Part shown: positions 1 to 64,000 of the stretch, piece after piece
Layout of the letters: each line of letters begins with the position of its first letter
Numbering within the stretch: position 1 is the stretch's first letter
From: Chionoecetes opilio
Lineage: Eukaryota > Arthropoda > Malacostraca > Decapoda > Majidae
DNA length: 64,000 nucleotides
Reading direction: 5' to 3'
Assembly: GCA_016584305.1 (NCBI GenBank)
Contig: JACEEZ010002651.1
Coordinates: 233,501-297,500, forward strand
Program-made: the position numbers and the translations under genes
Notes under the pieces: generated by a model
The model's input: only the letters and a program-made list of their open reading frames with translations
The model's database searches: none
Told to the model about the DNA's origin: nothing

Positions 1-243
1 GAAAGAAGAGAGCCTGGGCCTCTCGGAGGTTTACACGCTGCAGATGTTGAGTACTTTCATCTGAAAGGGGTTGTGGTCGCTGACATATTTGCGCCAGCAC
101 GAGCGATGGTAGCGGATTTTCAACCTAAATGCTGTTAGGCTATCTGGGATGGATGCAATCAGAGTGTCAAGTCTCAATCTCATGATGTCATTTTCCAGAA
201 GGACAGTATGTAACTTAAATTTAGTCCAGGCATCTACTGTTGA
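1..243 (-). pseudogene. XPG/FEN-like nuclease gene copy G, second part
   Basis: Read on the minus strand this gives VDAWTKFKLHTVLLENDI and IRYHRSCWRKYVSDHNPF, then after a frameshift LQRVNLREAQALFF. These match the N-terminal Cys/His zinc-binding region of the same protein family as copy B (15077-16843), as I remember it from uncharacterised invertebrate proteins. It continues the reading of 1673-2011 after the LINE inserted between them. The rest, including any nuclease core, lies left of the window. Frameshift and LINE interruption mark it as dead. Confidence 0.65.
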
Positions 244-257
244 TAGAAATGAAATGT

Positions 258-1657
258 TTTTTTTTATTTTTTTTTATTTTTTATCACAAAGGACTGGCCA
301 AGGGCACAATTTTTTCTTTTAACACAAAGACCGCTTAGTTGCCAGTCCCTATAAAGAAGACAGTAAGAGAATAATATAAAAAAGAGGGGTGAGCCAATTT
401 AGTTCGGGAGGTGTCTTGTTACTCTTCTTTTGAAAAGATTTAAGTCATAGGAAAGTGGAAAAATAGAAACAGGAAGAGAGTTCCAGAGTTTACCAGTGAA
501 AGGGATGAAAGAGTAAAGATACTGATTAACTCTTGCATTAGGAAGATGGACAGAATAGGGATGAGAATGAGTAGAAAGTCTTGTGCAGCGAGGCCGCGGG
601 AGGGGGGGAGGCATGCAGTTAGCAAGTTCAGAAGAGCAGTGAGCATGAAAATAACGGCAGAAGAGAGCAAGAGAAGCAACATTGCGGCGGTGATTTAAAG
701 ATTGAAGACAGTCAGTCAGAGGAGGGGAGTTGATGAGACGAAAAGCTTTTGACTCAACCCTGTTTAGGAAAGCTGTATGAGGGGATCCTCCCCAAACATG
801 TGAGATATACTCCATACATGGGCGGATAAGGCCCCTGTAGAGAGCAAGCAATTGAGAGGGAGAAAAAAAAGGACGCAGACGCCACAGGACACCTAACTTC
901 TTAGAAGAAGTTTTAGCAAGAGATGATATGTGAGATTTCCAGTTCAGATTTTTAGTAAAGGATAGTCCTAGAATGTTCATTGTAGAAGAAGGAGACAGTT
1001 GAGTGTCATTGAAGAAGAGGGGATAGGTATCTGGTAGGTTTTGTCGAGTAGATAGGTGAAGAAATTGGGTTTTTGAGGCATTGAACAAAACAAGGTTTGC
1101 TTTGCCCCAATCAGAAATTATAGAAAAATCAGAAGTTAGGCGCTCGGTGGTATCTCTCCGTGAATCACTTAGTTCCTGTTGAGTTGGACGTCTAATAAAC
1201 GACGTTGAAAAATGCAGGATAGAATCATTAACGTAGGAGTGGATAGGGCTTTGAGTTAGACTTAGAAGATCATTAATGAATAATAGAAAGAGAGTGGGTG
1301 ATAGGACAGAACCCTGGGGAACACCACTATTGATAGATTTAGGAGAAGAACAATGTCCGTCTACAGTAGCTGCAATAGAACGGTTTGAAAGGAAACTTAA
1401 GAAGAAGTTACAGAGAAAATGATAGAAACCGAATGAGGGTAGTTTGGAAATTAAAGATTTGTGCCAGACTCTATCAAAAGCTTTTGATATGTCAAGGGCA
1501 ACAGCAAAAGTTTCACCGAAATCCCTAAAGGAGGATGACCAAGATTCAGTTAGAAAAGCTAGAAGATCGCCAGTAGATCGCCCTATACGGAAACCGTACT
1601 GACGATCAGATAGAATATTGTGAGCAGATAGATGCTTAAGAGTAGTAATCGCTTGTC
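258..1657 (-). mobile_element. Jockey-like LINE copy 1, 5' truncated
   Basis: Non-LTR reverse transcriptase on the minus strand. Continuous reading from about 1640 down to 399: RQYGFRIGRSTGDLLAFLT, then DISKAFDRVWHKSL, SGVPQGSVLSPTLF and a degraded catalytic box SYVNDSIL where F/YADD is expected; after it WKSHISSLAKT and PCMEYISHVWGG, typical of the RT C-terminal region, ending RRVTRHLPN. A 3' UTR and an A-rich tail (T-rich on the plus strand, about 258-290) follow. The endonuclease ORF and first RT motifs are missing. Loss of both catalytic Asp residues makes this copy inactive. It interrupts nuclease gene copy G. Confidence 0.88.
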
Positions 1658-1672
1658 GCGATTACTACTCTT
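1638..1672. repeat. Perfect 15-bp hairpin at the LINE 5' junction
   Basis: Arms at 1638-1652 and 1658-1672 are perfect reverse complements around a 5-base loop (TTGTC). One arm fits the LINE reading frame, the other the edge of the nuclease gene. It sits exactly at the LINE breakpoint. Confidence 0.85.
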
Positions 1673-2011
1673 GTATCCACCTTTCATGCACCACACACAT
1701 AGAGTCTTATCAAGAAGGACATCCATGCTGGATCGGAGCCTTTTAGGTGTACTGGCCTCTGGCCGAGGGTCTTGTTGATCTGATGCTTCATTTCTTTCAA
1801 GAAGTTCCTCGGATTTCTGTTTGCGTTTTTCAGCTTGACAGAGCTTGCGCTTGCTGGATAATGATGCGTAGCAAGTGCTATGCATGTGGTGACCTTTAGG
1901 TCCCTTCTCCCAATCCACATTTTCATGTACATGTTGAAACTTATCGAGTTCTCTCCATTTTAAAGACTTTTCCCGGATGGATTCCCACTTCTCAGGTGTA
2001 ATGTTTTCCAA
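1673..2011 (-). pseudogene. XPG/FEN-like nuclease gene copy G, N-terminus
   Basis: The minus-strand frame starts Met-Glu-Asn-Ile-Thr and reads VHENVDWEKGPKGHHMHSTC, a Lys-rich stretch (CQAEKRKQKSEE), then STPKRLRSS and LCVWCMKGG before it meets the LINE. The H-x-x-x-C and C-x-x-C pairs are the zinc-binding style N-terminus of the large family whose C-terminal half is copy B. The continuing frame past about 1670 runs into LINE sequence and is not real protein. Function is inferred only from family resemblance; no nuclease residues lie in this part. Confidence 0.7.
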
Positions 2012-2652
2012 ACTGTCATCTGCTGTACATGACTTTCCACAGAGTAAAATGCACTTGTATTCATCTAAATCCTAGTTTTGTAACTCTTCACTGTCTGTTA
2101 ATCTATTATCTATTCTTTTAGTCACTTTACAAGTCGGCGATTTTCAACAGACGGGCACGCGATGCATCTGAAACAGAAGAAAATTAATATTTCATATATT
2201 TTTTTTGCCATTTCATTGTTTCTGGGCATGCGATGCAGCTGGAAAAGTATGAAAAGAAATATTAGATATAAAACAGCATGTTTTCCCCATTTCGCCGTAT
2301 CATACTTGAAAATGTATGTCAGGATGTCCCTAAAACTCTAAAATAATACTTCCAATGAGATTATCATGCTAAAATAAGTGGAAAACAACACCTCACATAT
2401 CCATCTAGCTTATCTTGTGCCGAAGATATTACATTTCATGTTTTTCAGGATGGTGGACAGTGGCCATCCTGGATTTAGAGGTCAAAATGATCCCTAAACT
2501 GTACGATAACTATTCCAGTGGCTTTGTAATGGCAGAATTAGTAAAAAATGACACCTCATTCGTCTTTCTAACTCATCTGATGCCAGAGATATAACATTTT
2601 ATGTTTTTCAAGATGTTCTGGGCATGCGTTGCAAAAAGCCAGCATGTTGACA
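2012..2652. other. Non-coding flank of nuclease copy G
   Basis: No ORF of note. The phrase GGGCA(C/T)GCG(A/T)TGCA recurs at about 2154, 2224 and 2620, and GTGGCCATCCTGGATTTA near 2460 resembles the ATGGCCGCC-type motif of the other nuclease-element ends. Probably the 5' region of copy G's element, cut off on the right by LINE copy 2. Confidence 0.35.
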
Positions 2653-4550
2653 AAGTTGTCAATCCTTATAAAGAAGACAGTAGGAAAAAGAAAGGGGGGT
2701 GGGCCAATTTAGTTCGGGAGGTGTCTTGTCACTCCTTTCTTGAAAAGATTAAAGTCGCATGAAGGAGAAAAAAAGGAATAGAAAGAGTTTACCAGTGAAA
2801 TGGATGAAAGAGTAAATATACAGATTAACTCTTGCATTTGGAAGTTGGACATAATAGGGATGATAATGAGTTGAAAGTATTGTGCAGCGAGGCCGCGGGA
2901 AGGGGGTAGGCATGTTGTTAGACAGTTCAGAAGAGTAGTTCGCATGAAAATAACGGTAGAAGGTAGCAAGAAAAGCAACATTTCGGCATTGATTTAAAGA
3001 TTGAAGACAGTCAGTCAGAGGAGGGGAATTGATGAGACGAAAAGCTTTTGACTCAGCCCTGTTTAGGAGAGCTGTATGAGTGGATCCCCCCAAACATGTG
3101 ATACTTACTCCATACATGGGCGGATAAGGCCCCTGTACAGAGCAAGAACTGGGAAGGAAAAAAAATTGATGAAGACGACACAGGACACCTAACTTCCTAG
3201 TTTTAGCAAGATATGATATGTGAGATTTCCCTTTTAGATTTTTAGTAAAGGATATCTCGGAAATGTTCATTGTAGAAGAGAAATATAGTTGAGTGTCATT
3301 ACAAAAGAGGGGCTAGTTATCTGGAAGGTTCGTTCGAGTCGATAGGTGAAGAAATTGGGTTTTTGAGGCACTAAACAAAGTATAAAGTTATAGAAAGATT
3401 AGAAGTTCGGCGCTCGGTGGCATCTCTCCGTGAATCACTTAGTTCCTGTTGAGTAGGACGTCTAATGAACGACGTTGAAAAATGCAGAATATAATCATCA
3501 GCGTAGGAGTGGATAGGGCTTTGAGTAAGACTTAGAAGATCATTACTGAATAATAAAAAGAGTGTGGGTGATAGGACAGAACCCTGAGAAACACCACTAT
3601 TGATGGTCTTAAGAGATGAACAAAGATCGTCTACAGTTGATACAATAAAACGGTTTAAAAGGAAACTTAAGATGAAGAAGGTGCACAGAGAAGGATAGAA
3701 ACCGAATGAGGGTAGTTTGAAAATAGATTTTTTGTGCGTGACATGTCAAAAGCTTTTGATATGTCAAGGGCAACAGCAAAAGTTTTACCGAAACCCCTAA
3801 TGGAGGATGACAAAGATAGTGTTAGGAAAACCAGACAATCGGCAGTAGATCGCCCTTTACGGAAGCCGTACTGACGATCAGATAAGAGATTGTGAGCAGA
3901 TACAGTAGATGCTTATGAATCTTCTTATTAAGTATAGTTTCAAATGCTTTAGAAAGACAGGAAGTCAAACCTATAGGACGGTAGTTTGAAGGATTAGAAC
4001 GGTCACCCTTCTTAGGAACAGGTTGGATGTGATCAAACTTCTAGCAAGAAGGAAAGGTGGAAGTAGATAGACAAAGACGGAAAAGTTTGACCAGGCAGGG
4101 TGCAAGCACAGAAGCAAAGTTTTTTGAAAAAATTAGGAGGGACTCCGTCAGGACCGTAAGCATTCCGAGGATTTAGGCCGAAACGGGGAAAGGAAACATC
4201 CTTCCGAAGGATCTTAATAACAGGCATAATATAATCAGAGGATGGAGAAGAAGGAAGAACAAGAAGAATTTTCAGCAAAGGTTTGAGCAAAGAGTTCAGC
4301 TTTAGAAATAGATGGGACAGCTGGGTGAAGGATAGAAAGATGCAGCAGAAAAATTGTTAGAAATGTTATTCTCTAGCTGCCTGAAGTCACGAGAAGAGTT
4401 TGATTCAGAAAGATTTTGACATTTTATATGAATGAAGGAGTTTTTGGTAAGTTGAAGAAAATATTTGGCTTGATTACGGGCAGAAATATAAATACAGGGC
4501 ATACGTTTCAGTAGATGGATGGTTACGGTACCGTCTGTGAGTAGCATCTA
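2653..4550 (-). mobile_element. Jockey-like LINE copy 2, decayed
   Basis: Second copy of the family at 258-1657, same strand, more decayed. It retains upstream RT sequence absent from copy 1: minus-strand pieces ARNQAKYFLQLTKNSFI (4302-4547) and LNPRNAYGPDGVPPNFFKKL (4033-4290), then the palm region (3260-3960) and the C-terminal region (2749-3270: PRPRCTILSTHYHPY), broken by many frameshifts. No A-tail is visible at 2653, so the 3' end is truncated as well. The right boundary is approximate. Confidence 0.82.
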
Positions 4551-5377
4551 ATGCTGCTACTATCACTGCTACTACTACAGACATTAACCTTACTCCTCTA
4601 ACAGATGTACGTACCTACTCATGCCATAGCGACTCACTCTCATGCTGTACTAGCCAACCCTGGTGCTCTATATCCTACTTCACTGAAGGGCTACCCACAG
4701 AGTCTTCCATGCGCCCAATTAGTGGATATAAGGGGGACTACAATGCATATAAATTTATCACTCTGTGTGAGGATGTCATGAAACACTTATATTTTTATAA
4801 GCCAACTTATAAAAGAGCTTTCATTAGATCAAGACTACAACTTGGATCTAGAGCTCATCATTAAATGCAGAGCACAGCACTTTCTGCTCGAAAAATTGGG
4901 CAAGATTATGAAAATTCAGGGACAAATTCCTGTGAGTTTTCAGTGGTGGGGCAGCGACCACCGTAGTGAACCAAGTAAGTTACGTGGTTGAATCTGTAAT
5001 AACGAATTTGTCGTCGCAAACTATATGGAATAGTTCTATTACTGTCAACTTGTTAACAGAGTGATGTATACAAATAATAAAAGAGTCCAATTTGTGTAAT
5101 GGACAGTAACTTATCATGGACAATGTGTCAAATTCCTCAAACTTTTGTTATAAATGCTACATGTCCAGGGGAAGGTGCGGCGTGTAGTTATTTCCTTGCC
5201 CTTCCATGTTACGGACGAAGTAGTGGATTTCATACTTGTGCTAGGTCCTTCCTGGACGTCCAATGTCTCCTTCAAGCAGGTGAAAGGATACGCAGAGGTA
5301 ACTTAACCTGCTTTAATCCTAGAAGGGACAAGCGTGCCTGACCAGTCATGGTCATGGCACAATACACACTGGAGGCC
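4551..5377. other. No recognised feature
   Basis: A CTACTA-rich stretch near 4553-4580, then unremarkable sequence. The 80-codon plus-strand reading at 5099-5341 matches no family I know and has no supporting context. Confidence 0.4.
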
Positions 5378-6195
5378 CAGTGTTGCCAGATCGATCTGCC
5401 AAAATTTCCCTATATTCACCTCAAACATTTCCCTGGTTAGCCCTGTATTTCCCTGTCGCCTTTAAATCAGTTTTTCCGTCAGAATTGCACAATTTGCAAT
5501 GGAAATACAGAGGGCCTTTACCCCTTCATATCAGCCAATTAAAAATTTGGGGTCACTTTCTCATTTATCAATGTATCTTTGAGTGTACGCCTGGCGTTTG
5601 CGCTTGTATGGAGGCAGTGGCGCAACCAGGGGGCTCTCCGAAATTTTCTTCCTTGTAAGAAATCAGAATACACTAAGTCAGTTAAAAAAAAGTTATTACA
5701 GGTTCTACCTAGCGATGTGACCGCGTCACCTGACCGTGTACACCTATACCTTGATTTGGTCGCGCATATGCTTCACGAAATGTCTTGAGCAAGCATCTAA
5801 CAGCACCAAAACTATTGTTTCAGCAGCAGAAATATGAAATCAGGCCTGAAAAGGCCATCAGTCGATGGCGGAAAAATTTACCATCCAGCGACTAGCGATA
5901 AATCTGGCGGATTTACTGTGTAGCTACTGGGTGCGAATACAAATTTCTGCCCCCCCTCACCGAAAAATATTCCTAGGTGCACCTCTGGCTGGAGGAGTAG
6001 ACATGACTACAGGTCACATCAATAACACAGTAACAGAAATCCTTCAGAGACTTCCAAACGTCAATCAGTACGGCAGATTTACCGGGAACTGAGAATGAAC
6101 TCACGGGAGTCTAAGATAGGACCTCAGAACACGTACTGTTCCGACACTGTGCGAAAACCGGACGAGAACGATACGGCTATTTCGAGACTTCAGCG

Positions 6196-6294
<99 letters not shown>

Positions 6295-6445
6295 ATTTCG
6301 AGATATATACACAAAAAGTTTATATATTCTCCGTATCTTTCGAATTTCCCTATATTGTGGTATATTTTCAATTTTCTTCCCTGTTTCCCTGTAGTGACCT
6401 GAATTTCCCTTAAACAGGGAAATTTCCCTGCATCTGGCAGCACTG
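5378..6445. mobile_element. hAT-like MITE with CAGTG ends
   Basis: Starts CAGTGTTGCCAGAT (5378) and ends ATCTGGCAGCACTG (6445), imperfect terminal inverted repeats of the CAG-x-G kind seen in hAT elements. Subterminal sequence is rich in TTTCCCT/AGGGAAA on both sides. No transposase ORF. The flanking 8-mers (CTGGAGGC / CTGGAGCG, offset by a few bases) agree only partly, so the target duplication is uncertain. Contains a long CT microsatellite. Confidence 0.6.
6199..6291. repeat. (CT)n microsatellite
   Basis: 93 bp of uninterrupted CT dinucleotides. Long Ser-Leu or Arg-Glu readings here are artefacts. Confidence 0.99.
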
Positions 6446-6474
6446 AGTCTGGAGCGGATCTCTTGGCCCACTCC

Positions 6475-6983
6475 CAGGGCTCCCACAAATCATTCAAGGA
6501 AATTCCCCAGAGAAAACCCGAAAATTCCCTAGATCGATCAAAATATTCCTAAAACTTGTATATGAAGCAATAACCATAATTTATCACATATGAAGGTTAG
6601 CATAAATACATATTGAATGAAAATTGTTCCTTTATTGTTATTTACATAAATAAAACTCTATAATCACAGGATGTGAAACAAAAATCTATCTGTCTATCTA
6701 TAGAATCTATCTATCTATCCCGGGCGGAGCGAAGATAGATGGGTGGTCTTTCTTAAAACCCAAGCCCCTGTCCACCCAGCAATGAATGAATACCGGGGCT
6801 GCAGCGGTAGATCACTACGGCTCTGAGGAATTATCCCCTAAACAAACAAACAAACAAACAAACAAAATATATACTTAGGCACATTCCCCCAAATTCCCCA
6901 AACTTTAGCAGGTTCCTAGATTATTCCTAAATTACTCCAAAAGTTCCAATATAGGAACAAAATCCCTAAAAGTGGGAGCACTG
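6475..6983. mobile_element. hAT MITE with 8-bp target duplication
   Basis: Starts CAGGGCTCCCAC, ends GTGGGAGCACTG, and is flanked on both sides by CCCACTCC (6467-6474 and 6984-6991). An 8-bp duplication with CAG-type ends is the hAT signature. 509 bp, no ORF; it has been invaded by a SINE fragment and simple repeats. Confidence 0.85.
6719..6810 (+). mobile_element. tRNA-Val SINE fragment
   Basis: Begins with the last bases of the tRNA head (CCCGGGCGGAGCG) and continues with the body shared with 63434-63735 (CCAAGCCCCTGTCCACCCAG). The A and B boxes are missing. A (CAAA)n run follows at about 6841-6866 and a (TATC)n run precedes it. Confidence 0.75.
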
Positions 6984-6991
6984 CCCACTCC

Positions 6992-7410
6992 AAAAGTTGC
7001 CACATAGGCTTTTACATGTTTCCCTTATAATAGGCTTTTACCTGTTTATTACATACTCGTATGTGTTTCTACACACCAGCACATCGCTCGGCCACACCTC
7101 TACTGTGTCCTCACAGTCTTTACATATGTCACTTTTAAAGTTCCCTTATCGAGTGGGCCTCACAGAGATCACCAATGATCACCAATGATCTTCACGTCCT
7201 TCACCTAGATGGCGATCTATGATCACCAATCACTTCACATCCTGCTTGGTATGTGAAAACAAAATTGTTCATCAGTACATAAAAAAAAAATTATGATATA
7301 CTCACATTGTATAAGAAAATACATAATAATGTAGTACTACTAGGAATATAATATGAAATGTAAAATTAATAATAAGACACTAGTAAGATAATACTAATAA
7401 TACTGTAATG
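6992..7410. other. AT-rich, nothing recognised
   Basis: Short direct repeat GATCACCAATGATC near 7168-7192; otherwise A+T-rich. Possibly 3' UTR/LTR remains of gypsy 1 that follows on the minus strand. Confidence 0.35.
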
Positions 7411-9462
7411 CTAACATAATGCTAATAATATTACACATAATACTAATAATAAGGACATGTGAGAGAAAACAAAAAAAGGTATGTTGACATAAGTAGTGGG
7501 CCTGTTCTGTGCAGGAGAGGTCACTTTGACTCTCTTTAGCCTATCTACATGTACAACTTCTGTAGTATTATGAGTTTTATCAAGAAGTATGTATTTATTT
7601 CCATGTATTTTACTTGTGACTAAATAAGGTCCTGAAAATTTAGAAGACAACTTATTTTGTCGTTCAGGAGAACGTTTCATAACAAAATCACCTATGGAAA
7701 TTACAATAGGACAAGCTTGACTATGCTGTCTATGCATCATCTCCTGACAAGAAGCTTTAAGTCTCCCTAGAACTGATCTGTGAATGGTCTGAAAAGATCT
7801 AAGTTGAATTTTAGCATAATCCTCCACTGAGTAGACAGGAACAAGGAGATTGCAAAAGCACGTCATAAGGTAATCGCTTGTCGATACCATACAAAATAAA
7901 ATGTGGAGTCTTTCCTGTAGAGGAATTAACTGAGCCATTTATCGACGCAGCTACATGTGGTAACCAGTCTTCCCAAGAGTCATGAAACTCGCCAGAAAAA
8001 TGGCGAAGGACATCAAGATTCTTCTTATTTGTCCTTTCAACGAGCCCATTGCTCGCAGGGTGATGAGCAGTAATGAAAGTTTGCTTAATTTGAAACTGCT
8101 CACAAATGTTGTGAAGAATTTGATTTGCAAATTCAGGGCTATTAACTGAAATGAGCACTCGAGGTGTTGTATAGGGACAAATTAATTTTGAAACTAGAGC
8201 ATGAGCAACAGTTATAGCAGACTTGTTAGGCAAGGGGACTAGAATCACATATCGTGTGAAATGGTCTACACATACAAGAACATATGGTGACCCTTGATGA
8301 CTTCGAGGAAGCTGCAACAAGTCGATGCCTACAGTGTCAAAGGAAGAATCAGGAAAGGGTATTCAAGGATAGGAGCAGTTCTCGTACTACCCTTGGTTTG
8401 TGCACATGAAAGACATTGAGTAGCATGTTTCTCTGCATCAATGCGCATGGTTGGCCAATAAATCTTACGACGACCAGCGGACAAGATTCTGTCTCGACCT
8501 GGATGTCCTGATTGAGGCATGTCGTGAATGAGTTTTAAAGCAGTTTCCACTAGACTGGTAGGAATAACTAGTTGAGTAACAGTGTTCTCATCAATAGTAA
8601 CATTACGACAAAAAACTTCATCAACTAATTAAATCTGTAAAAGTGGAACTGACAATTTAGGCAATAAAGATTCATCTCCAGACTCTAGTGCATAAATCAC
8701 TTTTGACCACACAAGATCTTGACGTTGAGCATTAGATAAGTCTTGAAGAGAGAAATTTGAAGTGTCTGATAGCACAGCTACTAGAATGTTGCGTGAAAGT
8801 GCGTCTGCAACATGAGTTTTATCACCAGGTAAATATTTGATAGTAGGATCAAATTCCTAAATAGTGATGAACCACCGGGCCACACGGCCACAGAGGTTTT
8901 TCCCTTTAAAGAGATTCAGCACTGCAGTGTGATCAGTGTAAACTGTAATGGGATAACCATAGATAATTTCCTTAAAGTGCTTAAGAGCCCACACCACAGC
9001 AAGAGCTTCAAGGTGAGTTACTGAGTACCGTGACTCTACATCATTAAGCACTCTACTGGCATATGCAACAACATGAGGGCGTTTCCCTTCAACTGTTTGC
9101 ATCAAGACTGCACCAACGCCTAGTGCCGAAGCGTCTGTCACAAGAGTGAAAGGCATATGGTAGGCAGGAAATGTAAGAATTGGCGCATGTGTAAGAGCCT
9201 GCTTCAAAGTATCAAAACTTTGTTGTTGGGGACCATTCCAAGGGAAAGGAACGTCCTTTTTCAAAAGTCGTGTCAGAGGACTAGCAATAGAAGCATAGTT
9301 CTTTACAAAAGCACGATAGTAACCCGACAACCCAAGGAAAGACCGTACCTTTTCAGTGGTGGTAGGGGTTGGGAAATTCTTGACTGCTTTGATTTTACAA
9401 TCCAACGTGTGGATTCCATCCTTGTCGACAGCATGGCCTATGAGTTGTATGGATATCTTTAA
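7411..9462 (-). mobile_element. Ty3/gypsy retrotransposon remnant (gypsy 1)
   Basis: Minus-strand pol fragments in the usual order. 9405-8857: end of RT and RNase H (KVRSFLGLSGYYRAFVKNYA, LVTDASALGVGAVLMQ, HLEALAVVWALKHF, VYTDHTAVL). 8550-8329: integrase zinc finger (SGHPGRDRI, YWPTMRIDA, CLSCAQTKG). 8320-7811: integrase core with VDHFTRYV and NGLVERTN. 7938-7411: C-terminal part. The second catalytic Asp is lost (VLISVNSPEF where D-N-G/S-P-EF is usual) and stops divide the frames, so it is inactive. Gag, protease and most of RT are missing, truncated at about 9462, just 150 bp before the dynein exon. No LTR was identified. Confidence 0.88.
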
Positions 9463-9611
9463 CCATGCTGGGAATTATCACATAATAAATGACTTGAGTG
9501 TATATATAAAATAGTTGTTGAAATTTGTTTAATCTGCATATCACATGTTTTTGATTGATGTCCGTAAATTATTATGTTCTAGAATTGTTACACTTGTTTC
9601 TTGTTTTGCAG

Positions 9612-9838
9612 GAACTTGTAGCTGAGATGATTATTAACCCTCATGTCCTGAAAGCCACCAACCGCACTGGAATATTTTCAAGGCTTGAGCAGCTGCAAGC
9701 AGAATTGACATTATGTGAGAAAACTCTTGCAGAATATTTAGAAACAAAGAGACTCGCTTTCCCAAGGTTCTACTTTGTTTCAACTGCTGATCTTCTTGAT
9801 ATCTTGTCAAATGGGAATCAACCAGTGAAAGTCACAAG
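9612..9838 (+). CDS. DNAH: Axonemal dynein heavy chain exon (linker region)
   Basis: Internal exon of 227 bp, open from Glu-Leu-Val-Ala to Lys-Val-Thr plus two bases of an Arg codon. It is preceded by a pyrimidine tract and AG (9610-9611) and followed by AAG|GTAAGA. The peptide contains AFPRFYFVS and [11 protein letters not shown], signature blocks of the dynein heavy-chain linker (DHC N2) region ahead of the AAA+ motor; the wording is that of the DNAH9/11/17 (outer-arm beta-type) group rather than DNAH5/8 or cytoplasmic dynein. The family protein is over 4,000 residues and powers axonemal outer arms by ATP-driven stroke on microtubules. Exon and family calls come from the sequence; the paralogue is inferred from remembered family sequences. 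The next exon is at 62715. Confidence 0.93.
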
Positions 9839-9842
9839 GTAA

Positions 9843-10235
9843 GATGCTTTTCTTTTAATTAAGAGGCTTACTTATTGTCTCATAAAAATACGCAAGTTTA
9901 ATAAAAAAAAAAATTATAGTGCCTAAATGGGTTCTCAAATGTATATAATAATACCAAGCTGCCACTACTACTTGTTCAGAAACGTGTAAAGGCATTTGGG
10001 TGAATACCCACTAGAGCGTATTCACCCAAATGCCAAAATCACCCAATGGAGTTGTAATGGAATAAAAATAAGGAAAGTAAGGTCTTGCATCAGCTCACCA
10101 AATTCATATTAACCAAATGCAAATTATCAAACCAAGAGGAAAAAGATAAAAATTGGTACCCAAACCCTTAGAAAGACAACCCCTTTTTGTGTATTTGGTG
10201 GCTTAAAACATTTATTTTTTTAAATCATTATCGCA
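9843..10235. other. Intron sequence without recognised feature
   Basis: AT-rich start of the large intron. The phrase CATTTGGGTGA recurs inverted (TCACCCAAATG) near 9994-10034, making a local hairpin of about 15 bp per arm. Confidence 0.4.
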
Positions 10236-10386
10236 TAGAGCCTGCCGGCACATGAGACTCAGCCACCTGCCTAGCAACACGCCATGCACACATTCGCACG
10301 TACGCACTCACTCACTTCCACACACAAGCTCCCTCTATAATCTGCACCTTCAAATTGAGGCGCCTGGCTCTACAGTACTCAATAGG
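10236..10386 (+). repeat. Fragment of the LTR-like repeat found in the inverted arms
   Basis: Matches, on the reverse complement, about 29540-29680: shared phrases include CACTCACTTCCACA, CAAGCTCCCT and GAGCCTGCC(A/G)GCACA. Same family as the outer arms around nuclease copy A. Confidence 0.6.
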
Positions 10387-10593
10387 ACCGTTTTGGTTAA
10401 GGACTTAAGGGATAATAGATACTACATACCGCCAGCATTTTAATTTCCTAATTTCTTTTGTGGACCTTGGAGATTGTTCATATACGAGTGGTTGTTCATA
10501 AAAATTGTATGTACATATTCTTATAATTCATTTAAAGTTGGTTTCCTGCCTTATAAGGAGGTAACAACATATTTTGTGAAGTTTTGTTGATGT
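10387..10593. repeat. Dispersed module, inverted copy at 20066-20274
   Basis: Runs from ACCGTTTTGGTTAAGG to GTTTTGTTGATGT; the reverse complement occurs at 20066-20274 with most words kept (ATAGATACTACATA, CCTTGGAGATTG, GGTAACAACATATTT). About 210 bp, non-coding, with GTTTTG/CAAAAC-like ends. A small non-autonomous element is likely. Confidence 0.65.
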
Positions 10594-11269
10594 GGCCATA
10601 TACGTCAAGGGATGAATATTTATCGGTTTTTACACATGTGTATAAATATTTCTTGATCGATAGTTATATTTAAATACTCCCAGTGGTCACCAGCAAAGGT
10701 ATTAAAAGAAAAAGAAGCCCAGAGTCTGAGCACAGTCTCCCCAGACCAAGACCCAGACCGTATTATGTATCTTTTAACAGCAGATAAATCTGCTAATTTG
10801 ACTTTACAGCTACGTATATATATGACTTTAAGGTGGTGTAAGTTCATATAAGGAATAATATTAATAGAGTTCCTTAGTCGTGCTGATCGTTATTTACCCT
10901 ATACATAACAGATTCTTGCAATGGTTATAATGGTTGGTATTTGTGAAATATAAGCAGTTTTACGCGTATAATCTGTAAATAAAAATACATTAGACATACA
11001 TTAACTTTTATTTGTTTCTCAGATAGTGAATAGTTCCTGCATACATGAGTTAAGAGACGAAACATAACCTTCTGTGCCAAATTTGTTCCTTTGCCCCTGT
11101 AGTATCTGTCGATGGGAACCGTAATCTCTTTGACGAAAATCTTGATTTGTTGTTTTCATACCTTTGCTGGTGACCACTGGGAGTATTCAAATAAAAGTAT
11201 AGATCAAGAAATATACATATACATGTGTAAAACCGATATATATTCATCCCTTGACGTATATGGCGACAT
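10590..11269. mobile_element. MITE with TIRs of about 110 bp
   Basis: Left arm about 10590-10702 and right arm about 11158-11269 are inverted copies: GCCATATACGTCAAGGGATG, TACACATGTGTA, CTCCCAGTGGTCACCAGCAA against their complements. No ORF between them. A clean target duplication was not found. It abuts the module at 10387. Confidence 0.75.
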
Positions 11270-14200
11270 AAGAACATAAGCACATACGAAAATAAGGAAG
11301 CTACAAGAGGCCGTGAGACCTACACTAGGTAGTTCCTGTTTTTACCCCCTTCCCCCCATAGTTTAGGCATATAATATGGGGGGATATACTAGATACCATA
11401 TACTAGGCACACATGTAATGCCCGTTATTCGGAAGAGATAGGATGGGAATTCCTATCATACAATTCCCGGGTTATGTCCGTAAGAAGGAAAAAGGTTTCA
11501 ATAATCATATGTTGTTCTGGGGCAAGTTGTCAAGTGTTACCCAGCATATGGGGGAACAGATTATCGTTATTATACTAAGGTCAATCAAACTTTTGTCCGC
11601 CAAATATTTATCTTTCCATTTTTCTTCTTTCAATCTCGCACTTCTATCTTCCTTCCTTCCCTCACTCCCTTCCCCCCCAGACATTCCGGGTACGAGTCCA
11701 AATTCGTGGGACAATTATTTCGCGATCATCAATACCTAGTAGATTCAAAACTTTTCATCCTTCCCTCACCCTCCTATCAGATCAAGGAACACCCTTAGAT
11801 TCTTAATGTCCTTCAAAATAGTCACCATAGTGAAAGATCAAGTTCATACATGAAGGGGTTAGTCGTGGTATTCGCTAAATTAAAAGTCGACCAAATTTAT
11901 GTTTCGACTCCACTATCTCGTCTCTCTAAAAAAACGCGTTCGTAGGCTTGAACGAAAGGAAATAACACTTTCCCCGGATATTAGAATAAACATATTAAAT
12001 TCTTCTATATCAAAGTTAAAGAACTGTATTATAGGCAGCCATTTCATAGGTATACTTGTCTCATTAGTAGATTAGAGTCATTCATGGTCTGATAATCCCT
12101 TCAGGAGAAGCCGTTCATAGAATCCGAACATTCCCCTTTTTCCCGCTACTAAGCCAAACCGCGCCTTAGTTCCCTCGAGGACGTCAGTCTCTCATCCACC
12201 CCTCTCCAGGTAAGACCTCGGTACCTCGCTCCTATTCCCCCCCCCCCCCCTTCCTGGTTATATTATATCTATCTATATATCTATTTATATAGGTAGAGTT
12301 GGTTAGCTTTTCATTAACGCATAGGAGGCCTGGCCTGTCCTTATAAGTGTTATTAACGGGAGTCTCTCATCCACCCCTCTCCAGACTCAGACGGACGTCT
12401 TAGTCTGACGAAAAAACCCGTCACATGGTTTTATATGGCTTATATGCCCCCCTTATATTTTCCATGTATAACTATAAGTATTCAGCGGTATGTTACATAC
12501 GTAAATGATAATTCACTAATAGGATTCAGTGAGGGAGGTTATGCTCACAAGAGCTTTCCTGTAGCAGATGGGAGAGCTTTCCTGTATCAGATTGGAGAGT
12601 TTTCCTGTGTTGGATTAGAGCTTATATGTGTGTCTGAAATCTCAAACAAGAGAAATAATACTTCCTGATGAATAAATAGGATGATGTTTCAAATATAGTT
12701 CTTGTGTTATTTAGTAGAAACCTCAGGTGATTATTCTGTGTTAGGACAATAATTCCCCACACTTCCAAAAAGAGTCAGCCTTACTCGGTGTAATTCTAAT
12801 TATCAACCACGACTACTAAATAAATCATATATATCTATTCAAACGTGCTCAGGAAGTAAAACCATAGAACTACTTGCCTGAGCTGGTGGCAGCATTTCCC
12901 CTTACTCCTTAACTCCTACCCTTTCCCCTTAACCTTAACTCCTACCCCTTTCCCTTAAGTTCATTCCCAGTTCAATAATCTCCGCAGCGAGAAGTGTTCG
13001 TACTAAAATTAAATAGTGAAATCATAAGACAAATTTCAGTTCTCAATTCAGTTTGTAATCAATGTAAATTCCTAACCAATTAATATCATTCAATATAAAG
13101 GTGTCAGAACAAACCAACGAAAACCCTGGCACCACACACATACCTCTAATATACTGGCATAGGCCTAAACACGGGGTAGGCCTAGTTCATGGGACACTAA
13201 CAGACATGCATGACCTACATAACAGCAAATAATGGACGTAAGAAATCATCATTCCTCTCTCTCTCTAGCTATAACAGCCAATATTCCACCTATTTGATTC
13301 CTTTTTTCGCGTTTCTGCATTGATATTCTCCCTATTTACCCTTTGCTCAGCCTTGCATGCAGCCAGTAATCCCGTGTTTTAAGGCTAGTAATGATATCAT
13401 AGCCATGAACACCCCCCGCGGCCCCAACAGATGTATACACGCAGTGACGTCACAGGTTGGCGGATTGCCGGTAGCAGCCTAGCATCTTATCCCTTCATTA
13501 ACTAAAACACATCATATACATAAAATAATTAATAAATAACACTGATAAAGTAAAATCAAGATAAATAGGACACAATAAACCTAAAAAAACAATGAAATAG
13601 CGAGGAATTAATGAAATATTGGGTATCAAAATATGCCCGAAAAAGTCTCAAATTCACCACAAAACAGATTGACTTTTTACCGAAGGTTCTATAATTTGTG
13701 AAAAAATATGGGCAAATAGTATATGATGTGTGTATCTTATAAACAGTAACAGATCATAGTTCAGCGTTGAAACCCAGGAACAACACATATTTTGTTTTTT
13801 CGATAATCTGATCCTTTAAACGACTGAATCAGATATATTCCTTCACTAAAAACGTGAAAACACGTCTCATAGGCACACACGAACAGACTGCGACTGTAAG
13901 CATAGCTAATCACACAAATGACCTCACAGCTCAAATACAAGGAGGAACAAGGTTGACGTTAAAGTGTTAACAAAAACCCCCTCCGACAAAAAAAAAAATA
14001 CATCCACCAAGCTCGCGATTTATACAAAACGATGCGGAAATACCGAAATATATTAAAACACACAAAAACCCCCCTGTATTTAGTGCAAAAAAAGAATTAT
14101 CAACAAAATATCGGTAAATGTACGGTGTTACTAAATGACTTTTTTTTTTATGAAAATTCATTAAAAAAGCTGGGGTTTTCAACAAGGCTATGCAATCCTA

Positions 14201-14397
14201 TATCAATGTACGAATAAAAAAGCGATTATTCGTTTTAAATACGTAATTGGCACTTTGTCACTCAGGATTCTCAAGAGCCAATCAGGTGCCTAGCTACGTT
14301 GTCACCCAATCAGAGTTCAGGAACCAACTGGGCGGCCATGTTTACGTATTATCCCAGATATACAGACATATTTAGGAGTAAATAAGGAGAGATCTAC
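11270..14397. other. Intron sequence, few features
   Basis: No coding sequence recognised. Contains a duplicated phrase GTCTCTCATCCACCCCTCTC (about 12187 and 12361), a poly-C run near 12238-12250, CCTTAACTCCTACCC repeats near 12905-12950, a consensus CRE octamer TGACGTCA at about 13444, and two CCAATCA boxes (about 14278 and 14306). These promoter-like words are isolated and no transcript is implied. Confidence 0.4.
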
Positions 14398-14578
<181 letters not shown>

Positions 14579-14596
14579 TTGCCTGTTGTGTTGTGT

Positions 14597-14698
<102 letters not shown>

Positions 14699-14889
14699 CT
14701 CAGGAAACCCGCCTCACCCAGTCACAAGGCAATGAGGGTTATTTCAATGGCTTGTATGTCCAGCAGACAACTAGCTTAACCTGGAAGTGGAGTTTATACA
14801 ATGGTTTTGGGTTTATTTGGGTCACTGAGTCCATAAATAATAAGAATCCGTTTGATGACACCCTGTCACCTTTGGGCATTTTTTCTAAT

Positions 14890-14912
14890 TTGCATAATAC
14901 CAAGATGGCCGC
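14890..14912. repeat. ATGGCCGC subterminal motif, left arm of B
   Basis: Reads TGCATAATACCAAGATGGCC, the reverse complement of the motif repeated at 17807, 17976 and 18141. It contains AAGATGGC, close to the YY1 core. Confidence 0.6.
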
Positions 14913-15076
14913 TTTTGTTCTACTGACTATACTATAATTAAGATATCTCGGCTTCTAGAAGGGATTTTAAAACAATCTGAAATGTTTAAACGGGGCTTTA
15001 AGACATTAGGAACCCAATGGAATAACATTTATTATGATTTGAAAACTCCTTCATTTGTTATTTGGTACATTCAAAG

Positions 15077-16843
15077 TTAGATCGGAGTTTTGATCCTCTA
15101 TCCACCAGCAACGAAGCAGACAAGATAGTGAACATTGTCAGTGGTCGAGTGGCACCTGTTTCAGTGAACGTGGATAAGACTGTGGCCATTGGGACCAAAC
15201 AAATGGAAGAATTCGAGGGTTCTTGGCCAGATGGCTTCTACAATCCCATTTCAAAGAAGACGGTGACAGTGCAAGTAACAAAGAAGCATGTGAATATTGG
15301 TACAGCAAAGATGTTCAATACCACCCTTCTCTTTTCACGAGTCATAGGACTCCAGGCTAGCTGCCGTGACACAATAGACATCAAGACATTACTATCGTAT
15401 GAGCTATCCCCGGTGCCTACATCGATGTTCAACGACTCGGGCGGGTGACATGAGAACGGGAAAGGCTCAGGCACAGTTGAAGAAGCAACTACAAGTTGAG
15501 ATGTCATCAAGAAACGTATTACCCAAAGTCAAATGTAGGGTGCTAGATGGTTCAGCTGTCCTCTGGGTGATACACTGGCCAGCCAATGGGACAGTCCGCG
15601 ACTTTGTTGTGAACTTCAAACAGTACATCCAACAGAAACTTACTTCTAGCGATGTCTATCTCGTGTTCGACAGGTACCAGGATTTCAGTACCAAGAGTAC
15701 GACCAGATGCAATAGAACAACAGAAGCAAGCAGAGTACATCGACTGGCTCTAGATACACCTCTACCCCCACAGAAAGCTGTCCTGACAGTGTCAGAAAAT
15801 AAATCACAGCTGATGGAAATTATCTGTGAAGAGCTGACCAGAGACACTACCTTCCATCGAGACTACACAATGACCCACAAACTTGTCATCACTAGCAGTA
15901 ATAACACACCTGTTGAAAAAAGTTATGGGGGAGTGGTGATCCACCGGGAAGACATGTCTACATCTCATGAAGAGGCAGACGGCTTCATTGTTCAACAAGC
16001 AGTAACAGTTGCGACTGAATGCCAAGTAGGCGTGTCAGTGATTGCAGACGACACCGACGTCTTCATCCTTCTGCTTCACCACTACTTTGAGCGACAGTTA
16101 ACCAGTCACATGATCATGGAATCGCCGATTCATGGTAGAACCGTTATTGACATACAAGGTACTGTTAAACAACAGCAGAGCATAGTAGATGGACTGTTGT
16201 CTATGCACGCCCTATCGGGTTGTGATACATGTGCATGCTATTTCGGTATTGGTAAAGTCAGGGTACTGAAAGTACTGCGAGAAGGCTACTCCTTGTCACT
16301 TTTGGGTGACATTCATGCATTGTTACCAGATATAACAAGACAGGCATCCAAGTTTGTGGCCGCATGCTATGGACACAAGGACCGTAGCAGTATGTCTGAG
16401 GCAAGGAAGAAGTCATGGGCCACAAAGGTTGGAAAGGGCACCACAGCCATACCGAAGCTGAAGTCTCTACCTCCCACAACAGAGCATTTGTGGAAAATGT
16501 CAAACGGGCACACCTGCAGGCAGCTGTGTGGAAACACGCTTTGGATCTAGACCCTCCCTCGCTAGATCCAACAGAACATGGATACGTTCGTGACGACAGT
16601 TCCAAGACTATGTTGCCTAAATCGATACATGAAGATGTGTCCCTTGCTCCACAAGAGATTCTGAAACTGATTCGCTGCTCTTGCGAAAGTGAAAGACCTT
16701 GCAAATCAGGAAGATGTGGATGTGTGAGTGGTAAACTACCGTGCACTGTATTTTGCGGATGTCATGCTAAGGACTATCGTAACGAACTGACTAAATGTGA
16801 TGTAGCCTCTGATGCAGATGACGACGATGACAATAAGACATAA
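15077..16843 (+). pseudogene. XPG/FEN-like nuclease, C-terminal half (copy B)
   Basis: Read across two frameshifts (about 15440 and 16480). The core matches flap-nuclease motifs in order: VLDGSAVLWVIHWP (first acidic strand), VYLVFDRYQDFSTKS, HEEADGFIVQQA (compare the EAEA box of FEN1), VIADDTDVFILLLHHY (compare the SxDxD box) and ALSGCDTCACYFGIGK (compare the FEN1 box ending G-x-G-x-K). The C-terminus holds a Cys cluster, CSCESERPC then CGCVSGKLPC then CGC. The family, common and unnamed in invertebrate gene sets, normally has about 500 more N-terminal residues with zinc-binding modules, lost here at the TIR. Nuclease fold is inferred from motif order; activity is unlikely given the frameshifts. 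Stop at 16841-16843. Confidence 0.82.
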
Positions 16844-16906
16844 AGGTATTAATGCCAACACAGACAAATGAGAGGAACATCATGTTGATAACTGTGTACA
16901 ATGTCA

Positions 16907-17472
16907 TCTATAATAATATAAGCGAAAGTGTGTGTGTGTGTGTGTGTCTGTGCGTCTGTGTGTCCTCGATAGGTTCCGCCCCCAGTGGCGCAATCCCATC
17001 ATATGGCACAGTTTTGGAACCAGGTCGACGAGTGGAACATTTTAAGGCCACTTTGGGGATGATCCGATCACTTTAATTTTTTTTTTTGTAGCCTTTTAAC
17101 GAGAATTGTGAAAAAAAAAATGGGTTGCGAGAATTGAGGAAACCTTTATGTAGGGTAATGGGTAATGAGTGAGTGAATGGGTGGGGTGATGGGTAATGGG
17201 TGTGGGGTGATGGGTGAGTGAATGGGTTGGGGGTGATGGGTGATGGGTGAGGGAATAGGTGGGGGGTGATGAGTAATGGGTGTGTGGTGATGGGTAAGGC
17301 GTTAATGCATACATTTCTACATCCATGATTTCAGGAAAGTTAGAAGGGGCTATCTGGAGTGTCTGTGTTTGGGGTGGTGGTGGTGTGGCCGAAGTGGTGG
17401 GCCGAAGGCCCACCAATAGTCCTCCGCAGGAGCTAGCCAAAAAGTCCGCCCGAAGGGCCGCTTTTCGGCTAG
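16907..17472 (+). mobile_element. Helitron-like non-autonomous element, copy 1
   Basis: Starts with TC after an A (TCTATAATAATATAAGCG), ends in CTAG before a T, with a GC-rich hairpin just upstream of the end (GTCCGCCCGAAGGGC). These are standard Helitron ends. Internally it has GT repeats, a T-run and a minisatellite of GGGTAATGGGTGAGTG-type units (about 17155-17300). Its reverse complement is at 34542-35249. 566 bp; no Rep/helicase gene. Inserted 64 bp past the stop codon of nuclease copy B. Confidence 0.8.
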
Positions 17473-17806
17473 TGTAATGGGTGTGGGGTATATACTATAT
17501 ACTATAAACTCTAATATCGCAGTAGTTAAAGGAGAAGAAATGTGAACGATTTATTTATGCGCCATGGCTTGGTCAGCATAGACACTACTAGAACATTATG
17601 ACTATTCAGTCACTTTATTTTATATAATGGATATCTGAAATTTGTTTACTTTATGACCTGGTGTCTGTCAGCTTAAATATATTCTAACGAATACGTCAAT
17701 GACAAACTACTAATATTATATTGAAGGTGTTCAATGATATTGTCACCATTTAGATCAATCAAGCATTTCATTCAAAAGTACAGCAAAATGTTAACAGATT
17801 GACAAC

Positions 17807-18164
17807 GGCCATATTGGAATATGCAAATGAAGCTAATATATTTAAATTGTAATATAAGATGTATTATATGGGACCTCTATTTTTTCAAAACACTAAAACA
17901 AATCATTTAAAATGTATCCAAAATTGTATCCAGAATGTGGTGACATAAAAAAAGTCTCCCGAGAGGTTTGACGGCGGCCATCTTGGATTTATGCAAATGA
18001 AGGATTTGTCAAATCATAATAAAAGTTATTCCATTGGGTTCCTAATGTCTTAAAGCCCCGTTAAAACATTTTATATTGGTTTTAAATCCCTTCTAGATGC
18101 CGAGATATCTTAATTATAGTATATTCAATAGAACACTGGCGGCCATCTTGGTTTTATGCAAATT
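17807..18164. repeat. Three spaced GGCCATNTTGG...ATGCAAAT motifs
   Basis: A conserved 24-25 base phrase (GGCCATCTTGGATTTATGCA) occurs at 17807-17830, 17976-18000 and 18141-18164, spaced about 165-169 bp. It holds an ATGCAAAT octamer in the first two copies (ATGCAAATT in the third) and the complement of a YY1-like core. Spaced subterminal motifs often bind transposases in DNA transposons; that role is inferred. Confidence 0.6.
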
Positions 18165-18275
18165 ATAAAAAATGCCCAAAGGTGACAGGGTGTCATCAAG
18201 CGGATTGTTAATATTTATGGTCTCAGTGACCCAAATCAATCAAAAAACATTGTATAAACTCTACTTCCAGGTATA

Positions 18276-18830
18276 ACCCTAAAATCCCATTTGGCTGCCA
18301 GACTATAAGGGTACATGGGGTGAAATAGGGTGTAGCATTGGGCTCGTCACAAAAATGTACACAGAGTCGTGTTCACCGTGACCTAATACACCTATACACC
18401 GATTTTCAGGAGAATCTGAGATTTTAAAATTTTCAACAAAATTTAAAGGATAACTTGCATTTTTTCTCGAAATCTGGAAAAAACATTTCCGTCACAAATA
18501 AATAAAAAATGGTTGGGAATGAATGTCTTAGATCTTGACAGATGCGTTATTGAAGACGTTTTCATGTCTCACCAACCGTTTGGGAGACAGACGGAAGAAT
18601 TACCTATATCATTTAATAAAAGTATTCGACGTTCATCCTATAAATTTGTGGCGTGAGTTTTACGCCCGGGATGCTCTTCCTGACAGGCAGCCCAGTGTTC
18701 AGCCGAGGGCCTGGGTGGATTGCCAACCATGGCTAACGAGCCCCACCTGCCCGGGGGGGTTTACGGGAAGGGGGTGCAAACCCCTCCCCAACCAATCTGT
18801 GTCAGGAACGGGCCATACTGCTCACCGTGC
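18276..18830. other. Non-coding spacer between elements B and A
   Basis: AT-rich to 18650, then a GC-rich segment with GCCCGGGATGCTCTTCCTGA, reminiscent of a conserved SINE phrase (ACGGCCGGATGCCCTTCCTG) that I recall from other animals. No gene recognised. Confidence 0.35.
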
Positions 18831-18968
18831 CAGGGCAGACATTCAGAGAGAGTTAAAGGCCACGGTTGTTCGCTCAACAACATCCCTCTATTTCTACACC
18901 CCGGAGCTCGTGGGTATTCCAGTACGAGACATGGCAGTGGCGGTACAGGGTTGCTATGGGCATCGATA

Positions 18969-19315
18969 GCTGATTGGCTGAGCGACTACAACGACGTCAC
19001 AGCCTCGCCAGCGAATCACAATTGTGTAAAAATAAACGTGCCAGCCAATCAGATTGTGTCTCAAACGTGTCAGCCAATCACAAGGCAGCAGCCGCGGCCT
19101 GCATTTCAAGGTCGTTGTACTTATTTCTATTTCTAGCTTATTCCATCATTCCTTCATCCCCTGCGTCACCTCCGTCGCTTCAACACTTGTTTCTACCTCC
19201 ACATACACGCGGGTAACACGCCGGTGGCTGTACTTCCTTGTATTCTAGCTATTAATTATTCCTTCCGAGTAATAGGGTGCTCTTCTTCTTCTTCTTGTGA
19301 TCTTTTTCGCTTGCT
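18969..19315. other. CCAAT-rich segment present only in the left arm
   Basis: Absent from the corresponding place in the right arm (33478-33485). Contains GCTGATTGGCTGAG and two CAGCCAATCA boxes, plus ACGACGTCAC, within about 110 bp. Looks like promoter DNA, e.g. of an LTR; whether it is an insertion here or a deletion on the right cannot be told. Confidence 0.45.
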
Positions 19316-19323
19316 AATCTATT

Positions 19324-19446
19324 CGTAGCTAGTCTTCCTGCCAGTTGGGGGAAGCCACCACCCCGGGAGGCGGATCACAAACCCCCGGCTAACACCCGGT
19401 ACCCATCACGGCTGGATGGACAAGGGCTTGGGTTTTAATAAGGAAA
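19324..19446 (-). mobile_element. SINE body, no tRNA head
   Basis: Reverse complement of the SINE body at 63120-63240 and 33341-33470: words such as GGCTAACACCCGGTACCCAT and GACAAGGGCTTGGGTTTTAA. Its partner sits at the mirror position in the right arm. Confidence 0.8.
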
Positions 19447-20300
19447 AGGGCGCCACTATACATTGTCTGCCGCGGAGCCGTGCGCGTGGTGGTACCTGGC
19501 ATCGCTAGTCGCTACCCGCGCGGGTGAGATGCCACAGGTCACCACTCTTATCACATCACCCCAAAACATTATCACCACAAGGGGCTGGGTTTGTTATATG
19601 GTCTTATTTCGTTTGTATACTTGCCCTGTTCAGTTCTTGAGTCAGAAAACATCATATATACTCAAGTTATGAGTATTTTTATGTATATTGCGTTCTCAAT
19701 ACCACCTTATAGGCAGTCGCCGTGTTTTGACAGCTTAACGTCTTTAAGTACGTCATCAATCTCCACGCAGAATACCAAAACAGCTGATGGCAGTCGCTAG
19801 GTCGTGAAGTATGGACGTTAGCGTCTCTGAATGTGGCCCCAGGGACGCTGAACCCCCTCCCCTGTAGGTATTAAACCTCTGCAGGCTGCCCACTATTTTA
19901 GCCCTAGCTGGGGCTGGATGGCCATTGACTCAATAGTAAGTTCATCTGCCCTTAAAGATGGTCTTATTTTTAGTCCATCTGGGTGTCCAGCACACCCTCC
20001 TCACTGCTAGAACCAACGGGGAGCCGACCCCCGCTGTGGCCGACCCCGTTTAGTGGCCGACGATCCGACATCAACAAAACTTCACGAAATATGTTGTTAC
20101 CTCACTATAAGGCACGAAACCAACTTTAAATGAATTATAGAAATATGTACATAATAATGTTATGAACTCGTATATGAGCAATCTCCAAGGTCCAAAAAAC
20201 AAATTCGGAAATTATAATTCCGGCAGTATGTAGTATCTATTATCCCTTAAGACCTTAATCAAAACGGTTCTATTACAGGGTAGAGTAATGGTGGGAGGAG

Positions 20301-20600
20301 ATGAAAAGGAGTCGGCAACAACGGCAGCATGAAGAGCCCGGCACCACTGCTGACCAGCTGATAGCTCAGCCGCTACCTTCACACACGCCACCGCCTTCAG
20401 CTATACCACCCCATCTTCCTCACCATTCACTAGCAACAGCTGCCAAACAGTCTCACACCACGGATTTTGCCGCCATGCTGAAATAGATGGATAATCAGGA
20501 GAAAAGACGGCAGTTAGATGAGCAGCAGAGACGTGCGGATTAGACATGCGTTTCCAGGCGCTCTTGGCTCATCCCGCCTCACCTCGCCGTTACATCACCT
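20301..20600 (+). pseudogene. Possible gypsy gag N-terminal remnant
   Basis: Reads KRSRQQRQHEEPG, a Pro/His-rich stretch (PSHTPPPSAIPP), DFAAMLK, stop, then MDNQEKRRQLDEQQRRAD. The Glu/Arg/Gln-rich helix after DFAAML resembles gag N-termini of decapod gypsy elements as I recall them. A degraded equivalent lies inverted at about 29300-29480. Weak call. Confidence 0.4.
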
Positions 20601-23472
20601 ACGTAGTCCAGGACCTCGCCTGTAGACCCGTTTGCAAAATGGTGTTGGGGGGATTTCTCACTTGATCTTGGTTAATGGGTCCCTGGACATGAAATATCAC
20701 CGCGGTGCATGTCCGCCATTGCGCTACGAATGGCGCTATGGTTAAATCAAATGTGACCGCCGCCAGCCGAGATAGAAATACAACTTTTGTAGTTATTATT
20801 TGGAATAGATACACGTGGAATACCTCTAAACTAACTAATTTGAGGTTGAGGAATTCATTTTTGGTGTTGTTTTGAACATTCGGGGTCACCTTGAGCTTCA
20901 AATGTCAGGATCAATTTGGCCATAACCTGGCCGTTTTTAGTGATAGCAACAAAGTCAAATTAAACAAATTCTCACACGTTTAACTCATTTCTGATATTAT
21001 AATATATAGTAGATAGAAAGTCATAATGACCCTGATAAATATATTTCAATGTCATTGTAAATAAAATTGTATCATTAAGACTGACCAATAATGTTTATTG
21101 TGTGTGGAAAATAACAGATTAGACCATGTGTGAATATAACGAGATCCATATGAAAACCCAAACCAAAAGCAAATTAACATATTTCTATAGGTACACCATA
21201 TCATTAGTATTCGTACGTTTTTCTTTCAGTGCCAAGTTTTTACATTATGAATTATCTTTCTTTCCATGGCAAAAAATGAAGCACTGAACTCCAGCCGAAT
21301 GACACCCACAGAGTCGAGTGGCGCACCTGCCTGCACACTTGCATGTTGTGAGCAGTTTGTGGCAAGGGCTTCAGGCATTTTGATGGCAGCAGTGTATCAA
21401 AATACTCCTTCCATCCATGCCCCACTGGTTTTAGTACTGCCTCATGATCTTCGGCTGTCACAAGTAGTTGGCGTGCCTTGAAGACCAGAAAGAATCCTCT
21501 TTGAATGTGGCCTCTGATCACATTGCTTGTAGGAGGGAGTGAATCAATTCCAGCACTGCCACCTGTATAGTTCTCTGCCTTCAGTTGGTCAAATGTCTCA
21601 GCAGTCGTAGTTGATCTAGCTCCTGCCCAGACACGTATCAAGTACCTCTTTGCTAGTGCTGTATCTTGTTCTGACAAGGTGTCTGTATCTCCAAAGTTTG
21701 TCAGATACTGTACTGGGTCACATGCCATAGCTGCATGCTTATTGCCCACCTTACTCATGCAGTCGTTTCCAGTTAATATATGTGCTTTGATCACTGCCTT
21801 GGCCAGTGCTGCTGCAAGGTGAGAAATCACTTGATGCAGTGGAAGCATGCGCCGCTTTTCACCAGTACGATACTGTTGCCACATTTCTCTCAACCTCAGA
21901 GTTTGAAGATATGGAGTGTACTGTAGCAGTAATGCAAAGGTGTCTGTGTCAATTGGAGAATACAATAATTATCTTGCACTGTTTCACACGAATTACCCAC
22001 TCCACATGCACCACCAGCCTGCTGTCTGCTTCTTCAATCCAGCTCAGCAAGTCGGGGACTTCCTCGGAACCAGTTGCTTTTGCTGGAAGCACCTCCTCAT
22101 CTGAAACAATAGAGCTGGTGATGATGTTACATTGCTGCAGTCTCGATGGGACACAATATATCGAGCTAGTAGCTGGAGATTCTTCTTATTTTCCTGAGAT
22201 GCCCAGAATTTGTCAATTTGCTGAGGCATGGGTGTATCTCTGCACATACCAATGATGTTAATGCCTGTTGTTGGATCAGTATGCCGCATGCGCTCCCCTT
22301 CCTTGAGAGTCATCAATGTAGGAGTCAAGTACGAGATGGACAAACTGTGATTCTTGGGAGAGACATGATGTTGAGGTAATGATTGTATTTATGACAGCAC
22401 CCATATTAGGAAATTACGCCAGAGCCACCTGTCGCATCTTGCACATAAAAATCTACCACAACATAAGTGGCAAGAGTAGACTTGTGGACTCCATTGGGTG
22501 AGGTCCAGCTTAGGTTCAATCTCCCGAACCAGTAATGACTTGTTGGTGTGAGATGGAAGGTCACCATCAAACAGTGGAGATGTTGTCAGCACATCGTGAT
22601 AAATCTGTCTGAGGTCCATTCCCATATCCTTAGCAATGTCCATGCTCCTCTGAGCTTCCGCTACGTCCGTGGATGAAGGGTCCTTTTCCTTTAGAATAGT
22701 TGCTGGTGTCTTTTGTGGTTGGTCTGTAAAACGAGGCAGCTTACGTTTCGATATGGTTGCATTAATATTCTTGCTCTTCTCGACTAACCTCTCCTGCCTG
22801 TATGAGCGGTAGGCATGCTCACCATTTTCGAGACATTTGAGCCGACGCACTGCAACCTCTTTATGAACTTTGTGAGCAGGTTGTGCAGTGGCACAGGCAC
22901 ATTAACCATCACTGAGTAAGGATTCTGACGGCATTAAGGATTCTGGCATTACATATGACTCCCACCACGTAGTGACCTCCAGGACCCTTTGACACTCGCT
23001 GGATGGTATGTTCGACTTTCATATCACTTCCGACAGCACATAACCAGCCTGAGCGATCACTAACAACCCATTGCCCTTTTGAGAAGCGCTGGTAGAGCTC
23101 AGGATGTGTGAACTCCAGAACCTTTCTTTGTTCTAGATACCATGATCCATGACGTAGATAGCTGATGCAGTCACATTCTGCAAATATCGGCATAGAATCT
23201 TCGACAGTAGCAACAAGTAGATCCAGTTTCCTTCTCTTTTAGAAACCACAGCATTCTTAATGATACTGACCAACTGCAGCCAAACTCCAAAGAATTGGCA
23301 GAGCTCAGACTTGGCCTCGCACTCCTTCTCAAACTACTCTCGAAAGTCCTGATGCAACTTCTCAATCTGTCCAATTATGGCTTCAAACTGTTCTGAACAA
23401 CGCCGGTTTGCAGCCAGTGTGATTTGGAGCATCTCCACCTGCGCCAACTCTGGATATGCAGCTTTGTCCTTG

Positions 23473-26216
23473 TAGTCTAGGGGCCAAAACTGAGAAGTGT
23501 CTTTAAAATCGACTTTCGTGGTACCCATGCGGTAACAGCTTCATAATATACCAACTGAAAGGAAATTTTGTCTACTTTTTAAATCTGGCAATGAAAATTT
23601 CGAAATCGTGTAGCTTCATGGTGATTTTTTGGTTACCATGACAACCACATTACATATTTCAGACCAACATGTTTAGTCTAGTAGTCCAGTGGACCCCACG
23701 TGCACCCAATGGACAATCTAATGAGACCTACTTTTTTAGATGCACAAATATGTCTCGAAAACAAAAATTTATGTTAACACTGTCAACTAATGTCCCATGG
23801 GGTTCGTATGGCGGCCATTACGATATTATGGCCGCCATATTTGATTTTAAATATTTGACTTTCTCGAAATTACCAAAATGTCCATAAAATCACCAATAAT
23901 GTAGTTACAAATTTAATTTTGGTGCCCACGTGACAAGAATAACATGGCCTATTGTAATAAGAACAATTAATGCAGTAATTGGTACAAGTTTAGTCATGGA
24001 ACGGCAAAAACCTAAAAAAAGGCGGAAAAATTACTTTGGTTTCGCCAACAGCTTTCAACATAAATGACAATAACTTCACTAATATATAACATACTGGTCA
24101 GTTTAACATATCAAAATCATCGTCTATTATTCCCCCATCTGATGCAGTCAAACAATTGACATACATATATGATTATCATACACTAATTGTTACCAATGTA
24201 ACCCACCCCCCTAGTGAAACTTTACTTACATCAAATACATACATACAATCGATAAAACTTAGTTTTATATTAAATTTTACCAGTTAATCATGGGCAACTA
24301 GATAATACAACGTAGTATTGTTCAGTTGCCATTTGTAAACACTGTTTTGCTCCATATGTCATGTCATATATGTATATATATTGTATATATATGTTTGTTT
24401 CTCATACAATACTGTATTGCTCATGTGTATCGCTAACCTGTATGCGATGTCAATTAACACTACTTTCCTTCTCCTTAGATGAATCGGTGATAGTGATAGT
24501 GTAGAACTGTAGATGGTATGTCAGTGACCTAACATTCTGCGTGATACATCCGTAGTTCTTTCTGGTGGTGGAGTATAACTGAACTAAATCATGGCTAGCA
24601 CGAGGAAACGAAAAAGCGACAAAATATCAGCCAGATCTGAAAATCCTAAATGCCCATCATGTATCGTACACGCAATAGACATCCGAGACTATGGTCCCTT
24701 GACATCTTTCAGAAATGTGAGAGGAAACCCAGATGAAAAATTAGCATATCTACATGAAATCCGTGAAAATCGAATGGCTGAACCTCTCAATTCACCTCGC
24801 CGTATGGAAGCAGTGTGTGCTCTGATACCAGAGACTCTCGAAGGCGTTGACTTGGAGCAGCAAGCTCACAGCAACACACGTTGACTTGGACACAGCAAAC
24901 TTACATCGCTTGAATGATTCGACCGTAGCATCTATGTCCACGAAGCATCACTCTCCGCGCAAACTGTCATCTGCTGAGAGTTCCCAACTATTCCCACCTG
25001 AATGTATGTTCTGCGAGAAGTTTGAAATAAAGGTATCTGGAAAAACCGAGAGACCCATCAAATTCCTATCATGGAAACACAAAGAGCCTGCTTGGAAAAG
25101 CATCGAGTCCCAGGCCCTTGAACTGGGAAAGACTCGTCTATACCGACAGGTGAAAGGAAAGGACTTATTTGCCGTTGAAGCACAGTTCCATTCCGAATGC
25201 AGAACGTCCTTCACCACGGAATATCGAAATCACATCCTGGCACAGGAGCGAGAGGAGAACCGTAACGTAGACACTGATCAGGCCCATAGGGCTGCTGCCC
25301 ATATCGCAGCCTTCAACTTGGGTTCAGGATTTGACTCTCTGTTATTTGTAATTATACCAATTGTCAATTACTCACTTCTACTGACAGTGTACCTAGCTGC
25401 CCTACATCACTTGTTAAAGTTTAATAGAAAGGAAACATTGTTTTCTGACTTTTATCGAATGTTTGTATTTGACAACATAAAGTTTCACTAGGGGGGGTGA
25501 GTAACATTGGTAACAATTAATGTATGATAATCATACATGTATGTCAATTGTTTGACTCTATTAGATGGGGAAATAATAGACGATGATTTTGATATGTTAA
25601 ACTGACCAGTATGTTGTATATTAGTAAAGTTATTGTCATTTATGTTGAAAGTTGTCGGCGAAACCGAAGTAATTTTTCCGCCTTTTTTTAGGTTTTTGCC
25701 GTTCCATGACTAAACTTGTACCAATTACTAAATTAATTGTTCTTATTATAATAGGCCATGTTATTCTTGTAACGTGGGCACCAAAATTAAATTTGTAACT
25801 ACATTACTTGTGACTTTATGGACATTTTGGTAATTTCAAGAGAGTCAAATATTTCGCGATCGACGATGGCCGCCATACGAACCCCATGGGACATTAGTTG
25901 ACAGTGTTAACATGTAAAAGATTTTTTTCATGATTTTTTTTTCTAGACATTTTGTGTATCTAAAAAAGTAGGTCTTAATAGATTGTCCATTGGGTGCGCG
26001 TGGGGTCCACTGGACTACTAGACTAAACATGTTGGTCTGAAATATGTAATGTAGTTGTCATGGTAACCAAAAAATCACCATGAAGCTACACGATTTCGAA
26101 ATTTTCATTGCCAGATTCGAAAAGTAAACAAATTTTCCTTTCAGATGGTATATTATGAAGCTGTTACCGCATGGGTACCACGACAATTATTTTTTCAGCC
26201 CTTGGCCCCTAGACTA
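23473..26216. mobile_element. Element with TIRs of about 740-750 bp inside copy A
   Basis: Starts TAGTCTAGGGGCCA (23473) and ends TGGCCCCTAGACTA (26216). Arms run about 23473-24224 and 25480-26216 and share long blocks such as CATGCGGTAACAGCTTCATA, GTGGACCCCACG and CCAATGGACAATCTA. Flanked by TTG on both sides (CAA in the gene's sense), consistent with a 3-bp target duplication. It splits nuclease gene A after AADVLASQ. The gene's frame is not restored by simply removing it, so the gene had other damage. The interior holds one coding region (24591-25491). Confidence 0.85.
24591..25491 (+). pseudogene. Captured N-terminal zinc-binding region of the nuclease family
   Basis: Two overlapping readings joined by a frameshift near 24860. 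First: MASTRKRKSDKISARSENPK, CPSCIVHAIDIRDYGPL. Second: LFPPECMFCEKFEIK, FLSWKHKEPAWKSIESQA, LFAVEAQFHSECRTSFTTEY, HRAAAHIAAFNL. The C-x-x-C followed by F-H-x-x-C spacing is the treble-clef-like module seen at the N-terminus of copies A, C and G. The frame then drifts into non-family residues and ends in the right TIR. No nuclease core, so the element is non-autonomous or internally deleted. Confidence 0.72.
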
Positions 26217-29075
26217 TTGTGATGCCAGAACATCTGCCGCTGAAGTGAACGAATCAGGCACTCCACAATCAACATTCGTGTTAGAGCCCGGACATAATGG
26301 CTGCCGTTCAAGACTGACTATCACGCCAGGTCCAAAAACACCACACTCGATCAGTGCGTCATCTGGACCGGAACCATGGAGCAGTTTGCCCTGGCACTTG
26401 AGCAATACACGAGTCCAATGGAAATGGCCCAAACTGAGAAATAGATCATTGAACTGTTCTGTCCCATGCCGGTAAATATCTGCGGCTAGGTTGAACACAC
26501 CTTCATCACACCATACCACCATTGATGCCTGATTCAGCTGTCTGCGTATACTCTGAAAGTTGGTAAGACAGTGTCTATCAGTTGCTCGCTCAGTGATAGG
26601 TCTTGGTATGACAGGGAGGAAGCCGACACGCATCATTGGCACCACAGCAGATGAGACAAGTGTGTGCACAGCTGCCCATATATGAGGATCTCCTGCGGAC
26701 AGGCCCAGACGGGTCAAACTGATCAAAAATGCCCGCATCACAGCTACACTTCGGGCAGTTTGCATATCGAACAACGTCGCATGGTTGTTTTCAGGATGCA
26801 ACATCGTGTCTGGAGGCAAGGTAGGTCGAACCACTGGTTTAGCATTGGGAGGTATCTCTTGACATGACAATGAATTTTGCAGGGATAAATCAGTGCGGCT
26901 AAGTCCTGTACTTGATACTGGAGGTTTATGGAGGGGCTTGTTCACTGTGGCATCTTGGAACAGTACTAAGGCTGCATAGTGTGAACCCTCTGTACCAGAG
27001 AGTTATGATTTATCTGCATAGTCGGAGTTGTCTATGCCTGCCATCGTGTAGTCCTCCCTAGTAAAAGTACTTGGAATGTGTGTCTCTCCATCTTCTAAGC
27101 ATTTTACAGCATAGCTGGAAAGAAGGCTACGGGTATTAATAATGGTCTGGTAGCTTGTACATGAGCCTATACTGTTGAGTACTGTGAGGAATTAAAATGG
27201 TGTTTTGTTCACTTTTTTGTGAATGTTGTACACATGCGTTTGGAATAGACTGTGCAGCTCTGTACTCATGTGATCTCTAGCCCATGTCTCCTGTTGTTCC
27301 TGTGAAGGATGCTGGTCTGAAGGCAGATCATCTTGCATGAACTGTTGCTGGTGTGGGAGCTGTCCTTCTTCTGCGTTAGTGTCTTCACCAAGATAGGCTG
27401 GATGAGCTCCTCCAGATTTCTAATACGACTTTGGAATAGCTTGTGTCTTGGGGCCATGAACATAGTTGCTAAGAATGTGAGAAGAGGCACTGGCCATCAT
27501 TGTTCCCTCCCATGATGCCTTTAAGTCAGTACTGTCACATAAGCTGTCTTGCAGACCAAAACCGACGTCCATGTGTGAGCCTCTCAACTTGTTGCCAGCC
27601 TCTCTCAGTATGTCCTGATTCTTCAACTTGATGGCTTGGTCAGCAGCTGTGATGTCAGATGAAAAGAAGATGTCAAGTTCATTCACTCTACCATTTGTCC
27701 AGATTTTGACCGATTCGCAATAATGGGAGATGATAAGCTGTTTCATATCACGGGTTTGAAAGGTACTTATAAGCACCTCACCTTCCTGTAGCAGACTCAA
27801 TGCAAACTCTACAATATCAGTGATAGTGCAACATTCTCCCCTCATCAAAATTTTGTCAATATATGGGATAGTGCGTGTGAACAGCACATGCTTGGTATTG
27901 GTGATAGCCAATAACAATTGGTGATTAGCCTTTCCAGTGTTTCAAGTTTGATATCACGTTCGTATTTACACATGTAGTTTTGACGGCAGAGGTTGTGGCA
28001 ATCTCTCTCTCTGTATATATATATATCTGCAGAGACGACTGATTTGACAGAGCTGGCTTTGTCATCTCTCAGTCGATCTGCAATTCGTGTAAAGACATCG
28101 TCTTTGTTGTGCTTTGCAGCATCAATGAATTTCTTGGCACTAATATACTCGCAAATGATGTATTTGTCACGGCATTTCTTGTGTTCGACATTTGCACATA
28201 TAACACAGGGCAGTGTTCTTGGATCCTTGTCACAGCTTGTCACAGCACAAGGTACAACACTTTTACGAAGGGTTTTCCTAAATCCAACACTTTCAGAAGA
28301 CTCACTTTCTGTGTCACACACCATAGGCTCTTCAACTCTTGTGCTCTTTTCCTCAATAGCTTTAAGTTTGCCAGAATGTGTGTAAAATTTATAGCATTTG
28401 TTGGTATTATGGTAAACAAACATACCACTGTCATCAGTCTCCTCTTCTTCCCCTTTAATTAACACTTTTGATACGCTTTGAAACAATATCATTACGAATT
28501 TTTGCAGGTCTTTTCATTCTTGCACGTCCTGTCTTTTCACTAGTTACAAGTACTTTGTTATCTTCTTGACAGATAATGCATATTATTATTGGATTGACTA
28601 CGTCCTCCTCTTCCATTGAGGTGACCAAATTCATCCTACTGGGTCCTGATAATGCTGGATATTCCATGATGGTCAATGAAATGAAACTTCAATCATTCCA
28701 GAACATCATGCACATGCCTGAAAAGAAACATAAAAAAAACCGTGGGACTCACTCTGAGTAAAAATGGGAAATTCATGTGCCATTGAAGACCCTGACATTT
28801 GAAGGGCAAGATGACTCTGAATGGTTAAATAAACATCATAAATGAATGCCTAATCTTCAAATTTCTTGGATTAGAGGTATTACATGTGTATCTATTAATA
28901 ATAAAAACGTTATCTTTTTATCTCAATTGGCGGCGGCCATATTTGATTTAGCCATAGCGGCATTCGTGGCGCGATGGTGGACAAGCACCTCGGTGATTTT
29001 TTATGTCCAGGGACCCATTAACCAAGATCAAGTGATAAATCCGCCAACACCATTTTGCAAACGGGTCTACAGGCG

Positions 29076-30165
29076 CGGTACATGATCAACGGGCCCTAAC
29101 GCGAGCCCTGATGCCCCGGTGTCAAAGTTGCCACGTCGCTCAATAGCCTCAGCAACACCAAAGGTGTCTACCCATACCATACCAGTCCTCTCACCTACTG
29201 GACTGGACAGACGCCTTCAGCGTTGACAGAGCTGTGGGTCGGCGTAGACGGCTTGACGCCGGGACACCAAGGATCGTGTAATGGCCTGTAGGTGGCGTTC
29301 TTGACCAGGTGAGGCGGGGTGACCCTCGCCAAGGACGCTTTGAAGCATCCTCATGTCACTGTTGCTCATCTTCGCGCCGTCTTTCCTCCTTATCATCCAC
29401 CCAGATAAACAGATGGGGCGGTAGCGTATGTGAAGGTGATAGCGTACCTGTCAGCTGGTCAGCAGTAGTGCTGGGCACTTCACGCTGTCTCTATTGCTGA
29501 CGCCTTTTGCTTACTCACGTCATTACTGTGGCCTGTATTTTAGTATTGTAGATCCAGATGCCTCAAAATTGAAGGGCGGATAATAGGGAGCTTGATTGTG
29601 GAAGTGAGTGAACGCGTGTGTGCGTGGCGTTTAGCTAGGTGAGTCACATAAGTGGCTAAATCTCAGTGTGCTGGCAGGCTCGGATGAGGGACGATGTGGC
29701 AGTTAGAGTTTTTGATAGGCTGAGCCTAGATTTGCATTAGAAAACGGGGATGTCCCTGGGGCCACATTCAGAGACGCTAACGTCCATGCTTCACGACCTA
29801 GCGACTGGCATCAGCTGTTTTGGTATTCAGCGTGGAGATTGATGACGTACTTAAAGACATAATACGGCGACTGCCTAAGGGGTGGTGTAGAGGACGCAAA
29901 ATACATAAAAATACTCATAAATTGAGTATATATGATGTTTTCTGACTTAAGAACTGAACAGGGCAAGTATACAAATGAAATTAGGCCATATAACAATCCC
30001 ATGCGCTCGTGGTGAGTTTGTTTTGGGGTGATGGGCCGAGTGGTGAACGGCGGCATCTCATCCGAGGCCACCTCGTCTCACCACACCGGCGGGTAGCTGC
30101 CACACACCACCATGAGCACGGCTCCGCATCAGACTAAAGGTATAATGGCACCCTTTTCCTTAATA
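29076..30165 (-). repeat. Right outer arm: LTR/gag-like block
   Basis: Reverse complement resembles 19441-20617: CTAACGTCCAT(A/G)CTTCACGACC, AGTGAAC/GTTCTTAAGTC-type words and GCACTACTGCTGACCAGCTG. Includes about 200 bp (29090-29300) with no partner on the left. No intact ORF. Confidence 0.7.
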
Positions 30166-33100
30166 GAGGTAGAGGCCGAGGGCGCAGCAATCGCGCCCCC
30201 GACCCGGTTTTGCCGGGGGCCCCGACCATGCAAACCCCTCCTATGCCGACGCAGGGGAGGGGTCTGCCTATGACGAGTGCGGGGCAAAGCCCTCGGGAAT
30301 CCCGCACTCTAAATCAAGTGGTAGGGCCCCCTAGCCCAACTTTTTCTTATCGGGGTGGCCGGGGCGGTGCAGAGGCGGCGCCTGCCCGTCGAATCACTCC
30401 TGGGATCAACCTGCGGAGGGTTCTTCGTGTGGGCTCGTGGAACGTTCTGAGCCTCTCAGACGATCATCGACTACCTCTCCTATCGGACGAGCTCAGTAGG
30501 CTGAGGGTGGATATAGTGGGACTCTCTGAGACGAGGAGGCCTGGCAGTGGCGAGACTAGCAGTGGGGGTTACACCTACTACTGGTCCGGCATGAGCAATG
30601 GTCACCGTGTACGGGGAGTAGCTATAGGCATCTCCAGCAAACTGCAGCCGTCAGTTGTTGAGTTTACTCCGGTTGATGAGCGTATAATGCGGGTGAGGAT
30701 GAAACACACTCTGGGTTTCATGTCTCTTGTTGCAGTGTACGCTCCTACCGAGATGCGTAAAACTGAAGAGTAGGAGATGTTCTACGCCAAACTCGACTCT
30801 GTATTAGACCAGTGTCCTCCTCGGGACACACTCATTGTCTTGGGCGACTTCAATGCTACTACTGGCACTGTGAGAGATGGCTACGAGTTGTGTGTTGGTC
30901 CCCATGGCTCCGGTACCAGAAACACCAACAGTTCTCTGCTTCTGAACTTTGCAAGGTTCAGCAGGTTGAGAATTGGAGGTTCTTGGTATCAGAGACCAGA
31001 GCTGCACCGCTGGACATGGTAAAGTAGTGCCGGAGGGGTAGCTAAGGAGATCGACCACATCCTCGTTAGTACTCGTTGGAGGATCCTCCAGAACTGCAGG
31101 GTTTACCGGAGTGCTGAGTTCTTTGGAACAATCACAGACTTGTTGTTGCTACACTTAAGCTTCATGTCAAGTCCAGAAGAATCTCAAGAGGTAACCATAC
31201 TGTGTTTCATCTTGAAAAACTGAAGGACTTGATATGTGCTCATGAGTATGCGGTGGCAGTCTCAAATCGGTATGATGTGCTCGGTGCTCTCGGGGATCCT
31301 GTAGAACTGTGGGATACCTTCAAACGTGAAACTCTACAGGCTGCCAAGGAGTGTTTTGGGGAGCGCCCGAGGTCAAGGCGTGGTTTTGTCTCTACGGAGA
31401 CGCTGGAGAAAATCGAGGAGAGTCGCGCTGCCAGGCTGGCTGGGAACCGGGACCAGCACAGGGCTCTGTCACGCCGGACTAGAACCCTCCTGAGGAGAGA
31501 CAAGGAGAGGTATGTCAGGAGTCTCGCTGAGGATGTCGAGGGTCATTTGAACGCTAATGACCTCCGACCCGCCTACCGAGCCCTGAAGAAGCTCCGTTCC
31601 AAGTCTCCTTCTCGGGCGAGTGCTATTCGAACAGCAGATGGGCGCCTCGTGTCGGACATGGATGGGCAGATGGCTCGTTGGGCTGAGTACTTTGGGCAGT
31701 TGTTCACGGTGGACCCTCCAACTGAGCAACTTCACACCACTGGGTTACAGGCAGTGGATGCCGATCCTCCCATTGACGAAAGCGCACCCTCTCTTGCCGA
31801 AGTCAGAGAGGCTGTAGCAAAGTTGAAGGGTGGAAAGGCAGCTGGTGTTTGTAATATCAGTGCGGAGCTCCTCAAAGCTGGGGGTGAGGCCATGATCCAC
31901 GGGTTGCATGCTGTCCTGACTGCCGTGTGGCAATCAGGTACCATTCCTCCTGACTGGAAAAGGGGGCTGGTCGTCCCTATCTGGAAAGGGAAAGGGGACC
32001 GTCAGGACTGCAACAATACCGCGGTATTACACTGCTCAGCGTACCAGGCAAGGTGCTTGCCCATCTATTGCTGACACGAATTCGCAGTCATCTGGTGAAG
32101 CATCAGAGACCTCAGCAGTCTGGGTTCACGCCTAGTAAGTCAACAACGGACCGTATCCTAGCGCTTCGTGTCCTGGTGGAACGCCGACGTGAGTTTCGAC
32201 AGGGGATGCTTGCAGCCTATGTTGATCTCAAGAAGGCGTTTGACTCAGTGCATCGTGAGTCACTCTGGGATCTTCTGCGACTTCGAGGGATTCCTGCAAG
32301 GACTATTGGTTTGATAACTGGTCTGTATCCTGGGACTGAGAGTGCTGTGAAGTGTGGGGCAGGTGTATCCAGCTTCTTTCCTGTGAATACAGGAGTGAGG
32401 CAAGGGTGCGTCCTTGCCCCATCACTTTTCAACGCTTGCATGGACTGAGTATTGGACAGGGTTGTAGATCAAAGTGATTGTGGAGCATCCGTCGGCAACA
32501 CCAAGATCACTGATCTTGTTTTTGCCGATGATGCAGTAATCTTTGCTGAGTCGCTGGAGGTCCTCGTGATGGCTCTCGAGGCGCTGCACGAGGAGGCAAA
32601 GCCTTTGGGACTTGAGGTCTCCTGGCTCAAGACCAAGGTCCAGGTGTTTGAAGACTTACTAGATGAAGCAGTACAGTCTGTTCATGCGTGTGGCGAGGAC
32701 ATTGAGATCTTGGAAAGTTTACATACCTTGGTTTGCGCAGTCCATAATGACGGCGGGTCACGTCAAGAAGTCTTACGGTGGATTGGCATAGCCCATAGTG
32801 TTATGGACTCGCTCAGCGGGAGTATTTGGCGTTGTCGGTACCTGTGCAGGAGGACAAAGATCCGGATCTTCAAGTCGCTTGTGATCCCTGTCTTTCTCTA
32901 TGGGGTTTTGAGACATGGACACTAAATACTGACTTGAAGAGACGAATCAATGCCTTTGGTAATAAGTGTCTTCGCAGAATCATGGGGTATCGCTGGGATG
33001 ATTACGTGTCAAATCAGCGATTGCACCGTGAGACTGAATCGAGGCCTATTACCTGCATAGTCCGTCAGCGCCAACTTCGGCTATATGGGCATGTGGCACG

Positions 33101-33340
33101 CTACCCTGAAACCGATCCTTCCCATCGGGTGTATCTGTAAGAGACAATCCGGCGTGGAGGAGGCCAAGGGGGCGCCACAAGGCTCGTGGCTGGGGCAAGT
33201 TGATGTTTCTTGTCGAGAGTTGCTTGGTATGGGAAGGGAGCCTGCATGGGAACTCGCGCGTGGTGACCCCGGGAGTGGCGTCGTAGGGTGGGCGAGGCGA
33301 CGCGCCCCCCGGCGTATGCCCCCAATGATTGATTGATTGA
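30166..33340 (+). mobile_element. RTE-type LINE, near full length (RTE 1)
   Basis: 3.17 kb, flanked by a perfect 12-bp target duplication TTTTCCTTAATA (30154-30165 and 33341-33352) and ending in (TGATT)n, both typical of RTE-clade LINEs. 5' UTR, then an APE-type endonuclease (30396-31020: VGSWNVLSLS, DIVGLSETRRPG, LIVLGDFNATTG) and reverse transcriptase (31202-33140: KLKGGKAAGVCNISAELL, AAYVDLKKAFDSVHRESL, NTGVRQGCVLAPSLF, LVFADDAVIFAESL). Stops at about 30772, 31021 and 32446 and a frameshift near 32055 break the ORF, so it is inactive though FADD is intact. It inserted into a SINE body in the right arm of the inverted repeat. Confidence 0.93.
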
Positions 33341-33352
33341 TTTTCCTTAATA

Positions 33353-33470
33353 TAAACCCAAGCCCTTGTCCATCCAGCCGTGATGGGTACCGGGTGTTAG
33401 CCGGGGTTTTGTGACCCGCCTCCCGGGGTGGTTGCTTCCCCCAACTTGCAGGAAGACCAGCTACGAATAA
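33353..33470 (+). mobile_element. SINE body in the right arm
   Basis: Continues TATAAACCCAAGCCCTTGTC through GGGTACCGGGTGTTAGCC to the GACCCGCCTCCCGGGGTG phrase; mirror partner of 19324-19446. The RTE at 30166 cut it near its start. Confidence 0.8.
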
Positions 33471-33484
33471 ATAGATTATATTAT

Positions 33485-33619
33485 CGATGCCCATAGCAAC
33501 CATGTACCGCCACTGCCATATCTCGTACTTGAATACCCACGAGCTCCGGGGTGTAGAAATAGAGGAAGTTAGTTAAGCTAACCACCGTGGCCTTTAACTC
33601 TCTCTGAATGTCTGCCCTG
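33485..33619 (-). repeat. Outer end of the right inverted arm
   Basis: Reverse complement of 18831-18968 (CCCACGAGCTCCGGGGTGTA, CTCTCTGAATGTCTGCCCTG). Marks the outer limit of the giant inverted repeat; the match stops at CAGGGCAGAC on both sides. Confidence 0.8.
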
Positions 33620-33627
33620 ATCTGATG

Positions 33628-33700
33628 GGGGAGGCCGTAGCAGAGTGGTTAGCATCTCCGAGTGGAGTTCTCGGTGACGCGAGTTCGATCCCCAGTAAGA
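33628..33700 (+). mobile_element. tRNA-derived SINE head (class II tRNA-like)
   Basis: GGAGGCCGTAGCAGAGTGGTTAGC gives an A-box, and GCGAGTTCGATCCCC a B-box, with a longer variable region than the Val-type SINE, so a Leu/Ser-like tRNA origin. No CCA end or matching acceptor stem; sequence after 33700 is unique. Confidence 0.6.
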
Positions 33701-34133
33701 ACCAAAATCTTTCTGCACCGTCGAGTGGCCTAAGAACACCCACATGCCCTGTCCATTAACTTGTATTATGTTCTTAGCTAGACACTGGATAGAGCAAACA
33801 CTAAGTTCGCACACAAGTATATTACTGCGGGAATATGTAGGTAAGTACAGCGGAGGGAGGCCACGAGGAACTGAGAGAGGAGGAGGTGGTGTGCTCTATC
33901 TGTGGTGGCTGGGAGGTAACTGCCGGATCCTCGTCACGAAGGCAAGGAGCGCGAGGAGCGCGAGGAAGTGCGGGGGGAATTTGGATCACGGCGGAGTCAT
34001 GTCAACACAGCTGTGTGGCGTGACCTTTAGGGGTAATTAGCCAGGTGGCGTGACGACCAACCTTGGAGTCACTACAAACTCTACCTTCGATTGCTAGTGC
34101 ATCGGACGACACAGGGGTGCGGCATGAGCCTCT
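33701..34133. other. No recognised gene
   Basis: Purine-rich GAGGAGGAGGTGG near 33881 and GGCGTGAC repeated at 34017 and 34047. Nothing else supportable. Confidence 0.35.
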
Positions 34134-34390
34134 AATTACAGGCGTCACTATACAAATCCTGCCTGCGCCACCATGTGCGAGGGGCCAACCATCACAGCCC
34201 TCTTGTGAACCTCCAAGGCCTACCATCCCAGCCTTTAAGAAGTCACTGCCTACAGGCGTTATAGGCACAAATATAGAAGAAAAAAATCCTCATATAAACC
34301 CATTATTCTAGAGTTAGTGGCTAACGCGTATATGTCAAACACGTTAAGTTAACGGTACTAATTACCCGCGTTAGGTGCATATACATATAT

Positions 34391-34394
34391 CTAC

Positions 34395-34438
<44 letters not shown>

Positions 34439-34443
34439 ATATA

Positions 34444-34494
<51 letters not shown>

Positions 34495-34540
34495 ATATAA
34501 TGCATATATTCAGTACAAGTATATATATTTATATATATAT
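34391..34540. repeat. (CTAT)n and (AT)n microsatellite
   Basis: CTAT units to about 34436, then near-pure AT to about 34540. Confidence 0.95.
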
Positions 34541-34541
34541 A

Positions 34542-35249
34542 CTAGTCGCAAAGCCGCCCTCCGGGCGGACTTTTTGGCTAGCTCCTGCGAAGGGCTATTG
34601 GTGGGCCTTCGGCCCACCACCTGTGTTTGGTGGGCCTTCGGGCCACCAAACACAGCTTTCTGGAGAGTGTGTAACACAGACTCTCCAGATAGCCCCTTCT
34701 AACTTTCCTGAAATCATGGATGTAGAAATGTATGTATTAACGCCTTACCCATCATCCCCTACCCATTCACTCACCCATTACCCATCACCCCCCACCCATT
34801 CACTCACCCATTACCCATCACCACACACCCATTCACTCACCCATTACCCATCACCCCCCACCTATTCCCTCACCCATCACCCATCACCCCCCACCCATTC
34901 ACTCACCCATCACCCCACACCCATTACCCATCACCCCACCCATTCACTCACCCATTACCCATCACCCCACCCATTCACTCACCCATTACCCATCACCCTA
35001 CATCAAGGTTTCCTCAATTCTCGCAATACACATTTTTTTTCTCACAATTCTCGCTAATAGGCTGCTAAAAAAAAAAAAAAAAAAGTGATCGGATCATCAC
35101 CAAAATAGCCTTAAAACCTTCCCCTGGTTAACCTGGTTCCAAAACTGGGCCATATGATGGGATTGCGCCACGGGGGGTGGAACCTATAGCACACACACAC
35201 ACACAGACACACATACACACACACACACTTTCGCTTATATTATTATATA
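34542..35249 (-). mobile_element. Helitron-like non-autonomous element, copy 2
   Basis: Reverse complement of copy 1 at 16907-17472. On the minus strand it ends with a perfect hairpin CCGCCC-GGA-GGGCGG, a short spacer and CTAG before T. The 5' end reads TATATAATAATATAAGCG where copy 1 has TC, in an AT-rich target. Internal minisatellite is longer than in copy 1. Confidence 0.8.
34738..35005. repeat. Minisatellite in Helitron copy 2
   Basis: Units of about 30 bp built from ACCCATTCACTC and ACCCATTACCCATCACCCC, roughly nine copies of varied length. The same array, shorter and inverted, is in copy 1. Confidence 0.9.
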
Positions 35250-35401
35250 TATATACATTTGTGTTCATAGCGCCTATCGGCAGTGACCTGCAGGGGTGGG
35301 ATCGTGGTGGGCCCTGGAGGTTCACTTGAGGGCTGTGATGGTTAGCCCTCGAACGTGGTGGCGCAGGTAGGATTTGTTTATAGTGATGCCTGTGATTACT
35401 A

Positions 35402-36195
35402 AAAAAGCTGAGTGGCCTGAAACTGTAATGTTCATCTTTTTGTTGTAGAACACCACCAATTGCATTGATAGATGAATCCGTAGTGAGGTAAAATGGCAGT
35501 GTGAAGTCTGGGCATTTCAATGTTACCCTTTGAGTTAATTCTCTCCATAGAGCTATAAATGATTCTTTGGCATCATCATTCTAATCTATAAGATTTTTTG
35601 TTTTTCTATCTATATTACCTACATACCTACAGTTAGTTTATTTAGATGGGTTGTTATAGCAGCATAATTTTTAACAAATTTACTAGTAATTCGTCATACA
35701 TATGAAAGACTGTAACTCCTTGATTGTGGTTTGGGCTGGCATGTTATTAATGGTCCTCACTTTACTTGGTTGGGGTTTTAACCTTCAGCTGAGATAATAT
35801 GTCCTAAGTAATTAACACTAGACTTAACAAATGTAGACTTTTTCAAGTATATCCTCAACTTAGCTTCCTGTTGGCGTATTAGCACTTTCTCTAAATTATC
35901 TATGTGGTCATTTAAATCATGTCCTTGGTTGATTATGTCATCCATTTATACATGTGTGTCGTGGCTTGTTAAACCTATTAATACTTACTGATAATTCCAC
36001 AAGAAGCTGCAGGATAATCTTGTAGGCCTATAGGCATCACATTATGTTCATAAAACCCATGTGGTGCCACAAAAACAGTCCAAAGTTTGCTTAGTGGGAT
36101 TTGAAAATAGCCTTGTTTTAAATAAAGACAAGAAAATATCTTTCCTTCTCCCAAATTTAGCAAAATATTATTTATATTGGGCTGTGGATAAGAAT
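35402..36195 (-). mobile_element. Gypsy 2, RT and start of RNase H
   Basis: Minus-strand reading: SYPQPNINNILLNLGEGKIF, CLYLKQGYFQIPLSK, VFVAPHGFYEHNVMPIGL (RT), a decayed stretch including a D-to-I type loss around the expected Y-x-D-D, then PDFTLPFYLTTDSSINAIGG and FRPLSFFS (RNase H start). Interrupted downstream by the TIR element at 34134-35397; upstream it is continuous with 38671-39189 once RTE 2 is removed. Inactive. Confidence 0.8.
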
Positions 36196-38670
36196 GAGAA
36201 TGGGGATGGCGATGAATCGCTGAGGATGTCGGGATGAATCACTGAGGATGTCGAGGGCCATTTGAACGCTAATGACCTCCGACCCGCCTACCGAGCCCTG
36301 AAGAAGCTCAGTTCCAAGGGCTATATTCAAGAATGCTCGTCAAATCCCGGCCGGTGGAGATTCTCCACCGTCGTACCTCCACTGGTTGCATCTACAAGAA
36401 ATGCCCCGACTGGTGGATATTTGACAGTCGTACCAACACAAGGGAGCCCAAAGCGGCATCAGTATTTTGACTGTTTTATACATATTTAATACATTTTACT
36501 AGTGAAATTTATCATTTCTTACTTAAAATAATAGCTTAGTTAGTGTTCGCCACTTGGTTGAGGCGTTGGTGCAGAAAAAATGGGCCCGAATTATGCTTGC
36601 GAGTACATTTGAACGGCCCGCCAGTATTGCTCCACACAATGGCTGACCTCCATCCTCCCGCCGCTGCCTGGCTTCCTCACAACTTCACACACCTATATAA
36701 GGCCTCCTGGATCTGATTTTACCTTAACTATGACACGTGTGCATTCACAAGGTATGCATGTTACTCTCGGTTGTGTTGAAAACTCACCTGTAATGGTCTG
36801 GGAAGAAATAGGATGGAATGAGGCAGAGCGGGATGGAGGTGGCATGTGCAATCAGCTGACTCAACGCAACCAGTGGAGCGCGACGAGTCGATGTTTGCAA
36901 ATGATTCCTGTATGCCGCGGCCCGACACAACAGGTGGAGAAAAGTTCTTGAATATAGTCCCAAGTCTCCATCTCGGGCGAGTGCTATTCGAGCAGCACGT
37001 GGGCGCCTCGTGTCGGACATGGATGGGCAGATGGCTCGTTTAGCTGAGTATTTTGGGCAGTTGTTCACGGTGGATCCTCCAATTGAGCAGCTTCACACCA
37101 CTGGGTTATGGGTAGTGGATGCCGATCCTCCCATTGACGAAACCGCACCCTCTCATGACGAAGTCAGAGAGGCTGTAGCAAAGTTGAAGGGTGGAAAGGC
37201 AGCTGGCCGCGGAAAGGCCATGATCCGCGGGTTGCATGTTGTCCTGACTGCCGTGTGGCAATCAGGTACCATTCCTTCTGACTGGAAAAGTGGCTGGTCG
37301 TCCCTAAATGGCAAGGGAAAGGGGACCGTCAGGACTGTAACAATTACCGCGGTATTACACTGCTCAGCGTGCCAGGCAAGGTGCTTGCCCATCTATTGCT
37401 GACACGGATCCGCAGTCATCTGCTGAAGCATCAGAGACCTCAGCAGTCTGGGTTCACGTCTGCAAGTTAACAACGGACCGTATCATAGCGTTTCGTATCC
37501 TGGTGGAACGCCAACGTGAGTTTCGACAGGGGATGCTTGCAGCCTATGTTGATCTCAAGAAGGCGTTTGACTCAGTGCATCGTGAGTCACTCTGAGATCT
37601 TCTCCGAATTCGCGGGATTCCTGTAAGGACTATTGATTCGATGACTGGTCTGTACTCTGGGACTGAGAGTGCTGTGAAGTGTGGGGAAGATGTATCCAGC
37701 TTCTTTCCTGTTAATACAGGAGTGAGGCAAGGGTGCGTCCATGCCCCATCACTTTTCAACACTTGTATGGACTAGGTATTGGGCAAAGTTGTAGATCAAA
37801 GGGATTATGGAGCATCTCTCGGCAAAACCAAGATCACTGATCTTGTTTTTGCCGATGATGCAGTAATCTTTGCTGAGTCGCTGGAGGTCCTGGTGATGGC
37901 TCTCGAGGCGCTGCACGAGGAGGAAAAGCCTTTGGGACTTGAGGATCTCCTGGCTTAAGACCAAGGTCCAGGTGTTTGGAGGCTTACTAGATGAAACAGT
38001 ACAGTCTGTCCATGCGTGCGGCGAGGACATTGAAATCTTGGAAAGTTTTACATACCTTGGTAGCGCAGTTCATAATGACGGCGGATCATGTCAAGAAGTC
38101 TTACGGCGGATTGGCATGGCCCACGGTGCTATGAACTCGCGCAGCAGAAGTATTTGGCGTTGTCGGTACCTGTGCAGGAGGACAAAGATCCCGATCTTTA
38201 AGTCGCTTGTGATCCCTGTCTTACTCTATGGTTGTGAGACATGGACACTAAATAGCGACTCGAAGAGACGAATCGATGCCTTTGGTAATAAGTTTCTTCG
38301 CAAAATCATGGGGTATCGCTGGGATGATTACGTGTCAAATCAGCGATTGCACCGTGAGACTGAATCGAAGCCTATTATCTGCATAGTTCTTCAGCGCCAA
38401 CTTTAGCTATATGGGCATGTGGCACGCTACCCTGAAACCGATCCTACCCATCGGGTTGTGTCTGTAAGAAACAATCCGGCGTGGAGGAGGGCAAGGGGGC
38501 GCCCACAATGCTCGTGGCTGGGGCAAGTAGATGTTTCTTGTTGAGAGTTGCTTGGTGTGGGAAAGGAACCTGCATGGGGACTCCTACGTGGTGACCCCCG
38601 GGAGTGGCGTCGTAGGGTGGGCGAGGTGACGCACCCCCCGGCGTATGCCCCCAATGATTGATTGATTGAT
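36196..38670 (+). mobile_element. RTE LINE copy 2, 5' truncated
   Basis: Starts within the region equivalent to 31530 of RTE 1, ends (TGATT)n at 38670. Flanked by GATAAGAAT on both sides (36187-36195 and 38668-38676, overlapping the tail), a 9-bp target duplication inside gypsy 2's NYSYP codons. Retains KLKGGKAAG, AYVDLKKAFDSVH, and a VFADDAVIFAESL region (about 37850-37880), with several frameshifts. An independent 641-bp element sits at 36319-36959. Confidence 0.9.
36319..36959. mobile_element. Non-autonomous TIR element in RTE 2
   Basis: Starts GGCTATATTCAAGAA and ends TTCTTGAATATAGTC (15-bp imperfect TIR), flanked by CCAAG on both sides (36314-36318 and 36960-36964). The uninterrupted sequence is seen in RTE 1 (TTCCAAGTCTCC near 31600). 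No ORF of note; superfamily not recognised. Confidence 0.85.
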
Positions 38671-39189
38671 AAGAATAATTTCGGATGTGCTGATTTAGAT
38701 TACGAAAATCAATACAGCCGAATTTTCCCATCCTTTTTAACTACCGGCACAATGGGTGATTGGAAGGCTGATCTAGAAGGCCAGATAATCCCATGCCTTT
38801 CCATGACTTATATTTGATCTCTGTAAGTCTCTCATAAAAACAAACTGGTTTGAGATACGGTTTTCTTGATTTAGGTGTGTAGACTGTAACTGAATTGTAT
38901 GAACAAAATAAGGTGCGACACTTGGTGGATCCACATCATTTGCAAAAACCGATGGGTATTTCTTAATTAACTCATTTTTAAGATTTGATTTCCTGTACCG
39001 AAAGGACACATCTCTTTTACTATTTTAAAAAGGCCTGCCAGTCTCTCTGCCTCACTTTCCATTGTTATTGTATTGACCACATTAGTATAACTGTCTGGTA
39101 GCTTTACTTTATTACCGTCAATAACACTATAGTCGCCACACTGCACTAATATCGTCAGGCGCCATATATTACGAATTTTACCATCACTA
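38671..39189 (-). mobile_element. Gypsy 2, protease-RT junction and first RT motifs
   Basis: Minus-strand pieces: VYSDGKIRNIWRL, QCGDYSVIDGNKVKLPDSY, IKKYPSVFANDVDPPSVAPY, then KDGKIRL-like and CIDFRNLNQHIRNYS, the N-terminal RT motif. Continues into 36195-35402. Flanked by RTE 2 on one side and RTE 3 on the other. Confidence 0.75.
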
Positions 39190-40258
39190 TAGACTTGATA
39201 ACTGATAACTGGTTTGATAACTGGTCTGTATTCTGGGACTGAGAGTGCTGTGAAGTGTGGGGCAGGTGTATCCAGCTTCTTTCCTGTGAATACAGGAGTG
39301 AGGCAAGGGTGCGTCCTTGCCCCATCACTTTTCAACGCTTGAATGGACTGGGTATTGGACAGGGTTGTAGATCAAAGTGATTGTGGAGCATCCGTCGGCA
39401 ACACCAAGATCACTGATCTTGTTTTTGCCGATGATGCAGTATCTTTGCTGAGTCGCTGGAGGTCCTGGTGATGGCTCTCGAGGCGCTGCACGAGGAGGCA
39501 AAGCCTTTGGGACTTGAGGTCTCCTGACTCAAGACCAAGGTCCAGGTGTTTGGAGACTTACTAGATGAAACAGTACAGTCTGTTCATGCGTGTGGCGAGG
39601 ACATTGAGATCTTGGAAAGTTTTACATACCTTGGTAGCGCAGTCCATAATGACGGCGGGTCACGTCAAGAAGCCTTACGGCGGATTGGCATAGCCCACGG
39701 TGTTATGGACTCGCTCAGCGGGAGTATTTGGCGTTGTCGGTACCTGTGCAGGAGGACATAGATCCGGATCTTCAAGTCGCTTGTGATCCCTGACTTACTC
39801 TATGGTTGTGAGACATGGACACTAAATAGTGACTTGAGGAGACGAATCAATGCCTTTGGTAATAAGTGTCTTCGCAGAATCATGGGGGTATCGCTGGGAT
39901 GATTACGTGTCAAATCAGCGATTGCACCATGAGACTGAATCGAGGCCTGCATAGTCCTGAATTACCTGCATAGTCCGTCAGCGCCAACTTCGGCTATATG
40001 GGCATGTGGCACGCTACCCTGAAACCGATCCTTCCCATCGGGTTGTATCTGTAAGAGACAATCCGGCGTGGAGGAGGCCAAGGGGGCGCCCACAAGGCTC
40101 GTGGCTGGGGCAAGTTGATGTGTCTTGTCAAGAGCTGCTTGGTATGGGAAAGGAGCCTGCATGAGAACTCGCGCGTGGTGACCCCCGGGAGTGGTGTCGT
40201 AGGGTGGGCGAGGCGACGCGCCCCCCGGCGTATGCCCCCAATGCTTGATTGATGGATA
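39190..40258 (+). mobile_element. RTE LINE copy 3, strongly 5' truncated
   Basis: Begins near the palm (ACTGGTTTGATAACTGGTCT), contains a frameshifted FADD region (39420-39445), and ends at TTGATTGATGGA (40258). A local duplication of CCTGCATAGTCC lies at 39946-39977. About 1.07 kb. Confidence 0.85.
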
Positions 40259-40327
40259 CTCTTGTATGTGACACTGAAGATAGATACATAATATAAACCA
40301 CTGTGCATGCCTCTTCCGTGACACATA

Positions 40328-40425
40328 CAAGTCTGTAGTGATGCTTTAGTGGTGAAAATCGTAATATATGTCGCCTGGCGACATTAGTGCAGTGTGGCGA
40401 CTATATTGTTATTGACGGTACATGG
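40328..40425 (+). repeat. Inverted copy of gypsy 2 sequence flanking RTE 3
   Basis: Matches the reverse complement of about 39087-39189 (ATTAGTGCAGTGTGGCGACT, TATTGACGGTA) with some divergence. The two copies bracket RTE 3 in opposite orientation. Confidence 0.7.
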
Positions 40426-40646
40426 CCGAACAATTCCAAATGTTTTTCCGGCATCCAAATGAATATTCTCCTTTGGAACATATTTATTCTCATTTTATAC
40501 ATATTATTCTCATTTGGAACATGTCGTATTTTACAACAAACCCTGATTTATTATTATCATTGTCACTTTTAAGCTGTACTAATCCTGGGCACAACATGTG
40601 TGTTCTAGTGTTTCCTGCCACTGGCTCAAATATAGCTGTGTCGCTT
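40426..40646 (-). mobile_element. Gypsy 2, post-protease segment
   Basis: Minus strand reads ESDTAIFEPVAGNTRTHMLC and GFVVKYDMF. The upstream half of the same frame is at 50116-50160 (TTLETKLV); removing the LTR element between with one target copy restores the frame. Confidence 0.75.
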
Positions 40647-41345
40647 TCGACTGTGGGAATTTATGTCACATACATATTTAATCTGAGTTTCTTACCTATT
40701 CAATCAAACCCATGGCTATCACCCGACACATTATCCCAGCTAATCAACTAACTAGGATACTTATCGGTGGATAGTGGGTTGAATTATGGCTGTAGGTTTT
40801 GATCAATACTGCAATGATCTTATGATCCGATGTGGTCGCCGGGATCGAGGCCGCCCGTGAATGACAAGAGCGGAGGTGGAGGCGTAATCGTGGGCGTCAA
40901 GTGGTTATCACACCAAGTAACTTGACGCGCAATTGTTATCAGTGTTATATTCTAACACGGTCCTATTGGTTTTATCACTTATATATGTACAAAATTTACG
41001 TATGTACAAATCTCTTCTTTTTAATAAGAGAAAAGATGTTAATCCCATGAGGGCTGGAATGATATTTGTACTTGTAGACAAGCAAGCACGTATATTAGAT
41101 TGATGTTATCCTCACGGAGGGTCTGGGTGTACTGATTCTCCGATGTGGGCGAGACCCCCGCTACCAATACCTATGACACGTGTATCATGTCAGGTGGCCT
41201 AGAATCTAATGGGCGGCGGCCAATGACCGCGCTCCAAATTAAGGTGCTAATTATTTAAGTGCAATGTTTATTAACCACTGGGAATATTAATTTATCCTAT
41301 CCCAGTACTAATCATTTACTTAAATTACCTTAATATTACCCATTA

Positions 41346-43728
41346 CACTGGGTAACAGCCAAAAAATCGTCAGGGGTTTCTCAGTTGATTTAGACTAATT
41401 TAGGTGTTCTGAGTCCGAAAAATCACATTGTTTTTTGCTCTATCAGGTCAACTTTTTGAGATACAGCCATAGGCCTACCTGACGAGCTATACATATGCAA
41501 ATATCAGGGTTTTGAGTTCAATCATATTTTTTCTTGAAGAATATATCGAATTAAAATGCACAGACACGAATAAAGGGAATTCCACAATTAGCCATCAAAT
41601 CAATACCTGTCTCACCATTACTCCCATTCTAAATTTCTAAATTCTAAAATTCTAAATTTCTTTGTCTGACACTAAAGCTGCATCTTTCTTTTTCTTTCAG
41701 TTTATTGTGATGGCTTCGGCGCGACGGTCATGCAGGATAATCCTGACGTTTTCTGCTACATCTGCGGACAAAAACACGCTGTCAGGGGACAGGAAGAACA
41801 TCACAGTTTTGTGAAGCGCGCCTACGGGGCTTACTTTAAAGTCAAGCTGGGTGACCAAGATAAGTCCTGGGCACCGCACCGGTTTTGCAAGACGTGCGTG
41901 GAATACCCCCGGCGGTGGACGAAGGGCGCGAAAACTTCACTGAATTTTTGGGATTCCGTTTGGTTTTTGGAGGGAAGCCTTTTGACCATGCATCGGATTG
42001 TTACTTCTGCGCCATCAATACTAATGGCATCAACCGGAAGAATCGGCACAGCCTCCAGTACCCCGCCCTTTCCATCTGCCCGCCGTCCACGGTTTCACTG
42101 CGAAGAAATTCCTGTACCAGCGTTCACAGACTTCCCGACAGCGACGACGAGGCCACCAGTACAGACGAGCGAGGATATACAGAAGAAGAGTATGAAGCAC
42201 AAGATAGTCCGCAGCCCTTTTCACAATGTGAGCTTAATGATCTGGTTCGGGATCTCAGCTTGTCAAAGACTTCCTCCGAGCTGTTGGCCCCAGACTCAAA
42301 GAGAAAAATCTACTTGGCAAGGACGCGCGTATCACTTTCTTTTCGTAGAAGGCATGAGGCCTAATGGGCTACTTCTGCCCGGAGGAAGACCTCGTGTACT
42401 GCCGAGATGTCGCCGGTCTTCTTGTTAAACTCCCGGGGCTCCTCAAAACGATCCGAGAGATTGGCGACTCTTCATTGACAGCTGTAAGCGCTCTTTGAAG
42501 TGTGTGCTCCTCCACAACGGGGAAAAAAGTTCGCCTCAATCCCTCTTGCGCACTCCACAACTCTCAAAGAGAAATATGAAGCAGTGAAGTACGTGCTCGA
42601 CAAAATCCAATATGAGCAGCACCAATGGATTTATCTGCGTTCGACTTGAAGATGGTGAACTTTCTACTTGGTCAGCAGTCCGGTTCACGAAGTACCCATG
42701 CTTTTTATGCATGTGGGACAGTCGAGACAAAAGCCCAGCACTATGTAAAGAAAGAGTGGCCGGCGCGAGAGCAGTTAGTACCTGGGGGGAGAAACATCAT
42801 AAACGAACCTCTTGTTGACCGGGAGAAGATATTGATCCCACCGCTACACTTGAAGCTTGGGGTTTAAGAAACAGTTCACGCGCGCTCTGGACAAGGATGG
42901 GAGGTGCTTCAACTACCTGTGCCGAGCCTTTCCTGGACTGACCATTGAGAAGCTGAAGGCCGGCATTTCGATGGCCACGATACGGCAGCTCATAAAGGAC
43001 ACAGAGTTCCAAAACTCCCATGAACACGCTAGAGTGCGCCGCGTGGAATCGGTTTGTGCAGGTGGTGAACAACTTCCTGGGGAACACGAAGGCAGCAAAC
43101 CACGCCAGACCCCGTTTAGCAGCATGATAGAGGCCTTCCAAAACTCGGGTGTTTGATGAGTATTAGATGCACTTCCTGTTCTCACACATGGGAGATTTCC
43201 TGAAAACCTTGGGGCGTGAGCGACGAGCAGGGAGAAAGGTTCCATCAAAGGACATGCGCCAAATGGAGGAGAGGTACCAGGGAGGTGGGACGCAGTCATG
43301 AATGGCGGACTACTGGGTGGTCGCTGAAGAGAGACAAACCCCGCAGCTGCTCACACACGGGATCGAAAAACGCCGATTTATGCCGTGAAACTCTGAACTT
43401 TTGTGTCACGTACGCTCATTCTTATACTAATATTATGATAATTATGCTTATCAAATTTGATGGACTAAATAAAAATGAATGAATTTGGATACGCTGACTT
43501 TTATTTCTTGAGGAAAAACGGAAAAAATCTCAGGGGTTTCTCAGCTGATGATCCGCAGAATTTTTTTTTTTACGAAAAATCGATTTTTTTTTAAAATTTT
43601 TTGTAGCAAAAAAACCTGACCTGATTGAGGGAAAACCAAGGTCATTTTCGGACTCAGAGCATCAAAATTAGTCTAATTCAGCTGGAAAACCCTGGCGATT
43701 TTCAAAACATTGTTTTTGTTACCCATTG
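41346..43728. mobile_element. DNA transposon D, CACTG ends, TTA duplication
   Basis: Starts CACTGGGTAACA, ends TGTTACCCATTG, flanked by TTA on both sides (41343-41345, 43729-43731). Imperfect TIRs extend to about 110 bp (TTAGACTAATTT, CTGAGTCCGAAAA in both). 2,383 bp. CACTG ends with a 3-bp TTA duplication fit the CMC group (EnSpm/Chapaev3) as I recall it. Confidence 0.9.
41730..43330 (+). pseudogene. Transposase-like protein of element D
   Basis: Frameshifted pieces of one protein, in order: DVFCYICGQKHAV and LGDQDKSWAPHRFCKTC (N-terminal zinc-binding region), SDCYFCAINTNGINRKNRHS, ELNDLVRDLSLSKTSSELL, a C-x-WDSRDK box (CMWDSRDK) with HYVKKEWPAREQLVPGGRN, IPPLHLKLG, then FTRALDKDGRCFNYL and SDEQGERFHQ near the C-terminus, followed by SLKRDKPRS. 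I recognise this as a common unnamed invertebrate family, usually near 600 residues. Placement within TIRs makes it a transposase candidate; catalytic residues are not assigned. At least four frame changes. Confidence 0.75.
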
Positions 43729-44013
43729 TTATCATTATAATTATTTTATACAAAGCCTACTCACACTCCCCCTATAACGAGTGGAAATGCCTCTCATAAG
43801 GGGGGGGGGAACAAAACCACCACTCTACAATTATGAGAGGGTGGTTTATGGATAATTTCCACACTGGGGGCCGGCGAAAACTGAAGTTACGCTTCATGTG
43901 ACATCACCCCAGGCCACATAGCGCAGGAACATTTCAATAGGGGTTTCGGCCTGTGGTCTTTGGCTATATTTAAAAAAATTAATAGTCTTGATAAGAGGTA
44001 CCAGGGAATATGT

Positions 44014-44178
44014 ATTTTTTTTTTTTTTTTTTTTACCGTCACCGGGAGACTGGCCAAGGGCCACAACAAAAATGTGTAACACAAAGGCCCCGCCTTTAGT
44101 TGCCTCCAGTCCATATAAAGACGAGACGACAGTACGAGAATAAAATAAAAACAAAGGGGTAGGCAAATTTAGTTCGAA
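44014..44178 (-). mobile_element. Jockey-like LINE 3'-end fragment
   Basis: Poly-T (tail on the minus strand), then ACTGGCCAAGGGC, CAACACAAAGGCC-like and AAATTTAGTTCG words matching the 3' UTR of the LINE at 258-420. Only about 165 bp remain. Confidence 0.8.
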
Positions 44179-44546
44179 TATGCGACATATACTTGATCGG
44201 GCGGGAGAGGTTATCCTCCTCATGTTATAGTATCCCCAGATAATCAATCACCATTGACCCAAAGGTTTTAGGATCTCTTATCAGCGGGTGGAAAGTTCAG
44301 GCGGACTTAGATAGGAGACTAGTCTACACTCAGACTATTATATTTAAGAGAAGATTTGAGAGGTGAATATTTGACTGCCTGTCTACCATGATTATCCAAA
44401 AATTACACTGATATCGGCTAATATTGTATAGCCATTTCGCCAGTAATGAGTCCTATGATAATTCTTTTCCACCAACAATTTAGTAGGATGATGCGTTTGG
44501 GATTAGTATGGGATGGGCAGGGTTTTATTGGAAGATCAGCTTGAAA

Positions 44547-44745
44547 AATTTCGCACCTTCGACACCTACATACCTCATGATCAAGGAACAGACCCAATAT
44601 GATCAATGTTAGTTACTAGGGGGCTGGCTGAAGCCAATGGCTGATTGAAATTCGGACCTCGACACCTAATACCCCATGATCAAGGAACAGACCCAAATTA
44701 TGAGTCAATTGTTCCTATGGGGGCTGGCTGAGGCCAATAGCTGAT
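44547..44745. repeat. Two tandem copies of a 100-bp block
   Basis: Shared words: CATGATCAAGGAACAGACCC and GGGGGCTGGCTGA(A/G)GCCAAT in each half. Confidence 0.8.
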
Positions 44746-44817
44746 ACTCCTCCAACGAACATACGCTTCTGTATTGTTCTGATACAAAAACTTCAAAGGA
44801 TCAGAGCTATCCTTTTA

Positions 44818-44930
44818 TTAACCTGCAGGGAAGTATAACCTGCAGGGAGTATTAACCTTGCAGCGGTGTATTTAACCCTGCAGGGAGTATTAACCTTGCA
44901 GGAGTGATTAACCCTGCATGGAGTATAGCC
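44818..44930. repeat. AACCCTGCAGGGAGTATT minisatellite
   Basis: About six units of 18-20 bp, each around a PstI-like CTGCAG core with variants. Confidence 0.85.
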
Positions 44931-47188
44931 CAATAAGTAAAAACCTTTCTATGCTATCGCCAGGATCGGATCAATTCATGGTTCCCTTATTATATCTTCA
45001 GATATGTCTGACTGAGTGTGGCAAACCATATTAGTATTATTATTTACCACTCTTTAAGCCAGGTAGGGCCCTTAAACCATAATCTGTATCAATTTGAGGT
45101 TGCTATCTCCTCGCGACACATTATTATTAGCATTTTTCATTAGTAGGCAATATATTCATTATGAACTGGAATATACCACTTTCTCTAAAAAACGCACTTA
45201 TTGGCGTGGCAAGGAAAGTGGAGTCCTATTCTTGGTAATTAACAGGGGTTGTGCATGACTAGGAAACTCTCCTGTTCGACGGCTATGGGTATGTGGGATG
45301 GGTCCCATTATTACCTACACCAGCACTAGTGAACATTGAGGTGTTATGTATTTGATGCCTTCCTTAGGTAACGCCCAAAAATAATCGGCTCCAAGTATTA
45401 ATTGGAAAAGGTCATCAACGTCTTGAAGGTATGCTAACTAGTGTAACACCATATCTCAGCATGGCAGCTGTGTTCTTTTAGTCCATTAAACAGTTAAACT
45501 GATGATACCAATATAATTTACTACGACAGCAGCTACCCTACATTCATCCCTAATCTTCCTAATTGGGACTAGGGGTGAACTATGTCATAGGTTTGAGCCT
45601 CTTTATTGGCGAGAAAACTGATATGCTATGTTCACTTTATTAATTATGGAGTTGTAAAAATTCAACTATCTTCTGCTTATGAAGGATCTTTGTGCCCACT
45701 GTCAAACATAGTCTTTAATTATGACTGCTAATTACCATTATGGCCACACCTTCAACTCGGCAGTTGGACCAAGCTGCTGAACTACTCCTTATTCAGGGAC
45801 TGCCATTTTAACTACTGTAGGCGTCTGAGTTGTTATCACGTTAGGACAAGGAGAGTTAGAACAGATGTTTACATTTTCCTCAAGTTCTTAAGCTTAAGGC
45901 ATGCATTTGAAGCATGGTTACCCCGGAGACAGGTTAAGCGTTACCAGGGCGCATTAACCTTTCATCTCTTGTTAACAATCTGAATAGATATTACATGTGG
46001 AGGGGTAGTTTCCCCTCACATAAGACACAATTATTATTCGTACTTCACTAGAAGTGTCGCCCTTGAATAGGGATTAGTATCTATTATTTGAGTAGTCTAA
46101 GTGGTTACTGTAGGCTGAGAAGTTTGAATCGTAATTACAGGCTGTTGATTTGCGTAATACGTGATGTATCGTGATCTCCATGTGGGGGGGTTCTTGCGTA
46201 ATAACCTTGCAAACTTGGGTTTTTAAAGAAGCTATAGTGTAGATGGAATATGACACACTCCAGTAATCCCTCATATTCAATTATTATCGAATATCTTTGA
46301 CATTCGTGTTCATGATTTGATAACACTATCGGAATTAATTTCCTTTATCCCCAGTTGTCGTAAATTAACTTCAGATATGCAGTAAGCAGTCTCATATTTT
46401 TCCCATTTAGTTTTAGCATTAGCAGACCTGAGTTTAAACATTATAGTCTATAGGGTTAGTCCCAGCTGCTTCATCACACATATTATATAATCGGTCAGCC
46501 AACTAATTTAGCAAGCTAAGATTAGTCCCTTCCGCATGCATAATTGATTAACTCAAAGGAAATATTAAATGCAAGATTACGTTACGAAAAAAACATTTTA
46601 GTTGATAATTAAAGATTATAAGTGATGGAGGCGATGTTGGCTGGCCTAACAAGGCGCATAACCAGGCCTATGGCCCAACCCCACTTTAGTTATTACAAAC
46701 TAACTAGTACGTACCTCTGATTACTATCTACTAACCACAAGGGTTGCTGGCATATGGTAGAGTGAACAGCGATCATTTTTGGACCGCCGCCCGAAAACCC
46801 CCGCCTCCAGCCTCATAACCACGGTTGTCGGTAGGCTAATAATTACTCATTAACGACCACCTTGAATCACATGAATCATCAATATTCCTCTAATCGGGGC
46901 ACCAATGTGGGAATTTATGCTAACATAAATATCTAATCTAGTTTCTTACTATTTCAATCAAACTGGCTATCAACCCGACACATCATCCCAGCTAATCAAC
47001 ACAGGATACTTATCGGTGGATAGTGGGTGAATATGGCTGTAGGTTTTTGATCAATACTGCAATGATCTGTGATCCGAGTGGTTGCGGGATCGAGGCCGAC
47101 CGTGTGAATGACAAGAGCGGATGGTGGAGGCGTAATCGTGGGGTCAAGTGTTATCACACCAAGTAATATTGACGCGCAAAATTGTTTA

Positions 47189-49572
47189 CACTGGTCGACA
47201 AAAAAAACAATCGAAGCTATGTTTCTGGACTAATGAAGCTGATTATAGGTAAATCGACACTGGCTCTGAACTCGAATTCTGAATTTCAATTAACTCTATC
47301 ACGTCCCAGTTTTGAGAAACCGACGATATTCATGAAAAAATATGGGTAAAATCAGCAGAAAATGGTTCACCAAGTTTTCATTTTTAAACTCTTAATATTT
47401 TAGCTTTCTCAAGCCTCGATTTAGGGCAGTGCAGTGTTTTGGAGTCAGTGTGGTTTGTGCAGTGAGAGGGTGAGGGTAGTTGCGCGCTGGTATTGGCGAG
47501 GGGTAGCGGGCTGTGTAGTACATTTTTACCTACTGATCGTACAGCTATTGACATATGTTTAAAATTTTTTTTTTCTTTGCAGATATGATGTGTTTGATTT
47601 AGTGGAGTCGTAATTTTAGTTGGTTTACCGTAAAATAGTACCTTGTACCGGGCTGTGATGGAGGGGCCGTAACGTGTGAATGCATCGGACAGTTTTTTGT
47701 TACATATGTGGAATTTTTACCCCTGACAGTCTGAAGAAACCTCTTACAAAAAATTTTTAAAGCAGCTTATCTGCATTACTTCAAGGGGCGTATAGTGATC
47801 AAGATAAAAAGTGGGCCCCTCACGTAGCATGAAAACCCTGTGTGAACCACTTGAATGAATGGATCGTGGCAAACGGCCATCAGGCATGGCATTCGGCATT
47901 CTAAAATGGTTTGGCTTGAAACAAAAGGATCACAGTACTGACTGCTACTTCTGCCTCACTAACATCAAAGGATATTCATTTAAAAACGCGAGCTAAAATC
48001 AGGTATCCTGGACGTTACCTTCTGCCATCAGGCCTGTGCCACATGGTCCTGATCTCCCAGTTCCAAATGTTCCAATTGCAAGTGCTATAAGTGAATCAGA
48101 TTCGAACGAGGAGATAATCCATGGATACAGACTTCAAGAAATGGCAGACAAAGAGAGCCCAAATTCATCAGTCAGGGAAATGCTACATGACCTTGCTGGG
48201 GACCTAGATCTACCCAAGGAAAAAGTGAAGTCCTTGGATCTCGTCTCAAGGAAGGAATTTGCTACAAGAAGGATTCTCATCACCACGTTTCGTCGTAGAC
48301 ATAAAGAATTTTCAAGCTTCTTCAAGATGGAACACAAGCTCTGTTACTGTTTTGATGTTGACACATCATGGAACAACTTTGTGAGTCTCACACTTATGAT
48401 AAGAGTGAGTGGCGGCTGTTCATAGATTCAGGAAAAAACACGCTAAAGGCCGTTCTACTGCAAAAAGGAAATAAGCTTCCCAGTGTTCCAATTGGGGCAT
48501 GGCCATGAAATGAGTGCAACTTATGAAACTATGAAGACTGTTTTTCTGCTTTTAAAATAGAAGAACATCAGTGGAATCTGTGCGGGGACCTGAAGGTAAT
48601 CTCCTTGCTTCTAAGACTCCAGTTAGGTTCCCACTAAGCACATGTTGTTTTTTGTTTGTGGGACCTAGAGCGGACAGCAAACATTACAAACAAAAGGAAT
48701 GGCCAGCACGACCGAAGACTCACCTGGCAGGTTCAACTGTATGTACAAACCTCTTGCTGACAGTGAAAAGTTGTACTTACCTCCATTGCATCTGAAACTT
48801 GGGTTAATGAAAATTTTTGTGAAGGCCTGGATCAAAATGGTGCTGGCTTTTGTAAATTTGTTAGCAAGTTGAACGCACTGTATCTGAAGCCAAAGTAAAG
48901 GCAGGGGTTTTCAATGGCCCTCAAAATTTTGTCAACTACTCAATGATGATGACTTTGTAAAAGCCTAACTGCCCGGGAAAAAGCTGCTTGGAAGAGCTTT
49001 TGGCTGTTATAAAGGGAAATATCTAGGTAATTTCGAGCATCGAATTATGAGGAACTTTTAAATGACATGTTGAAAAGTTACCATGCGCTTGGGGCTCGGA
49101 TGTCACTCATAATCCACTTTTTTCCCTTTCACATTTCTTCCCAACGAATCTTGGCGCGGTCAGTGATGAGCAGGGGGAACGTTTCCACCAGGACATTGCC
49201 ACCATGGAAACCCGATACCAAGGACGATTCAGTCCCAACATTGATAGGGGGGCTATGCTGGAAAGCTACACAACGTGAAAGTAACATAATTTAAGTATAT
49301 TTTTTTGCCAGATAAAGTACATTAGGTCCTAATAAAGCCGCGGGCACCACCAGAATTTAATTACGAGTAATATATTTAACGTAGGGGGATTGTTCGATTA
49401 ATTAATAATTATATATCGTATATAATTATAATAGCTATTAAAATTTAAAATGCCGATATTTCAAAAACTATACGTGCTAGAGAAAAAGCAAAGCCATTTT
49501 TGAAATCAGCAGGAAAAAAAGCTTTCCAACCCACACACAATGAACTCAGAACCATTTTGGTGTCGACCAGTG
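47189..49572. mobile_element. DNA transposon E, CACTG ends, TTA duplication
   Basis: Starts CACTGGTCGACA, ends TGTCGACCAGTG (12-bp perfect TIR), flanked by TTA (47186-47188, 49573-49575). The left LTR keeps the empty site (CAATTGTTATCAGTG, about 40931). 2,384 bp. Confidence 0.92.
47680..49290 (+). pseudogene. Transposase-like protein of element E
   Basis: Same family as element D's protein but clearly diverged. Pieces: a decayed N-terminal box (about 47680-47850, SDQDKKWAP-like), DCYFCLTNIKGYSF near 47940, PNVPIASAISESDSNEE, VREMLHDLAGDLDLPKEKVK, TTFRRRHKEFSSFF, HYKQKEWPARPKTHLAGS (about 48683), LPPLHLKLG (about 48777), and a frameshifted SDEQGERFHQD-like box near 49165. Many stops. Confidence 0.7.
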
Positions 49573-50115
49573 TTATCAGTGTTGTATTCTAACACGGTCC
49601 TATTGGTTTATCACTTTTATATGTACAAATTTACGTAGTACAAAACTCTTCTTTTTAATATGAAAAAGATGTTAATCCCATGAGGGCTGGAATGATACTT
49701 GTACTTGTAGACAAGCAAGCACGTATATTAGATTGATGGTTATCCTCACGGAGGGTCTGGGTGTACTGATTTTCCGATGTGGGCGAGACCCCCCCTACCA
49801 ATACCTATGACCGTGTATCATGTCAGGTTTGGCCCAGAATTTAATGGGCGGCGGCCAAAGACCGCGCTCCAAATTAAGGTGCTAATTATTTAAGTGCAAA
49901 GTTTATTAACTACTGGGAATATTGATTTATCCTATCCCAGTACTAATCATTTTCTTAAATTACCTAAAAATTTTCCCATTACCATTATAATTTATATACA
50001 TTTCTACCACACTCCCCCTATAACGAGTGGAAAATACCTCTCACAAGGGGGGGGGGGGAACAAAACTACTCTACCAATTATGAGAGGGGGGTTTATGGAT
50101 AATTTCCACATCGAC

Positions 50116-50980
50116 TAACTTAGTTTCTAAGGTCGTAAAATCACTCTTTCTCCTTCCAACCTGTTGCTTAAGCTACTGAGCATTTAATTGAAGGCTATCC
50201 TCCCCAGAGTCTAGACCTCCTAAATGGTCTAGGACCCAGACCATTTCCACTGATTTAACCTCCTCATTATTAGCTATTTGTAATGCGTATTTCATCTGTA
50301 ACCCGTTAACTCGTTTCATTTTGTTCTCCTTCCATATATATGGTTAAAGGGTTTTGGGGTAAGTTAACAATATACTTTTTCATAAAGTCCCAGCCCAAAA
50401 TCAACTGTGATGGCCAACGCTTCTTCTTCACTAATTACAAATTAATCTGTATAAGATTTTCCTCCGATCATTAATTCAGCTTACTCTTTCCTGAAATTAA
50501 AATGACATCACCACTGGCATTGCGATAATGCTCCTAGTTTTGTAAATTTGTTTGTTTCCTATTTTTTTTATGGCTTCACGAGATATAGATACTTCTGCCC
50601 AGTGTCAAGTATAAAGGCTAATATAGGCCTTTTCTTTACCTGTATTTCTAGAATAACGTGCCCTGTGCTGCTATTGACTGCCGCTAGAACTGCAGATTCA
50701 TTGTTGATCTTCTTGGGGGATACATTGGTGGGGTTTTTTGCGTATAGTAAATTTGTGCTTACATTCCCTGTTTGTGTGTCCTTGTATACCGCAGGTGAAA
50801 CAAGTGACTGAGGGCCAAGGTGAGCGTTTTACCGTGCAAGATTTATGCAATGTGACCAAACTTATTATATCTAAAACATTGAATGGCCCGACAATTATGA
50901 GTGGTATGATTAGTGAAGCCACATCTTTAACAATTAACTCGGTTTCGGGCCAACTTGAGGTCGTAAATTGAGGATTCATT
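50116..50980 (-). mobile_element. Gypsy 2, gag zinc knuckle and protease
   Basis: Minus strand reads from WPETELIVKDVASL to a CCHC knuckle (CFTCGIQGHTNREC), then a decayed aspartic-protease region and TTLETKLV. The gag N-terminus and any 5' LTR are not visible right of 50980. The expected D-T/S-G triad reads only as a DTGQ-like remnant across a frameshift. Confidence 0.75.
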
Positions 50981-51924
50981 ATGAAGTGACTGTATTGACA
51001 AGGACTGAGTTGACAGTGACTGACTTAACAGGGATAAACCCTATTCATCTCCCTATTGCAGCGTCAGTGAGATGAAGGCTGGGATGTGAAAAACTGCATA
51101 TATAATGGCTTTTTATATAATATTGTCAAGGGTTTTTTCATGTCTGCCTCTAACCAAAATATACGCAAAATCTTTGGGCAGTGTTTTTATGAGTATTGAG
51201 ACAAATATACCATTAAAATACCTCTCTGCCTGCTGCTTCATGACCTTTTTAAATGTTCACAATGCTGTTTTATTAAAATATAAACATGTAAAACCCAGGG
51301 TTTGGTTAACGCAGATGCTCGTGGATTTCTAGGCGACGGGAATATGATCCTCAATTTCATGTCCTATGCGGTACATACAGATAGCTCTATGGTTCACAAC
51401 CATAGTATTTGAAAATAAAACTCTAAAGGTTTACTTCCATACTGTTTGAGCCAATCTTCCTCATTGTTAAATTTGCACTAATCACTATAATCAGTTATTT
51501 ATATTACTTCATATCCAGTGTGACTACCTCCAGTGCAAAATCTTGCAACATATGAATCCTATACTTCCATCCCAATCTATACATCAATATATTCCACCAA
51601 CACGCATCATCATCTTCACGATAACAAATTAATCGACTTTTCATCCAACTACCCTTTTTGCACAATCAATAAATTCCACCGTTGCAATCATTTGTCGTGG
51701 TTAAAAAGTTGCAGGAACTTTTTGTTTTTCCTTCTCTAAGTCAAGGCATCGGGGGTTCAAAAGGGAACACGATTGTATTTTATGAGTTACGGATTCTGTT
51801 TCAAATAACAACTTTCTCCGTACATCAATATTTCCCCACTCTTAACACTCCCTATATATTATATACGTAGTTCAATAGCGTTCCTATAGTTTAAACACTA
51901 CCTATACTATTATATACCTTACAA
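50981..51924. other. No recognised feature
   Basis: AT-rich; readings of 60-75 codons match no family I know. Confidence 0.4.
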
Positions 51925-52265
51925 TCATGGGGCATGTGCCGGGGGCGCGTCGCCTCGCCAACCCGACGACGCCACTCCGGGGATCACCACGCGCGAGTCC
52001 CCATGCAGGATCCCTTCCATACCAAGCAACTCTCGACAGGAAACATAAACTTGCCCAGCCACGAACCTTGTCGTCGCCCCATTGGCCTCCTCCACGCCGG
52101 ATGTCTCTTACAGATACAACCAGGTGGTAAGGATCGGTTTTCGGGGTAGCGTGCCACATGCCCAAATAGCCGAGGTTGGCGCTGACGAACTATGTAGTAA
52201 TAGGCCTTGATTCATCTCACGGTGCAATTGCTGATTTGAGATGTAGTCATCCCAGCCATACCTCA
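51925..52265 (-). mobile_element. RTE LINE copy 4/5, 3' part
   Basis: Reverse complement of the RTE 1 3' end (GGCATACGCC-like edge, GTGGCACGCTACCC, CAATTGC(T)GATTTGA). With 54490-55645 it forms one RTE copy split by element T and short filler; about 36 bp of RTE sequence are missing between the halves. Confidence 0.8.
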
Positions 52266-54372
52266 TAGGGTACGCCGTTAACAAAAAATTCTTTTTCCAA
52301 CTTTGGCATGCCAATTTCCTATGTAACATGGAATTAAGACGATTTTATCTCTTTACATTTTTGCATTTGAGCAATTCCTTTACTAAATGCAAAATCGCAC
52401 TTTTATATTGCACCCTTATCGAATAATGCTTAGAATGAGTACGCAGTGTCCGGTTGGTCCTGTGTATTGCATCATGCACCAATATGAGTTCAAAATGACT
52501 AGCGTAGTAAGCTCTTTCTGATCAGTTGGTTCATCAGGCACTACTCACGTGTCACAGCCTCTACGTGGCCTAGAACGTGTCCATCATGTCCTTCTTAGAC
52601 CTGAAGCAGGGCATGGTCTCCCGGTGGTGGGCCCGAGCCCAGATGAACCCGTCTCTGGCCTGCTGCCCCACCACTGCTGCCGCAGCCTCTGTCACCTGCT
52701 TCACGACTTTTTCGGTGCTCTGAGTGTGGATAGAGAACTCCGGAACCTCGTACGGCTTGACCAGGATCTCCTGGATCTGATCCCCGAACAGTGAACAGGT
52801 GAATGCCGGCTCGTGCACCTGGCCAGGCTGCCAGCTGATCAGTGTCTGCAAGCTGGTGGCTGACAAGTTCAGCTTGGGTGTGATGCGAGGTCTTACACTA
52901 GTGTCCCATACTCCTCGCAGCCCTCAGCTTCAAAATCTGGGTCCGGCGAACCTGCGGTCGTCCTCACTCTGACTCGCCATCAGCGAGAGGAGGACACATT
53001 CTGAGTGTGTGAACCATGCTCCTGTCCGCACGTAGAAGGTCACAGCTGTTTGGACCTTCTTGGGCTGCGACCTCATCACTCTGAGCTGCGTGAGGATGTG
53101 CTTGGGGCCGTCCTCTAGTCTGTGGTGAACCTTGATGTCGAAGTAGAGTTTGAAGTACACCTGCAGACAGTACTTGACTAGGATTTCCAGGGTGTTCAGT
53201 TCTTTGCCAGTCAGTCCATGCTTTCTGGTCTACTGTACACAGCGACTGGCTGTGGTGAGCCATCTAGAGTGGGACACCTTGCCACACTTATCTCCTGCAG
53301 CTCGGACAGGAGAACGACCCGCTTCACGCCTGGACCAGCTGGTAGGAGACCTGCTGGTCAGTGGACATGTTGACAGGATATACTCCGGTATCTCCGTGAG
53401 ATCTTCACCGCCTGGCACTCCTCTGAACTCTGCGTTGTATTGCATCTCATTCACGCTGGACAGCAGACTGCACACTGGACCCGTGAAGCCAGTGTCAGAT
53501 GAGGTAGGCCCGTCGATGCTGGTGATAAGGTGGCGCAGGGGCAACTCGTTTGTGTGCAACACGCTATACTCCAGAAGAGCTTGCGGTCCCAGCATCTTCT
53601 CCAAATGGGCGTGAGTACCACCCTTCCACCCCGTGTTGGCCCTAAGTTGAGTCACCTTGCAGTACGATCAGTGAGTCGGTGGAGTCGTATGTCACCAGCA
53701 GATCATAGAAAGCCGGAGCCACCTTGAACGCAGCTTCTCAGTGGCACCGGGTCCTCTGGTACAAGTGCCAAAGGTACCTTCCAGATGGCTCCTCTGTCAC
53801 TGACACATGCTCCTCCCTGATCAACATTGGGTGCAGTTTCGCATAGCTGTCGGGCACCATCGCCCTGGTCTTGTCCTTCCTCCCATCGTAACCCAATCCA
53901 ACTATTTTGGTACCCTGGTGCTTCCCCTGGTCAAGGTCCCTGGCCGATGCCATGGCATCCTGCCTGGCCCTCCTCAGCTTGTTAGGATCGCAGACCAGGT
54001 ACGACATGTCTGGAGAGAGGTGGCCGTCAGCGATAAGGTCCACAAGGCTATTTATCTGCCAGCTGTTGGCGTTTTTGCGAAGCTATTGTCGCAGTATCAA
54101 CCTGCCCTCGTATCATTTCGCCCCAGTCTCACCTTCATTTGTAACGTGGATCAAGAATTGATGATAGGTGCAAATGAAGCCGTTACTTTAGCGGGGCTAA
54201 GCTATGTTTTGCATATAAATATAAAAGTCCATTTTTGCATAGCAAGAAGTGCTCAAACCAAAAAGTTGAAGTGGACAAACCACCCTTAAAATTCAATTTT
54301 ACATAAGAAAACACCCTGCCAAATTCGAAATAATCTATATTTCACTTTTCATTGGACCTACGGCGTACCCTA
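52266..54372. mobile_element. TIR element T with unknown transposase-like gene
   Basis: Ends TAGGGTACGCCGT (52266) and ACGGCGTACCCTA (54372). May be read as GGG...CCC ends with TA duplications. 2.1 kb, carrying a minus-strand gene. Left flank is RTE, right flank a scrap of nuclease gene. Confidence 0.75.
52560..54150 (-). pseudogene. Uncharacterised transposase-like protein (element T)
   Basis: Minus-strand pieces in order: LSPDMSYLVCDPNKLRRARQ, GLGYDGRKDKTRAMV, VTEEPSGRYLWHLY; after frameshifts GDSTQGQ-like, HTNELPLRHLITSIDGPTSS, DTGFTGPVCSLL; then YFKLYFDIKVHHRLEDGPKH, ILTQLRVMRSQPKKVQTAVT, FYVRTGAWFTHSECVLLSLM and EDRRFA. I recognise the block pattern (DGRKD, GDST, DGPTSSDxGFTGPVC) as an unnamed invertebrate family. 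Conserved Asp residues in the first two blocks would suit an RNase H-like transposase, but that is inference. GC content here is visibly higher than the surroundings. Multiple frameshifts. Confidence 0.6.
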
Positions 54373-54478
54373 ATACAGGTGGCAGTGCTGGAATTGATTC
54401 ACTCCCTCCTACAAGCAATGTGATCAGAGGCCACATTCAAAGAGGATTCTTTCTGGGCTTCAAGGCACGCCAACCCCA
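54373..54478 (+). pseudogene. 106-bp scrap of the nuclease gene
   Basis: Plus strand reads GGSAG(I)DS-LPPTSNVIRGHI(Q)RGFF, the same words as copy A at 21470-21570 in reverse. Sits between element T and the RTE upstream half. Confidence 0.85.
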
Positions 54479-54489
54479 TGCTTCTGCGA

Positions 54490-55645
54490 TAACACTTATT
54501 ATAATAAATTATCGAAGGCATTGATTCGCCTCTTCAAGTCGAAATTTAGTGTCCATGTCTAACATCCATAGAGTAAGATAGTGATCACAAGCGACTTCAA
54601 GATTCGGATCCGTATCTTTGTCCTTCGACACAAGTATCCGCAACGCCAAATACTCGTGCTGATCTAGTCCATAACACCTTGGGCTATGTCAAACCGTGGT
54701 AAGACTTCTTGGCGTGACCCCGCCGTCATTATGGATTGCGCTACCAAGGTATGTAAAACTTTCCAAGATCTCAATGTCCTCATCAGACGCATGATCAGAC
54801 TGTATACTGTTTAATCTTGTAAGCCTCGAAACACCTGGACCTTGGTCTTGAGCCAGGAGACCTCAAAACCCAAAGGACCTCCATCGACTCAGCTAAGATT
54901 ACTGCATCATTGGTAAAAACAAGATCAGTGATTTTGGGGTTGCCGAGGGAGGCTCCACAATCACTTTGATCTACACAACTTTGCCCAATACACAGTCCAT
55001 ACAAGTGTTGAAAAGTGATGGGGTAAGGACGCACCCTTGCCGCACTCCTGTATTTACAGGAAAATAGCTGGATACATCTTCCCCACACTTCACAGCACTC
55101 TTAGTCCCAGAGTACAGCCCAGTCATCAACCTAATAATATCGTAGCAAGAATCTTGCGAAGTCGCAGAAGATCCCAAAGTGACTCATAATGCACTGAGTC
55201 AACGCCTTCTTGAGATAACATAGGCTGCAATCATCCCCTGTCGATACTCACGTCGGCGTTCCACCAGGACACAAGAGCTAGGATACGGTCCGTTGTTGAC
55301 TTACCAGACGTGAACCCAGACCGCTGAGGTCTCTGATGCTTCAGCAGATGACTGCGTATCCGTGTCAGCAATAGATGGGCAAGCACCTTGTCTGGCACGC
55401 TGAGCAGTGTAATACCAGGTAATTGTTGCAGTCCTGACGATCCCCTTTCCCTTTCCAAATACGGACGACCAGCCCCCTTTTTCAGTCAGGAGGAATGGTA
55501 CCTGAATGCCATACGGCAGTCAAGATAGCATGCAACCCGCGGATCATGGCATTACCCCCAGCATTGAGGAGCTCCGCACTGATATTACAAAACCCAGCTG
55601 CCTTTCCACCCCTCAACTTTGCTACAGCTTCTCTGACTTTGTCAA
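54490..55645 (-). mobile_element. RTE LINE copy 4/5, upstream part
   Basis: Minus strand retains KVREAVAKLRGGKAAGFCNI, LLTRIRSHLLKHQRPQRSGF, NTGVRQGCVLTPSLFN and a decayed FADD box (LVFTNDAVILAES: both catalytic Asp affected). 5' truncated at about 55645. Confidence 0.88.
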
Positions 55646-56180
55646 GTGAGTGAAATAATTGCAACAAAAATTAAACCTGTTGTATGATATTCCTAACACC
55701 TTAGTAGATTACATATCAAAAGTACAGAAAATTGGAAGTGGTGAAAGATGGTACAAAATTCACCGATTTGAGAAACCTATCGCACTCTCATGCGTTGTTG
55801 ATCATAACAGATTTTTCTTCAAGAACACTTATAATCATGAAGGTTTCCAAATGTAAATGTCGTGATTTTTACTGTTTGCCACATAATGCTCTGCAGGAGC
55901 ATGAACAAAATAATTTCCTCTTATATTAAGTGAACATAGACATAATTAATGAAATTTTTTGCCATCCGAAAAATGCATCTTTTTTGTGCCGGCTTCATAT
56001 TCTTTTTATATCTTGGAACTTAATAATATAATTAGTATGTATTCTAAATTAACACATGAGCAACGTGGGCTGGAAGAGTAGCAACATAATTATATAGATG
56101 ATGACACGCTGCTATTGTGATATATGTAAAGCACCTGCGCGTATACATGTCATTCATTCACTATCCACAAAGCTGTCTTC
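55646..56180. other. No recognised gene
   Basis: Plus-strand readings here (for example KIGSGERWYKIHRFEKP at about 55719) are short and unplaced. Could be the 3' flank of nuclease copy C. Confidence 0.35.
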
Positions 56181-56189
56181 AGACGCCAT

Positions 56190-59100
56190 TGCATTTGTGC
56201 ACCCAACCCCTCTGCATTCTCCATATGCAGCTGAACTTCCAGGCCATGCTTTTTGCAGGAGAGGAGCAGCGTCGAGTGTCACAATTAACCTTACAATTAC
56301 AGCGTACAGTTTGTAGCAGTGATTCTGGGGCAGCTGCCAAGTCTGTTGTTTTGGGTACAAGTCGGCCCCGATTAAGAACTCATCCCCACTCCTCTGGATT
56401 TAAAGTGTTACCCATCCACTCCTGGCACTGGAAATACGTACGTGCACTGTGGTAACGGGAAAGCTGCAGCTGTTGGGGGAAAAATATGTATTTTGAACAG
56501 AACAGCTGCCTCTCATCGCTTTCTCACAAAACAGTCTGTAACGTAGAGAGTGCAATCCCTCACTGTGTCACCACCATACAGACGACTCCCTAATTGCTCA
56601 CCAGCAGCTGTGACTTCTGCCAGGGGAGGATCGTCCTAATGAAAGTGTTTTTATTTTTCTTTCATGTCACTGTCACTTCTCATTTCCGAAGAGCCCATTC
56701 GTTTCCAATCCCAAACAACGGGAGGTTGTTCACAGCCAGTGATAGCATGTATCACTGGCAACAAATCGCAGGTATCTGGGCCATGTTTCCTCTTTACCTG
56801 GTTGATGTCCCATATTCTCTTCATCTTTTTTGATATTTGTCGTCCTTCTGACCTGAAGAGCAGTGAAAATCCCGTCTGGTTGGCTGCAGGGCATAACAGC
56901 ACCAGGAGATCGGTGTCCTCTCCAATAAGTATAGTAGGACACTTGGATCCCGAATCTACTGCTATCGTTGCAATAAGTACATCTGCGTCACCAGCTGCAT
57001 GAACTTTTTTTGATGCCTTCTCCTGTAGCTTCTCACTCAGCATCCAAATGATCCTCTGCATGTTTGTTTGTTAGCTAGGAACAGTTTTATCCTTTGTTTT
57101 TACACACTTTCCATCAACAAAACACTTGCGCACCGACCATCCCTCTGGACCTTCGCTTATGTGTAGTGTCTTTTGTAGAAGGACCTGCTTCATAACCGTC
57201 AAATACAACTGTGGGATCTCTGTACTTCTCGGGAACATAGTCCAAATAGCGCTGGCAGATGGAACCAAATGTGACTTTCCGCGACCATAGCAGGCGCTGT
57301 AGAAGAGAGTCACCATCAATCACATAACATATACTTGTGAGCTGACAATATTTTGCCTTGTGCAAATTTACAACCTGCATTAGCGAGTGAAGGTTTATTG
57401 GCTTCGCGAAGAAGTCCGTTGGTCTCAAACAAAGATGATGGAGGAGAACACAGTTCATATTCGAAGATGTCTTCAATATCATCCACAACATCAGGTGCAG
57501 CCATTATGAGACGTTGAAAGAGCACCTGGGAATCAACATGAAGCATTTCACCTTTACCTTATTTTAGACTCTGTGGTCAAGGGTTACCACTTGATCATTT
57601 TTCCTGCAAGTGCACTCCATGACATTCTTTCCCTCTTTACTTTCGAGTACCTTTCTGCCCATTTCTGCAGCTTTATGGGCATTGACGGTTTGGTCAGCTG
57701 TGACGCCTGTGGCGATGTTACGCAGTAGTGGGTCTAGTGCTAAGAGGTTTCTTTTTTGGGAGGAAACCCGGGAGTGATAGAGTGTCAAGTTCATCTTTCC
57801 TTTGTCTTGCATCTGTGGCTTCTTTATGTTGTTCAATAATTGCGTAACTTGTTTCCAAGTTATCTCTTGCATGGTCATATTGACATGGGCACATGCGGGG
57901 CATGGACACAGCCACTGGGTACGTTTTTGCTTCAGACATTCCACGATCACGCGTTAATCCCCAGTAGTCTTCATATCTCTCAGTACTTGTTCTGTAAAAA
58001 AATCAGATGGAAGTGCTCCCCAAAACGGTCGCTACGTCGTAAGACATGATACCTGCATTGAACATGTCAAAAAATCTGGATGTTGTGTCTGGAGCTGAAA
58101 CAGCTGTTGCAAAGGTGTATACAGATTGACATAAAGTTGTGGCCAGCAGCAGTGAAGGATGGTAACATTGCCTCTAGAGTGTGCAGGTAGAGACTCCAAT
58201 TTCCTGTGCGTTCGGCTTTGATGAACTGTCGAAAGAAGGTTAAACCATCGTCATATATTGTAGTCACAACCGAGCATGGAATTAGACGCCAATGTAGTTT
58301 TTTCTTATTCACTTCCTGGTCAACTCTTTCGAGGACCCCTTTTGCAAACATACCAGGGCTGCAGACAACTCAGCTTTCATCAACTGATCGTACAAGTGGC
58401 ATTGCATGACGCAATCCTCGCCCTTTCACTTCCACAGGCAGAGCTTATCAGTATGATCACTTGCCTGCAATTGCACATCTGCAGCACTGTGAGCCATTGT
58501 AGTCTCTTGGCCATCACTGTGCATTCTGGAAGAGGACAGCCAAATGCTTGAGATGTATCCATTGCATGTAATGCTGCGTCTACAAGACAGTGCCCCTTGA
58601 ATGCTCTTGTTACCGCCTTGCCACTTAGCATATGGCTAACAGTATTTGGTGCATACACATATTCAAGCAGTTCAGCTAGGCCAATCCCGACATGATTTGC
58701 CGATGCACCCCAGAAAACTAATTTCAGTATGGAAGGCCCCAAGACGGAGTATGATAGAGCGTAGGTCACTCACTGAGCTTTCTCTAGCAAGGATGATTGA
58801 CCCTTTCCATCAGAGAGGCTGATTGAAAGTGAGAATTGGGTGCATTTTCTGGCGCTTGGCTTCAGAAGACACAAAACAGAGAATTGAGTATATGCAACTG
58901 AGGTAGCCGGATCCATATCAATCTTTGGGGAGGAAAAGATGGATGGACTGCCCTGGGTATATGCCATGAGACATGCTAGCATCATTCCTGCCCATCCAGG
59001 TCTTGGTGAACGAAGAGATCAAGAAACTTTCCAAAGCAGGTCTAACTTTGAGGTAGGGTCTTCGTAGATCGGCAATTGCATTTTGTCATATGTCAAGGGA

Positions 59101-60600
59101 GGTTGCCCTAAGGGTGGTAGCCTTATGGTTTGGTACTTTATAGAAGCGTATCTTGATTCTGCCGACAGCTGCTACATCCTCTGCTATTGCTGATATCCGG
59201 GGTTCTGTTTTGGGGCTTTTTGGGCATCGGTGTCACTGCCGCAATGATATCCATTCCATGAAATGGTTTGCGACCATTAAGTGTAACAATGTTGTGGTCT
59301 TCTACATTGTCAGCAACAAACTGGACGAAAAGTTCTGATGTTATGCCAGGGATGCAGTACCTTAGAACTTCGCAACAGAGCGCTCAAAACGCTTTTACTT
59401 CTGGGTAAGATGAACAGAGTCCCAGATATTGAAGCAGTCAATGAGGAACTTTTATCTGAAGTGGTGGGCATTTGTACCGCAAGACCTATCTGCAGAGGTG
59501 CTACCAGTATTTTAGGTCTAGCAGCTTGAACAATAGCTTATAATAAAACAATAGACCTATGGCTACTATTTTTTGCCATTTTTTTCTCGCTGAAGATTGT
59601 TATAAGAAAAAGGTACAAAGACTCTGGAATAAAGTCGGAATTCTTTTTCCCGGGAGACAATATCAGCAGACCTAGGGTAAAGGAAAGTAGGGAAGGGTAA
59701 GTATTTTCCCGTAGACTTTCCCCGGAATTAATGTCACTTTTGATGAGTTATGCAGCTGCCTGAACTAACCTAAGCTTATCTTCCTCACTGTCTTGCAATT
59801 TTGGTGACTTGTAGAACTGGCTTAGAATGTGTGAAGCTGTAGCTCTGAGTGTAACAACAATGGCTTATTTACCACCATAGTGATCACAATGTTGTTCCCA
59901 AAAAAGTTCTTCTAGTGTGACTTTCATGTTTCTTTGCAGTATAAAACTTCCTTGTCACAGTACTCTTTCATCTTCTCAACAAGATCAGCTACAGATATCT
60001 GCACTCATCATGGGGTTGCTCAACCACTTTCGAAAGGCTTCTGCCTTTGACATATCGGTTGGTCTGCCTGATGTATGCTGAAATACTCTCGCCTGAGGGT
60101 TTGTATTCACTGGTAGCTGTTTTCCTGTTCGGTAATTGGTACTGCATATTAGGTGGTATATAGCATCTGCTGCATGTAAATCTGTGCGTATTCAATCCTA
60201 CTATGTACAGCATGAGCCCAAGAGTCCCCAAGTTTTTTTCACACATCCTGAATAGTCGATTGGAAGTCTTCTTTCCTGACTGGGAACACATCAAACTCTC
60301 TTTTCTTTCTGGCATATTTAGCAGGCTGACCACAAAACAGACAGTGCTCACTAAATATGAAACTTGAGCTGAGTTTTATGGAGTCTCCTGTTTTTTCCTG
60401 TGGTCTCGGCTAATGGAATTTTTGATGCAGTATGATAACGACATTTTTTGTGCACATATAGTCCTATTGGTGGTGGGGCGTCTCTCCGCGCAGTTCATTG
60501 GCTTTACGGGTACCATCACATCCTTTCTGACGAAGCACGACAGTCTCCTCCCCATTGTCTAGGGGTCATGGCAAATCACACAGGCTTCCATTCTGAATCT
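56190..60600 (-). pseudogene. XPG/FEN-like nuclease, full-length broken gene (copy C)
   Basis: A third subfamily, about 4.4 kb, minus strand. 60590-60360: ACVICHDP and an HxxCR-like module. 60351-59940: CLFCGQPAK-like pair in a shifted frame and DLVEKMKEYCDKE. 59529-59153: AARPKILVAPLQIGLAVQM, NIVTLNG-like and FHGMDIIA in shifted frames. 58985-58067: SPKIDMDP, VYAPNTVSHMLSGKAVTRAF, FIKAERTGNWSLYLHTLEAM. 57950-57564: LRNIATGVTADQTVNAHKAA. 57546-56651: nuclease core YVIDGDSLLQRLLWSRKVTF, VVFDGYEAGPSTKDTTHKRR, AAGDADVLIATIAVD, LIGEDTDLLVLLC, HAITGCEQPP. 56330-56190: VRCNCKVNCDTRRC, the C-terminal Cys cluster. The second-box Asp is Glu (GCEQ) and frames shift repeatedly. No TIRs were found around it. 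Confidence 0.8.
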
Positions 60601-62714
60601 GAATGAGAATAGGAGACCGTTATAAATAAGCAGCTGATGAAAAAAAGATGCTGCAGTACAAGTGTAAAGTAAATACGGAGACCTGTAGCGACGCAAATGT
60701 TGACACACCTCTTAATTGAAAAACAAAACGACAATAAACTTAGGACAAAAAGCAAAGTAACCCCTCCAATTCAGAACAGCCAACGCCCCCCATACCCGCT
60801 AGAATCGCTGACCACATCGTCGCCCACACAGACAATGAGCCAGGCGGCGAAAATGACAATAAACCAGTCAAACAATGTGACGTAATAGGGGCACCACAGA
60901 CCCAACACCACCCCTAAAGCTTCCACAACCTACAAAACTGAGAAGATGACATACATATGTACAATGTACAATATAAATATACGATGTATTCTAAGAGAAA
61001 ATAAAAGATATATACAATTTAAATCTAGGAGATCTAATTTGACAGTGGGAAAAACCACATGTTTGCCTCTAGTGTCCATTATACTGACTACATCGCAAGA
61101 CCCATGAACCAGTAAACATTTTATATGATTTTTTCGCTTTTGACAAAAAAATTATCTTTTATATGATTTTTTTCGCTTTTGACAAAAAAATTTATCTGTA
61201 GCATGTAAATATATTCACAATCATGTTTATGGACCCTGAAAACATATGTGTAGACACCAAGATCACCTCATCCAATAATTATAAGTAAAGATAGGCCATT
61301 TTTAGGGGTTTTCCGGAAATGGCTTTTGGGGGCGATATTGGATTTATGCTAATTAGGTGACTTTCCCCCCTCTCCTTTTTTTCCCCTACTTTTGGTATGT
61401 TATTTAGGTAGGCATGTTGAATACGTTACCGCAAAATAAATTATGTGGCAATTTTTTCCATCTCAAACCATACATTGACTGGACTATTAGCTTGGGTCGT
61501 TGTAAAGTCATCGATTTCCGCTTTGGGGTGTCAAAGCCTGCAGTGGATGTTGGGTTAAATATGTTGACACGTTTTTTCAGGGATGTGCCCCCTGGTTTCT
61601 TTGTGAGCCGGCGGACTAGCTGACTCCTATGTGCTCCACTTCACTGCGTAGCAACAGTAAAATATATTTTATATATTTTTCTTTTTTAAACGAAGAGCCT
61701 ATCGCGCCTGTAGGCTATTATTTTTCATGCATTAGGTTTTTATTTTATTTCCTTAAGGACTCAGGAGGTTGGTTTCCCACATGTATATATTCTGGAGGGG
61801 TGTGATGTTTTTTCCTGCGCTGTTGTGGCGCAGGTTCATGGAAAATTTATAGTGACACCTGTGGGTTGGTTTGATTTGAGGCTCATGCCGCCCCTTGGTG
61901 CCATCCAACGCACTTGCAGTCGAAGTCGAAGGTGAGGTTGATGGGTAGCATGTGGGTATTTTCGGCCATTCGATAGTGGAAGAAACAGTTGTTCCTGGCG
62001 TGACTTGAACTCGGAACTCGGAACCTTGTGCTCATTAGTAACAGGTTATAATCATCTACCACCGCGTTTAAAGATTGCCGAAAGAGTTGCCCCCGGCGAA
62101 ACTCGAACTTGCAACCTCAAGCCATCATTCCAAAACGCTAAACATTTTGTAACCACCTCACCTAATTATATTACTATATAGTACCTTATAAGTGGTAATA
62201 GTTATAACATTTTTTCTCGTTTCTATTATTATTTCCCAAAAAAAAAATAACCATATTAAGTTTATTGACAAAATGGCCAGCAAGTATAAGTGCTGACATA
62301 TTACTGGAACGTGAACAATTCCCACACTGATGAACTATTGTTCTTGAACTATTCGCGGTTAAGAATTGTAACAGGGTGATTACAATGAACTGGGGAAAGT
62401 TAGTTTATTTATCATTACACCATCACCACTTTTTTTTTAATGCTTCTGAGACATGTTGGAGTGACTGATAAATTATATAATTTATGTGGAAGCCGCAATT
62501 ACATATGCAGACAGGTTTTTATATAAATCTAAAAGTATGCACCTTAAATGTATGTTAAAAAGGGAAGTGCCACTACACAGTTCTCGAAAATAGACTGATG
62601 TGACAGACTAACTTATGGGAGTGAAGAATAATTCTTAGGTTTGATATCATCATTATGCACCTGTATTGAATGTAAGCCATAAATCATACAAATTATGCTT
62701 TTTTTTTTTCACAG
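60601..62714. other. Intron end, scattered repeats
   Basis: Two tandem copies of ATGATTTTTTTCGCTTTTGA (about 61125-61196); an ATGGCCGCC-style remnant GGCGATATTGGATTTATGCT (about 61330); a diverged copy of the 34134 TIR sequence (61830-61895); tRNA-like fragments at 61985-62150. The 69-codon reading at 61414-61623 is not recognised. Confidence 0.5.
61985..62155 (-). repeat. Two tRNA-like fragments
   Basis: On the minus strand, GAGTTCAAGTC (about 62005) and AAGTTCGAGTTTCGCC (about 62105) look like B-boxes with T-arm context, each with an upstream GGTGGT(A/T)A-like A-box. Stems are poor, so they are SINE or pseudo-tRNA remains. Confidence 0.45.
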
Positions 62715-62856
62715 GCACCTCACCAAGCTGTTTGACAGTATTGCCGGACTAAAGTTTGATGAAGAGGAACCAAGTGAGAGTACAACAGCAGTGGGAATGG
62801 TGGCTAAGGATGGCGAATATGTAGAGTTCGTCTCCGTCACAAAATGTGTTGGACCC
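62715..62856 (+). CDS. DNAH: Axonemal dynein heavy chain, next exon
   Basis: Exon of 142 bp after a strong polypyrimidine tract and CAG (AG at 62713-62714). Its first base completes the Arg codon left open at 9838, then reads HLTKLFDSIAGLKFDEEE and VGMVAKDGEYVEF to KCVGP. In DNAH9/11/17 proteins the block SNG-x-x-P-x-x-V-x-R is followed directly by HL-x-KLFD, so peptide order and splice phase both agree with 9612-9838. The donor is taken as CCC|GTATGT, giving phase 0; the -1 base is not the usual G, and a donor a few bases later is possible. The following exon is not in the window. Confidence 0.9.
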
Positions 62857-62959
62857 GTATGTATTGACTCACTTGTACCCAGTGATAAATGATCATTTTA
62901 GTGTTGACACGGCTTACATCATGATAATTTATATATACATAATGAACACTATATAAAAA

Positions 62960-63043
62960 TCACACGCACACACACACAGACAGACAGACATACACACACA
63001 CCACACACACCTACACACCCCACACTCCATACATACACACACA
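62960..63043. repeat. (AC)n-rich stretch
   Basis: CACACA with GACA and TACA interruptions, directly before a SINE. Confidence 0.9.
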
Positions 63044-63048
63044 CTGGG

Positions 63049-63335
63049 TACTCCGTGGTGTAGAGGAAGCACGCTCGGTTCACATCCGAGAAGTCCCGGG
63101 TTCGATCCCCGGGCGGAGCGGAAACAGATGGGTTGTTTCCTTAAAACCCGAGCCCCTGTCCACCCAGCAGTGACCTGGGTACCGGGTGTTAGCCGGGTTT
63201 GTGACCTGCTCTCCGGGGTGCTGGCTTCGGCCAACACAAAGTACTAAGGATAAATGATAAAAATGTTGATATGGTGACGGGGCCACACGAGCATTGCTCT
63301 GGCCCTGTAAAATACAACTAGATGAGTACACACAC
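63049..63335 (+). mobile_element. tRNA-Val-derived SINE, copy 1
   Basis: tRNA-like head 63049-63120: A-box TGGTGTAGAGG, anticodon arm CTCGG-TTCACAT-CCGAG (CAC, Val), B-box GGTTCGATCCC. Acceptor stem pairs only about 5 bp and no CCA follows. Body: CCCCTGTCCACCCAGCAGTG, ACCGGGTGTTAGCC, CTCTGGCCCTGTAAAATACA, then (AC)n. Confidence 0.85.
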
Positions 63336-63433
63336 ACACACACACACAACACATACACATACACATACACACATACACACACACACACACATTTTGATAA
63401 TTAATAAGTTTATAAGGGAAACTCAAATAAGGG

Positions 63434-63732
63434 AACTCCGTAGTGTAAGGGTTAGCACGCTCGGCTCACAACCGAGAAGTCCCGGGTTCGATCCCCGGGC
63501 GGAGCGAAGACAGACGGGCGGTCTTTCTTAAATCCTGAGCCCCTGTCCACCAGCAGTGAATGGGTAACACTACCGGGTGTTAGCCGGGGGTTTGTGACCC
63601 GCCTCCCGGGTGATGGCATCGGCCAACACTAAGAACTAAGGATGAATGATAAAAATGTTGATATGGAGACGGGGCCATACTAGCGTCGCTCTGGCCCTGT
63701 AAATACAACTAGATGAATACAACTAGATGTAT

Positions 63733-63735
<3 letters not shown>
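63434..63735 (+). mobile_element. tRNA-Val-derived SINE, copy 2
   Basis: Head 63434-63506 with CTCGG-CTCACAA-CCGAG anticodon arm (CAC, Val) and perfect B-box. Body as in copy 1, with a duplicated AATACAACTAGATG tail (about 63701-63730), then (AC)n to about 63806. Reference copy for the headless bodies at 6719, 19324 and 33353. Confidence 0.88.
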
Positions 63736-63770
<35 letters not shown>

Positions 63771-63774
63771 CACA

Positions 63775-63807
<33 letters not shown>

Positions 63808-63815
63808 CACACTCA
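63736..63815. repeat. (AC)n microsatellite
   Basis: SINE-adjacent AC repeat; remaining bases to 64000 show no feature. Confidence 0.9.
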
Positions 63816-64000
63816 GACACACATGGAGAGAAATCAGACTCAAAGAAATAATGGACACTATGAATTAGTAAGAAATTAATGTGTGCATGAGGAAGGAGGA
63901 AGATAAGTGATGCGAGAGGGCTATATTTGAAAAGTGTAAGGAAGCACCTAAACTATTTTACATCTTTATCAATGGAAAGATCAAACATTCGGACAAAGTA

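Follow-up and report, generated by a model that had tools for sequence, protein, structure and literature searches.

The AcademX nuclease is of the XPG type. Excerpts of PMC10045372 describe AcademX transposons as encoding a nuclease and generating target duplications of 3-4 bp, and suggest that duplication length is possibly set by an accessory enzyme. An excerpt of PMC9587614 indicates that Academ elements should encode a DDD/E transposase. Here we describe a nuclease gene family in DNA of the crab Chionoecetes opilio, within a window of 64 kb (the whole stretch of DNA that was analysed), and compare it with these elements.

Results

Four copies of the family (A, B, G and a partial copy, C) were found in the 64 kb together with fragments, and divergent subfamilies share the window; such subfamilies had been proposed in an earlier note, made from the sequence alone. 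Relatives were collected in database searches that listed 120 of 122 matches in the first search and 120 of 259 in a later one, after which 230 proteins had been collected. Profile rows were picked by length, coverage and diversity: profile A1 was built from 27 of the 120 proteins listed in the first search plus the A frame, A2 from 101 of the 230 collected proteins with no window sequence, A3 from 71 of the 230 plus the A frame, and A4 from 47 of the 230. As judged from sequence, the nuclease makes up a single domain of a larger protein, whose predicted order is two N-terminal Cys/His modules, a DDE-like middle domain, the nuclease and, at the C-terminus, a CxC cluster. In an intact relative, these parts would form a single protein of some 1,480 residues, a length assembled from overlapping relatives, none of which was seen whole.

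The database searches for family proteins returned named relatives from fish, coral, mussel, amphioxus and sea spider, with multiple family copies within named species. Because named relatives occur in these animals, the family is not specific to decapods, and the decapod branch proposed in the earlier note was not supported. P0027 and P0060 are labelled 'Tesmin/TSO1-like CXC domain-containing', and many animal relatives are unnamed or 'uncharacterized'. Comparison of 10 window frames with Pfam gave a single chance-level match (E 0.1), and comparison of 5 family proteins with NCBIfam gave one match, below cut-off. Short peptide patterns run against viral and GTDB contigs gave no confirmed match, a result that does not favour a viral or bacterial origin.

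Element A (14776-18276) carries a nuclease gene on the forward strand between a left TIR at 14776..15057 (+) and a right TIR at 17994..18276 (-), which paired in the inverted-repeat comparison and are 91% identical over 282 columns outside gaps. A 26-base repeat adjoins the right arm. No clean target duplication was found at the borders of A by eye. The region before the nuclease lies at 15038..15445 (+; profile A1 E 1e-45; 92% identical to residues 250-375 of P0128), followed by the nuclease frame at 15378..16547 (+) and, past a frame shift, by the C-terminal CxC cluster that the earlier note had reported, at 16400..16840 (+; profile A1 E 2e-38; 97% identical to P0002). Profile A1 matches A in three frames with E 8e-163, 1e-45 and 2e-38, the first of these scores being circular, as the first A frame is itself a profile member; profile A2, built from 101 relatives without window sequence, matches the same three frames with E 2e-144, 4e-52 and 7e-40. 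Family homology in A starts at about 15065, directly after the TIR, and therefore the front of the gene has been deleted. The element is without the middle (DDE-like) domain, its gene is frame-shifted at least twice, and from its sequence it looks like a dead deletion copy.

The FEN1-type motifs LDG, FDRY, EEAD, DDTD and GCDT..GIGK, which had been read from the sequence earlier, all lie in order in the A nuclease frame. This frame also contains the conserved acids D57, D98, E199, D201, D225, D227 and D283 (A-frame numbering), which stand in the order of the seven acidic active-site residues of the FEN/XPG nuclease superfamily, as known from EXO1 and FEN1. Comparison of predicted structures with FEN1/XPG, as suggested in the earlier note, gave the FEN/EXO1/XPG fold for the nuclease models by structure search. 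Sequence searches of the PDB returned 0 matches for frame A and profile A3 and two insignificant matches for profile A2, one of which was a 5'-3' exonuclease (E 0.7) in the right register.

Element B (20613-29079) holds a nuclease gene on the reverse strand between inverted repeats at 20613..20912 (+) and 28788..29079 (-), whose arms paired in the inverted-repeat comparison at 83% identity (85% outside gaps). The gene is decayed and interrupted by element C. Read along the reverse strand, it begins with an N-terminal Cys/His module at 27848..28513, placed by order and by a CxxC...HxxxC pattern seen by eye, with a weak match to the N-terminal profile (E 0.014 for the domain and 0.073 for the whole peptide). 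An open frame at 27423..27941, which has no profile match and is placed by order only, lies between this module and the DDE-like domain. The centre of the DDE-like domain (26217..27002; WCDEGVF and LGHFH, with the conserved D and H; profile A2 E 6e-8) and its end (22912..23238; SDMKVEHT, with the conserved D and E; profile A2 E 1.5e-9) were both located by profile and alignment. A decayed frame at 22392..22901, placed by order only after the DDE-like region and before the nuclease (profile A1 E 3.5, not significant), is followed by the decayed first half of the nuclease (22047..22388; profile A1 E 0.004), its second half with DTD, TGND and VGNK (21255..21968; profile A1 E 1e-14) and the CxC cluster (21248..21370; profile A1 E 8e-4). 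The second half has 88 database relatives, the best of them 65-76% identical, and a profile built on the relatives of B matched 8 of the 8 A-side proteins tested.

The flanks of B, inspected by eye, show only an imperfect 4-bp duplication (TCGC/GCGC). Further inverted pairs enclose B, at 20275-29536 and at 19436-30165, and for this reason its precise outer limit is uncertain (20613 or 20275). The insertion that contains B, 20275..29536 (no strand assigned; border set by eye), starts with ACAGG, ends with CCTGT and is flanked by ATT (20272-20274 and 29537-29539), and an uninterrupted relative of its target repeat is found at 10238-10593 on the minus strand (87% on the left, 72% on the right). 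The outer arms, 20275-20612 and 29080-29536, are just 70-75% alike in their matching parts, and belong either to B, as its outer TIR, or to another element that was the insertion target of B. The owner of the ATT duplication may be another element than B.

Element C (23473-26216) lies inside B and carries only the N-terminal modules of the family. Its left TIR (23473..24224, +; TAGTCTAGGGGCCAA) and right TIR (25478..26216, -) are 89% identical by BLAST and 95% outside gaps, and the element is flanked by a perfect 3-bp target duplication, TTG, just before the left arm (23470-23472) and after the right (26217-26219). An open frame with a CxxC pair at 24588..24884 (+), assigned by eye, is probably the first Cys/His module; the second lies at 24826..25488 (+) and was detected by profile A2 (E 9e-5), the N-terminal profile (E 5e-4) and P0215 (E 2.5e-4), in agreement with the earlier description of a third TIR element bearing the N-terminal module. 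Since C carries these modules alone, its duplication bears only indirectly on the nuclease-bearing elements. When the flanks of C were joined, none of the three frames scored above shuffles against 10 relatives (z 0.2-0.7). All three joined frames are open (156, 78 and 43 codons), so that openness at this site is uninformative.

Copy G (56179..60409, reverse strand) is decayed, and retains pieces from the N-terminal modules to the CxC cluster that profile A2 matches in order along the strand (matches spanning 56182-60409); a repeat scan found no convincing TIR at this copy. When TIR arms were compared at a threshold of E <= 1e-5, those of A, B and C matched their own partner and no other element's arm, and the three TIR types are therefore unrelated. 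With profile A1 matching both A and B, the claim of one gene type between unrelated TIRs was upheld. That the genes are transposon-borne was likewise supported by the gene pieces inside TIR elements A, B and C.

In the middle domain of P0130, an RNase H strand order was read from secondary structure, and residues D96, D271 and E474 are invariant among full-length relatives and stand in RNase H (DDE transposase) order. From these features, we infer that the middle domain is a putative RNase H-like DDE transposase domain. In structure searches with full-length models, nuclease matches filled the best 50 rows of each search, and no transposase was among the rows listed. Pfam DUF6589, a model of unknown function, matched 15 of the 47 relatives compared (E <= 0.01; best match 3.5e-7), although the match is weak in most relatives and covers only part of the 410-position model; the matching stretches observed fall in the middle domain. 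When 9 family proteins were compared with DUF6589, 3 matched, P0153 above the curated cut-off (29.7 vs 27 bits) and P0130 and P0142 below it.

Discussion

We read the crab elements, placed by their described features, as DNA transposons of the AcademX kind, present as several decayed subfamilies and encoding a DDE transposase with an assisting nuclease (probability roughly two in three). The fit to the Academ group drawn in the earlier note holds by description rather than by Academ sequence, the features agreeing with the AcademX account in the excerpts of PMC10045372. Under the proposed mechanism, the N-terminal Cys/His modules, as putative zinc- and DNA-binding units, probably bind the TIRs, and the DDE domain would cut and join the ends of the element, leaving a stagger of 3 bp. 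The nuclease, which probably assists the DDE transposase, may act on the excised ends, the donor gap or the target gap, where it would trim 5' flaps or strands. Deletion would account for A, which has a nuclease but no DDE domain, and for C, which retains just the N-terminal modules; full-length copies would have moved both.

That the family forms its own superfamily of DNA transposons outside Academ, with the same design of DDE domain and XPG-type nuclease, is unlikely. No such protein is described in the titles and abstracts of a partial CC-licensed literature collection, in which no papers were found for DUF6589 or for Academ, XPG and transposon jointly, and the TIR ends of the three elements are wholly different; the nuclease and 3-bp duplication nevertheless match the AcademX report in the excerpts of PMC10045372, and the element length fits AcademX. 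Doubtful too is a widespread animal superfamily apart from Academ in which a single protein combines a DDE transposase with an EXO1-like nuclease that performs an essential step of strand processing in transposition.

The earlier note had taken the nuclease itself for the mobility protein. That the nuclease alone moves the elements, the middle domain being no transposase, is very improbable: A retains TIRs and nuclease without a middle domain, and the fold of that domain is read from secondary structure while the nuclease fills the fold-search rows, but A is frame-shifted and resembles a dead deletion copy, and full-length relatives have, in a distinct domain, an invariant D, D and E in DDE-transposase order (D96, D271 and E474 in P0130). 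This reading was rejected on those invariant residues. A host nuclease gene family caught by chance in unrelated TIR elements is scarcely credible, for although A, B and C have unrelated TIRs and none is convincing at G, four copies (A, B, G and partial C) and fragments occur within 64 kb, pieces of the gene lie between the TIRs of each of A, B and C, and named species have several copies. A single-copy host gene was rejected because the family is present in several copies, in this window and in other species.

AcademX-like elements form a class of mobile elements that is known but has been little studied. Their recognition here likely gives a meaning to many unnamed or 'uncharacterized' animal proteins, to P0027 and P0060, and to Pfam DUF6589. 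It also opens to test why a cut-and-paste transposon would bring its own FEN/EXO1-type nuclease, and whether duplication length is set by an accessory enzyme, as the excerpts of PMC10045372 suggest.

In structural alignments, the family nuclease is about 10-17% identical to the structure-specific nucleases FEN1, EXO1, XPG and GEN1, and differs from them as part of a large mobile-element protein. Like A, B and C, AcademX has TIRs, and it is a DNA transposon with a nuclease gene, as are A and B; its 3-4 bp duplications (PMC10045372, excerpts) compare with the 3-bp TTG at C, and the length of the crab elements fits. The TIR ends of the crab elements vary among subfamilies, and the likeness to AcademX is one of descriptions, not of Academ sequences. 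AcademH, the helicase-bearing lineage of the same superfamily, differs from the crab family, with a helicase where the latter has a nuclease and with duplications of 9-10 bp (PMC10045372, excerpts).

Results

The overlapping database relatives of the window's gene family together span about 1,480 residues, a length assembled from overlaps with no single complete protein among them, and comprise two Cys/His modules, a middle domain, the nuclease and a CxC cluster. In the structural model of the relative P0130 (1,140 residues, mean pLDDT 90.6), the strands and helices of the middle domain follow the RNase H order: the first strand carries D96, the fourth is followed directly by D271, and a helix beyond a long helical block holds E474. 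These residues were invariant wherever the aligned rows have a letter (43/43, 65/65 and 86/86, respectively), as was D99 (43/43); H300 and D470 were kept in 66 of 68 and 84 of 85 rows. DDE transposases that contain an insertion, such as those of hAT and P elements, have this layout. In full-length structure searches, the matches listed were taken up by the nuclease domain. From the modeled strand order and the invariant D, D and E, the middle domain is most likely a DDE transposase domain. Copy B retains the second D (frame 26217-27002) and the E (frame 22912-23238), and the decayed copy G (56179-60409, minus strand) reads DNVE at the first D. At E <= 0.01, 15 of 47 relatives matched Pfam DUF6589, the strongest with E 3.5e-7; where their position was given, the matches fell in the middle domain, so DUF6589 probably represents a segment of a transposase.

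Element A (14776-18276) is bounded by terminal inverted repeat (TIR) arms of ~282 bp that are 91% alike, element B (20613-29079) by arms of ~300 bp that are 83% alike (85% outside gaps), and element C (23473-26216), which lies inside B, by arms of ~750 bp that are 89% alike by BLAST (95% outside gaps). When arms were compared at E <= 1e-5, each paired with its own partner alone. The three repeat types are thus unrelated, in agreement with the earlier note, which had placed the A and B genes between long inverted repeats of unrelated sequence. B is enclosed by a larger insertion (20275-29536) with ATT on either flank, which splits a repeat whose uninterrupted relative lies at 10238-10593 (87% left, 72% right); for this border, the join score by itself does not pin the exact base. 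At 70-75%, similarity between the outer arms of this insertion is lower than between B's own arms, so the outer arms may be part of a separate element that B entered. A further inverted pair (19436-19846 and 29752-30165; 81%, 88% outside gaps) surrounds this insertion, placing C within several nested inverted pairs. The 12 occurrences of the word ATGGC[CG]GC, counted over both strands, include 10 within the listed inverted arms, which make up 4,267 of 64,000 bases; independent cases are fewer, as the arms repeat one another and some matches overlap. Present in the TIRs of A, B and C and in nearby arms, this word could be a binding site.

Element C, whose ends match perfectly over 15 bases, has a perfect 3-bp target-site duplication, TTG, on either side. 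When the flanks of C were joined, all three frames were open at the junction and no frame gave a family match across it above shuffles; it is therefore the order of the pieces, and no homology across the join, that places C within the B gene. By eye, copy A had no clear target duplication, and for B (20613/29079) the nearest candidate was TCGC/GCGC. Duplications of 3-4 bp agree with the one or two clean 3-bp cases, which do not prove them for the nuclease-bearing elements.

Copy A was found in three frames (E 8e-163, 1e-45 and 2e-38) by profile A1, built from 27 relatives and the nuclease-bearing A frame (15378-16547, plus strand), the first of these matches being to that included frame itself. 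The same profile matched the nuclease half of B (E 1e-14). Profile A2, built from 101 relatives and no window sequence, recovered copy A, two pieces of the B middle domain (E 6e-8 and 1.5e-9) and pieces of copy G arranged in order along the minus strand between 60409 and 56182. It also matched the N-terminal module in C (E 9e-5), as had been proposed for this third TIR element. Support for the N-terminal module of B was weak (E 0.073 for the whole peptide), and two B frames were without profile support. No convincing inverted repeats were found around copy G, which had one 27-base pair (74%; 55975-56001 and 60625-60651). Immediately after its left TIR, copy A sets in at the position that corresponds to residue 250 of the relative P0128, so A has lost the front of the gene and, with it, the middle domain; C has the N-terminal part only. 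A and C resemble deletion derivatives of opposite kinds, and B and G are longer, decayed copies. Elsewhere in the window, weak matches to the N-terminal Cys/His module at 31-273 and 1583-2071 (minus strand; E 0.0055 and 0.24) are possibly additional family fragments, and 54279-54473 (plus strand), with 32 residues near-identical to part of the B coding sequence, is a loose B-type fragment. Decayed LINE-like endonuclease/reverse transcriptase frames were seen by eye at 399-1661 (minus), 30138-32448 (plus) and 54795-55485 (minus).

Database searches with the A frame, a coral relative and the nuclease half of B found 122 (120 listed), 259 (120 listed) and 88 (all listed) relatives, respectively. 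The DNA has the look of crab sequence, as two relatives are close to copy A: P0003 of Chionoecetes opilio (93% identity across 56% of the query) and, in the nuclease region, P0128 (839 residues; 94%). Named sources among the relatives listed included Chionoecetes opilio, Petrolisthes cinctipes, Nymphon striatum, Dreissena polymorpha, Porites lobata, Branchiostoma, Aldrovandia affinis and Synaphobranchus kaupii; since several of these are not decapods, the nuclease family is not decapod-specific, and the "decapod branch" once proposed was not upheld. Two relatives (P0027 and P0060) are annotated as Tesmin/TSO1-like CXC domain-containing proteins. Identity between the A and B nucleases is ~21%, whereas A reaches 48% with two fish copies (P0035 and P0036) and B 61% with a mussel copy (P0245), which suggests that the subfamilies predate their carrier species or were transferred between species. 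When B was combined with its 88 relatives in a profile, all eight proteins tested from the A side gave matches, with E from 1e-36 to 4e-16; thus, the two types are homologous. In P0119, annotated as Lachesin in Chionoecetes opilio, residues about 5-35 match the copy A protein (28 of 31 columns), so that this gene model fuses transposon sequence with an Ig-domain gene, by error or as an exonized transposon. Three family members labeled as bacterial MAG proteins (P0006, P0152 and P0189) are probably animal contamination in MAG bins; GTDB contigs, scanned twice with patterns, gave no confirmed relative.

Discussion

Collectively, the elements are most likely DDE cut-and-paste transposons. The Cys/His modules would bind the element ends, and the CxC cluster would assist DNA binding; the DDE domain would cut and join, and the EXO1-like domain would trim 5' flaps or strands in excision or repair. 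What is established comprises the anatomy, the nuclease fold as predicted and a single clean duplication; we infer the remaining mechanism.

The nuclease of AcademX elements is XPG-like. Judged by described features, the window elements fit Academ well and are likely members. In PMC10045372, duplications of 3-4 bp are given for AcademX and of 9-10 bp for AcademH, lengths related there to the helicase and nuclease that these elements encode. Academ is placed among the superfamilies with a DDD/E transposase in PMC9587614. Without C, B measures ~5.7 kb, compared with the mean Academ length of 5,565 bp given for a bivalve library in PMC10294476.
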